Origin: Chloroflexota bacterium
GTDB lineage: Bacteria; Chloroflexota; UBA11872
NCBI GenBank assembly: GCA_026707285.1
Contig: JAPOXD010000056.1
Coordinates: forward strand, 1-47,381
Length of the DNA: 47,381 nt
Reading direction: 5' to 3'
Of this stretch, positions 1 to 47,381 are shown in pieces. A program made the position numbers and the translations under genes. Below the pieces are notes generated by a model. It saw nothing but the letters and a program-made list of their open reading frames with translations. It searched no databases and was not told the DNA's origin. Numbering within the stretch: the stretch's first letter is position 1; every line of letters begins with the position of its first letter.

Positions 1-51
1 GCACGTCCCGATGCCCTTCCCCACGCGCGCCATCCCCAATTATTCAAAGGT

Positions 52-74
52 CTCCTGTGGGAGAGGGGACCGGA
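52..74. repeat. Fragment of dispersed GAGAGGG palindromic repeat
   Basis: The stretch matches the right half of the GGGAGAGGG..CCGGA element seen in fuller form at 20582, 20687, 23938 and 25508. Only the right arm is present. It lies upstream of the dnaE promoter. Confidence 0.5.
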
Positions 75-115
75 CCCGGGCCGAGACGGTCCACCGGGCG
101 GCCTGGGCCTTCCGG

Positions 116-185
116 CTGTAGGGGCAGCCCTTGTGGCTGCCCGGGTCTCTGGCGCAGAGGGCGCCCACGAGGGGCGCCCCTACAG
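116..185. repeat. 70-bp nested inverted repeat upstream of dnaE
   Basis: CTGTAGGGGC at 116-125 is the exact reverse complement of GCCCCTACAG at 176-185. Inside it, GGGCAGCC (122-129) pairs with GGCTGCCC (135-142), and the right part holds the self-complementary GGGCGCCC. The element can therefore fold as a cruciform-like set of hairpins. It does not match the GAGAGGG family, so it is a second repeat type. It ends about 20 bp before the dnaE -35 box, and could be an intergenic repeat or the terminator of an upstream gene; there is no T-tract. Confidence 0.7.
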
Positions 186-204
186 GGCTGCCGGCATCCT
201 CCGT

Positions 205-233
205 TTGTCCGCAATATGTTCGGTGCCTACAAT
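205..233 (+). promoter_or_regulatory. Sigma-70-like promoter for dnaE
   Basis: TTGTCC at 205-210 and TACAAT at 228-233 are separated by exactly 17 bp, matching the consensus hexamers at 4/6 and 5/6 positions. Transcription would start near 240, leaving a leader of about 20 nt with GGGGAGG at 248-254 as ribosome binding site, 6 nt before the GTG at 261. Confidence 0.6.
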
Positions 234-260
234 GCCGCCGGCTGACCGGGGAGGCGCGGC

Positions 261-3200
261 GTGGCTGATTTCGCCCATTTGCATGTTCACAGCGAATTCA
301 GCCTGCTCGACGGCTTCTGCCGCATCCCCGACATCCTCGACCGCACCCGCGAGCTCGAGATGGACGCCGTTGCGCTCACGGATCACGGGGTCATGTACGG
401 CGCCGCGGATTTCTATCTGGCGGCCAAGGACGCCGGCGTGCGCCCGATCATCGGCTGCGAGGTCTACGTGGCGCCGCGGTCGCGCACCGACCGAGACGCC
501 ACGCTCGACCGGCGCGCGTTCCATCTCACGCTGCTGGCGCGCAACCATGAGGGCTATCGCAGCCTCGTCAAGCTCACTTCGCGGGCCCATCTGGAGGGGT
601 TCTACTATCGCCCGCGGGTAGATCGCGAGCTGCTGCGCGAGCACAGCGAGGGGCTGATCTGCCTGAGCGGATGTCCTTCGGGCGAGCTGATGCGCGCCAT
701 CGAGGCGGGGGACATGGCGCACGCCGAGTCCGTGGCGCGCTGGCACGCCGAGGTGTACGGCGAGGGCAACTACTACATCGAAGTCCAGCGCTCGCAGCCC
801 GAGCTGGAGACGAACTACCAACGGCTGATGGAGCTGGCCGACGGTCTGGGGCTGCCGCTGGTGGCGACGAATGACGTGCACTACGTGCGGCGCGAGGACC
901 GCGACGCCCACGACACGCTGCTCTGCATTCAGACCGGACGCACGCTGTCGGACGCCTCACGCCTGCGGATGGAGGGCGACTTCCACCTGCGCGCGCCAGA
1001 GGAAATGGCGGGGGTGTTCACCGACGTGCCGGACGCCCTGGCGAACACGGTGACGATCGCGGAGCGGTGCGACATCGACCTGCCGTTCGGACGCATTGCG
1101 ATGCCCGAAATCGCCCTGCCCGGCGGAGGCAGCGCGATCGACTATCTGCGCGACCAGGCGCAGCGGGGGCTACGGTCCCGGCTGGCCGCCGACCCGTCGC
1201 CCGTCTATGCGGATCGGCTGGCGTACGAGCTGGACGTGATCGAGCAGACCGAGTTTGCGTCGTACCTGGTACTCGTGGGCGACATTGTTCGCTTCGCCCG
1301 CGACGGCGGGATGCTCACGGCCCCGCGCGGCTCCGTGAACGGCAGCCTGGTGGCCTTTGCCATGGGCATGTCCGACATCGACCCGATCAAGCACGACATC
1401 ATGTTCGAGCGCTTCCTCACCGTCGGGCGCAAGGGGTCCATGCCCGACGTGGACCTCGACTTCCCCAGCGACCGGCGGGACGAGGTCATCAACTACATCT
1501 CCGAGACCTATGGGTCGGACCACGTGGCGCAGATCGCGACGTTCGGCACGCTCGCGGCGCGGGCGGCCGTGCGCGACGTCGGCCGCGTGATGGACCTGCC
1601 GCTGCCCGACGTGGACCGCGTGGCCAAGCTGATCCCGGTGAATCCGGTGAATCCCTTCACCATCGAGCGGTCGCTGGAAACCGTGACGGAGCTGCAGCAG
1701 CTCTATCACGCCAACGACGAGATTCGGCGGTTGCTCGACCGGGCGCGCGAGGTGGAAGGGGTGTCCCGACACGCCTCGACGCACGCCGCGGGGCTGGTGG
1801 TGTCGCGGGAGCCGCTCATCGAGCACGTGCCGCTGATGCGCTCGGCCGACGGGCAGCCTGTGGCGCAGTTCACGGGGCAGACCATCGATCGCATCGGCAT
1901 CCTGAAGCTCGACATCCTGGGGCTGTCCAACTTTCGGACGATCACGCACGCGCTGGAGCTGGTCCGCCAGGACACCGGGGACGAGATCGCGCCGCAGGAA
2001 ATTCCGCTGGACGACGACCGGGCCTTCGCCATGCTGCGGGCCGGACGCACGGTGGGCATGTTCCAGCTCGAGAGCGGCGGCATGACCTCCACCCTGCGCC
2101 GCCTGCAGCCCACGACGATCGACGACCTGGCGGCGATCATCGCCCTCTATCGCCCGGGTCCCATGCAGCACATCGACCGCTACATCGACACGATGCATGG
2201 CCGGGTGCAGCCGACATACCCCCACGAGAAGCTCGAGCCGATCCTGCGCGAGACGCACGGGGTGCTCGTCTACGCCGACCAGGTGCTGCGCGTCGTGCGC
2301 GAGCTTGCCGGGTATGACTGGGACGAAGCCGATCGCTTCCGCAAGGCCGTCGGCAAGAAGATTCGCGCGGCGCTGGAGAAGGAGCGCACGGAGTTCATCG
2401 AACGGGCGACGGCCAACGGGCTCACGCCGGCCGTGGCCGAGGACGTGTTCGGGTTGATCGAGCCGTTCGCCGGATATGGATTCAACAAGGCGCATGCGGT
2501 GTCCTATGCCGTCATCGCCTACTGGACGGCTTGGCTGAAGGCGGTCTATCCGGTGCAGTTCCTCACCGCGTTGCTGGACACCGACAGCGGCGACCTGGCC
2601 AAAGTGGCGCGGGCCAAGTCCGAGGCCGAGGTGCTCGACCTGGACGTGCTGGCGCCCGACGTCAACCGCAGCGGCGCCTCCTTCGTGCACCGCGAACGCC
2701 AGATCGTCTTTGGTCTCGGGACCGTGAAGACCGTCGGGGAGCAGGCGGTCGTCGCGATCCTCGACGCGCGCGAGGACGGCGGGCCGTTCGAGTCGCTGGC
2801 CGACCTGTGCGCCAGGATCGACGGACGGGTCGTGACGCGCCGAACCGTCGAAGCGCTGATCAAGGTCGGCGCCCTCGACGGCCTGGGCGAGCGGAACGCG
2901 CTGCTTGCCGGACTGGAAGCCGCGTTCAAGCGCGGCCAGCAGGCGCGGAACGACCGCGTGTCGGGGCAGACGACCATGTTCGAGATGGGTGCGCTGCCCG
3001 CCACCGAGAGCAGCGACGACGCATTGCCGGACGTCGAAGCGGCCGGCAATGCCGATCGGCGGCGCTGGGAGAAGGACCTGCTCGGGCTGCACGTCTCGCC
3101 CAGTCCGTTGTCCAATCCGGGGATCCGTGAGGCGCTGCGCGCAAGCGTCGACACCCAGATTTTCGACCTGGATGCCTCGCACGTCGGCCAGAACCTCACC

Positions 3201-4064
3201 GTGGGAGGGCTGGTGGCGGACGTGCGGCAACTCATCACGCAAAAAGGCGACACCATGGCCATCGTCACCCTGGAGGATGCGCCAGGGACCATCGAAGTCG
3301 TCGTGTTCCCGCGGATCTGGGCGCAGATTGGCGACAGCCTGGAGATCGACCGCGTGATCGTGGCCCGGGGCAGGCTCGAGGACCGGCGCGGATCGCTGCA
3401 GCTCGTCGCGGAGAATCTATATCCGCCGCAGCCGACTGCAGATGACTCAGACGATGCGGCGACGCCCGCCGGCCAATCAGGTTCCGACGACCGAGTCAGC
3501 TACGACCCCGAGGCCTACGTCGAGGCCGCGGCAGTGCCGAGCGCTGCGGATGTCGGCGACGATCCGGTGGTTGACGTTGAACCCGCGGTCAACGGCGACG
3601 CGATGGGCGCCGAGGCAGCCGCCCCGGCGGCGGATGCCGACGTTCCGGTCGAGCCGACACCGGTCGCGGGGAGCCTGGAGGTGCAGTCCGCGGGCAGCGA
3701 ATACGTCCAGCCGAGCGACGACGACGCGCCACACGCATCCGCGAATGGCGACGAGGTGCCCGCGGAGTCCGGGGAAGCGAACGGCGCGACGAACGGCGGC
3801 GCGCCGCGGCGCGTTGTTGTGGTGCTGCGCCGCAGCCCCGACTTGGGGCATGACATCGATCTGTTGCGGCGGCTGGACGAGGCGGCGGCGGCCCATCCCG
3901 GCGAGGTTCCGCTCGACCTGCACGTCGAGGCGCCCGACGGCGACGTCACGCGCTTGCGCTGGCCCAAGGCCGTGAGCGCCAGCCCGGAGCTGGTGGCGCA
4001 GGTGGTCCGGGAGTACGAAGCCGACAACGTGGTGGTGGAGCGGGCGCCCACCGAATCCAAATAG
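261..4064 (+). CDS. dnaE: DNA polymerase III alpha subunit DnaE
   Basis: Replicative DNA polymerase of the bacterial C family, 1267 aa, which is a little long for the family. The PHP domain opens the protein (HLHVHSEFSLLDG). The palm carries PDVDLDF at about residues 395-401, with catalytic Asp396 and Asp398, and KLDILGL with Asp551. An OB-fold region follows at about 976-1055. Residues of about 1057-1180 form an acidic, Ala-rich, low-complexity linker, followed by an 85-residue C-terminal domain (APRRVVVVLRR onward) that may contact the clamp loader. The GTG start at 261 is chosen because GGGGAGG lies 6 nt upstream and because the PHP motif begins at once. The linker is the odd feature; it is not a frameshift, since the reading frame and the final domain stay intact. 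Confidence 0.97.
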   Translation: MADFAHLHVHSEFSLLDGFCRIPDILDRTRELEMDAVALTDHGVMYGAADFYLAAKDAGVRPIIGCEVYVAPRSRTDRDATLDRRAFHLTLLARNHEGYRSLVKLTSRAHLEGFYYRPRVDRELLREHSEGLICLSGCPSGELMRAIEAGDMAHAESVARWHAEVYGEGNYYIEVQRSQPELETNYQRLMELADGLGLPLVATNDVHYVRREDRDAHDTLLCIQTGRTLSDASRLRMEGDFHLRAPEEMAGVFTDVPDALANTVTIAERCDIDLPFGRIAMPEIALPGGGSAIDYLRDQAQRGLRSRLAADPSPVYADRLAYELDVIEQTEFASYLVLVGDIVRFARDGGMLTAPRGSVNGSLVAFAMGMSDIDPIKHDIMFERFLTVGRKGSMPDVDLDFPSDRRDEVINYISETYGSDHVAQIATFGTLAARAAVRDVGRVMDLPLPDVDRVAKLIPVNPVNPFTIERSLETVTELQQLYHANDEIRRLLDRAREVEGVSRHASTHAAGLVVSREPLIEHVPLMRSADGQPVAQFTGQTIDRIGILKLDILGLSNFRTITHALELVRQDTGDEIAPQEIPLDDDRAFAMLRAGRTVGMFQLESGGMTSTLRRLQPTTIDDLAAIIALYRPGPMQHIDRYIDTMHGRVQPTYPHEKLEPILRETHGVLVYADQVLRVVRELAGYDWDEADRFRKAVGKKIRAALEKERTEFIERATANGLTPAVAEDVFGLIEPFAGYGFNKAHAVSYAVIAYWTAWLKAVYPVQFLTALLDTDSGDLAKVARAKSEAEVLDLDVLAPDVNRSGASFVHRERQIVFGLGTVKTVGEQAVVAILDAREDGGPFESLADLCARIDGRVVTRRTVEALIKVGALDGLGERNALLAGLEAAFKRGQQARNDRVSGQTTMFEMGALPATESSDDALPDVEAAGNADRRRWEKDLLGLHVSPSPLSNPGIREALRASVDTQIFDLDASHVGQNLTVGGLVADVRQLITQKGDTMAIVTLEDAPGTIEVVVFPRIWAQIGDSLEIDRVIVARGRLEDRRGSLQLVAENLYPPQPTADDSDDAATPAGQSGSDDRVSYDPEAYVEAAAVPSAADVGDDPVVDVEPAVNGDAMGAEAAAPAADADVPVEPTPVAGSLEVQSAGSEYVQPSDDDAPHASANGDEVPAESGEANGATNGGAPRRVVVVLRRSPDLGHDIDLLRRLDEAAAAHPGEVPLDLHVEAPDGDVTRLRWPKAVSASPELVAQVVREYEADNVVVERAPTESK

Positions 4065-4082
4065 CCCCGCCGCCCGGAACCT

Positions 4083-4101
4083 CGACAGGCGCATCCTGTC
4101 G
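4083..4101 (+). terminator. Hairpin after dnaE, possible weak terminator
   Basis: CGACAGG (4083-4089) and CCTGTCG (4095-4101) form a perfect 7-bp stem with a 5-nt loop, 19 nt after the dnaE stop. No T-run follows, so Rho-independent termination is not assured; it may only attenuate or stabilise the transcript. Confidence 0.3.
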
Positions 4102-4142
4102 GGCCAATATGCGCGCAATGCCGTGTGACGGAGGACCGTGCC

Positions 4143-5072
4143 ATGGACCGACCACCCGAGGCCTACATGCACGTGGGCATTGTGCACTTCATGCTGCACC
4201 CGGAGCTGCAGAGCGGCGACGGGCCGAATCTCGAGTCGGTCGAGGCGCTGGCCACCGACGGCTTCTTTCACGCCCTGGAGGTCACGCACGTCAATGACGA
4301 TGCCACGCGCGCGGAGCTGGCCCGTCGCGCGCGCACGGCCCGGCTGGCGCTTGGATACGGGGCGCACCCGGCGCTGCTGTTGGAGAAGCTCGATCTCTCG
4401 TCGGCCGATCCCGACGTGCGGGAGCGAGGCATCGAGGCGATGCTGCGTGGCGTTGACGAGGCCCACGAGTTGGACGCGACACTGGTTGGGGTGCTCGACG
4501 GCCCCAACTCGGCGCCGGCGACCGACGACGACGTTGAGCCTGCGCTGGACCGCCTGGCCGACTCGCTCAAGCAAATCTGCCACCACGCCGCCCGCCTGGG
4601 CATATGGATTGCGCTGGAGCAGTTCGACCGAGACATCGAAAAGCGTTCGCTGCTGGGTCCCATCGATCTCTGCATCCGCGTGAGCGAGATGGTGCGCGCC
4701 GACACGCCCAACTTCGGGCTCTGCCTGGACCTCAGCCATCTGCCGCTGCTCGGTGAGGACCCGCCAACGTCCGTGCGGCAGGCGGCGGATCACATCATCC
4801 AGGCCCACATCGGCAATTGCCTGATCAGCGATCGCTCTCACCCGCAATGGGGCGACCAGCATCCGGTGTTCGGTGAGCCGGGTGGGGTGAACGACGTGCC
4901 GGAGCTTGCGGCGTTCCTGGAGGCGCTGTTCGAGATCGGGTACTTCGACAAGGACCTGCCGACGCCCATGCCGCTCGTCAGCTTCGAGATGAAGCCGGCG
5001 CCGTACCAAACGACCGCCGAAATCATCGGCAACGCCAAGCGCACCTTTGCCGCGGCGTGGGCGCGCGTCTGA
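4143..5072 (+). CDS. Sugar phosphate isomerase/epimerase family protein
   Basis: TIM-barrel protein of the xylose isomerase-like/AP endonuclease 2 superfamily, about 309 aa. The expected metal-site signatures occur in order: a Glu in ALEQFD, Asp/His in CLDLSHLPL, His in AHIGNC and Glu in SFEMKP near the C-terminus. Such enzymes isomerise or epimerise sugars or keto-sugar derivatives; the substrate cannot be read from the sequence. ATG 4143 is preferred over GTG 4125 because GGAGG (4130-4134) sits 8 nt upstream of it. It is followed 134 bp later by a 3-hydroxyisobutyrate dehydrogenase-like gene on the same strand, which suggests a small catabolic unit rather than a link to dnaE. Confidence 0.85.
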   Translation: MDRPPEAYMHVGIVHFMLHPELQSGDGPNLESVEALATDGFFHALEVTHVNDDATRAELARRARTARLALGYGAHPALLLEKLDLSSADPDVRERGIEAMLRGVDEAHELDATLVGVLDGPNSAPATDDDVEPALDRLADSLKQICHHAARLGIWIALEQFDRDIEKRSLLGPIDLCIRVSEMVRADTPNFGLCLDLSHLPLLGEDPPTSVRQAADHIIQAHIGNCLISDRSHPQWGDQHPVFGEPGGVNDVPELAAFLEALFEIGYFDKDLPTPMPLVSFEMKPAPYQTTAEIIGNAKRTFAAAWARV

Positions 5073-5206
5073 GTCCGTTGGTATGGTTTGCTGAGGCTGG
5101 GAATGCCCCAGCGGCAGCGTGGACGCCGACCGGTTTCACCCGCGGGCGAGATCAGGACTGCGGCGCGCCGCCGAACTGAATGAATGACTTAAGGAGCTAG
5201 CCGCGC

Positions 5207-6106
5207 ATGCGAATTGGATATATCGGCCTCGGAAAGATGGGCCTTCCCATGGCGACGAACCTGCGGGCGGCGGGGCATGACCTGATCGTGCACAACCGCA
5301 GCCGCGGCAAGGTGGACGCCTTCGTGGCAGACGGCGGCACGGCCGCCGACACGCCGGCGGAGGTCGCCGCACAGGCGGACGTGGTGTGCCTGAACGTGCC
5401 GCTGCCGCAGGACTCCTTGGAGATCCTGCTGGGCGAGAACGGGGCTCTCGAGACGGCCCGCGACGGCCAGCTTTGGATCGACTTCGGCACCAACGGTCCC
5501 GACACCGCGCAGCATTGCGCCGCCGAGGCCGCGGGCAAGGGCGTTGGCTACCTGGACGCTCCCGTGAGCGGCGGTCCGGCCGGCGCGACGGCGGGCACGC
5601 TGGCCGTATTCGTCGGCGGCACCACCGAGGACTGGCAAGCCGGCCAGGAGCTGCTCGACATTGTGGGCGGCAACGTGCAGCACTTCGGCCCGGTGGGCGC
5701 GGGCTGCGTGGCCAAGCTGGCCAACCAGATGATTATCGCCGGGGTTCGCGCCGCCAACGCCGAGGCCTACGTGCTGGCGGTCAAGAACGGCATCGACCCG
5801 CAGCAGCTCTTCGACACGTTGATGGGGGCCTATGCCGCCAGCCGCTGCATGGAAGTGGACATGCCGAACCTGGTATTTCCGGGCGACTTCGAGGCCCGAT
5901 TCGGCGTCGAGCTGTTGCTCAAGGACCTGGGCCTCGCGCTGGAGTTGGGACGGCGCAGCAACGTGCGCCTGCTGGCGACGACGCTGGCCGACCAGCTCTA
6001 CCAGGAGGTGCGCCACAAGGGCCTGGGCGACCTGGACGCGGCGGCGCTGATCAAGCCGCTCGAGGAGCTTGCGGGTGTGGAGGTTCGCTCCGGCGACTCT
6101 GCATAG
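5207..6106 (+). CDS. NAD(P)-dependent beta-hydroxyacid dehydrogenase (HIBADH family)
   Basis: 299 aa, full family length. The N-terminal Rossmann domain shows GLGKMG at residues 7-12. The substrate-binding loop DAPVSGGPAGA is at about 118-128, and the catalytic Lys is Lys170 in CVAKLANQ. The all-alpha C-terminal domain is complete. Relatives oxidise 3-hydroxyisobutyrate, tartronate semialdehyde, gamma-hydroxybutyrate or similar acids; the precise substrate is open. ATG 5207 has AAGGAG at 5191-5196. The preceding sugar isomerase-like gene suggests a joint role in breakdown of a sugar acid or polyol. Confidence 0.92.
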   Translation: MRIGYIGLGKMGLPMATNLRAAGHDLIVHNRSRGKVDAFVADGGTAADTPAEVAAQADVVCLNVPLPQDSLEILLGENGALETARDGQLWIDFGTNGPDTAQHCAAEAAGKGVGYLDAPVSGGPAGATAGTLAVFVGGTTEDWQAGQELLDIVGGNVQHFGPVGAGCVAKLANQMIIAGVRAANAEAYVLAVKNGIDPQQLFDTLMGAYAASRCMEVDMPNLVFPGDFEARFGVELLLKDLGLALELGRRSNVRLLATTLADQLYQEVRHKGLGDLDAAALIKPLEELAGVEVRSGDSA

Positions 6107-6142
6107 CCACAAACGCGCCGCCAGCGCTGGGAAGGGTCACGA

Positions 6143-6538
6143 ATGACCCGCGAGCTGCGCTATCTGCTGGCGCGCTTCGTCACCTGCTTCTTCGCGGCAC
6201 TCGCCGTGGCGGCTCTCATTCCTGAGGGCATTTCCTTTCCGCCCGCGGGGACGAACGACTATTGGACCACCATCACCGCGTTTGCCGCCGTGCTCGCCTT
6301 GGTGAACGCCTACGTGCGACCGGTGGTGGACGTCCTGCTCAAGCCGGTCACCTGCGTGCTGGGCGTGTTGACGCTGGGGCTGTCCCACATCCTCGTCAGC
6401 GCGGGGGTCTTCTGGCTGGCGGCTCAAGCCGTGGAGGCCATCGAGATTCGCAACGTGGTGGGCGCAGTGGTCGGATCGATTCTTGTCGGCTTGGTCAATA
6501 TGGGCGGGTCGCTCTTGCTCGGAGGACGCGAGGGATGA
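6143..6538 (+). CDS. Phage holin family (holin_4_2-like) membrane protein
   Basis: 131 aa with four predicted membrane spans: residues of about 9-28, 38-58, 68-92 and 103-126. The pattern, including the NAYVRPVVDVLLKPVT loop, fits the small bacterial membrane proteins annotated as the phage holin 4 superfamily, which are usually chromosomal and not part of a prophage. No other phage genes are near, so a lysis function is not implied. It starts 36 bp after the dehydrogenase stop and ends 19 bp before the nuclease start used here. Confidence 0.75.
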   Translation: MTRELRYLLARFVTCFFAALAVAALIPEGISFPPAGTNDYWTTITAFAAVLALVNAYVRPVVDVLLKPVTCVLGVLTLGLSHILVSAGVFWLAAQAVEAIEIRNVVGAVVGSILVGLVNMGGSLLLGGREG

Positions 6539-6557
6539 CGCCCCGCGCCGACATCGC

Positions 6558-8348
6558 GTGACCTCGGCCAACGGACCAGCCCGTCCGCGCCGCAGCGCGC
6601 TTGTTGAGGCCGCCATCGGCGAGCTCGCCGAAGCCGACCGCCCGCTGTCGCTGCAACACCTGGCTCGGGCGGTGCTGCACGTCGAGTCCAAGGCCGCGGC
6701 CGTGGCGACTCGGGCGCTCGAGCCGCTCTTGCTGGAGGACGACCGTCTCCGGCAGGCCTCGGCGGGGCAGTGGGAGCTGGCCGCCTGGCGGCACCGCGCC
6801 GAGGACCTCAGCGACGCGGAATTCGTCATCTTCGACATCGAGACGAACGGGGGACGTGGGGGGCGGCATCGAGTTCTCGAAGTGGGCGCCGAGCGCGTGC
6901 GCGGCGGATCGGTCGTCGGCACGTTCGAAAGCCTGGTCCGCATTCCCGGTCGCGTTTCCAAGTTCATCACGCGCTACACCGGCGTCACGGACGAGATGCT
7001 GGTTGACGCGCCGCCGATCGAGCGAGTGCTGGACGACTTCCGCGAGTTCCAATCCGGTGCGGTGCTCGTCGCGCACAACCTGCCGACCGACTTGGGCTAT
7101 CTCAACCGCGAGGCCGTGTGGGGCCAGCGCCCGCTCTTCCCCGGCGACGGCCTCGACACCATGGAGCTGATGCAGGTGCTGATGCCGGAGGCCGAAGTCT
7201 CCGGCCTGGCGGACGCGCTGGAGCTGCTTGGCGAACAAGAGTCGCCCCGCCACCGGGCGCTGCCGGACGCCCGCGCCACGCATCGCCTGTTCGCCGCGCT
7301 GGTGGACCGGGCGCGCGCCCGCGACGTCACCACCGTCGAGGCGCTGCGCGCGCTGGGCGCGGAGGGTGGACCGGAGGGGCCGATGCCCCAGCGGGCCAAG
7401 GAGCTGGCCCGCTGGGCCTCACGCAATCTGCCGCCGTCTCCCGGCGCCTATGTGTTTCGCGATTCGTCCGGTCGAGCGCTCTACGTGGGCAAGACCGTCT
7501 CGCTCCAGCGCCGCGTTCGGGCCCACTTCACCACGTCGCACAGCTTCGTGCGCCAGCGCGCCGACATGCTGCCGCGAATCGATCACATTGATTGGGAGGT
7601 CACGGGGTCGGAGCTGCGCGCGTTGCTGCGCGAGGCGGAGCTCATCGGGGAGCTGGCGCCCGTCTACAACGTGCAGCGCCAACGCCGCGCCTCGCGGCTG
7701 TTGGTCCACGTCGGTCCGGCAGAGTCGGCGGTTGTCAACACCGCCTCGGCGATGCGGGACGAGTCCGGCGACTACGTGGGGCCGTTCCCCACGGCACGGG
7801 ACGCGCGGCTGGCCGCGCAGGCCGCGCGCCGGCTCCTGGACTTGCCGGCTCGCGGCGCGTGCGCCGTGGACTCCTGGCGGCGCGCCGCGGCGTTGGCCTA
7901 TCTGCGCCGTGGCCGCGAGGCGGCGATTGCCGTCGTCACCGATGCCGACGCTCCCGCCGAAGAGGGGGAGTCGATCGTGCGCCGCCTGCGACGATCCCGC
8001 GCCGAGCGTCTGCCCCTTGCCGGTGGTCTAGGGGGCGAGCGCGTGATCGTCGTGGACAGCGGTCGGCGGCCCGGCGATGCGGAGATTGCGCTCATTGCCG
8101 ACGGCCAGATCGCGCGGCATGCCGTGCTGTCGCGCCCGCGCCGCGGCGGCGTTCGCCGCGCGTTGCAGGACCTCTTGAAGCCCCGGCAGTCCAACGAGTC
8201 CGTGTCAGACGACCATCGCAATATCGTCATCGCGTGGCTGCACGCCCGCGCCGGGCGGGATGAGTTTCTGCCGGCGCCGCCGGCTGGCCCGGATCGAGAG
8301 CTCGTCGAGCAGGTGTGGGAGCGCGTGCGGCGCGCGGCGCACGGTTAG
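6558..8348 (+). CDS. DEDDh exonuclease / GIY-YIG nuclease fusion
   Basis: About 596 aa. A winged-helix-like N-terminus (about 1-80) leads into a DnaQ-type 3'-5' exonuclease with FDIETN (Asp93, Glu95), AHNLPTDLGYLN and HRALPDA (His232, Asp237), so the DEDDh set looks complete. A GIY-YIG domain follows (GAYVF at about 296, LYVGKT at about 311), like the UvrC/Cho N-terminus. The UvrC Helix-hairpin-helix and RNase H-like endonuclease parts are absent. The same order is known from mycobacterial Rv2191-type proteins and suggests a role in DNA repair. The start is uncertain: GTG 6558 gives a compact protein, while TTG 6483 would overlap the holin-like gene by 56 nt. Neither has a clear Shine-Dalgarno. 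Confidence 0.85.
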   Translation: MTSANGPARPRRSALVEAAIGELAEADRPLSLQHLARAVLHVESKAAAVATRALEPLLLEDDRLRQASAGQWELAAWRHRAEDLSDAEFVIFDIETNGGRGGRHRVLEVGAERVRGGSVVGTFESLVRIPGRVSKFITRYTGVTDEMLVDAPPIERVLDDFREFQSGAVLVAHNLPTDLGYLNREAVWGQRPLFPGDGLDTMELMQVLMPEAEVSGLADALELLGEQESPRHRALPDARATHRLFAALVDRARARDVTTVEALRALGAEGGPEGPMPQRAKELARWASRNLPPSPGAYVFRDSSGRALYVGKTVSLQRRVRAHFTTSHSFVRQRADMLPRIDHIDWEVTGSELRALLREAELIGELAPVYNVQRQRRASRLLVHVGPAESAVVNTASAMRDESGDYVGPFPTARDARLAAQAARRLLDLPARGACAVDSWRRAAALAYLRRGREAAIAVVTDADAPAEEGESIVRRLRRSRAERLPLAGGLGGERVIVVDSGRRPGDAEIALIADGQIARHAVLSRPRRGGVRRALQDLLKPRQSNESVSDDHRNIVIAWLHARAGRDEFLPAPPAGPDRELVEQVWERVRRAAHG

Positions 8349-8398
8349 GCGCACCTAGCGGCGGACGAGTCGCGGTCGGCCCCAATCAGGCCCTCAGC

Positions 8399-8473
8399 TG
8401 GAGGCGACGCTCGGAATCGAACCGAGGTATAGGGGTTTTGCAGACCCCCGCCTTACCACTTGGCTACGTCGCC
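8399..8473 (-). tRNA. trnC: tRNA-Cys (GCA)
   Basis: On the minus strand GGCGACG (8473-8467) pairs perfectly with CGTCGCC (8409-8403). The anticodon loop reads CTGCAAA with anticodon GCA, and the T-loop GGTTCGATTCC is intact. The discriminator base is U and the 3' CCA is encoded (8401-8399). Length is 75 nt including CCA. Confidence 0.96.
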
Positions 8474-8541
8474 TTGGCGGCCCCGAACCGCGCGCCAGAA
8501 TACCTAACGGCGATGCGGAACCGGTTCAGCCCACCGCGGCG

Positions 8542-10014
8542 TCAGCTGGTGTCGAACACGCGCCGGTCCGTCACCATCCATTGGCCGGCCTCGCTCTTGG
8601 ACATGATGAAGCCAAGGACGGCGCGGTAGGCCGGATCACTGCTGATGATGCGCCCGTCGCCCTGGCCGCGCAGTTCGGTTTCCCCGGTCTCGCGAAAGGC
8701 GATGAACGCCAGCTCGTCCTGGACGCCCGAGTTTTCGCGCAAGACTTCGCGGTCGATGCGGGCGGTGATGTAGACGTTGTTGGCGCGCAAACTCTCGATT
8801 TGCTGCCGAATGCTGGCAATGACGTCGTCGGTGAAGTACCGGCTCAGGCCGGTGACCTCGAGCCGTTCCAGGGCGTCTTCCTGCGCTTGGGCGGCGCGCA
8901 TGGCCGTGACGCTGGCCGCGTCGAGGTTCCCGGCCGCGATCGACTCTTGAATCTTGGAGTTGATGAACAGACCGGCGACCACGACCGCGGCAATTCCGGC
9001 CAAAATGAACCCGATGACGCGGAGGCGCTTCGCTTCCGCTTCGGAGGCCTCGATCTCCTCTGAGATCGTCTGATCGAATTCGGCGACGTTGGCCGCGAGG
9101 GTCTTCTGGTCGGCGTCAACCTCGACGATTTCGGCGGTGTCCGATGAGAGCGCCAGCGCGGTCGGGTCGTTTTCGGGCGGGGCCATTGGCAGGCGCGCGA
9201 ACACTCCCGTTTCGCGCTGCTCGCGCGCCTTCCAGCGCACGGCGTGCGGCACGGTCCATCGGCCTTCCAGCAGCAGCGTCAGATCGCGGCCGTCGAGCAG
9301 GATCTTGCGGCGGTCCCGCTCCGGATCCAGCCGCATTTCGCGCGGAAACCCTTGAAGCGCCACGATCAGCGTGCGCCGATCCTGCGCCTGGATGGACTCT
9401 TCCGAAGTGTCGACCGCCAGCGGGTCGTCGCCGACTTCCCACACCGCCGTGAGCAGGTGCTCGATACCGCCCATGCGCACGACCCCGCGAACGTCGTGTT
9501 CGCGGACCTGGGGCAGACGCAGGATGTCGATGTCGTTGGCCCGCAGCAGCCCGCCCAGGACATTCGCCAGCTTCAGGGGCCGATCTTCTTCCGGACCGCT
9601 CATCATGTCGGAGTAGAGCGCAAACATGGCACCCAGAAGCCGGGTGCGCCGCTCGGCGCCGTCGACGTCCGCGGTTGCGCCGTCGATCTCCTCCAATGGC
9701 GGCACAGTGACTCCGAGCGCCTGCGCCGCTGCCGACAGCTCGGCGTATTCGACGGAGTCGATCGGCTCACGCGCTTCCCGTCGGTACAGGACGCTCTCGG
9801 TGACCAGTTCCCGCACCACGTCATCGAGCCGGTCGGCCTCGCCGGCCGCCACGATCAACTGGCCGGCGAGCGTCTCCACGTCATCCGCGGGCGCGATTTC
9901 CAGGTTGAATTGCGTGGCAACCGCCATCAGCGAGCGTTCGCCATCGACGGGAAGGATCTGCCCAACGGCGGCGGCGAGCCGCGCTGCGCCCTGGCTGTCC
10001 GGCGTGTCGTTCAT
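8542..10014 (-). CDS. Membrane protein: effector-associated-like N-terminus, REase-like region, one TM, NTF2-like C-terminus
   Basis: 490 aa, not a recognised named family. Residues 10-75 form a small helical domain resembling effector-associated domains (death-like adaptors of bacterial conflict systems). Residues of about 140-270 follow the layout of a PD-(D/E)XK restriction-endonuclease-like domain: a leading helix (RPLKLANVLGGLL), strand pairs, IVALQGF, then KILLDGRDLTLLLEGR and a Lys/Arg helix. Where active relatives have a Glu-Ala-Lys-Trp strand this protein reads TAVW (189-192), so the site looks dead. One membrane span lies at 333-351 after a Glu-rich coil. The tail (about 380-490) could be an NTF2-like fold. 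Domain names are inferences from pattern memory. ATG 10014 is the first start. Confidence 0.5.
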   Translation of the reverse strand: MNDTPDSQGAARLAAAVGQILPVDGERSLMAVATQFNLEIAPADDVETLAGQLIVAAGEADRLDDVVRELVTESVLYRREAREPIDSVEYAELSAAAQALGVTVPPLEEIDGATADVDGAERRTRLLGAMFALYSDMMSGPEEDRPLKLANVLGGLLRANDIDILRLPQVREHDVRGVVRMGGIEHLLTAVWEVGDDPLAVDTSEESIQAQDRRTLIVALQGFPREMRLDPERDRRKILLDGRDLTLLLEGRWTVPHAVRWKAREQRETGVFARLPMAPPENDPTALALSSDTAEIVEVDADQKTLAANVAEFDQTISEEIEASEAEAKRLRVIGFILAGIAAVVVAGLFINSKIQESIAAGNLDAASVTAMRAAQAQEDALERLEVTGLSRYFTDDVIASIRQQIESLRANNVYITARIDREVLRENSGVQDELAFIAFRETGETELRGQGDGRIISSDPAYRAVLGFIMSKSEAGQWMVTDRRVFDTS

Positions 10015-10118
10015 GGTCCTCGCTCCGTCCTAGGGTTCAGACTCTGCGCCGGTCGCGCCCGTCGCGCGTCGGCGCACATCCGTGACCCTGCTCCATTCTA
10101 TTCCGTTCGTCGTGCTCG

Positions 10119-10835
10119 TCATACGCCAATTGGGATATATCTGGCGATAACGGGCATGAGATTGGTGAAAACCACGATCCCAAGCGCGATAAGCAGAATG
10201 CCCCCCGCGTGGGTTGCGTAGCTGAGCGCATGGCCGTGGCGCTGCAGCAGCGCGCGCGTCCAGCCGGAGAATGCGCCGGCGGCCGCGAACGGCAGCATCA
10301 TGCCCAGCGAATAGGCCAGCAGCAGCAGCGCGCCCTCGCCGACGGATGCCGTGGTGGCCGCCAGCACCAGGATCGCCCCGAGGATGGGTCCCACGCAGGG
10401 AACCCAGCTGACCGCAAACGTGCCGCCGACCAGGAATGCGCCCGCCACGTGCAGCTGCGAGGACACTTGCGGGCGGAACGCGAAGCCGCGCTGCGCCAGC
10501 GGAACCCGCAGCAGCCCCAGGGTCATCAGTCCCAGCAGGATGATCAGCGTGCCGCCCACCCGGTTTAGCCACACCGAATGGTCGGCCAACGTCTGCGTGA
10601 GCGCTCCGAGCGAAGCCCCGAGAATCACGAACACGGACGTGAAACCAAGCGTGAAGGCCAAGACGCTTCGCAGCGTCGCGCCGCGGGTTGCGCGCGTGCC
10701 CACCCCGTCGCCGTCGCTCAAGGTGAGGCCGCCGAGATAGAGCACGTAGGCCGGCACCAGCGCGAGCGTGCACGGCGCGATGAACGAGGCCACCCCCGCC
10801 CCGAAGGCCACCGCCAGGTTGACCGTTTGGTCCAC
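10119..10835 (-). CDS. ccdA: CcdA/DsbD-type thiol-disulfide transporter
   Basis: 238 aa with six predicted membrane helices. The conserved cysteines that pass electrons across the membrane are Cys22 (IAPCTLALVP, helix 1) and Cys147 (WVPCVGPILG, helix 4). Such proteins carry reducing power from cytoplasmic thioredoxin to extracytoplasmic thioredoxin-like proteins for cytochrome c maturation or disulfide repair. The gene starts 11 bp after the stop of the upstream thioredoxin-like gene, and together the two reproduce the domain order of mycobacterial DipZ in two polypeptides. Confidence 0.92.
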   Translation of the reverse strand: MDQTVNLAVAFGAGVASFIAPCTLALVPAYVLYLGGLTLSDGDGVGTRATRGATLRSVLAFTLGFTSVFVILGASLGALTQTLADHSVWLNRVGGTLIILLGLMTLGLLRVPLAQRGFAFRPQVSSQLHVAGAFLVGGTFAVSWVPCVGPILGAILVLAATTASVGEGALLLLAYSLGMMLPFAAAGAFSGWTRALLQRHGHALSYATHAGGILLIALGIVVFTNLMPVIARYIPIGV

Positions 10836-10846
10836 GGCGGGAGGCG

Positions 10847-11992
10847 CTAGGCCCCAAAGACGAAGGTGTAGAGCGACAGGCCGGGGTCGGCAGTTTGCAA
10901 CCGCAGTTCACGCGGTCCGGCGTCGCCGTGGCGCAGCAGTCCATAGGTGCCGAAGGCACCAATCTCGACAAACGTCGCGCCGTCGTATCCCGCGAAGACG
11001 TGAGCGCCGCGCAGCGATTCTGGCACCGGCGCGCCGTCGAGCGTCACTCTCATGAGCACTGGCGTTTCGCCGGCCGCCGCGGCGGACACATTGGCCATGC
11101 CGGACGTCACGAGAACCGTCGCGTCCCACGAGTTCGAGCCCCCGTTCGAATCAGGCTGCACACGGTCCGATTCCACGACCCAGCCGCCGCGCAGCCCAAG
11201 CCGCGCCACTTCGGCCGCGCCTTCGACGGCCAGGAACCGACCCTCATCCCAGGAGTCGCCTGTGAATAGCGCCGTCTGCGCGGGCGGGGCGCCCTCGTCC
11301 ACGCCGCCCACCGGGATGTGGTCGAGCGAGGCGCCGCCCTCGCTGAGCAGCTCGCGAATGCGGTGTTCCATCTCGACATAGGACCCTTCACCAATCACGT
11401 CGAACCGGATCCGGCCCTGCTGATCCACGAGGTATTTGCGCGGCCAATAGCGGTTCTTGTAGGCGCGCCAGGTGCCCCAGTCGTTGTCCATCGCCACCGG
11501 CCAGGTCACGTTCAGCCGGATCATGGCCTCGCGGACGTTGGCCTCGACCTGTTCGAACTCGAACTCGGGTGTGTGCACCCCGACGATCTGCAAGCCCTCG
11601 GAGGCGTACTTCGCGTGCCAGTCGCGGAGGTAGGGCAGGGTGTTGCGGCAGTTGTAGCAGCCAAAGGTCCACACATCGATCAGCACTACCCGGCCGCGCA
11701 GTTCGGACAGGCTCAGCGCCGGGCTGTTGAGCCACTGGGTGACGCGCACGAACTCGGGCGCCAGCGGCCCCGGCGGCTCAGGCGTGGGCGGCGCCGTTGC
11801 CGGCGCGGGGGCTGCGACCTGTGGCGTCGACTGCGGTGTGGCCGGCGCGGCCTCGGGCGTTGCTAATTCGTCCGGCGCGGGAGGCACGCTGACGGCCTGC
11901 GGTGGCTGCACCACGACAAGGATGACGGCGATGATCGCCACGATGGCGGCGACGGCGCCCGCCAGACCTAGCCAACGCATTCGATCCGTCAT
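10847..11992 (-). CDS. Membrane-anchored thioredoxin-like protein, DipZ C-terminal type
   Basis: 381 aa. An uncleaved or signal-type anchor spans residues 7-28, and an Ala/Pro/Thr linker runs to about 80. A TlpA-like thioredoxin fold follows with the active site WTFGCYNC (Cys112, Cys115) and the IVGVHTPEFEFE stretch typical of DipZ. The last 150 residues match the beta-sandwich, carbohydrate-binding-like domain of DipZ, ending in an aromatic DPG..LYTFVFG strand. It probably acts outside the cytoplasmic membrane and is reduced by the adjacent CcdA. It is the first gene of the pair, so the order is reversed relative to the fused protein. Confidence 0.88.
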   Translation of the reverse strand: MTDRMRWLGLAGAVAAIVAIIAVILVVVQPPQAVSVPPAPDELATPEAAPATPQSTPQVAAPAPATAPPTPEPPGPLAPEFVRVTQWLNSPALSLSELRGRVVLIDVWTFGCYNCRNTLPYLRDWHAKYASEGLQIVGVHTPEFEFEQVEANVREAMIRLNVTWPVAMDNDWGTWRAYKNRYWPRKYLVDQQGRIRFDVIGEGSYVEMEHRIRELLSEGGASLDHIPVGGVDEGAPPAQTALFTGDSWDEGRFLAVEGAAEVARLGLRGGWVVESDRVQPDSNGGSNSWDATVLVTSGMANVSAAAAGETPVLMRVTLDGAPVPESLRGAHVFAGYDGATFVEIGAFGTYGLLRHGDAGPRELRLQTADPGLSLYTFVFGA

Positions 11993-12076
11993 GCTCGATC
12001 TCCGCTGTCCGGCGGTGGCGCGCGTCCGACGCTTGGCGGGTGCGCACGTCCCAAGTAGTCAATTGCGTCTGAATTT

Positions 12077-12096
12077 GCCCGCCGTGCCGGGCGGGC
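12077..12096. terminator. GC-rich hairpin between convergent-side ends, possible terminator
   Basis: GCCCGCC (12077-12083) and GGCGGGC (12090-12096) form a 7-bp stem with a 6-nt loop, about 80 bp downstream of the Lhr stop on the minus strand. There is no clear T-run on either side, so it is a weak terminator candidate at best. Confidence 0.3.
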
Positions 12097-12173
12097 TTCA
12101 GAGGGCGATCAGTCTCCTTGAAACAGTACGCATTGGCCACTTGCGTGGATTGTGCAGCGTCGGGGCGGGACTG

Positions 12174-16421
<4,248 letters not shown>

Positions 16422-16495
16422 CGCGGAGTCAGTGTCGTCACGCAGGATTTTGCGAATGACCAGATCAGCCACAAGTCAATCTACAATCTCACCCG

Positions 16496-19400
16496 CTACG
16501 ATAGTTCGGTTTCGCGATGAGCCAATGGCATCGCGGCATTTCGCACCTCTGGAAGGGGATCTTCCCTGCCGAACTCCAACCAAACGTCTACAACCGGCTC
16601 GTCACCGCAACCGCTTTGCGCCATTGCCTGAGCGAGCTGGACACATAGCCACCGCAGCAACGGCAAGTCGATCGTACCGTCTGAAGCAGGCTCGCGGTCG
16701 TACCTTAACTCCTCAGCCATATAGCTCAGCCCTTGAATTGCGAGTGACCTGATCGTCTTTCGATGATCTGACGTGCCTTCATTGAACACCCAAGTTGCAA
16801 GCCGAAGGGCGGCCGGAAGTGGACTTGTTCTCCGCGAAGCAATCATGAAACCGACCTCATGCAACAAGTCGTCTGGCGGAGGCGGAAGCGATTGGTTTGC
16901 TTCACTCGATGCTGAGAGCCACGTTTGTAGACCTGCTATTGCACTCATGGACAGCGCACTGTCATCAGACACTAACCCCATCCGAATCCATGTAATAAGT
17001 TCATCGATTTGATCTGGGATTGTCTTGACGAGCCCACCAATGATTTCGAATCCGGGCGCACCAGACGTATCCATGCTCTTGACCTTCTCAAAGAGGCATT
17101 CTCCAACTGGTGTCGGAACATCGCATTCAGCCAGAATCGATGCCAAACCCTGAAGCGCCCACAGTGTGGAATCGAGAGCCGCAACTTGAAAGAATGGTAT
17201 TGGGAACAATCTGATATTAATATTCGCCCATTGCTGTACGAGATCTACGACATACTCGTGCTCATCATTAGTCAGTTCAAACGACCGGCCGCGATTTCGC
17301 AAGTTTGAAATTGCAATTCCAACATTCCATAGGACATGGTCTATTTTGTTTGGATTTGTCGGCCACTCACCGAGAGACACTGAAATAGTATTGCCATCAG
17401 CCTCTTCGCTATCTTGGAATCTGGCGACATCGCCAGAGAGCCATTTGCGCCGGAACAATCGGTCCGCAAGTCCAGGGGTGGGTTCGGGCAGTACGACAAA
17501 TGCCCAGTCCGCCAAGGTCGTGCCAGTTGGCAGGTTGTCTGACGAAGTGTACTTTGCGCTCCACAATACCGGTGCTACCTTTGAGGACTCATCCTCTGTC
17601 AGCAACCCTCTTTCTGCCATCTTTAGGATTCTAGTCGCTGCCCGTCTGCGAGATTCCTCGGTACCGCCTAGTCCTCTGATTAGGAGGTCTATCGTCTCGT
17701 CCCATCGATCAGTGCGCTCTGGTGCACGTCGGACTGGAGAGTCATCGCTTCCAAGTGACGCCGCTGCGTCTGGATACGGGAGGCCAGTTGTAGCACCAAA
17801 GTCATCCATCCCCACGATTGGGGCACCCAAGAGGTCAATGAAGCGACAGCTTCGGCTGCTCTCCGGAAGAGATTCCCACGACCGCTGTAGGAGATTGCCT
17901 ACAGACTTCCCCAACAAGGGTTCTCGCGAGACCTGATGGTTCCGATAACATTCAAGCGCGAGATTGAAGACGAATCCCGCAGTCTCAGGCGGCAGCCGCA
18001 GCACCAGCCTTGATAGTACTTCCATAGCGACGCGCATTCGTTCAATCCAAAACACACTAGGTCCAGGTGTGCGTGATAGAAGCCGGCTCGATAGAACATA
18101 CTCAATCACACCGGTGCAGATTTGAACATGCTTGTCAACAATTGCGATCGGCAGCATTGCCACACGAGTACGCGTGAGAATACGCATCAAGGACTTGTCT
18201 CGATCGTAGTTGCAGACACGCATCAGAACCCTAATGGCCACTTCGGGCAAGCTCGCCGCCAATTTCTCTGCCGATAGTTTCAGAATGTCTGACGCGATGT
18301 TGGTGCCGACACTGTCATGATGATTTGTAGCGGGTGGAATCCCGCATACTTCAGTGAAGCGGATCGCCCGAAAGGCAAGATGTTCTGGCCATACAGCGGA
18401 ATAGCTCAGACCCTGTACACGCATGACGCCAAGATCGAAGGCCGGGGCATCCTCCGACGCTGAGCTCTCACGCAGATTTCGCGCAATAAGGTCTCGCTCC
18501 AAGTTCGCATCGCAGTTCAATGCCGCTAGCTCATTCCATCGCTTACGAATCTCTTGCCGATTGTCCGCATTGATCGCGGACCACAGCGCCCAACCCTCAC
18601 GTGACGCACTTGCGATATCGTGCTCTACACCGAGAGTTGAATGAATCGCGTTGAGTCCATGCTTGACCAAATCCGAAGCTTCATCGTTCCGATTGGATTC
18701 CCAAAGCAGAGCAGCTTTGCGAATCATCCAAATCGAGTCACAATCTTCTACAGTCCAGTCTTCAAGCAGGCCGTGCAGAGCTTCAAAATCCAGAGAGTAC
18801 ATGGCCCAAAGGCAACGTTCGTGATGAATGCGATTCTCGACATCAGGATCGTCGTTGACAAACGGCTCCAAGGCTTGAATTCGCTTAGTGAATAAATCAA
18901 GCTGGAAGCGAAACCTTGCAGGCGTGATGAGTGCGAGTGCAACGGTTCGCCACGCCTCCCGAACCGCGTTCCAATCAACCTGGCTATCAGCGATTTCATC
19001 GATCGTTCGATCCTGGCAATTGACCGAAACTAGAGTACGGTCGGCGGCCGATTCCAAATCTTCCGAGATGGGGTCAAGTAGTAACTCTCGCCGCCATATC
19101 AACTCGCGGACGGAATTCAGTCGTTCAACCGGCGATAGACTGGAGAGCGACTTAAGAATGTGGTGTTCCCAGCTGTCTGTCCGCATTTTCAGAGTGCTTC
19201 GTGATTCGCCAGCCGGTAGCACTATCCATCCGGGATAGAGCATCCTATTATGCTTCCAGATCTTGAGGGTGTCTCTGACACTATCTTGAAGATCGCTTGG
19301 ACTGATCTCTCTCGGTGCGGTCGACTCTTCTCGGGGTTGCTCGGAGGTCACCTCCATCACCGGTTGAAGACAGTCGCGTATCGCAGGACCCTTGTGACTG

Positions 19401-20332
19401 GATGGCGAGGGCCAATTCGTGACGTCGTACGGTCGGCCTCGTTCGAGGGTGTGCAGCAGCCACTCGGTTGCGTAGCGATGGCGCAGAGGCTCTGGCCACT
19501 CACGTGCCTTGGGATGCCGCGCGAGGTCAATGGGAACCACTTCACGTTCTTCGAGCATTCTACGCCTGTGGGGTGATAGATCGAACCATCCGGCTAGATA
19601 GATCTTTGGTGCGGAAGTCCTTAAGTTATCGCGGACCCATCCTGACCATTTCAGGAAATTGGGATCGTTTGCCGAGAATCCGATCAGGCAAAACACTGTT
19701 TCCATCATCGCCTGCTGGACCGTGTTTACGAGCGGTGCGAATCTAGTCGGGTAGGTGCGATAGTCTTCTTCCGTAAAGATTAGTGGGTACTGTGCGGGCA
19801 ATGATCCGTGAAGCTTAACGATTCGCGGCCGGTGTGCCAGCGGAATCTCATTCATGTCCCGAATGACGCTGTAGGGGCGATCCTCGACATGAGCACGTGC
19901 ACGCTCCAACAACGTGTCCCAGTTTGTGGTGAACACATCATGCCAAGGGAGTCGCAGCAACCTAAAATGTGATTCTGCCGGCCTAAAGTCTTCATCTCGA
20001 ATCTGTTGCTGTAGAAAGTGGTGCAGATCGCTTCTTCCGAAGGCGGTTTCATACTCTTGAGCTAAGTTCAAGAAGTGGCTAGTTGATATTGCTTCTGTGC
20101 TGTCGTCGTTCACTCGCCGTTGATCACTCGGCGGATACAGCTTGTTGTTCATCTGAAGTGCTAGCTCATGCCACATAGGAAGTTCGGCAGCATCGGGCCT
20201 CGTTTTCAGCGCAGATTTGCTAAATCCGCTTCCCACCATGACTGACGCTCCGCTTCCATTGCGTCTCCACAGAGCGTCGCGAACTCGATCAATGTGGCTT
20301 TGGTCTGCAAATGTGTCCCTGTCATTCGGCAT
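16496..20332 (-). CDS. Large SIR2-domain protein, probable defence NADase
   Basis: 1278 aa. The N-terminal 250 residues are a SIR2-like domain: GSGFS (34-38), TTNWD with Asn137 and Asp139, KLHGS with His175, and GFSANDP (218-224). All residues expected for NAD cleavage are present, as in ThsA and defence-associated sirtuins. Residues 330-1278 are a large, mostly helical region with no P-loop that I can find, so it is not a STAND (Avs5) protein; it could be HEAT-like and sense phage, as in DSR2. The ATG at 20332 lies inside the end of the restriction-modification gene (11-nt overlap), indicating coupled translation. Base composition is far lower in GC than the flanks (43% in 17221-17280), a sign of transfer. 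Confidence 0.85.
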   Translation of the reverse strand: MPNDRDTFADQSHIDRVRDALWRRNGSGASVMVGSGFSKSALKTRPDAAELPMWHELALQMNNKLYPPSDQRRVNDDSTEAISTSHFLNLAQEYETAFGRSDLHHFLQQQIRDEDFRPAESHFRLLRLPWHDVFTTNWDTLLERARAHVEDRPYSVIRDMNEIPLAHRPRIVKLHGSLPAQYPLIFTEEDYRTYPTRFAPLVNTVQQAMMETVFCLIGFSANDPNFLKWSGWVRDNLRTSAPKIYLAGWFDLSPHRRRMLEEREVVPIDLARHPKAREWPEPLRHRYATEWLLHTLERGRPYDVTNWPSPSSHKGPAIRDCLQPVMEVTSEQPREESTAPREISPSDLQDSVRDTLKIWKHNRMLYPGWIVLPAGESRSTLKMRTDSWEHHILKSLSSLSPVERLNSVRELIWRRELLLDPISEDLESAADRTLVSVNCQDRTIDEIADSQVDWNAVREAWRTVALALITPARFRFQLDLFTKRIQALEPFVNDDPDVENRIHHERCLWAMYSLDFEALHGLLEDWTVEDCDSIWMIRKAALLWESNRNDEASDLVKHGLNAIHSTLGVEHDIASASREGWALWSAINADNRQEIRKRWNELAALNCDANLERDLIARNLRESSASEDAPAFDLGVMRVQGLSYSAVWPEHLAFRAIRFTEVCGIPPATNHHDSVGTNIASDILKLSAEKLAASLPEVAIRVLMRVCNYDRDKSLMRILTRTRVAMLPIAIVDKHVQICTGVIEYVLSSRLLSRTPGPSVFWIERMRVAMEVLSRLVLRLPPETAGFVFNLALECYRNHQVSREPLLGKSVGNLLQRSWESLPESSRSCRFIDLLGAPIVGMDDFGATTGLPYPDAAASLGSDDSPVRRAPERTDRWDETIDLLIRGLGGTEESRRRAATRILKMAERGLLTEDESSKVAPVLWSAKYTSSDNLPTGTTLADWAFVVLPEPTPGLADRLFRRKWLSGDVARFQDSEEADGNTISVSLGEWPTNPNKIDHVLWNVGIAISNLRNRGRSFELTNDEHEYVVDLVQQWANINIRLFPIPFFQVAALDSTLWALQGLASILAECDVPTPVGECLFEKVKSMDTSGAPGFEIIGGLVKTIPDQIDELITWIRMGLVSDDSALSMSAIAGLQTWLSASSEANQSLPPPPDDLLHEVGFMIASRRTSPLPAALRLATWVFNEGTSDHRKTIRSLAIQGLSYMAEELRYDREPASDGTIDLPLLRWLCVQLAQAMAQSGCGDEPVVDVWLEFGREDPLPEVRNAAMPLAHRETELS

Positions 20333-23300
20333 GGGACGTTCCGCCTTTGGCAGTGACAGCGCTTAGGTTCAGTATTCCACTTATCCGCCGGGCGGTGTCG
20401 GTGAAGTGCTGGACTTCTTCGGGGCGGAGCGGGCGGTCGAGGATGGTTTGCTCGCGGTAGGAAAGCCACTTCTTGAGGACCTGGTAGCCGCCGAGCTTGT
20501 AGCGCCATACGGCGGCGGGGACGTTGCGCCAGTAGGCGCGGTCGTTGAGGTAGATGTCGAAGGTGGTGTCGCCGAGGGGGGCCGGATTCCCCTCACCCCA
20601 ACCCTCTCCCTCGGGAGAGGGAGCCGGATCGCCGTCGCCGCGGTCCTCCTCCGTTCGTGGTGAGCTGGACGAACCATTTATGGAGGCCGGATTCCCCTCA
20701 CCCCAACCCTCTCCCTCCGGGGGAGAGGGAGTCGGATCGCCTTCGCCCATTGAGGGAGAGGGGGTCGGATCGTCCGCTCCTGTCGAGGGAGCAAAGAGCG
20801 CCTCGCGTTCGGATTGGGTGTAGGCGCGTTCGACGGCGCGGCCTTGGCCGGGCATGACGGCCTCGCCTGAGCCGAAGTGGCCCCAACCGGCGGTGAGGGC
20901 GAAGTCGTCGCCATCCATCTGGCTGTCGTCGGTCGTGGTGGGCACGGCGATGGCGGCCAGTTCGGGGCGGAGCGGGCCGGTGGTGACGCCGGGGACGGGT
21001 GTGTCGGGGTCCAGCAGGGCGGCCAGCTCGCGTCCGCGAGCGGCGGAGGCGGCCAGGGCTTCGGCGGCCGGATTGGCCAGACCGGACGGAGTGGCGGTCG
21101 GCGCGGACAGCTCGGGCCAATAAAGCAGTGGAATGCGGGGCCATTCCATGCGCAGGGCACCGGCGTTGGCCTCGCGGTAGCCGGGATCGTGCAGCACAGA
21201 CAGGACGTGATGGAACAAGTCCTCGACGGTCAGGTTCAGGCGATCGAGATAGACGCGCGCGGCCGGCGACAGGTTGGGGCGGCGCGCATCGGAAGCGGCG
21301 GTCCCAGACGTGTCTTCGCGCAGCCAGGCCGGGAACATGCTGGCGCTCCACTCGTTCAGATGCAACGACGCTAGATGTTTGGTGACTGCTGTCTGAGGCT
21401 CAGTCGCTTCCCTGCGCAGACGTGGAACGACGGAAAGCCACAGATTTCCGTCGAACACGTGTGGCCTGTATTCCGGCACCGGACGTCCGAGCAACCCGTG
21501 ACCGGGTTCCCAATAGAGCCAGCGAGTATCGAACGGTCGATAGACATGGCGGACTAAACCCGACTCGTTAGGACCGCCACGCGCCAGGAGCCCGTCACGC
21601 ACTGCCCGGCCATCGCGCACAACAAACCCTGACGAACTCTTCACCGCAACGGGATAGCGCTCAGCAATCTCCTCGTGGCTTTTGTATGAATCGAAGTAGT
21701 CGGCAAGCCGTCCTTTGAGCCGGTCAAGATCAATGTCGACAAGGAATGCATCGCGTTTGGTCTGGACTCCTGGAAACCACGTTGGAAGCAGGTCTGGCAG
21801 CGCTGGCCAGTCGAACCAGTCTTTGCTAACGGCGACGGGCGCGAACGGCAGTCCCAGCGGCAGGACCGGCTCGATGGCGTCGTAGAGCGCATCCGGTTCG
21901 GCGTCAGCCGTTTCCGCCAGCGCCTCCAGCTTGGCCTGTCCCCAAAGATTGCGGAACTGCACGTTCGCGGCGGGGGTGTGGTCGAGCTTGCGCACTAGCG
22001 TGGCGACGGCGGTGCCGACCTGGATGCCGACCGGATCGTCGGGGGTGGAGAAGATGCTGGGATCGGGCGAGCCGTCGGGCGCGACCTTGCCGGTGCGGTA
22101 CTTGTCGCCGTTGAGGTTGTCGATTCGGATGGCGTCGAAGGCGTCCAGGTAGCGCTCGCGCATGCCGGGGCACGACAGGCTGTCCAGCCAGGAGTAGTTG
22201 GAGATAAAGCAGACCACGCCCTGGCCGGTCCTCTCGGCGATGCGGCGCTCGGCCATGCAGTAGAAGCGGACGTAGAGATCGTTCAGCCCCTGGCCCTCGG
22301 GCCGCCGCACCCGGCGTGTGGTGCGGTAAGCCTCCGATAGCTCGCGCTCCTCATCCACCGCCATCCCGGCGAAACCGTTGTATGGCGGATTGCCCAGAAT
22401 CACCAGGATGGGCGTGTGCTGCTTCACGCCATCAGCGCGCTCCCGTTCCTCCTGCAACTCGGGGATCGCCAGCGGCAGAGGTACGGTGGGCTTCCATCCG
22501 GTGAGCGCGTTGGTAAGGAAGACACTCGCGCGCTCGTCGCCGTTATCGGCCAGCGGCGCGTCGAGCTCTTGCAGCGCAATGCCGACTTGCAGGTGCGCCA
22601 CGACGAAGGGCGCGGGCATGATCTCGAAGCCGAACACCCGATCCAGCGCCGCCCGCTTGACGTGGGCGCCGGCGAGCGCGCCCAGGCCGCGGTCCCGAAG
22701 GTTGCCGGCAATGCGGCGCAGGACTTCCGCCAGGTAGGCGCCGGTGCCGCAGCAGGGATCGAGCACGTAGACGTTTTCCGCCGCCAGCCCGTCGGCGATG
22801 CCCAGGTCGTCCCGCAGCGCGCGGTCCACCCGCGCCACCATGTAGCGCACCACCTCGGCGGGCGTGTACCAGACGCCCAGCTGCTTGCGCAGCACGGGGT
22901 CGAAGGCTTGCAGAAACGGCTCGTAGAAGTAGGGCACCGCCTCGCCCTCGTTGAAGCGGGCGAAGAAGGCGGCCTGGTCCACGCGGTCGAGCGCGGCGTT
23001 GGTCCAATCCAACACCTCGACCAGGCCGAGCGGCTGCAATCGACCCGGATCGGAGAGCTGCTGGAACAGCGCCCGGAGCACGGGCGCGCGCAGGTGCCAG
23101 ACGGCGGTACGCCAGTCGAACGCGCCCGCGGGCGGCGAAGCCTGCCGCGCCCACAGCACCCAGGCGGAAAAGACGCCGTAGAAGAGCGTTTGTACCAGCG
23201 TTGAGCGGAAGAAGGCCGCACCGCGATCGCCCTCAAACTTGACGCCGAGCGCCTCTTCCAGCGCCCCGCGCACGGCGGTCAACGACGGCGCGTCGCCGGC

Positions 23301-23918
23301 GGCTTCCACCCGCGCCAGGCCGTCGCGCGCGTATGACGCCAGCAGATTTGCGAGGTCCCTGGGCTCGGCCAGGACGGCGCGGTGCGAGAGGACGCGCAGC
23401 AGGTATTCGCCCAGGCCCGCGCCGACCCGGTTCGCGAAGGCGCGCGGCTTCTCGAGCTGGCGGTCGAAGTCCTCTGCGTCCGCGGCCAAGCGGAAGGTTT
23501 CGAGCTTCGCCGGCCGACCCGCCGCGTCCTCGCCGACGAGCACGAAGTCGCGGTAGTTGGTGACCAGGACCAAGCGGTAGACGCCCCAGTACCGGCTGAC
23601 CTGATCGCCGTCGGCGGTGAGCCACGCGTCGTCGTCGACGGGTTTGACCTCGACCACGCCGTGTTCGGGCAGCTGCCCCTCGCTCGGCTGGCCTCCCCGA
23701 ACCTGCTTGGCGGCGTAGAGCCCGAAGTCGGGATGGCCGGCGCCCAGGTTCGCCAGTTGCCCGACGCAGAAGACCTTGGGTTTAAGGCTGCCGCCGATCG
23801 CGTTGAGGAGGTTTTCCAGCGGGGTGTAGCGGGAAGTTTCGGCGGTGGCGCCGCCGGTGGCGCGGATGCGCCGCAGGTCGGCGAAGTAGGTTTCGACGGC
23901 GGTCGTCAGCCGCGGCAT
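20322..23918 (-). CDS. Single-chain restriction-modification enzyme, type ISP/IIG-like
   Basis: 1198 aa. An N-terminal PD-(D/E)XK nuclease is visible as HPDFG (Asp64) and VVEVKP (Glu90, Lys92). The N6-adenine methyltransferase has motif I DPCCGTG (387-393) and motif IV NPPY (510-513). The rest matches the target-recognition and C-terminal domains of type ISP enzymes, ending with FDIYLNDRAYWRNVP and VLKKWLSYRE. The SNF2-like helicase of true type ISP enzymes is missing, so cleavage is more likely IIG-like. Residues of about 1044-1114 are low complexity because several palindromic repeats are read in frame there. A 21360-21830 patch in the specificity region has lower GC. It overlaps the SIR2 gene downstream, suggesting a shared transcript. 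Confidence 0.9.
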   Translation of the reverse strand: MPRLTTAVETYFADLRRIRATGGATAETSRYTPLENLLNAIGGSLKPKVFCVGQLANLGAGHPDFGLYAAKQVRGGQPSEGQLPEHGVVEVKPVDDDAWLTADGDQVSRYWGVYRLVLVTNYRDFVLVGEDAAGRPAKLETFRLAADAEDFDRQLEKPRAFANRVGAGLGEYLLRVLSHRAVLAEPRDLANLLASYARDGLARVEAAGDAPSLTAVRGALEEALGVKFEGDRGAAFFRSTLVQTLFYGVFSAWVLWARQASPPAGAFDWRTAVWHLRAPVLRALFQQLSDPGRLQPLGLVEVLDWTNAALDRVDQAAFFARFNEGEAVPYFYEPFLQAFDPVLRKQLGVWYTPAEVVRYMVARVDRALRDDLGIADGLAAENVYVLDPCCGTGAYLAEVLRRIAGNLRDRGLGALAGAHVKRAALDRVFGFEIMPAPFVVAHLQVGIALQELDAPLADNGDERASVFLTNALTGWKPTVPLPLAIPELQEERERADGVKQHTPILVILGNPPYNGFAGMAVDEERELSEAYRTTRRVRRPEGQGLNDLYVRFYCMAERRIAERTGQGVVCFISNYSWLDSLSCPGMRERYLDAFDAIRIDNLNGDKYRTGKVAPDGSPDPSIFSTPDDPVGIQVGTAVATLVRKLDHTPAANVQFRNLWGQAKLEALAETADAEPDALYDAIEPVLPLGLPFAPVAVSKDWFDWPALPDLLPTWFPGVQTKRDAFLVDIDLDRLKGRLADYFDSYKSHEEIAERYPVAVKSSSGFVVRDGRAVRDGLLARGGPNESGLVRHVYRPFDTRWLYWEPGHGLLGRPVPEYRPHVFDGNLWLSVVPRLRREATEPQTAVTKHLASLHLNEWSASMFPAWLREDTSGTAASDARRPNLSPAARVYLDRLNLTVEDLFHHVLSVLHDPGYREANAGALRMEWPRIPLLYWPELSAPTATPSGLANPAAEALAASAARGRELAALLDPDTPVPGVTTGPLRPELAAIAVPTTTDDSQMDGDDFALTAGWGHFGSGEAVMPGQGRAVERAYTQSEREALFAPSTGADDPTPSPSMGEGDPTPSPPEGEGWGEGNPASINGSSSSPRTEEDRGDGDPAPSPEGEGWGEGNPAPLGDTTFDIYLNDRAYWRNVPAAVWRYKLGGYQVLKKWLSYREQTILDRPLRPEEVQHFTDTARRISGILNLSAVTAKGGTSHAE
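20582..20629. repeat. Palindromic repeat copy inside R-M gene
   Basis: CCCTCTCCC (20602-20610) and GGGAGAGGG (20613-20621) form a 9-bp stem, flanked by CCGGATTCCCCTCACCCC on the left and GCCGGAT on the right. It is read in frame by the restriction-modification gene. Confidence 0.85.
20653..20674. repeat. Second short palindrome type inside R-M gene
   Basis: GTTCGT (20653-20658) is the reverse complement of ACGAAC (20669-20674). The element differs from the GAGAGGG family and lies between two of its copies, making the insertion a patchwork. Confidence 0.5.
20687..20736. repeat. Palindromic repeat copy inside R-M gene
   Basis: CCCTCTCCC (20707-20715) and GGGAGAGGG (20721-20729) are separated by TCCGG, with the same CCGGATTCCCCTCACCCC left flank as the copy at 20582. 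A right-half fragment follows at 20749-20771. Confidence 0.85.
20749..20771. repeat. Partial GAGAGGG repeat inside R-M gene
   Basis: Only the right arm (GAGGGAGAGGGGGTCGGAT) is present. It is the third copy within 190 bp and is also read in frame. Confidence 0.55.
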
Positions 23919-23937
23919 GGGGGCATGGTAGCCGCGC

Positions 23938-23983
23938 CGGAGCCCCTCACCCTAGCCCTTTCCCTGTGGGAGAGGGAACCGGA
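23938..23983. repeat. Dispersed GAGAGGG palindromic repeat
   Basis: CCCTTTCCC (23956-23964) pairs with GGGAGAGGG (23968-23976) with one G-T pair. The flanks CCGGAGCCCCTCACCC and AACCGGA match the copies in the R-M gene. It lies 20 bp upstream of the R-M start. Confidence 0.8.
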
Positions 23984-24027
23984 CCTCGATCCCGGCTCGC
24001 ACGGGTGGCGACACTTGCGAGACCCAA

Positions 24028-24097
24028 CCGGGCGGCGTATGTCGGCGTGCCCCAGGTTTGCTGAACGGTGGATTCCCGCCTCCGCGGGAATGACGGA
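24028..24097. repeat. 70-bp direct repeat, copy A
   Basis: It starts CCGGGCGGCG and ends in a hairpin with ATTCCCGC (24072-24079) and GCGGGAAT (24084-24091). The last 33 bp are identical to copy B at 24203-24272, while the middle differs. Confidence 0.85.
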
Positions 24098-24202
24098 GGG
24101 ACGTTAGCCGCGGGGAGCCAACCGGCGCTGTGCCCGTTTACCTGCCCCTTAGATTCCTCGCTGCGCTCGGAATGACATTTCTGGTTGGGAATGACGTGCC
24201 AG

Positions 24203-24272
24203 CCGGGCGGCGGATGTCCGTGCACGCAAGATGTGCTGGACGGTGGATTCCCGCCTCCGCGGGAATGACGGA
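24203..24272. repeat. 70-bp direct repeat, copy B
   Basis: It has the same length, orientation and ends as copy A, with the same ATTCCCGC/GCGGGAAT hairpin. It ends 25 bp before the methyltransferase stop codon on the minus strand, so the hairpin might also act as its transcript end. Confidence 0.85.
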
Positions 24273-24297
24273 CCGGCCTGCCGAGGCGCGGGCGGAA

Positions 24298-25173
24298 CTA
24301 GGGCGTCGCGCGTCTCCGCCCGATGATCTCGTGCCAGATGCGCGGCAGGCCGTCGTAGCGCACTTTGTCGACGGCCAGGCTCAGGTAGTGACTCTGCTCC
24401 GCCAGGCTGAACTTGCGGGGGAAGTCCAGGTCGCCGGCGACGCCTTCCACGAAGGCCGGATAGCGGGCGATGGCCTTGAGGGCTTCGCGCGTGAGGTGGA
24501 TCGCTCGCTCGAGCTCGTGCACGACCTTGAACCCGGCCTCTTCGATCATCTTGCGGTAGTCCTCGGGCCGGCGGTAGGGCAGCGAGCCGCCCTTGTCGTT
24601 GCGGCGGGCGCCGGTGAGCCGCATGAAGTGCAGCTTCCACTCGCCGTGCCCCCGCATCGAGTTGGCCACCGCCATCGAGACGGTGGTGAACGTGCTGTTC
24701 GACGACAGCAGGGCGCCCTCGCGCGCGATGGCGGCCATGCCGCTGTAGACCTGGCGTTGGCCCTCCTGGTCGGTGATCTCGTGGATGGCGTCGTGAATGC
24801 TCAGGCTGTCGGCGCCGTCGGCGGGCAGCTCATCGCCTTGGAGCCGTTCCAGATACCGCGCGTCGGCTTCCACGAAGCGCAGGTCGATGTTGGACGGTCG
24901 CGGCGTGGTGGCCTCGGCGATCTCCAGGGCCTTGGGGCTGCGGTCGATGCCGATGATGGTGCCGCGGAATCCGCGCTTCTCGGCCTCCTCGATCAGCAGC
25001 TGCGGCACGAGTCCCGTACCCGTGGCCAGATCGACGTGCACGAAGGGATTCGGCATGTGCCGAAAGAGCTCTTGCACGAGCTCGCGGTTGACCTGGCGAT
25101 ACTCGGGCACCGCCGCGAAATGCCCAAAGTGCAAATCCTCGGGCGAGGGAAGGTCCTTGGCGTCGACAGTCAC
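24298..25173 (-). CDS. Class I SAM-dependent methyltransferase
   Basis: 291 aa. The Rossmann-like core shows motif I as VDLATGTGLVPQLL (about 48-61), the acidic ribose-binding position in GIDRSPKAL and motif II/III around LRFVEADARYLE. The remainder, including SIHDAIHEITD and a basic C-terminal part, does not point to a named substrate. The start is a GTG at 25173. A short open frame ends one base upstream on the same strand. The gene is isolated between two repeat-bearing intergenic regions. Small-molecule methylation is the likely role, but the pathway is unknown. Confidence 0.8.
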   Translation of the reverse strand: MTVDAKDLPSPEDLHFGHFAAVPEYRQVNRELVQELFRHMPNPFVHVDLATGTGLVPQLLIEEAEKRGFRGTIIGIDRSPKALEIAEATTPRPSNIDLRFVEADARYLERLQGDELPADGADSLSIHDAIHEITDQEGQRQVYSGMAAIAREGALLSSNSTFTTVSMAVANSMRGHGEWKLHFMRLTGARRNDKGGSLPYRRPEDYRKMIEEAGFKVVHELERAIHLTREALKAIARYPAFVEGVAGDLDFPRKFSLAEQSHYLSLAVDKVRYDGLPRIWHEIIGRRRATP

Positions 25174-25174
25174 G

Positions 25175-25306
25175 TCAGCCGCTCGGCAAGATGGTCGGCG
25201 TCATGAGCCCGAATGGTGGCTTTGCCACCATAAGCCAAACGGCATCGCGGCCGAAGACGTATAGCTTGATGAAGAGCCCCACCGGAATCTTGGCAATGGA
25301 TGTCAA
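25175..25306 (-). CDS. Possible 43-residue protein or gene remnant
   Basis: The frame would start at TTG 25306, or further upstream at 25381, and ends one base before the methyltransferase GTG. The peptide is hydrophobic and aromatic (IPVGLFIKLYVFGRDAVWLM, then a Pro-rich end), unlike translated GC-rich noise. It could be a leader peptide coupled to the methyltransferase, a small membrane protein, or the tail of a lost gene. No family is recognised. Confidence 0.25.
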   Translation of the reverse strand: MTSIAKIPVGLFIKLYVFGRDAVWLMVAKPPFGLMTPTILPSG

Positions 25307-25507
25307 TCGCGCATGTGAACTACGGCGGCCTGACCTTGGGGCCGCTGACAGTAGCGGCGATGATAGCTCAAGGGCGCGCATGGCTGCTCAAGATAGAGCC
25401 GGTCATTGTGGTCAGGGTGAGACACCCCGCCACCGCCGCCGAAGTACGGTCCCGTCCCCCTTGAAAGAGACCCTTGCATAAATGGCCGATCTTCCACGCC
25501 CGAGTCT

Positions 25508-25556
25508 CGGATCCCCCTCACCCCAGCCCTCTCCCTCCAGGGGAGAGGGAGCCGGG
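25508..25556. repeat. Dispersed GAGAGGG palindromic repeat
   Basis: CCCTCTCCC (25527-25535) and GGGAGAGGG (25541-25549) flank TCCAG, with the CCCCTCACCCCAG left flank. It lies 37 bp before the preferred DUF3179 start and inside the spurious longer frame. Confidence 0.85.
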
Positions 25557-25592
25557 CGCGGGCGGAGACAGCAAGCCGACCCGCGACGCGCG

Positions 25593-27221
25593 GTGGTGTC
25601 GCGCCGCCGTGCGCTTGGACTGCTGGCGACCGCGGGCGCGGCGGCTGCGCTGGCGGCGTGCGACGACACCGCGTCGACAGCCTCGCCGACCAGGCCCGCC
25701 GCTGCCGCCAGAGTGATAGTCACCGCGCCTCCATCGCCAACACCCAGTCCCACGGCCACACCCGCGCCGACACCAACCGCCGCGCCCACGCCGACGGCGA
25801 CCGCCGAGGCCACGCCGCGCCCGGCCCTTGCCGGCACCCCCGTGCCGGACGACCGCCGGCTGTCCGACGACCAGGCGCAGTCGCTGCTCGACGGGCTGCT
25901 GCTCGACCCGACCTATCCGGAGGCGCAGATTGAGCTCGTGGCCTACATGGGAACCACGGGCGACGAGCGCCTGATCGGGGTGCTCATCGAGGTGCTGCGC
26001 GCGGGGCAGCTTGGGGCGTTTCACCCCGACGCGTACGCCAACGCTCTCGAGGGTCTATTCCAGCTCACCGGTGAGCGGCGCGAATCGTGGGCGGAATGGG
26101 CCGAGTGGTACGCCAGGACCGACCTGACCACCGTGCCGGGGTTCGGTCCCTGGAAGGGCCGCATCTACAGCCGCATCGATCCGCAATTCGCCCGATTCTT
26201 CGATGAATTCGCCCCGCGCAGCATCCGCTTCGAGGAGATCGTCTGGGGCGGCGTGCGCCTGGACGGCATCCCGCCGCTGGAGTCCGCGCCGATGGTCGCG
26301 GCGCAGAACGCGGCCTATCTCGAACCCGACGACGTGGTCTTCGGCGTCGCGATCAACGGTGACTATCGCGCTTATCCGCTGCGGATCCTGGACTGGCACG
26401 AGATGGCCAACGACGTGGTGGGCGGCGAGCCCGTGGCGCTGGCCTACTGCACCCTCTGCGGCGCGGGGGTGCTGTTCAGCCGGCGCTACCGCGGCGACGT
26501 GCTCAGCATCGGCACGTCGGGCTTCCTGATGCGCAGCAACAAGCTGATGTACGACCGCGGCACGTTCACGCTCTGGAACCAGCTGACGGGCGAGCCGGTG
26601 CTGGGGCCGCTGGCGGCCGATCCGGGCCGGCTCGACGTCATCCCCATCGTCACCACGACGTGGGAAGCCTGGCGCACGGCCAATCCGACGACCGCGGTGC
26701 TCAGCATCAACACGGGCCACCGGCGCGACTATTCGCCCGGCGCGGCCTACGGCGGCTATTTCGCTAGCCCCGACGTGATGTTCCCGGCGCCAACGGCGGA
26801 TGGCCTGGCCCCCAAGGACCGCGTGTTCGCGCTCGTGCTGGGGGACGCCGCTCGCGCTTACGCGGTGGCCGACGTGGTCGAGGCCCGGGTGCTCAACGAC
26901 ACCGTCGCCGACCAACCGGTCGTGCTCGTGGCGTTGGGCGAAGAGCTGACCATCGAGGGCATGGACCGTCGCCGCGGCAATGTCTCGTGGAGCGCCGGCG
27001 CGGCGGTGCGGGCGTTCGAACGCGGCGAGCGGGAATTCGCGCCGGGCAGCGAACCGCGCACGGTGGTCGATGACCAGGGGACTGTCTGGGAGGTCACCGA
27101 AGAGGCGCTCGTCGGCCCGGACGGCGCCCAACTCGCCCGCTTGCCCGGCCACCTGGCCTATTGGCTCGGGTGGTCCTCATTCCACCCCGCCACGACGCTC
27201 TACGGCGCCGATCAGGGTTAG
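25593..27221 (+). CDS. DUF3179 domain protein, probable Tat lipoprotein
   Basis: About 542 aa. From GTG 25593 the protein opens with a Tat-like SRRRALGLL signal and a lipobox ending ALAAC. A Thr/Pro/Ala linker (repeats of TPTA type) spans about 55-90. A helical segment follows, and then the DUF3179 domain with YRAYPLRILDWHEMAND, YCTLCGAG and GTSGFL. The function of DUF3179 is unknown; the protein should sit on the outer face of the membrane. A longer frame from ATG 25482 was rejected because its first 37 residues are translated palindromic repeat. GTG 25596 is an equal alternative, and neither has a clear ribosome binding site. The stop overlaps by 4 nt with that of the convergent lipoprotein gene. 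Confidence 0.85.
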   Translation: MVSRRRALGLLATAGAAAALAACDDTASTASPTRPAAAARVIVTAPPSPTPSPTATPAPTPTAAPTPTATAEATPRPALAGTPVPDDRRLSDDQAQSLLDGLLLDPTYPEAQIELVAYMGTTGDERLIGVLIEVLRAGQLGAFHPDAYANALEGLFQLTGERRESWAEWAEWYARTDLTTVPGFGPWKGRIYSRIDPQFARFFDEFAPRSIRFEEIVWGGVRLDGIPPLESAPMVAAQNAAYLEPDDVVFGVAINGDYRAYPLRILDWHEMANDVVGGEPVALAYCTLCGAGVLFSRRYRGDVLSIGTSGFLMRSNKLMYDRGTFTLWNQLTGEPVLGPLAADPGRLDVIPIVTTTWEAWRTANPTTAVLSINTGHRRDYSPGAAYGGYFASPDVMFPAPTADGLAPKDRVFALVLGDAARAYAVADVVEARVLNDTVADQPVVLVALGEELTIEGMDRRRGNVSWSAGAAVRAFERGEREFAPGSEPRTVVDDQGTVWEVTEEALVGPDGAQLARLPGHLAYWLGWSSFHPATTLYGADQG

Positions 27222-28975
27222 CGCTTCACGGAAGCTGGCGGCAGGACGTCCTCGAGCGGCGTCAGCGGCTGCCCGGGGTCCGGCGACCGGTCGAAGGCCC
27301 CATTCGGGCCGAACGGATTCAGATTTGAGCCGCTCGAGCTGGCCACGCCGAGGCTCAGCGCCTCCAGATCGCCGAGCTCCGACACGGGCACCCAAAAGAG
27401 CACAACGTCCTCGACGACAATGGCCGCGCCGCCGGTCGGCGTGCGTTCAAACTCCGGCCCGAAGGTGCGAACAAGCCGCCAGCCGCTACGCGTTGCCTCG
27501 ATCCGGTAGTTCTGGTCGGCGCTCTCCAGCACATCGCGGGAGATCATAGGCAGCCGCGGAGGGTCGTTCGCCGGATCGCCGTCGTCGAACACGGCCCAGA
27601 AGGAGCGGAAGAGACTGTCGTCGTCGAGGCGAAACTCGTCGACGAGCGCCATCCAGACCACGAGATACCGCCCCGGAGCGACTTCGGTGGCGCCGCAGAC
27701 CACGGCGGGATTCGCCGGGCCGCAGGCCAGCGCGCCGTCCGGTCCGAACAGCGCGCGCGCGCCTGCGTCGCTCAGGTCGACCACTCCGGCGCCCCAGGTG
27801 TCGATATCAATCGTGGAGTCGCTGCGCACGTTCGCGCTGTCTAGATCGGGGTGGAACAAGTCGTCGATGCCGTCTCGCGCTTCCGCGTCCGGCAGCGCGC
27901 CGAGCTCGGGTAGGAGCCGAATCAACTCCACGATGCCCGCCTCCGGGCCGCCCACGGCTGCCGGGTCGGGCAGGTTCGCATCGACGATGGCGCCCGTCTG
28001 TACGGCGACCAGCCTCGACACCGCCGCCGTGAACTCCTCAGACGTGAGCATCGGCGCGTCCTGCGGCGCCGTGATGTCGACGTCGGCGTTCCAGTCGATG
28101 AGCATGTCGTAGACGCCGGGGAACCCCTCGAGCCGCAGGCGCATCACCACCGGTAGATACGTCTCCGTATCGACCAGCAGCTCTGCAAATTGCCCTTCGC
28201 CAAAGTCGGGGAGTTGGAGGAGAAAGCACGTTTGGCCGTCCGAGCACCCGACCTTGCCGATGACGCTGTAGCCGGGATCGTCGCCCGAGACCCCGAGAGC
28301 CTCGAGATCTTCAATCGCCGTCCCCATGGCGCCGAGCGGCATGGCGAGGTCCTCGGCGACGATCGAGCCCACCCACGGAGTCCAGTTGCCGTCGGCGTCG
28401 TGTCCACGTGCGAATATCATGTTTTCAACTCGAAGCATTTCGATGCTCAGCGGGCGGCCTGAAGACGCGGTGGTCATCAGCGTGCGCATCGAGTCGCCCG
28501 CCGGCCCGGTCTCGACCATCATCGTGAACTCCCCGGGTTTGAATATCGGCGGGCCCAAATCAATCGATACCCGGGTGGCGTTCCCGGCGACGTTCTGGAG
28601 GGCGTCCTCGAACCGGGTGGCGTCGAAGCCCACGGCTTGAGCGCGGCCGAGCGAGGCCTCGGTGGGCGCCGCCGGCGAGGGTCGTGGCGTTGGCGCCGGA
28701 GTGGCGGTCGGTCGGAGTGTTGCCGTTGGGGTTGCGGTGGGAGTTGGCGTGGGTGTGGCTGCCGCGGGGGTGTCCGGCCGCGGCGTCGGCGCGTCGACGA
28801 CGGCGGTTGGCGCCACAGTCTCCGGCGGAGCGGCCTCCTCGCCGCAGGCCGCAACGGCGAGTATGACTGCGGTTCCAAGGGCCAGGATGACGACGGTGGC
28901 CGCGCGACGCAGGCGCTCCGCCTTCCCCGACACCGACGTTTCAGGCACTGGGCGAGGACTCTCCGTGAGGCGCAT
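27218..28975 (-). CDS. Lipoprotein with Thr/Pro linker, paralogue 1
   Basis: About 585 aa. A basic N-terminus and hydrophobic stretch end in a lipobox VAAC (Cys44), followed by a long Thr/Pro/Ala linker to about residue 105. The middle part (about 110-310) has alternating strands and a QLLVDTETYLPV-like segment reminiscent of the LolA/LppX lipid-binding fold. The C-terminal half ends with a domain carrying WRLVRTFGPEFE, VLFWVPVSELGDL and LSLGVAS. The gene is a tandem paralogue of 29098-30807. ATG 28975 is used; TTG 29002 is possible. Function is unknown; a surface-exposed binding role is an inference. Confidence 0.75.
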   Translation of the reverse strand: MRLTESPRPVPETSVSGKAERLRRAATVVILALGTAVILAVAACGEEAAPPETVAPTAVVDAPTPRPDTPAAATPTPTPTATPTATLRPTATPAPTPRPSPAAPTEASLGRAQAVGFDATRFEDALQNVAGNATRVSIDLGPPIFKPGEFTMMVETGPAGDSMRTLMTTASSGRPLSIEMLRVENMIFARGHDADGNWTPWVGSIVAEDLAMPLGAMGTAIEDLEALGVSGDDPGYSVIGKVGCSDGQTCFLLQLPDFGEGQFAELLVDTETYLPVVMRLRLEGFPGVYDMLIDWNADVDITAPQDAPMLTSEEFTAAVSRLVAVQTGAIVDANLPDPAAVGGPEAGIVELIRLLPELGALPDAEARDGIDDLFHPDLDSANVRSDSTIDIDTWGAGVVDLSDAGARALFGPDGALACGPANPAVVCGATEVAPGRYLVVWMALVDEFRLDDDSLFRSFWAVFDDGDPANDPPRLPMISRDVLESADQNYRIEATRSGWRLVRTFGPEFERTPTGGAAIVVEDVVLFWVPVSELGDLEALSLGVASSSGSNLNPFGPNGAFDRSPDPGQPLTPLEDVLPPASVKR

Positions 28976-29097
28976 CAAGCCGAAGCACCACGACTGCGGC
29001 AAGATACGAGAATAGCCGCAGCCCGAGCACCCGCGATCCGACGAGTCCCGGACGCCACGCCGCGACCTGCCTGCAGCCGGTCGCGGGAAGTGACTCT

Positions 29098-30807
29098 CTA
29101 GAACCCGACCTCGTCCAGCGGCGTCAGCGGCTGCTGGGGCTCCGGTGACCGGTCGAGAGTTCCGTTCACGCCATATGGATCATCGACGGGACCGCTGAAG
29201 CTGGCGACGCCCAGGCTCAGGGTGTCCAAATCGCCGAGCTCCGACACCGGCACCCAGAAGACCACGACGTTCGCCAGAATCATGGCCGCGCCGTCGGTCG
29301 GCATCGGCTCCAGCTGCGGGCCGAAGGTGCGGCGCAACTCCCAGCCGCCGGGTATTGCCGCAATCCAATAGTGCGTGTCGCTGCCGTCCAGCACATCGTT
29401 GGCGAACTGGGGCAGGGCTTCCCAATCGTTTGCCGGATCGCCGTCCTGCAAGAGCGACCAGAAGGTGCGGACGTAGGCGGCGTCGTCGAGTGGGACCGGG
29501 TCGAGCATTTCGCTCCAAATCAAGAGGTAGTCCCCTGGGCCGACGGCATCCGCGCCGCAGGCGACGACCGGGTCCACCGAGCCGCAGGGAAACTCGCCGT
29601 TCGGCCCGAACAGCGCGCCCGCCGTGGCCTCCGCCAGCTCAATGCGTCCCGCGCCCCAGTTCCAGATGTCCACCGTGGGGTCGTAGCGCACCTGCGCGAT
29701 GCCGGGGTCGCCGTGGAACAGATCGCCGAGCTCGTCGAGCGCCTCTCCATAGGGCGACGCGCCGAGCTCCAGCCACAAGGCGGCGCGCTCGTCGGGGGCC
29801 ACGATCTCAACGACGGTTGCGGGCTGCCCCCCGGTACTGGGCGGCAGGGTTGGTCCCTGCGCAATTCCCGCCGAGCCGAAGAAGAATCCGATCAGGGCGA
29901 GGCCGAACTCGTCCGGGGACACCTGCTGCGCGTCTTCCGGCGCGCTGATCGAAATATCGGCGTTCCATTCCATGCGCACCTCAACGTCCGTGTCGAAGTC
30001 CTCGCCGAGGAGAGCCGCGCCGCGAAAAGCCACCGGCAGATAGGTCTCGGTATCGACCAGCAACTGCACCGAGGCGTCCTCCGGGCTCGTGAGCACGAAG
30101 CACTGCCGGCCGTCGCCGCAGGCCTCCACGCCGACCGCTTCGATGGGCGCCTGGTCGTCGTCGGGAATCATGTCGTCCAGCAAGTCACCGGCGCCCAGCG
30201 CGTCGATCAGCGCCGGTTCGCCGGCGCCAATCCCCGAGGCCAGCCACGGGCTCTCGGTGCCATCCAGATCCACCGTGCGGAAGTATTGGGTGTCGCCGAT
30301 CACGATCAGCTCGAGGCTCAGCTTTTGGTCGCCCGCACCGAGCGCCATCAGCATGCGCACCGCCTCGTCCGCCGGTACGAGCTCGAGCGTCACCGCGATG
30401 TCGCCCTCGACCATCGGCAGCAGGCCGGCTTTGGTGGTAATGCGGACAGACTCCGGGGGATTGCTGGCGATGGCCTCGTACAGGCGCTCGCGGTCGAAAT
30501 CGGAGGCGTCGAGGGCGGCAGCCGCCGGCTCGGAGGTAGGGGTCGGCGAAGGCGTGGCCGTGGGGCTTGGGCTTGGAGTCGGCGTTGGGGTTGGAGTCTC
30601 CGTGGGCGCGATCGTCGGGGTGGGAGTGGCCGTGGTCGCGGCGGTGGGTGTGGGCGGTTCCGGCGTCGGCGAAGCCGCCGCGGCCGCGACGGTCGGCGTG
30701 GCCGGCGCAGGCGGCGGCTCGTCCTCACCGCAGGCAGCGACAGCCAGCAGCATGACCGCGATTCCGACCGCCAGCAGGATTGTTGGCCCGCCCTTGCGCG
30801 GTCGCAT
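29098..30807 (-). CDS. Lipoprotein with Thr/Pro linker, paralogue 2
   Basis: About 569 aa. From ATG 30807 the signal is short (MRPRKGG, then a hydrophobic run) with lipobox VAAC and Cys26, followed by a Thr/Pro-rich linker to about residue 100. The rest aligns by eye with the downstream paralogue through a QLLVDTETYLPV segment, DGDPANDWE, WELRRTFGPQLE and VVFWVPVSELGDLDTLSLGVAS. The frame stays open to 30915, but that extension would put 36 residues before the signal. A short 122-bp gap separates the stop of this gene from the start of paralogue 1, so one transcript is likely. No known function. Confidence 0.75.
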   Translation of the reverse strand: MRPRKGGPTILLAVGIAVMLLAVAACGEDEPPPAPATPTVAAAAASPTPEPPTPTAATTATPTPTIAPTETPTPTPTPSPSPTATPSPTPTSEPAAAALDASDFDRERLYEAIASNPPESVRITTKAGLLPMVEGDIAVTLELVPADEAVRMLMALGAGDQKLSLELIVIGDTQYFRTVDLDGTESPWLASGIGAGEPALIDALGAGDLLDDMIPDDDQAPIEAVGVEACGDGRQCFVLTSPEDASVQLLVDTETYLPVAFRGAALLGEDFDTDVEVRMEWNADISISAPEDAQQVSPDEFGLALIGFFFGSAGIAQGPTLPPSTGGQPATVVEIVAPDERAALWLELGASPYGEALDELGDLFHGDPGIAQVRYDPTVDIWNWGAGRIELAEATAGALFGPNGEFPCGSVDPVVACGADAVGPGDYLLIWSEMLDPVPLDDAAYVRTFWSLLQDGDPANDWEALPQFANDVLDGSDTHYWIAAIPGGWELRRTFGPQLEPMPTDGAAMILANVVVFWVPVSELGDLDTLSLGVASFSGPVDDPYGVNGTLDRSPEPQQPLTPLDEVGF

Positions 30808-31005
30808 CAAGGACTGCCAACCGTCACGAACATCTGCGCAGCGCATTGGCTGGTCAACCCTGGGAGATCCACTGTCCGAGCATAGCCTCGGCCGTTTCGG
30901 CACCAGTGTGACCAATCCGGCGAAACGGTTCCGCCTGTGTCAGCGTCGGCTGGATTGCCCCGGCTGCCCGTAGCATGGGCCAACTCAAGCGGTCGACCAG
31001 CGGGG

Positions 31006-31045
31006 TTGCGCAGCGACAGACTATGCTTTATGATTTACGTAAGGC
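31006..31045 (+). promoter_or_regulatory. higBA promoter and candidate HigA operator
   Basis: TTGCGC (31006-31011) and TATGAT (31029-31034) are 17 bp apart. The -10 box abuts a perfect 8-bp palindrome TTACGTAA (31035-31042) inside a wider inverted repeat, GCTTTA (31025-31030) and TAAGGC (31040-31045). An antitoxin dimer bound there would block the promoter, as is usual in type II systems. Confidence 0.45.
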
Positions 31046-31051
31046 GTCAGG

Positions 31052-31333
31052 GTGATCCGAAGCTTCCGGGACCGCAAGACTGAACGGTTCTTTGATGGCC
31101 AGGTCGTTCGTGAGTTCCAGGGGTTTGCCGACCAAGCCACGCGTCGGCTGACAATTCTGGATAACGCCGAAGACTTGCGGGATTTGGCTGGCCTGCCAAG
31201 CAATCGGCTGGAGTCGCTCGCCGGCAATCGGTCGGGCGCCTATAGCATTCGAATCAATCGTCAGTGGCGCGTCTGCTTCCGGTGGGACGACGATGGGCCG
31301 TACGACGTCGAGATCGTGGACTACCACCGATAA
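31052..31333 (+). CDS. higB: HigB-type toxin (RelE/ParE superfamily)
   Basis: 93 aa. MIRSFRD.KTERFF at the start, LDNAEDLRDLA in the middle and YSIRINRQWRVCFRW near the end are typical of HigB, a ribosome-dependent mRNA endonuclease. GTG 31052 is preceded by AAGG 7 nt upstream. The toxin gene comes first, as in other higBA loci. The stop TAA overlaps the Shine-Dalgarno of the antitoxin gene (AGGAGG at 31333-31338), so the two are translationally coupled. Confidence 0.93.
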   Translation: MIRSFRDRKTERFFDGQVVREFQGFADQATRRLTILDNAEDLRDLAGLPSNRLESLAGNRSGAYSIRINRQWRVCFRWDDDGPYDVEIVDYHR

Positions 31334-31344
31334 GGAGGCCGGTG

Positions 31345-31680
31345 ATGTCGATGACCAACCGCATGCGACCGGTGCATCCGGGTGAGATTTTGGGCGGCGA
31401 GCTGGACGAACTTGGCCTTTCAGCCAATGCGCTCGCGAAGGCCCTAGCCGTCCCGACCAACCGAATCACGGCCATCCTGAAGGGCCAACGGGGAGTCACG
31501 GCGGACACCGCGCTGCGCTTGTCGCGCTACTTCGGCACCACACCGCAGTTCTGGCTGAACCTCCAGAAGACCTTTGAATTGCGTGCGGCCGAGCTAAGGT
31601 CTGGGCCCGACATCGCCGAACGCGTTCAGCCGCGGGTGCCGACCCACACTGCGTCGGCCCATCTGCCGCCAGCACATTGA
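31345..31680 (+). CDS. higA: HigA-type antitoxin (XRE family)
   Basis: 111 aa with a helix-turn-helix: HPGEILGGELDELGLSANALAKAL, then the recognition helix PTNRITAILKGQRGVTADTA and the RYFGTTPQFWLNLQ end that defines the HigA/VapI group. ATG 31345 is chosen because AGGAGG lies 6 nt upstream. It neutralises HigB by binding and probably represses its own promoter. The C-terminal 25 residues are Pro/Thr-rich and not conserved. Confidence 0.94.
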   Translation: MSMTNRMRPVHPGEILGGELDELGLSANALAKALAVPTNRITAILKGQRGVTADTALRLSRYFGTTPQFWLNLQKTFELRAAELRSGPDIAERVQPRVPTHTASAHLPPAH

Positions 31681-31777
31681 GCGTCGAAGCAGCGTAGGCT
31701 CTTTCAAGCTCGTCGTCCGGGCACTCGCCTGGGAGACGATGCGCTGAATAAGACCTTCAGACAGCGACCGACTCTGG

Positions 31778-32836
31778 CTAGGGAGTGAAGTCCATCTCCG
31801 GCGTCAGGCGCTGGGCGAAGTCGGCCAGGAGGTCGGCGGCCTGGTTGGCCACGTCGAGCGAGATGATTTCCGACGGCGTGTGCATGTAGCGCAGCGGCAC
31901 GCTTACGAGGCCCGTCGCCACACCGGCCCGCGAAAGCTGCATGGCGTTGGCGTCGGTGCCGGTGCCGCGGGGCTCGGCTTCTATCTGGATTTCCATCCCG
32001 AGCGCCTCGGCGCTTTCCATCAGCAGCCGCTCAACCACCGGGTTCACGTTGGCGCCGCGGGTAATTACGGGACCGCCGTCCAGGCTGATGTCGCCGGCGG
32101 TGACCTTGCTGACGTTGGGATGATCGGTGGCGTGGGTCACGTCTACGGCGACGCCGACCAGCGGGTCGATGCCAAATGTGCTCGTGGTGGCGCCGCGCAG
32201 GCCCAACTCTTCCTGCACCGTGGCCACCGAGACCACTTCGGCGGAGCACTTGGCGGCGTCGACGCGCCGCAGCGCCTCGGCCACCACCCAGGCGCCGATC
32301 TTGTTGTCGAAGGCGCGCGCCACCCCCAGCCCGTTGCGCAGCGGCCGCATGCCGAGCTCATAGGTCACCGCGTCGCCTACGCGAACCAGCGACTCCGCCT
32401 CGGCCTTGTCGCTCACGCCGATGTCGATCCAGATGTCTTCGACTTTCTGCACCTTGCCGCGCTCATCGCGAGGCGTCAGGTGCACCGCCCGTCGCCCGGT
32501 CACGCCGCGCACCGGGCCGTCCTGCGCGTGGACGATCACGCGCCGCCCCGAGATCAGGCTCGGGTCGTGACCGCCGATGGTGTTGAAGTACAGGAAGCCC
32601 TGATCCGAGATGTAGTTGACTTGCAGGCCAAGCTCGTCACAGTGCCCGGCGAACATCAGGCGCGGGCTCCCGCCAGCGTTACGTGTCGCGATGACGTTGC
32701 CGTGCACGTCGCTGCGCACCTCGTCGGCAAACTCGGCGACCGCTTCGTGCCAGACCTTGCGCACGGCCTGCTCGTAGCCGGACGGGCTCGGCGCGTCGAT
32801 CAGCCGCTGCAGAAACTCCCGGCCGGCGTCGTCCAT
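31778..32836 (-). CDS. M42 family metallopeptidase
   Basis: 352 aa, full length for tetrahedral aminopeptidases of family M42. The dinuclear metal ligands are visible: His65 and Asp67 in AGHCDELG, Asp177 in FDNKIG, Glu209/Glu210 in QEELGLRG, Asp232 in VDVTH and a His in MHTPSEI near the C-terminus. It removes N-terminal residues from peptides in the cytoplasm. It follows the EF-G-like gene with a gap of only 8 bp, so the two are probably cotranscribed. Confidence 0.93.
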   Translation of the reverse strand: MDDAGREFLQRLIDAPSPSGYEQAVRKVWHEAVAEFADEVRSDVHGNVIATRNAGGSPRLMFAGHCDELGLQVNYISDQGFLYFNTIGGHDPSLISGRRVIVHAQDGPVRGVTGRRAVHLTPRDERGKVQKVEDIWIDIGVSDKAEAESLVRVGDAVTYELGMRPLRNGLGVARAFDNKIGAWVVAEALRRVDAAKCSAEVVSVATVQEELGLRGATTSTFGIDPLVGVAVDVTHATDHPNVSKVTAGDISLDGGPVITRGANVNPVVERLLMESAEALGMEIQIEAEPRGTGTDANAMQLSRAGVATGLVSVPLRYMHTPSEIISLDVANQAADLLADFAQRLTPEMDFTP

Positions 32837-32844
32837 CCGGCGCG

Positions 32845-34908
32845 CTAGCCGTCCGCGGCGGCCGCCTCGGTGACGAGGCGATCCTGCACGTGCGGCGGCA
32901 CTTCCTGGTAGCGGACGAATTCGCTGGTGAACTGCCCCCGCCCCTGCGTGATCGAGCGCAGGTCGGTGGCGTAGCGCTGCACCTCCGCCTTGGGCACCTC
33001 GACCTCGACGATGGTGGCGCCGTCGTAGTCGGCGGGATTCATGCCCAGCACGTGTCCGCGCCGCGCGCTGATGTCGCCGATCACGTCACCCGTGTTGAGG
33101 TCCGGGATTTCGATGGCCAGCTTGACGATTGGCTCCAGGATCACGGGGCTGGCCTGGTGGTAGCCGTCCTCCACCGCCAGCCGGGCGGCGTTACGGAAGG
33201 ACTCGTCGGACGAGTCGACGTCGTGATACTGGCCGTCGAACGCCGCCGCCTTGATGTCCACCACGGGGAAGCCCGCCAGCGCGCCCTTGACAAAGCACTC
33301 GACGAGCCCCTTTTCCACGGCGGGCAGGTACTGCCTGGGGATCGCGCCGCCCTTGATGCGGTCCTCGAACTCGAAGCCCGCGCCGCGCTCCCGCGGAGAG
33401 AACTCGATGTGCACGTCGCCGAACTGTCCGCGACCGCCGGATTGCCGCTTGTGCCGCCCGTGCGCGTTCACGGTCTTGCGGATGGTTTCGAGATAGGGCA
33501 CCCGCGGCACGTCCGCCAGCAGGTTCACGCCGAACTTTCGCCGGATGCGCTCGAGGCTGATGTGCACGTGCGACTCGCCCAGGCCGGCCAAGATGGTTTC
33601 GCCGGTCTGGTCGTCGCGCCGCACCTGCAGCGATGGGTCCTCCTCGGCGATCCGCGCCAGCACCTGGCCCATCTTGTCCAGGTCGGCCTGGGTCGCGGGC
33701 GTGATGGCGGCCTCGAACAGCGGCGTGGGCATCTCCAGCGCGCCCATCTTGTGCGGGGAGCCGTCCGACACCAGCGTGTCGCCGGTGGCGACGTTGTCCA
33801 GCTTGGTGACGAAGGCGATGTCGCCGGCCACGACGACTCCCGCTTGCTCGCCGCCCTTGCCCACCGGGTATTGGAATCCCGTGAGGCGCTCGTTTCTGCC
33901 GCTGGTCTGGTTGCGCAACTCGACGTCCCCCGGGATCGTCCCGGTGTAAAGGCGCAGCAGGGACACCTTGCCCACGAACGGGTCGGCCAGGGTCTTGAAC
34001 ACCTGGGCGACGATCGGGCCGTCGCCGGCGAAGTCAATGGTCGCGCCGTTTGCAGTGGGAGCGACGGGCAGGTCGGACGGCGCCGGCAACACGGCGGTGA
34101 TGGCGTCGAGCAGTTCGCGCGCGCCGTGGGTGGCCGTGGCGGCGGTGAACACGACCGGGTAAATCTCACCCGCGCGCACGCCCGCCCGCAGCGCCCGCTC
34201 CAGGTCCGCGCGCTCGAACTCTTCGCCTTCCAGGTACTTCTCCAGCAGGTCGTCGTCGGTTGCTGCCACGGCGTCGGTGAGTTGCTCGCGCGCGATCTCG
34301 ACCGTCTCGGCCAAGGCGTCGGGCACCGGAATCGGCTCGCTGCCGCCGTCGGTGAACGCGCGGGCCGTGCCGTCCAGCAGATCGACCACCCCGTCAAACG
34401 CCGGCGCCTCGCCCACCGGGATCTGGATGGGGGCGATGGCCGCGCCAAACTTGTCGCGCAGCTCCTGGACGACGTCTTCCCAGCTCACATTTTCGCGGTC
34501 CATGCGATTCACGACCACGAGCCGCGGGCGGTCCCGCCGGTCGACGAGCCGCCACACGATTTCGGTGCCGACCTGGATGCCGGCCGTGGCGTCGATCACC
34601 ACGATTGCCGCATCCGCCGCCCGCAGTCCCGAGACCACGTCGCCGATGAAGTCGGGATATCCCGGCGTGTCGATGACGTTGACGGTGGCGCCGCGCCAGG
34701 GACACGGCACGACCGAGAGGTTGATGGACATGCCCCGTTCCACCTCGTCCGGGTCGAAGTCGGAGATGGTGTTGCCGTCTTCCACCCGACCGAGTCGCGA
34801 GGTTTGCCCGGTCACATAGGCCATGGCCTCGGTGAGCGAGGTCTTGCCGGCGCCGCTGTGCGCCACGAACACCACGTTCCGGATCGTGTCGCTGTTGTCC
34901 CGATCCAT
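32845..34908 (-). CDS. Elongation factor G-like GTPase (EF-G2 type)
   Basis: 687 aa from ATG 34908. The G motifs are HSGAGKT (17-23; canonical EF-G has HIDAGKT), RGMSI in switch I, DTPG (80-83) and NRMD (134-137). Domains II to V follow in full, with the GKGGEQAG and GESHVHISLERIRRKF segments. The altered P-loop places it in the EF-G-like group (FusA2 of mycobacteria), whose role beside the main EF-G is unclear; it need not be the translocase. The frame remains open far upstream only because it runs antisense to proB. AAGGA lies about 11 nt before the ATG. Confidence 0.92.
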   Translation of the reverse strand: MDRDNSDTIRNVVFVAHSGAGKTSLTEAMAYVTGQTSRLGRVEDGNTISDFDPDEVERGMSINLSVVPCPWRGATVNVIDTPGYPDFIGDVVSGLRAADAAIVVIDATAGIQVGTEIVWRLVDRRDRPRLVVVNRMDRENVSWEDVVQELRDKFGAAIAPIQIPVGEAPAFDGVVDLLDGTARAFTDGGSEPIPVPDALAETVEIAREQLTDAVAATDDDLLEKYLEGEEFERADLERALRAGVRAGEIYPVVFTAATATHGARELLDAITAVLPAPSDLPVAPTANGATIDFAGDGPIVAQVFKTLADPFVGKVSLLRLYTGTIPGDVELRNQTSGRNERLTGFQYPVGKGGEQAGVVVAGDIAFVTKLDNVATGDTLVSDGSPHKMGALEMPTPLFEAAITPATQADLDKMGQVLARIAEEDPSLQVRRDDQTGETILAGLGESHVHISLERIRRKFGVNLLADVPRVPYLETIRKTVNAHGRHKRQSGGRGQFGDVHIEFSPRERGAGFEFEDRIKGGAIPRQYLPAVEKGLVECFVKGALAGFPVVDIKAAAFDGQYHDVDSSDESFRNAARLAVEDGYHQASPVILEPIVKLAIEIPDLNTGDVIGDISARRGHVLGMNPADYDGATIVEVEVPKAEVQRYATDLRSITQGRGQFTSEFVRYQEVPPHVQDRLVTEAAAADG

Positions 34909-34965
34909 GGCCGTGTGTTCCTTCGGGCTGGGCGCGCCACGAGGCGCGCGGCGCGGGGGAGCGCC

Positions 34966-34971
34966 ATTATA
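34966..34971 (-). promoter_or_regulatory. Candidate -10 box for the EF-G-like gene
   Basis: On the minus strand the hexamer is a perfect TATAAT. No convincing -35 box lies 16-18 bp upstream. Transcription would begin near 34959, about 50 nt before the start codon. Confidence 0.4.
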
Positions 34972-34983
34972 TCGGCGAGTCCC

Positions 34984-34989
34984 TACAAT
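34984..34989 (+). promoter_or_regulatory. Candidate -10 box for proBA
   Basis: TACAAT on the plus strand would give a leader of about 36 nt to the proB ATG. The same hexamer serves as the dnaE -10 box. No clear -35 box is seen. It lies close to the divergent TATAAT, so the two promoters would overlap. Confidence 0.35.
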
Positions 34990-35031
34990 CACGCACCCGA
35001 GCGGCAAGTCGGAACTGAAGCCCCGGTCACC

Positions 35032-36144
35032 ATGTCTGGTCGAAAGCGCATCGTCGTCAAGTGCGGCACACAGCTGCTCACGACGCCTGCCGGCCTCAAC
35101 GAGGCGTACATCGAGCAGATCGCGGCGCAGATTTCCTCGCTCATCCGCGACGGCGCGGAGGTGGTGCTGGTGTCGTCCGGGGCCGTGGCGGCAGGACGCG
35201 CCAAGCTCCACCTGCAGGGCAATCAGCTCACCACGCGGCAGGTCTTGGCCGCCGTGGGACAGGCGCCGCTCATTGCGCGCTACGGCACCGTGTTCGCGGC
35301 GCACGACATCACCGTGGCGCAGACGCTGATGTCCCGCGCCGACCTGACCACGCGCGATGGGTTTCTCAACGCGCGCAACGCCCTCACCGGATTGCTCGAT
35401 CAGGGCGTGTTGCCCATCGCCAACGAGAACGACGTGGTAGCGACGGAGGAACTGCGGTTTGGCGACAACGACCCGCTGTCGGCCCTGATCGCGCAACTGG
35501 TCGATGCCGATTTGCTGATCCTGCTGACGGCGACCGACGGTCTCTATACGGGCGATCCTCGTCGCCATCCGGATGCCGAGCTGATTCGAGACGGACATGT
35601 GATGACGGACGAGTTGCTGGCCAGCGCGGCGGGGGCGGCCGGCGCCGGCGGGTCGGGAGGCGTCCGGTCGAAGGTCGAGGCGGCGCGCAGCGCCAGCTTC
35701 GACGGTATCGAGGTCGTCGTCGCCGGCGGCAATGAGCCCGATGTGCTCCCGCGCATCGCTGCCGGCGAACGCATCGGCACGCGATTTGCGCCGCGGGAGG
35801 TGACTCGCACCAGCCGGGCCCGCTGGCTCAGCTCCGCGGCCACCGAGCGCGGCACCTTGCGCGTCGACGGTGGCGCCAAGCACGCGCTCACCGATTCCGG
35901 GCGGAGTCTGCTTCCCGCCGGCATTTGCGCCGTGGATGGCGACTTCATCCGGGGGGACGTGGTGGCGGTTGCCGGCCCGGACGATCGAGTCTTCGCCCGC
36001 GGACTCGTAAACTATGCCTCGCACGACTTGGTGCGAATCCTGGGTCGGCCGTCACACTTGATCGCGTCGATCCTCGACTACGATCATGGAGCGGAAGCCG
36101 TGCATCGCAATAACCTGGTTTTGCTCGACAGTGCCCAGGCCTGA
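35032..36144 (+). CDS. proB: Glutamate 5-kinase
   Basis: 370 aa. It catalyses the first step of proline synthesis, ATP-dependent phosphorylation of glutamate. The amino acid kinase domain shows IVVKCGTQLL, VSSGAVAAGR, NENDVVATEELRFGDND and GGSGGVRSKVEAA. A PUA domain covers about residues 275-360 (GTLRVDGGAKHAL, DFIRGDVVAV, ARGLVNY). ATG 35032 starts exactly at the conserved N-terminus. It is followed by proA after 14 bp. The long open frame upstream is antisense to the EF-G-like gene and is not coding. Confidence 0.97.
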   Translation: MSGRKRIVVKCGTQLLTTPAGLNEAYIEQIAAQISSLIRDGAEVVLVSSGAVAAGRAKLHLQGNQLTTRQVLAAVGQAPLIARYGTVFAAHDITVAQTLMSRADLTTRDGFLNARNALTGLLDQGVLPIANENDVVATEELRFGDNDPLSALIAQLVDADLLILLTATDGLYTGDPRRHPDAELIRDGHVMTDELLASAAGAAGAGGSGGVRSKVEAARSASFDGIEVVVAGGNEPDVLPRIAAGERIGTRFAPREVTRTSRARWLSSAATERGTLRVDGGAKHALTDSGRSLLPAGICAVDGDFIRGDVVAVAGPDDRVFARGLVNYASHDLVRILGRPSHLIASILDYDHGAEAVHRNNLVLLDSAQA

Positions 36145-36146
36145 CC

Positions 36147-36161
36147 GAGGAGGTCGTCATT
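36147..36161 (+). promoter_or_regulatory. Strong Shine-Dalgarno before an ATT start codon of proA
   Basis: GAGGAGG (36147-36153) is followed by 5 nt and then ATT (36159-36161). No ATG, GTG or TTG exists in the proA frame from here until ATG 36288, although conserved ProA sequence is already being encoded. Confidence 0.6.
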
Positions 36162-37451
36162 AACGCCGCAATTGACGCGCCGACCGCCGTTCGGCCGAGC
36201 GTTCCCGATCTGGTCGCGGCGGCGCGCCGCGCCGCGCGGGAGGTCGCCAAGCTGGACGCCGACGCCAAGAATCAGGCGCTCGAGGCGATGGCGACGGCGC
36301 TCCGAGCCGAGCAGTCCGACGTGCTGGCTGCCAACGCCGACGATGTCGCGCGGGCGCGCGCCGCGGGTCGCGACGACGCCTTCATCGACCGCCTCACGCT
36401 CACTCCGTCGCGGATCGACGGGATCGCCGACGCGCTGGGGACCGTCATCGGCCTGCCCGACCCCGTGGGCGAGTCGGTCGACGCGCGCCGCCTGCCGAAC
36501 GGCCTGGAAGTTGCCCGACGTCGCGTGCCGCTGGGGGTGATCGGTGCCGTCTTCGAGTCGCGTCCGAACGTGGCCATCGATATTTCGGCCCTGGGTCTCA
36601 AGGCCGGCAACGCGGTGATTCTGCGCGGCGGCAGCGAGTCCCAGCACAGCACCGGCGCGCTGGTCCGGTTGGCGCGCGAGGCGCTGCCTGCGGCCGGCGT
36701 GCCGGCGGATGCGCTTCAGGCCATCACCAATCCCGACCGGGACCTCGTGCGTGAGCTGTTGCAGGCGCGCCACGGCGTGGACGTCGTGGTGCCTCGCGGC
36801 GGGCAGGGGCTGATCGATTTCGTGACCGAGACGGCCTCGGTGCCGGTGATCGAAACGGGATGGGGCGTGTGCCACACCTATGTGGACGCGAGCGCCGATC
36901 TTTCGGCGGCCGAGCGCATCGTGGTGAACGCCAAGACCCGGCGACCGTCGATCTGCAACGCGCTGGACACCCTGCTGGTCGATCGATTGGTGGCGTCCGA
37001 GTTCGTGCCGACCGTGGGGCAGGCCCTGGCGGACAAGAGCGTCGAGATGCACGCCGACGCCGACGCGCTGCCGCTGCTGGACGGCCTCGCGCGCGTCGTT
37101 AACCTGGCGGGCGATGACCTCGACACCGAATGGCTTGACCTGCGCATGTCGGTGGTCGTCGTGGACGGCATTGACGAGGCGCTGAGCCACATTCAAACGC
37201 ATGGGTCAGGCCACTCGGAGGCGATCGTGACCCGCTCGCTCACCAATGCCGAGCGCTTTCTCGACGAGGTCGACGCAGCGGCGGTCTACGTGAACGCTTC
37301 CACCCAGTTCACAGACGGCGGCGAGTTCGGACTCGGCGCCGAGGTGGGCATCAGCACCCAGAAGCTGCACGCCCGCGGTCCGATGGGCTTGCGCGAGCTG
37401 ACCACGTACAAATGGGTCGTGCGCGGCGATGGGCACGTGCGCCCGCTCTGA
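36159..37451 (+). CDS. proA: Glutamate-5-semialdehyde dehydrogenase (gamma-glutamyl phosphate reductase)
   Basis: 430 aa from the inferred ATT start. It reduces gamma-glutamyl phosphate with NADPH in proline synthesis. Conserved N-terminal ProA sequence (VPDLVAAARRAAREVAKLDA, then KNQALEAMA) begins well before ATG 36288, and other landmarks are VIGAVFESRPNV, LILRGGSE-like residues VILRGGSES, the catalytic Cys in RRPSICNALDTLLV and the C-terminal RGPMGLRELTTYKW. Starting at ATG 36288 would delete about 43 residues, including the first helix. Length from ATT suits the family. A sequencing error at the start codon is the main alternative. It forms an operon with proB. Confidence 0.93.
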   Translation: MNAAIDAPTAVRPSVPDLVAAARRAAREVAKLDADAKNQALEAMATALRAEQSDVLAANADDVARARAAGRDDAFIDRLTLTPSRIDGIADALGTVIGLPDPVGESVDARRLPNGLEVARRRVPLGVIGAVFESRPNVAIDISALGLKAGNAVILRGGSESQHSTGALVRLAREALPAAGVPADALQAITNPDRDLVRELLQARHGVDVVVPRGGQGLIDFVTETASVPVIETGWGVCHTYVDASADLSAAERIVVNAKTRRPSICNALDTLLVDRLVASEFVPTVGQALADKSVEMHADADALPLLDGLARVVNLAGDDLDTEWLDLRMSVVVVDGIDEALSHIQTHGSGHSEAIVTRSLTNAERFLDEVDAAAVYVNASTQFTDGGEFGLGAEVGISTQKLHARGPMGLRELTTYKWVVRGDGHVRPL

Positions 37452-37572
37452 CGCTCCGCGTCCGCCGTGTGCGGCAGTGCCTTCAGCGTGATCGCTTGCA
37501 CCGCGATGGGGCCTCCGGCCAGCTTGACCCTGTCCCCCTAGCAGGCGGATTGGGCCGGAAGGGCCCTGCCTC

Positions 37573-38556
37573 GTGCCCTTGAACGCTTTTGGCGCTGCAT
37601 CAATCCAATGGATAGGGCGGCAGGCCGAGCGTGTTGGCGGGCGCCTGCGGCAGGCGGGATTGCCGCCCGTCGGTCCGGCCGTGAGACCTCGCCTGGCCGC
37701 GCTGCTTTTGCTGGCGGCGCTGCTCATCGTGGTCGCCAGCGTGATTCGCGCGCGTCCGGATTCGAGTGCGCCGCCGCCGCTCGCCGCAGGCGAGCTGGAG
37801 CTGCGCGCACTGGACGTCGGTCAGGGCGACGCCCTGCTGACGCGGCTGGATGACGCGGCCATGCTGGTGGATGCGGGACCCGATGCGCTCACCGCCGGGG
37901 CGGCGATCGTGCCGCAGCTTCGCCGGTTGGGCGTGGAGCGCCTCGACTACCTGGTCTTAACGCACGCCGACGGCGACCACATCGGTGGCGCGCCGACCGT
38001 CATGCGCGAGTTCGCCGTCGGAACCGTGGTTCACGCCGATCACGACCTGGACCATCCGGTGATGCGCGAGGTGATCGACCTGGCCCTCGATGCCGGCGTG
38101 GTGGTTCAGCAGGTCAGGCGCGGCGACGCGCTGGCGTGGCACCCGCGGGTGGACCTGTCGGTGCTCAATCCGCCGGAACCGGGACCGGAGGACGACAACA
38201 ACCGGTCGGTCGTGCTGCACCTGGCCTATCGGGCATCGGCGATGCTATTGACGGGCGACATTGAGGCGTCCGCCGAAGGGGAGCTCGCGGCGTCCGGTGT
38301 TCTGACGCCCGCCGACGTGTTCAAGGTGCCGCACCACGGCTCCAACAGCTCGTCCACCGCGGCGTTCCTGGACGCCGTCGAGCCTCAGATCGCCGTGGTG
38401 TCAGCCGGGCGCTACAACGCCTTCGACCACCCGCGGGATAGCGCCCTGCGCCGTCTCCGTGCGCGCGGCGCGGAGGTCTTTCGTACCGATCTCGGCGGGA
38501 GCGTCACGGTCCGCACCGACGGCCGGGTCATCCAGGTGTTTCTGGAACGGGCGTAG
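37573..38556 (+). CDS. ComEC-like metallo-beta-lactamase-fold protein
   Basis: 327 aa from GTG 37573. One membrane span (about 41-58) precedes a metallo-beta-lactamase domain beginning LDVGQGDALL, with LTHADGDHIGG as the metal motif, TGDIE and VPHHGSNSS. This equals the C-terminal part of ComEC/Rec2, the DNA uptake channel, but the competence membrane domain is absent. Stand-alone forms are common and may be secreted or membrane-tethered nucleases or hydrolases. GTG 37681 would start just before the membrane span. Whether it is a remnant of a longer comEC cannot be decided here, but no competence-domain codons precede it. Confidence 0.82.
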   Translation: MPLNAFGAASIQWIGRQAERVGGRLRQAGLPPVGPAVRPRLAALLLLAALLIVVASVIRARPDSSAPPPLAAGELELRALDVGQGDALLTRLDDAAMLVDAGPDALTAGAAIVPQLRRLGVERLDYLVLTHADGDHIGGAPTVMREFAVGTVVHADHDLDHPVMREVIDLALDAGVVVQQVRRGDALAWHPRVDLSVLNPPEPGPEDDNNRSVVLHLAYRASAMLLTGDIEASAEGELAASGVLTPADVFKVPHHGSNSSSTAAFLDAVEPQIAVVSAGRYNAFDHPRDSALRRLRARGAEVFRTDLGGSVTVRTDGRVIQVFLERA

Positions 38557-38579
38557 TGCTCGACCGGGCGGATCCCGAG

Positions 38580-39350
38580 CTAGTGGGCCGTCCAGCCGCC
38601 GTCGACGGTGAGCACGGTGCCGGTGACGAACGCTGCTTCGTCGCTGACGAGGTACGCGGCGGCGGCGGCGATGTCCTCGGGCTCGGCCCACAGGCGCTCG
38701 AGCAAGCTCATGTCGCGCAGGACCTGGTCCCAGCCGTCGGGATTGCGGTGCTTCACGTCGTCCATCACGGGCGTGTACACCGCGCCGGGCGCGAGGGCGT
38801 TGGCCCGGATCCCGGCGCGGCCATAGTCGCGCGCGATGGTCTTCATCAGCATTTCCACGCCCGCCTTGGCGGTGCAGTAGGCCGCCTGCCGATCGAAGGC
38901 GACCGAGCCGCCCACCGATGAGGTGGCGAGGATCGATCCGGCGCCGGCCTCGATCATGTGTGGAATGACGTATCTGCAGCACAGGTAGACGCCGGTGAGG
39001 GTGACGCCGATGTGCCGGTCCCAGACGTCCTCGGACGTGTCGGCGATGGCAAAAAGCTCGTCAAGGTAGGCGGCGTTGGCAAACAGGATGTCGATCCGGC
39101 CGTGGGTTGCGAGGGTTTCATCGACGAGCGCCTGCACGTCCTTGGTGTTTGATACGTCGCAATGGATGAATGACGCTTCGCCGCCGTCGTGACTGATCAA
39201 TTGGACGGTGTGCTCGCCGCCGGCGGTATTGATATCGGCGATCACCACCGTTGCGCCTTCGCGGGCGAACCGAATGGCGCTGGCGCGACCGATGCCCGAT
39301 GCCGCGCCGGTGACGATGGCTGCCTTGCCCGCAAGCCGTGAGGTGACCAT
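38580..39350 (-). CDS. SDR family NAD(P)-dependent oxidoreductase
   Basis: 256 aa, classical short-chain dehydrogenase. The cofactor motif is TGAASGIG (14-21); DINTAG follows the second strand, and an Asp there favours NAD. The usual NNAG appears as NAAY. The catalytic Ser is in ATSSVGG and the Tyr/Lys pair in AYCTAKAG. The C-terminal GTVLTVDGG is typical. The substrate is unknown. Its promoter can be seen upstream (39389-39418), and it ends 23 bp from the convergent ComEC-like gene. Confidence 0.92.
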   Translation of the reverse strand: MVTSRLAGKAAIVTGAASGIGRASAIRFAREGATVVIADINTAGGEHTVQLISHDGGEASFIHCDVSNTKDVQALVDETLATHGRIDILFANAAYLDELFAIADTSEDVWDRHIGVTLTGVYLCCRYVIPHMIEAGAGSILATSSVGGSVAFDRQAAYCTAKAGVEMLMKTIARDYGRAGIRANALAPGAVYTPVMDDVKHRNPDGWDQVLRDMSLLERLWAEPEDIAAAAAYLVSDEAAFVTGTVLTVDGGWTAH

Positions 39351-39682
39351 GAGTTGACCCGATATGCGAATAGACAGTGTTGATGTGAATCATAGCATGT
39401 AGTCCGAGCCGCCATCAATTTCAAGAGAAACGTTGCGATTTAGACGCTGATAAGGCTCGATTTATCTTCGTATGAAATAGTGGGATGCGTACTGGGATTG
39501 TCTGGCGATTCCAACGGCCTCCGGTCCGTAGTTCAGAATCGTCATTTTCGCCAAAATGCTAGACTCCGGCGCTGCAATCCTGGTGGGATCGTCATGGTCC
39601 GGCATCGCCGACCGGACAACCCGAGTGATGCGTGTCACATAAGCCCTTCCGGTCGCCTCGATCAGTGTCACGCGCCTGACTC
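39351..39682. other. Divergent intergenic region, relatively AT-rich
   Basis: The 332 bp between the SDR gene and the aspartoacylase-like operon hold the SDR promoter on the minus strand. No RNA gene, repeat or convincing plus-strand promoter was found, and open frames in it are short and non-conserved in appearance. Confidence 0.5.
39389..39418 (-). promoter_or_regulatory. Sigma-70-like promoter for the SDR gene
   Basis: On the minus strand TTGATG (39418-39413) and TATGAT (39394-39389) are separated by 18 bp. The leader to ATG 39350 would be about 32 nt. Confidence 0.45.
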
Positions 39683-40654
39683 ATGACGGCTGAGCGCAAG
39701 GTCCGAGCGATTGCCGTGCCCGGGCATCCGTCAGCGGAGATCCCGCTGATCGAGTTCTCGGCGACGACGCCCGGGCCGGTGGTCAATATCGTCGGCGGCC
39801 TTGCTGGCACGGCGTATCCAGGCATCGCGGCGTGTCGCATGCTGGCCAAGCGATTGCCTGGGCTGCTGACCAAGGGACGCGTCCGCATCGTGCCGGTGGT
39901 GGACGTGGCGGGGTTCTATGCGCGGGCCGCCCGCTTCTGCCCGCTGGATGGGCGCGCGGTGGTTGGCGCATTCACCACTGCGGCGGCGGAGGAACGCTCA
40001 GCGAGCGATCGCATCGCCGAGGCCGTGGCCGAAGCCATCGCGGACGCCGACGTTCACATCGATGTCCGCGGCGGCGAGTTGACCGAGCTGCACGCGCATT
40101 GGGCTGCCGTTCCTCCAGCAGCTTCGCAGTTCGAATCCCTGGCACTGGCCGTGGCTTCCGGCGCCGATATGCGCGTTTCCGTGGACCCGGAAGATCCGAT
40201 GGCACTCGAACTGGGTGCGGCCGGTCGCATCGCGACCGGAAGCCGGGCGGCGCTCATCATTTCCGGGGGCGGCGGCGTCACCGACGTCGTCGGGCATGCC
40301 CAGGTGCTCTTGGACGACCTGCTGCGAGTGCTGGATGCCCTCGACGTGATCGACGGAATCGTGACGGAACGCGCGGTGCCGCTGCGTGTCGTCGGACCGA
40401 GGGTTTGGAGCCACATTGCCGAGTCGCCGGGGTTGTGGATGCCGGCGACCGCGCCGGGTGTCTGGGTGGCCGCCGGTGAAGTGCTGGGCCATATCCGGGA
40501 CTACTTCGGCGAACCGTTGCAGGAGGTGACCGCACCGTTCGACGGCGCCGTCTTGGCGCTTACCACCAGCATGGCCGTCAACGTCGAGCCCGCCCCTGAC
40601 GGCGACCGTTGGTTTGGGCGCACGGTCACAGTGGCGGAGGCAAGTCGGGAATGA
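39683..40654 (+). CDS. Succinylglutamate desuccinylase/aspartoacylase-like protein without zinc ligands
   Basis: 323 aa, with the overall layout of the AstE/ASPA branch of M14 metallocarboxypeptidases and similar to the third gene of this operon. Active members bind zinc with His-x-x-Glu and a later His. Here the first motif reads GGLAGTAYPG (Ala41 and Ala44 replace His and Glu) and the third position is Arg129 in HIDVRGGE. The catalytic Glu position reads Ser193. All key residues are therefore lost while the fold and the C-terminal beta domain look kept, which suggests a pseudoenzyme, perhaps a binding or regulatory subunit. Its stop overlaps the next start (ATGA). Confidence 0.75.
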   Translation: MTAERKVRAIAVPGHPSAEIPLIEFSATTPGPVVNIVGGLAGTAYPGIAACRMLAKRLPGLLTKGRVRIVPVVDVAGFYARAARFCPLDGRAVVGAFTTAAAEERSASDRIAEAVAEAIADADVHIDVRGGELTELHAHWAAVPPAASQFESLALAVASGADMRVSVDPEDPMALELGAAGRIATGSRAALIISGGGGVTDVVGHAQVLLDDLLRVLDALDVIDGIVTERAVPLRVVGPRVWSHIAESPGLWMPATAPGVWVAAGEVLGHIRDYFGEPLQEVTAPFDGAVLALTTSMAVNVEPAPDGDRWFGRTVTVAEASRE

Positions 40655-41940
40655 CAGCGACGCTTGACCTCACCGCCGCGCGGACGGCGGCCTGGGAGGC
40701 CTTCGACCAGCGCCATGAGGAGCATGTCGCGAGCCTGCAACAGTTCGTGCGCATTCCGAGCGCGCGCGGCGAGGAATTGGCGGCGCAGCAGTGGATGGCG
40801 CGTCGCATGGAGAGCCTGGGGCTGGACGTGGAAATGATCGAGTGCGACCCCGACGCGCTGGCCCGCTATCCGACCTGGAGTCCCACCGATTGGTCCTATG
40901 AGAATCGGCCCAACGTGGCGGGCCGCTGGCCGGGGACCGGCGGCGGGCGGTCGCTGATCCTCAACGCGCACGTGGACACCACCTCCCCGGAGCCGGTTGA
41001 GCTGTGGAGCCGCGACCCGTGGGGCGGCGAGATCGATGGCAACCGCCTCTATGCGCGCGGCGCCCAGGACGACAAGGCCGGCTGCTGCGAGATGCTATTC
41101 GTGGTGCGGGCGCTGCAGGACGCGGGTCTGCGCCTCAAGGGCGATCTCATCCTCGAGACCACGATCGACGAGGAGTGCTCCGGCAACGGCTCGCTGGCGC
41201 TGGTCGCCGCGGGGTACGAGGCCGACGGCGTGCTGATGCTGGACGGCACGGGCCTGGGGCGCGCGATCGTGGCTCATCCCGGTCACGTGGCCTTTCGCGT
41301 CACCATCCACGGCAAGCCGGTGCCGTATATCTCGGCCACGCACGGCGTGAACGCGATCGAAAAGGCCTCGGTGGTGATCCGGGCGCTGCGCGAGTTGGAG
41401 GCGAAAAAGAACGAAAGTGTGCCCCCGCGCTGGGCCGACACCAACCATCCGATTCACTTCAACGTCTACGGCATCACCGGCGGCGAGTGGGTCGGCACGG
41501 TTGCCGCCCGCTGCGTGCTGGACGCCACGTTGGGCTTCATGCCGCCCGAGACCGTGGCCGACGCGCGGGCGCAAATCGAGGCGACCGTGGCCGAGGCGGC
41601 CGCGCAGGACGCATGGCTGCGGGACCATCCGCCGCAGGTCACGTTCCAGGGTCTGGCCTTGGAGCCGCTGGACATGGGCGACGACAACCCCGTGGTGGCC
41701 CATCTGGCCGAGGCGCACCAGGTGACGACGGGGCTGCCGCTCGGGCCGGTGGCGATCACCGGCTTCTGCGACCTGCACCAGCACAGCCTGCGACGCCCAA
41801 CGCCCGGCTGCCTCTTCGGTCCCGGCAGCGGCGGCGGGGCGCACTCGGTGGATGAGTTCTTCGACCTGAACGATCTGGCCCCGGTGACGAAGACGGCGAT
41901 TGCCTTCGTCCTCGACTGGTGCGGGTGGGAAGCGACATGA
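40651..41940 (+). CDS. M20 family metallopeptidase (ArgE/DapE/ACY1 type)
   Basis: 429 aa. The metal ligands are visible in NAHVDTT, GAQDDKAG, TIDEECSGNG (catalytic Glu pair) and the C-terminal GGGAHSVDEFF. Members hydrolyse N-acyl amino acids, carbamoyl compounds or peptides. ATG 40651 overlaps the previous stop as ATGA and has GGAGG 10 nt upstream. The next gene starts within its own stop codon in the same way. Its place between two aspartoacylase-like genes suggests stepwise amide hydrolysis of one substrate. Confidence 0.92.
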   Translation: MTATLDLTAARTAAWEAFDQRHEEHVASLQQFVRIPSARGEELAAQQWMARRMESLGLDVEMIECDPDALARYPTWSPTDWSYENRPNVAGRWPGTGGGRSLILNAHVDTTSPEPVELWSRDPWGGEIDGNRLYARGAQDDKAGCCEMLFVVRALQDAGLRLKGDLILETTIDEECSGNGSLALVAAGYEADGVLMLDGTGLGRAIVAHPGHVAFRVTIHGKPVPYISATHGVNAIEKASVVIRALRELEAKKNESVPPRWADTNHPIHFNVYGITGGEWVGTVAARCVLDATLGFMPPETVADARAQIEATVAEAAAQDAWLRDHPPQVTFQGLALEPLDMGDDNPVVAHLAEAHQVTTGLPLGPVAITGFCDLHQHSLRRPTPGCLFGPGSGGGAHSVDEFFDLNDLAPVTKTAIAFVLDWCGWEAT

Positions 41941-42968
41941 GCGCTCGCGGCGGGTCCAAGACGACACGGGTCGAGCGGTACGTGCACCATTCGGGCGAGG
42001 AGTTGGAGATTCCCGTGGGCACGGTCGTCGGCGCGCGGTCGGGTCCGAAGTTCGGCGTCTCCTCCGGCATGCATGCCGGCGAGTTCGCGGGCATGCGCGC
42101 CGCCATTCGGCTCTGGCAGGAGCTGGATCCGGCGACGCTGCGCGGCGAGGTCCGCATCATCCCCATCATGAGCACGCGGGCGTTCTTCGCCCGGTCGACC
42201 CAGCTATCCCCGGTCGACGAGCGCGAGCTGCACTTCCAGCCGGCGGGTCGGCCCGAGGGGACCTACTCCGAGTTCCAGATCGACTGCGTCTTCAACCTCC
42301 TGCGGGACCTCGACTTCCACGTCGACATGCACGCTGGCGAGTACGTGCAGGCGCTGGACCCGTGGGTGGCCTTCGCCGACCCGACGACGAACGAGCGCCT
42401 GCGGCGGGACACGTGGCGGCTGGCCGGTTCCATGCCGGTGCCGTACCTGGACCCGCGCCAGGCCGAGATCCAGGACGAGTTCTCAAAGCTCGACCAGGGG
42501 CTGCCCTTCGCGCTGCTCGGCGTGGGCGTCGCGAACGTCTGGACGGAGATCGGCCAGAACGGCGTCCAGGACCCGGCGGACATCGAGCTTCAGTACCAGT
42601 CGCTGGCAAACGCCCTGAAGCGCTTCGACATGATCGACGGTGAGCCGGTGCCGGTGCCGCCGCAAGCGATCCTCGGCCCGCGGCGTTGGAGCATGGAATC
42701 GCTGGAGAGCGGCTATTGGCAGTCGGAGGTCAGCATCGGTCAGAAGGTGAGCAAGGGCCAGCGGGTGGGCGTGCTCGAAGACCTGGCCGGCAACCAAATC
42801 AAGACGTATACGGCTCCCGAAGACGCGGTGGTCCAGTATTTCTGGACCAGCCCGGCAATCAATGCTGAGCGCGTGCCGCATGGGTACCCGTGGCACCGGG
42901 GACTCATTCGCCTATCCGAGCTACGCCCCGACGCCCACCGCGACCCGAGGCTGGAGCTCGCCCGCTGA
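41937..42968 (+). CDS. Succinylglutamate desuccinylase/aspartoacylase family hydrolase
   Basis: 343 aa. The zinc site is complete: His46 and Glu49 in SGMHAGEFAG and His132 in HVDMHAGE; Glu204 in VWTEIGQNG fits the catalytic Glu. Relatives remove acyl groups from N-acyl amino acids or related amides. ATG 41937 overlaps the M20 stop (ATGA), with GGTGGGA just upstream. It is the intact partner of the degenerate gene at 39683, and the pair probably arose by duplication within this operon. Confidence 0.9.
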   Translation: MSARGGSKTTRVERYVHHSGEELEIPVGTVVGARSGPKFGVSSGMHAGEFAGMRAAIRLWQELDPATLRGEVRIIPIMSTRAFFARSTQLSPVDERELHFQPAGRPEGTYSEFQIDCVFNLLRDLDFHVDMHAGEYVQALDPWVAFADPTTNERLRRDTWRLAGSMPVPYLDPRQAEIQDEFSKLDQGLPFALLGVGVANVWTEIGQNGVQDPADIELQYQSLANALKRFDMIDGEPVPVPPQAILGPRRWSMESLESGYWQSEVSIGQKVSKGQRVGVLEDLAGNQIKTYTAPEDAVVQYFWTSPAINAERVPHGYPWHRGLIRLSELRPDAHRDPRLELAR

Positions 42969-43001
42969 GGCCGGACGGCTAGCTTCCGCCGGCTGAATTC
43001 T

Positions 43002-43376
43002 TTAGGCCGGGACTTCGTCGTCCGGGAGGTTGGGCGCGAGGAAGCACATCATCAGCAGCGGCTCGTCGCCGACGACTCGCAGCGAGTGGCGGGAACCGCG
43101 GGCGGCATAGAGCACGGCGCCGGGCTCGGCCATGATTGGTTCGTTGTCGTCGAAGGTGAACTCCGCGCAGCCCTCGTGCACGACGAAGACCTCCTCGCAG
43201 TCGGGGTGGTAGTGCGCGGCCTGGGCGGTTCCGGACGGCCAGTGCAGCAGCACGCTGCGGTGTTCGGCGGTGGCGCTGATGCGTTCGCGCCAGGTTCCGG
43301 AGCCGTTGCGCTGTTTGATGGCGGCGATGGCGTCGTGCGCCAGGTTGTTGGCCGTGGCCGGGTCGACGAATGGCAT
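43002..43376 (-). CDS. Small cupin domain protein
   Basis: 124 aa from ATG 43376, which begins the conserved part; AAAGGA lies about 10-15 nt upstream. The cupin motifs are HYHPDCEEVFVVHEG and EPGAVLYAARGSRHSLRV, giving His, His, Glu and His metal ligands in the usual order. Single-domain cupins may be sugar or ketoacid isomerases, dioxygenases or sensors; the role is unknown. It follows the GH4 gene with a 25-bp gap and is probably cotranscribed. Confidence 0.85.
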   Translation of the reverse strand: MPFVDPATANNLAHDAIAAIKQRNGSGTWRERISATAEHRSVLLHWPSGTAQAAHYHPDCEEVFVVHEGCAEFTFDDNEPIMAEPGAVLYAARGSRHSLRVVGDEPLLMMCFLAPNLPDDEVPA

Positions 43377-43401
43377 TGGGCGTGAGTCCTTTCGTGGGGC
43401 G

Positions 43402-44694
43402 CTAGCGGTATTCGCGCAGGTAGTCCGCGTGCGCATCCATGAGCTCGCGGCCCATGGCGAGTCCGGCGTCAACGTCCACGATCGTGCGGTCGGCAAGGAG
43501 GGCTAGCAGGGCGAGGTCGCGGTCGCGTTGGATGATCGCGTCGGTGAGGAGCTCCAGCTGGTCGATCCATGGTCGCAGCGTCCCGGCGACGGGTTCGGGG
43601 ACCGCGCCCACCGGCTCGCGGGTCATGCCGCTCGCGTCGAACCAGGCCGGTACCTCGACGTTGGCCCACGGCGCGAGATTGCTGACGGCGCCCTCGTTGG
43701 GAATGTTGACGTAATCGCTGCCGTCGCGGCCGGCAGACAGCGCCGCGATCAGCTTCAGGGCCTTTTCGCTGGTGGGCTTGAAGAGCGAGTCGGGCAGCGG
43801 GTCCGAGCCGGTGGCAATCTCGCTGAACCGGCGCTGGACCTCGGTTCCCCGATCGAAGTACTCGTCCATGTCGAAGCGGAACAGGCCGCGCGGCAGCTTT
43901 CCGTCGTCGCCCGGACGGCAGTACCAGGGGAAGAACTCGCTGACGTGGCGGTCGCCGGGGGACGGGAAGAATCCGTAAAGCTCCAACAGGTCCCAGCTCA
44001 CGTCCAGGCGCTCGCTTGGCGGCGGGCGCTGGGCGGCCTTGAGCGCCGGATAGAGGTCCGTGCCATTGCGGCGCAGATCGAGAATCCACTGCAGGTGGTT
44101 GATGCCGGCGGCGCGGACGGACAACTCGTCTCCAGGGTGGTCAAGAAACTGCGCCAGGCGTCGCGTGGTGCCCTCGATGCCGTGGCACAGACCGACCACC
44201 TTGAGATCGGTGCACTTGGCCAGGGTGCGGCAGATGGCGCACATGGGGTTGGTGTAGTTGAAGAGCCAGGCATCGGGGCACAGGTCGCCCATGTCCTGGG
44301 CAATCGCCTGGAACACGGGCACGGTGCGCAGCGCCCGTGACCACCCGCCGGGACCGACGGTGTCGCCCGTGGTGAGGACCATGCCGTGTTTCTCGGCGAT
44401 GTCGAGGTCGATGGTCCACAGGCGACGGTGGTCCAGCGCGATGGCGACGATGACGTAGTCGGCGCCGTCCAGCAGGTCGCGGCGGTCGGTGGACGATTCG
44501 ATCCGGTAGGGCATGTCCCGCTCGGCCACCATGCGCTCGACGACGCGCGTGGTGACGCCGAGCGTTTCCGCGTCGACGTCGCAGAGGGCAATCGTGCTGC
44601 CGGCCAGGTCGTCGCGGGCGTGCCAGAGGTCGGCCACGATGGTCGGGGCGAAGACGCGGCTGGCCCCGATGACGACAATCTTGACGGCTGCCAC
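43402..44694 (-). CDS. Glycoside hydrolase family 4 protein
   Basis: 430 aa. GH4 enzymes cleave alpha- or beta-glycosides through an NAD- and Mn-dependent oxidation-elimination route. The N-terminal dinucleotide site is IVVIGASRVFAP, the substrate motif is FNYTNPM (145-151), and the Mn ligands fit Cys170 and His171 in GLCHG with His200 in GINHL. Whether it acts on alpha-galactosides, glucuronides or other sugars is unclear. It sits in a minus-strand run with an SDR, a cupin and oligopeptide-type ABC genes, suggesting uptake and breakdown of a glycoside. Confidence 0.92.
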   Translation of the reverse strand: MAAVKIVVIGASRVFAPTIVADLWHARDDLAGSTIALCDVDAETLGVTTRVVERMVAERDMPYRIESSTDRRDLLDGADYVIVAIALDHRRLWTIDLDIAEKHGMVLTTGDTVGPGGWSRALRTVPVFQAIAQDMGDLCPDAWLFNYTNPMCAICRTLAKCTDLKVVGLCHGIEGTTRRLAQFLDHPGDELSVRAAGINHLQWILDLRRNGTDLYPALKAAQRPPPSERLDVSWDLLELYGFFPSPGDRHVSEFFPWYCRPGDDGKLPRGLFRFDMDEYFDRGTEVQRRFSEIATGSDPLPDSLFKPTSEKALKLIAALSAGRDGSDYVNIPNEGAVSNLAPWANVEVPAWFDASGMTREPVGAVPEPVAGTLRPWIDQLELLTDAIIQRDRDLALLALLADRTIVDVDAGLAMGRELMDAHADYLREYR

Positions 44695-44745
44695 GGCGAA
44701 CTCCGGCGGTCTAGCGCGTGAGCGGCGTCGGCGAGGCCCCGCGCG

Positions 44746-45498
44746 TCATTGCACCAGCCGCCCGCCATCGACAATGAGCGTGGCGGCGGTGATCCAACTG
44801 GCGAGGTCGCTGGCCAGGAACACCGCCGCGCCGGCCACATCGGGCGGCAGCCCGAAGTCGGGAAGCGGCGCCCCGTTCCAGCGCACCGGCGTTGCGCCGG
44901 CAGGGGCCGGCGATCCCGTCATGTTGGTGTAGACCGCACCCGGCGCGATGCAGTTGGCGGTGATGCCGTGCATTCCCAGGTCCTCGGCGATCGACTTGGT
45001 GAAGCCCTCCACCCCGGCCTTGGAGGCGGCGTAGCTCACCTGGCCGGGGCATCCCTGGTGACCGCACAGCGAGGAGATGTTGACGATCCTGCCGCCGGCG
45101 CCGCGGGCGGTCATGCGCGCGGCCACGACTTGCGTGCAGAGAAAGAGTCCCGTCAGGTTGACCGCGAGCGTGCGATTCCAATCGTCCAGCGTGATCTCGT
45201 GCAGATGGCCGCGGCGGAGGATGCCGGCGTTGTTGCACAGGATGTCGATGGGGCCAAGCTCGGCTTCGGTGCGCTGCACCAGGCGCTCGACATCGCCGGG
45301 GCTCGACACGTCGCAGGGGATCGGGACGGCCGTTCCCCCGTCCGCTCGGATTTCGTCCGCGACCTGGTCGACGGCGCTGCCGCCGGCGACGGCCACGCGG
45401 GAGCCGTGCCGGGCGTACGCGTGCGCAATGGCTCGCCCGATGCCGTGCAAGCCGCCGGCCCCGGTGACGATGGCGACTCGGTCTTGCAGCAGCCCCAT
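44746..45498 (-). CDS. SDR family oxidoreductase
   Basis: 250 aa, classical SDR. The cofactor motif is TGAGGLHGIG, with one extra residue compared with the usual TGxxxGIG. NNAG is in ILCNNAGI, the catalytic Ser in NISSLCG and Tyr/Lys in SYAASKAG; the end reads TLIVDGG. It starts 6 bp after the OppF-like gene stop and is followed by GH4, so it is likely part of the same transport and catabolism operon, perhaps oxidising a sugar released by it. Confidence 0.93.
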   Translation of the reverse strand: MGLLQDRVAIVTGAGGLHGIGRAIAHAYARHGSRVAVAGGSAVDQVADEIRADGGTAVPIPCDVSSPGDVERLVQRTEAELGPIDILCNNAGILRRGHLHEITLDDWNRTLAVNLTGLFLCTQVVAARMTARGAGGRIVNISSLCGHQGCPGQVSYAASKAGVEGFTKSIAEDLGMHGITANCIAPGAVYTNMTGSPAPAGATPVRWNGAPLPDFGLPPDVAGAAVFLASDLASWITAATLIVDGGRLVQ

Positions 45499-45504
45499 TT
45501 CGCG

Positions 45505-46472
<968 letters not shown>

Positions 46473-46476
<4 letters not shown>

Positions 46477-47381
46477 GAGGCCGCCTCATAGAGGTGGCAG
46501 CGGACGGCGTGTCCGACCGCAACCTCGCGCAGCAGGGGATTTTCGACCGGGCAGCGCTCGAAGCGTTGGCTGCAACGCGGCTCGAACTCGCAGCCCGGCC
46601 ACTCCCGGGTGATGTCGGGCGGAAACCCTTCGAGCGGATCGATGGCCTGGTCGGGCTGATCGAGGTCCGGGACCGAGCCGAGCAGCGCCTGCGTGTACGG
46701 ATGCTTCGGATCGTCGAAGACGACCTGCGTTTCGCCGCTCTCGGCGATCTTGCCGCCGTACATCACGATGGTCCGGGCGCAGCTTTCGGCCACCAGCGCC
46801 ATGTTGTGGGTGATGTGCAGGACGGCCATGCCGAACTCCTGGTTTAGCTCGGCCAGCAAGTCGATGATCTGCGCCTGGATGGTGACGTCCAACGCCGTCG
46901 TGGGCTCGTCGGCGATCAGGAGCTTGGGTCGGTTGGCCAGGGCCATGGCGATGACGACCCGCTGCGCCATTCCGCCGCTGAATTGATGGGGGAATTGCGG
47001 CAGCCGCTGCTCGGGGTCGGGAATTCCCACGCGCTCGAGCAGCCCGACGGCTTGCCGGTACGCCTCGCGGCGTCCGACCCGCTGGTGGGTGCGGATCGCC
47101 TCCACGAGCTGGCGGCCGACGGTGAACACGGGATTCAAGGCGCCGATGGGATTCTGGAAGATCATGGCGATCTCGTGGCCCCGGACCCGGCGAAGCTGGC
47201 GCCCGGACATCTTCCGCATGTCACGACCGTCAAAGACGATGGTGCCGTTGACCACCTGCCCCGGGGTGTCCACGAGCCCCAGAATGGACATGGCCGTTAC
47301 CGACTTGCCGCAGCCGGATTCGCCGACGAGACCGACGATTTCTCCGGGATAGATGCTGAAGCTCACGCCGTTGACGGCGCG
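46473..47381 (-). CDS. Oligopeptide-type ABC transporter ATPase (OppD/DppD-like), 5' end missing
   Basis: The coding frame is open to the window edge; at least 302 codons are present. Walker A GESGCGKS, signature FSGGMAQRVVIAMAL, Walker B LLIADEPTTALDV and the C-terminal HPYTQALLGSVPDL with CEFEPRCSQRFERCP are visible. The first residues seen (AVNGVSFSIYPGEIVG) show that only about 20-30 residues are missing. The permease and binding-protein genes would be expected further upstream, outside the window. Confidence 0.93.

Follow-up and report, generated by a model that had tools for sequence, protein, structure and literature searches.

The window analysed here is the whole 47,381-nucleotide stretch of contig JAPOXD010000056.1 from a Chloroflexota bacterium (assembly GCA_026707285.1). 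Near its end, three consecutive genes overlap one another. In order, they encode an aspartoacylase (AspA)-like protein that lacks the catalytic residues of its family, an M20 deacylase and another AspA-like protein, which retains them (Table 1). The first and third are referred to below as the dead and live genes. Both junctions are ATGA overlaps in the window. Across the six genomes of the genus, the M20/live ATGA junction was retained in all, and the dead/M20 overlap was ATGA in three and longer in three. The tightly overlapped operon described in the first-pass annotation was therefore borne out, with overlaps at both junctions common to 6/6 genomes. The start assigned to the live gene, 41937, was also upheld, as position 41919 carries no start codon in two orthologues. 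The motifs that we take to hold the metal in the M20 protein are intact in all six genomes.

The order SDR1, dead, M20, live, cupin, GH4, SDR2, OppF, OppD was likewise kept in the six genomes. Beyond the point where the window ends, ORFs for OppC, OppB and a substrate-binding protein were read by eye after OppD in the relative G002. Upstream of the operon, the conserved block varied at 2-8 bases per 20-base segment across the six genomes, compared with 9-19 in most of the remaining gap. No Rfam match was found for this block, which is possibly a leader or operator. A small upstream ORF was considered and rejected, having no codon-position bias and no Pfam match.

Table 1. Features of the three-gene operon and its neighbours, with positions in the window.
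Feature	Position	Strand	Basis
Dead AspA/DoeB-fold protein, very probable pseudoenzyme, 323 aa	39683..40654	+	ORF, family search, alignment, fold model
M20 family ArgE/DapE-type deacylase	40651..41940	+	ATGA overlap with dead gene; family search
Live AspA/DoeB-like hydrolase	41937..42968	+	His46, Glu49, His132, Glu204; ATGA overlap with M20
Conserved non-coding block 5' of operon (possible leader, promoter or operator)	39550..39625	.	Six-genome comparison
SDR oxidoreductase (SDR1), divergent from operon	38580..39350	-	Family search; syntenic 6/6
Cupin protein, convergent neighbour, start uncertain	43002..43496	-	Family search; syntenic 6/6
GH4-family glycosidase	43402..44694	-	Family search; syntenic 6/6
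SDR oxidoreductase (SDR2)	44746..45498	-	Family search; syntenic 6/6
OppF-type ABC transporter ATPase	45505..46476	-	Family search; order kept 6/6
OppD-type ABC transporter ATPase, at contig end	46473..47366	-	Family search; order kept 6/6

Elsewhere in the window, genes for an Lhr-type helicase, a SIR2-like domain protein and a type ISP restriction-modification protein stand in a row on the minus strand (12177-23918) and may form a defence island. At 32848-36144, long open frames occupy both strands over 3 kb, with EF-G on the minus strand and a plus-strand frame in which the proB domains (AA_kinase, PUA) are confined to the C-terminal third. On these grounds a dN/dS of about 1.1 for the forward ORF g35945 was rejected as an artefact, and overlapping frames of this kind are a trap for ORF-based selection tests.

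The dead and live proteins had been placed in one hydrolase family, and their alignment agreed with this (312 aligned columns, 26% identity, E 2e-26). Against the Pfam model AstE_AspA_cat (PF24827), the dead protein scored 28.6 bits, above the cut-off of 25, and 6/6 dead orthologues matched at E <= 0.01. The live protein scored 20.2 bits, below the same cut-off. With the dead protein passing and the live protein failing, this serves as a warning against calling genes of this kind active desuccinylases from a Pfam match alone. The nearest NCBIfam model for both was DoeB (TIGR02994), at 23.9 bits for the dead and 53.0 bits for the live protein compared with an equivalog cut-off of 402.7 bits. 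The family search returned no match of the dead protein to enzyme families other than AspA, and no DNA-binding or signalling domain was found in it.

An AlphaFold2 model of the dead protein was built from a 46-sequence alignment, which omits 7 of the 53 rows used for the tree, and reached a pLDDT of 89.7 and a pTM of 0.91. The best VIA-align matches were 3cdx (Z 30.7, 296 residues) and DoeB 6twm (Z 30.6, 301 residues), with an rmsd of 3.0 A, and the top Foldseek ranks were the same two families. Both domains were matched and model residues 2-321 were spanned, indicating that the modelled fold is complete, C-terminal domain included. Based on the model confidence and the match to 3cdx, the dead protein is predicted to have the full-length aspartoacylase fold.

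According to PMC10998430, the zinc ligands of ASPA are H21, E24 and H116 and the base is E178. In the alignment, the dead protein has Ala41, Ala44 and Arg129 at the zinc-ligand positions and Ser194 at the general-base position. The live protein has His46, Glu49, His132 and Glu204, the same four residues that had been listed for it, and H, E, H, E was found in 6/6 live orthologues. The claimed loss of the zinc ligands and the catalytic Glu held for all four residues of the dead protein; only the number of the last needed correction, from Ser193 to Ser194. The motif of an active AspA-type zinc hydrolase (HxxE...H and the catalytic Glu) is thus absent from the dead protein and present in the live one. 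In all six genomes of the genus the dead clade reads A/G, A, R and S/T at these positions, and the same substitutions in six genomes are therefore not sequencing noise. Each of the 47 other homologues, six of them the live orthologues, had H, E, H, E in the 53-row alignment, which omits G000:C17, 12 genomes, the additional copy in each of G146 and G373, and further family hits. Across 42 relatives, seven columns (H, E, G, D, D, H, E) were fully invariant; of these, the dead clade retains exactly the Gly and the two Asp, and lacks exactly H, E, H, E. Further residues of the dead protein (H137, H139, C51, R129, E151 and D212) were invariant in its six orthologues and occurred in 0/42 relatives at those columns. 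H137-x-H139 lies on the strand predicted to follow Arg129, which leaves some room for the refutation named in the first-pass annotation, that other His/Glu residues occupy the zinc site of the dead protein.

The Asn-Arg substrate pair (N70 and R71 in ASPA) was present as N in 36 and R in 40 of the 42 relatives. In the dead clade it is replaced by V/A and G/R/A. Departures from the family occur in the live protein as well, with His-Phe in place of the pair and Ser in place of an earlier conserved Asn; judged from these changes, its substrate is probably unusual. With the pair lost in the dead and changed in the live protein, the alignment suggests that neither acts on an ASPA-like substrate in the standard manner.

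The first-pass annotation had taken the preserved frame and length as a sign that selection maintains the inactive copy, and had proposed measuring the selection ratio. No stop or frameshift was found in the dead gene in 6/6 genomes. By the Nei-Gojobori method, the 15 pairs of dead orthologues gave dN/dS values of 0.154-0.211 with a mean of 0.186, in keeping with that claim. For comparison, dN/dS was 0.081 for the live gene, 0.100 for the M20 gene and 0.183 and 0.158 for two neighbour genes. Under a codon model, free omega was better than omega = 1 by about 224 log units, in what is a rough comparison. Dead orthologues were 80-83% identical to the window copy and live orthologues 93-95%. Across the six dead orthologues 207/323 positions were invariant, and Ala44 and Arg129 were invariant despite varying codons. 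The old active-site segments of the dead protein were variable in 8/59 columns compared with 108/264 elsewhere (circular-shift P 0.003). A similar bias was found in the live protein, with 3/58 columns variable compared with 39/291 elsewhere, and the windows had been picked after the alignment had been viewed. The bias in the dead segments is therefore evidence for a retained pocket but no proof of one, and the conservation may in part reflect core packing.

The dead gene was narrowly distributed. Among 41 genomes of the class, only the six members of the genus matched it. A model of the dead protein run against 400 genomes of the phylum found the six genus members and ten genomes with distant homologues, which keep H, E, H, E in the tree. 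In the sister genus, 13 genomes gave no match to the dead query or to the live one. The co-occurrence of dead and live copies, a check that had been proposed, was thus complete within the genus (6/6), but among the 41 genomes of the class and 400 of the phylum no pair was found beyond it. Genus g8 (same class, 6 genomes) has M20 beside a live AspA without the dead gene in 5/5 loci. Three other tandem AspA sites (7 genes) in the family scan of the phylum all keep H..E and D.H. Matches to the dead protein in four plasmid records had an identity of about 24-25%. One of these, from Rhizobium sp. 007, retains the ligands. A cluster on a Cytobacillus oceanisediminis plasmid (L125 10893-24186) holds four AspA-family genes, between which lie M20 and two sets of Opp-type transporter genes. 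AspA, AspA, M20 and Opp stand side by side as they do here, with H, E, H, E kept in all four AspA-family copies. From the g8 loci and this plasmid, M20 and live AspA thus form a recurrent team to which the dead gene is an addition in one lineage.

In the 53-row tree, the live clade grouped with G326 (39% identity), in whose neighbourhood no dead gene was found. The dead clade stood alone on a long stem without a resolved sister. That the dead gene is a recent duplicate or broken copy of its live neighbour was considered and rejected, given the 26% identity and the separate places in the tree, although the long branches leave its exact origin loose. The phrase 'intact paralogue' used for the live gene was therefore right as to family and intactness, and wrong if taken to mean a duplicate of which one copy went dead. 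The sequences point to the dead gene being an old paralogue.

With the motif gone, the fold retained in the model and the gene under selection, the dead protein has the sequence features expected of a pseudoenzyme. Taking the losses, the fold, the selection and the conserved operon together, it is very probably a true one. It would be full-length and folded, unable to hold the zinc of the family or to activate water, and maintained by selection in a non-catalytic role within the three-gene M20 and AspA operon. The emptied pocket, in which the invariant Arg129 replaces the third zinc ligand and is a likely anion contact, may bind a substrate or product. Its ligand would probably be an anionic acyl-amino acid or small peptide imported by the neighbouring Opp-type transporter. 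As a regulatory or binding subunit, the role suggested in the first-pass annotation, the dead protein may pair with the live AspA, which is translated from the same overlapping message, and make it more stable or adjust its activity as a prozyme does. Here we infer the pocket ligand, the physical pairing and the direction of the effect. Human and rat ASPA crystallise as dimers (PMC10998430), so a pseudo-subunit is feasible.

The whole chain, from selected pseudoenzyme through ligand-binding pocket to a pairing that stabilises or tunes the live AspA, is proposed tentatively, as a reading that may well be correct but falls short of probable. Against it, G326 as the nearest relative of the live protein has no dead neighbour and the M20-live pairs of g8 have none either, so a dead partner is not generally required. 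In the dead clade the Asn-Arg pair is gone and its columns vary, so that an ASPA-like substrate would not be bound in the standard manner. Pairing is equally possible with the M20 protein or with nothing. A bolder form of the proposal appears unlikely: that the zinc site was turned into a ligand site built on Arg, or into a new active site built on HxH, that the dead protein is an obligate, ligand-gated partner of the live AspA, and that this is the first dead/live pair in the branch.

The chief alternative is that the active site was rebuilt, giving a neofunctionalised enzyme with a new active or metal site in the same pocket, formed from H137-x-H139, Arg129, Glu132 and perhaps Cys86 and Cys51. 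The invariant residues specific to the dead clade and the predicted position of the two histidines on the strand next to Arg129 are consistent with this, and pseudoenzymes with migrated catalytic residues are a known precedent (PMC10211241). However, with so many positions invariant in six close orthologues, many such residues are expected by chance, and AspA was the only enzyme family matched; this alternative is considered unlikely. Similarly unlikely is a stand-alone ligand-binding protein, a cytosolic sensor or carrier of the imported compound that makes no contact with the live protein. In its favour are pocket segments that are conserved though catalysis is gone, an Arg that would suit a carboxylate at a zinc-ligand position, and the adjoining genes for an Opp-type transporter and for catabolism. 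Such tight overlaps in translation with M20 and live argue instead for assembly or a fixed stoichiometry, and the protein has no recognisable DNA-binding or signalling domain. That the dead protein is a structural subunit of an M20-containing complex, and not of the live AspA, would fit the direct overlap of its gene with that of M20, but is improbable: other lineages have M20 with a single live AspA or live tandems and no dead copy, so M20 has no general need of it, and the live protein, having the same fold, is the more plausible partner. A decaying pseudogene or assembly artefact is extremely improbable. The dead gene does evolve faster than its operon partners, as the orthologue identities indicate, but the frame is intact in six assemblies, the replaced residues are conserved and the predicted fold is confident; the same operon and the same losses in 6/6 genomes, with a dN/dS of about 0.19, therefore speak against decay.

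Among known systems, searches of the libraries and the PDB gave DoeB and 3cdx as the closest names for the two window proteins. DoeB/EutE (N-acetyl-L-2,4-diaminobutyrate deacetylase; 6twm, 6twl) and the unassigned AspA-family protein 3cdx share the whole predicted fold, both domains, with the dead protein. Unlike DoeB, the dead protein has none of the three zinc ligands and no general base, and both window proteins lie far below the DoeB cut-off. No paper on an AspA-family pseudoenzyme was found in the open-access literature searched. Pseudopeptidases of the M14 family are the closest parallel: in the review PMC11266112, domain III of CPD, AEBP1/ACLP, CPXM1, CPXM2 and Ecm14 have lost zinc ligands and/or the base with the fold kept, as the dead protein of the same fold group would have done. 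The word 'aspartoacylase' occurs 0 times in that review. The M14 pseudopeptidases are eukaryotic and each has at least one zinc ligand in the review table (PMC11266112), whereas the dead protein is bacterial, of the AspA branch, operon-encoded and without all four residues. As M14-fold pseudopeptidases are already known, what is new is a bacterial, AspA-branch, co-operonic pseudoenzyme from which all four residues are gone.

The prozyme of Trypanosoma brucei AdoMetDC, a paralogue without catalysis of its own that activates the live enzyme (PMC5201418), offers the functional analogy. In both cases a dead and a live member of one family are kept together. For the prozyme the complex is proven, whereas here genetic linkage is seen and a complex would follow by analogy. 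The AdoMetDC prozyme has a fold unrelated to that of AspA. If the proposed reading is correct, the operon offers a small, bacterial, co-operonic dead/live pair with six natural variants, of a kind not found in the searched literature on this zinc hydrolase family. It would allow a direct test of how a metalloenzyme pocket becomes a binding site while selection holds the fold.
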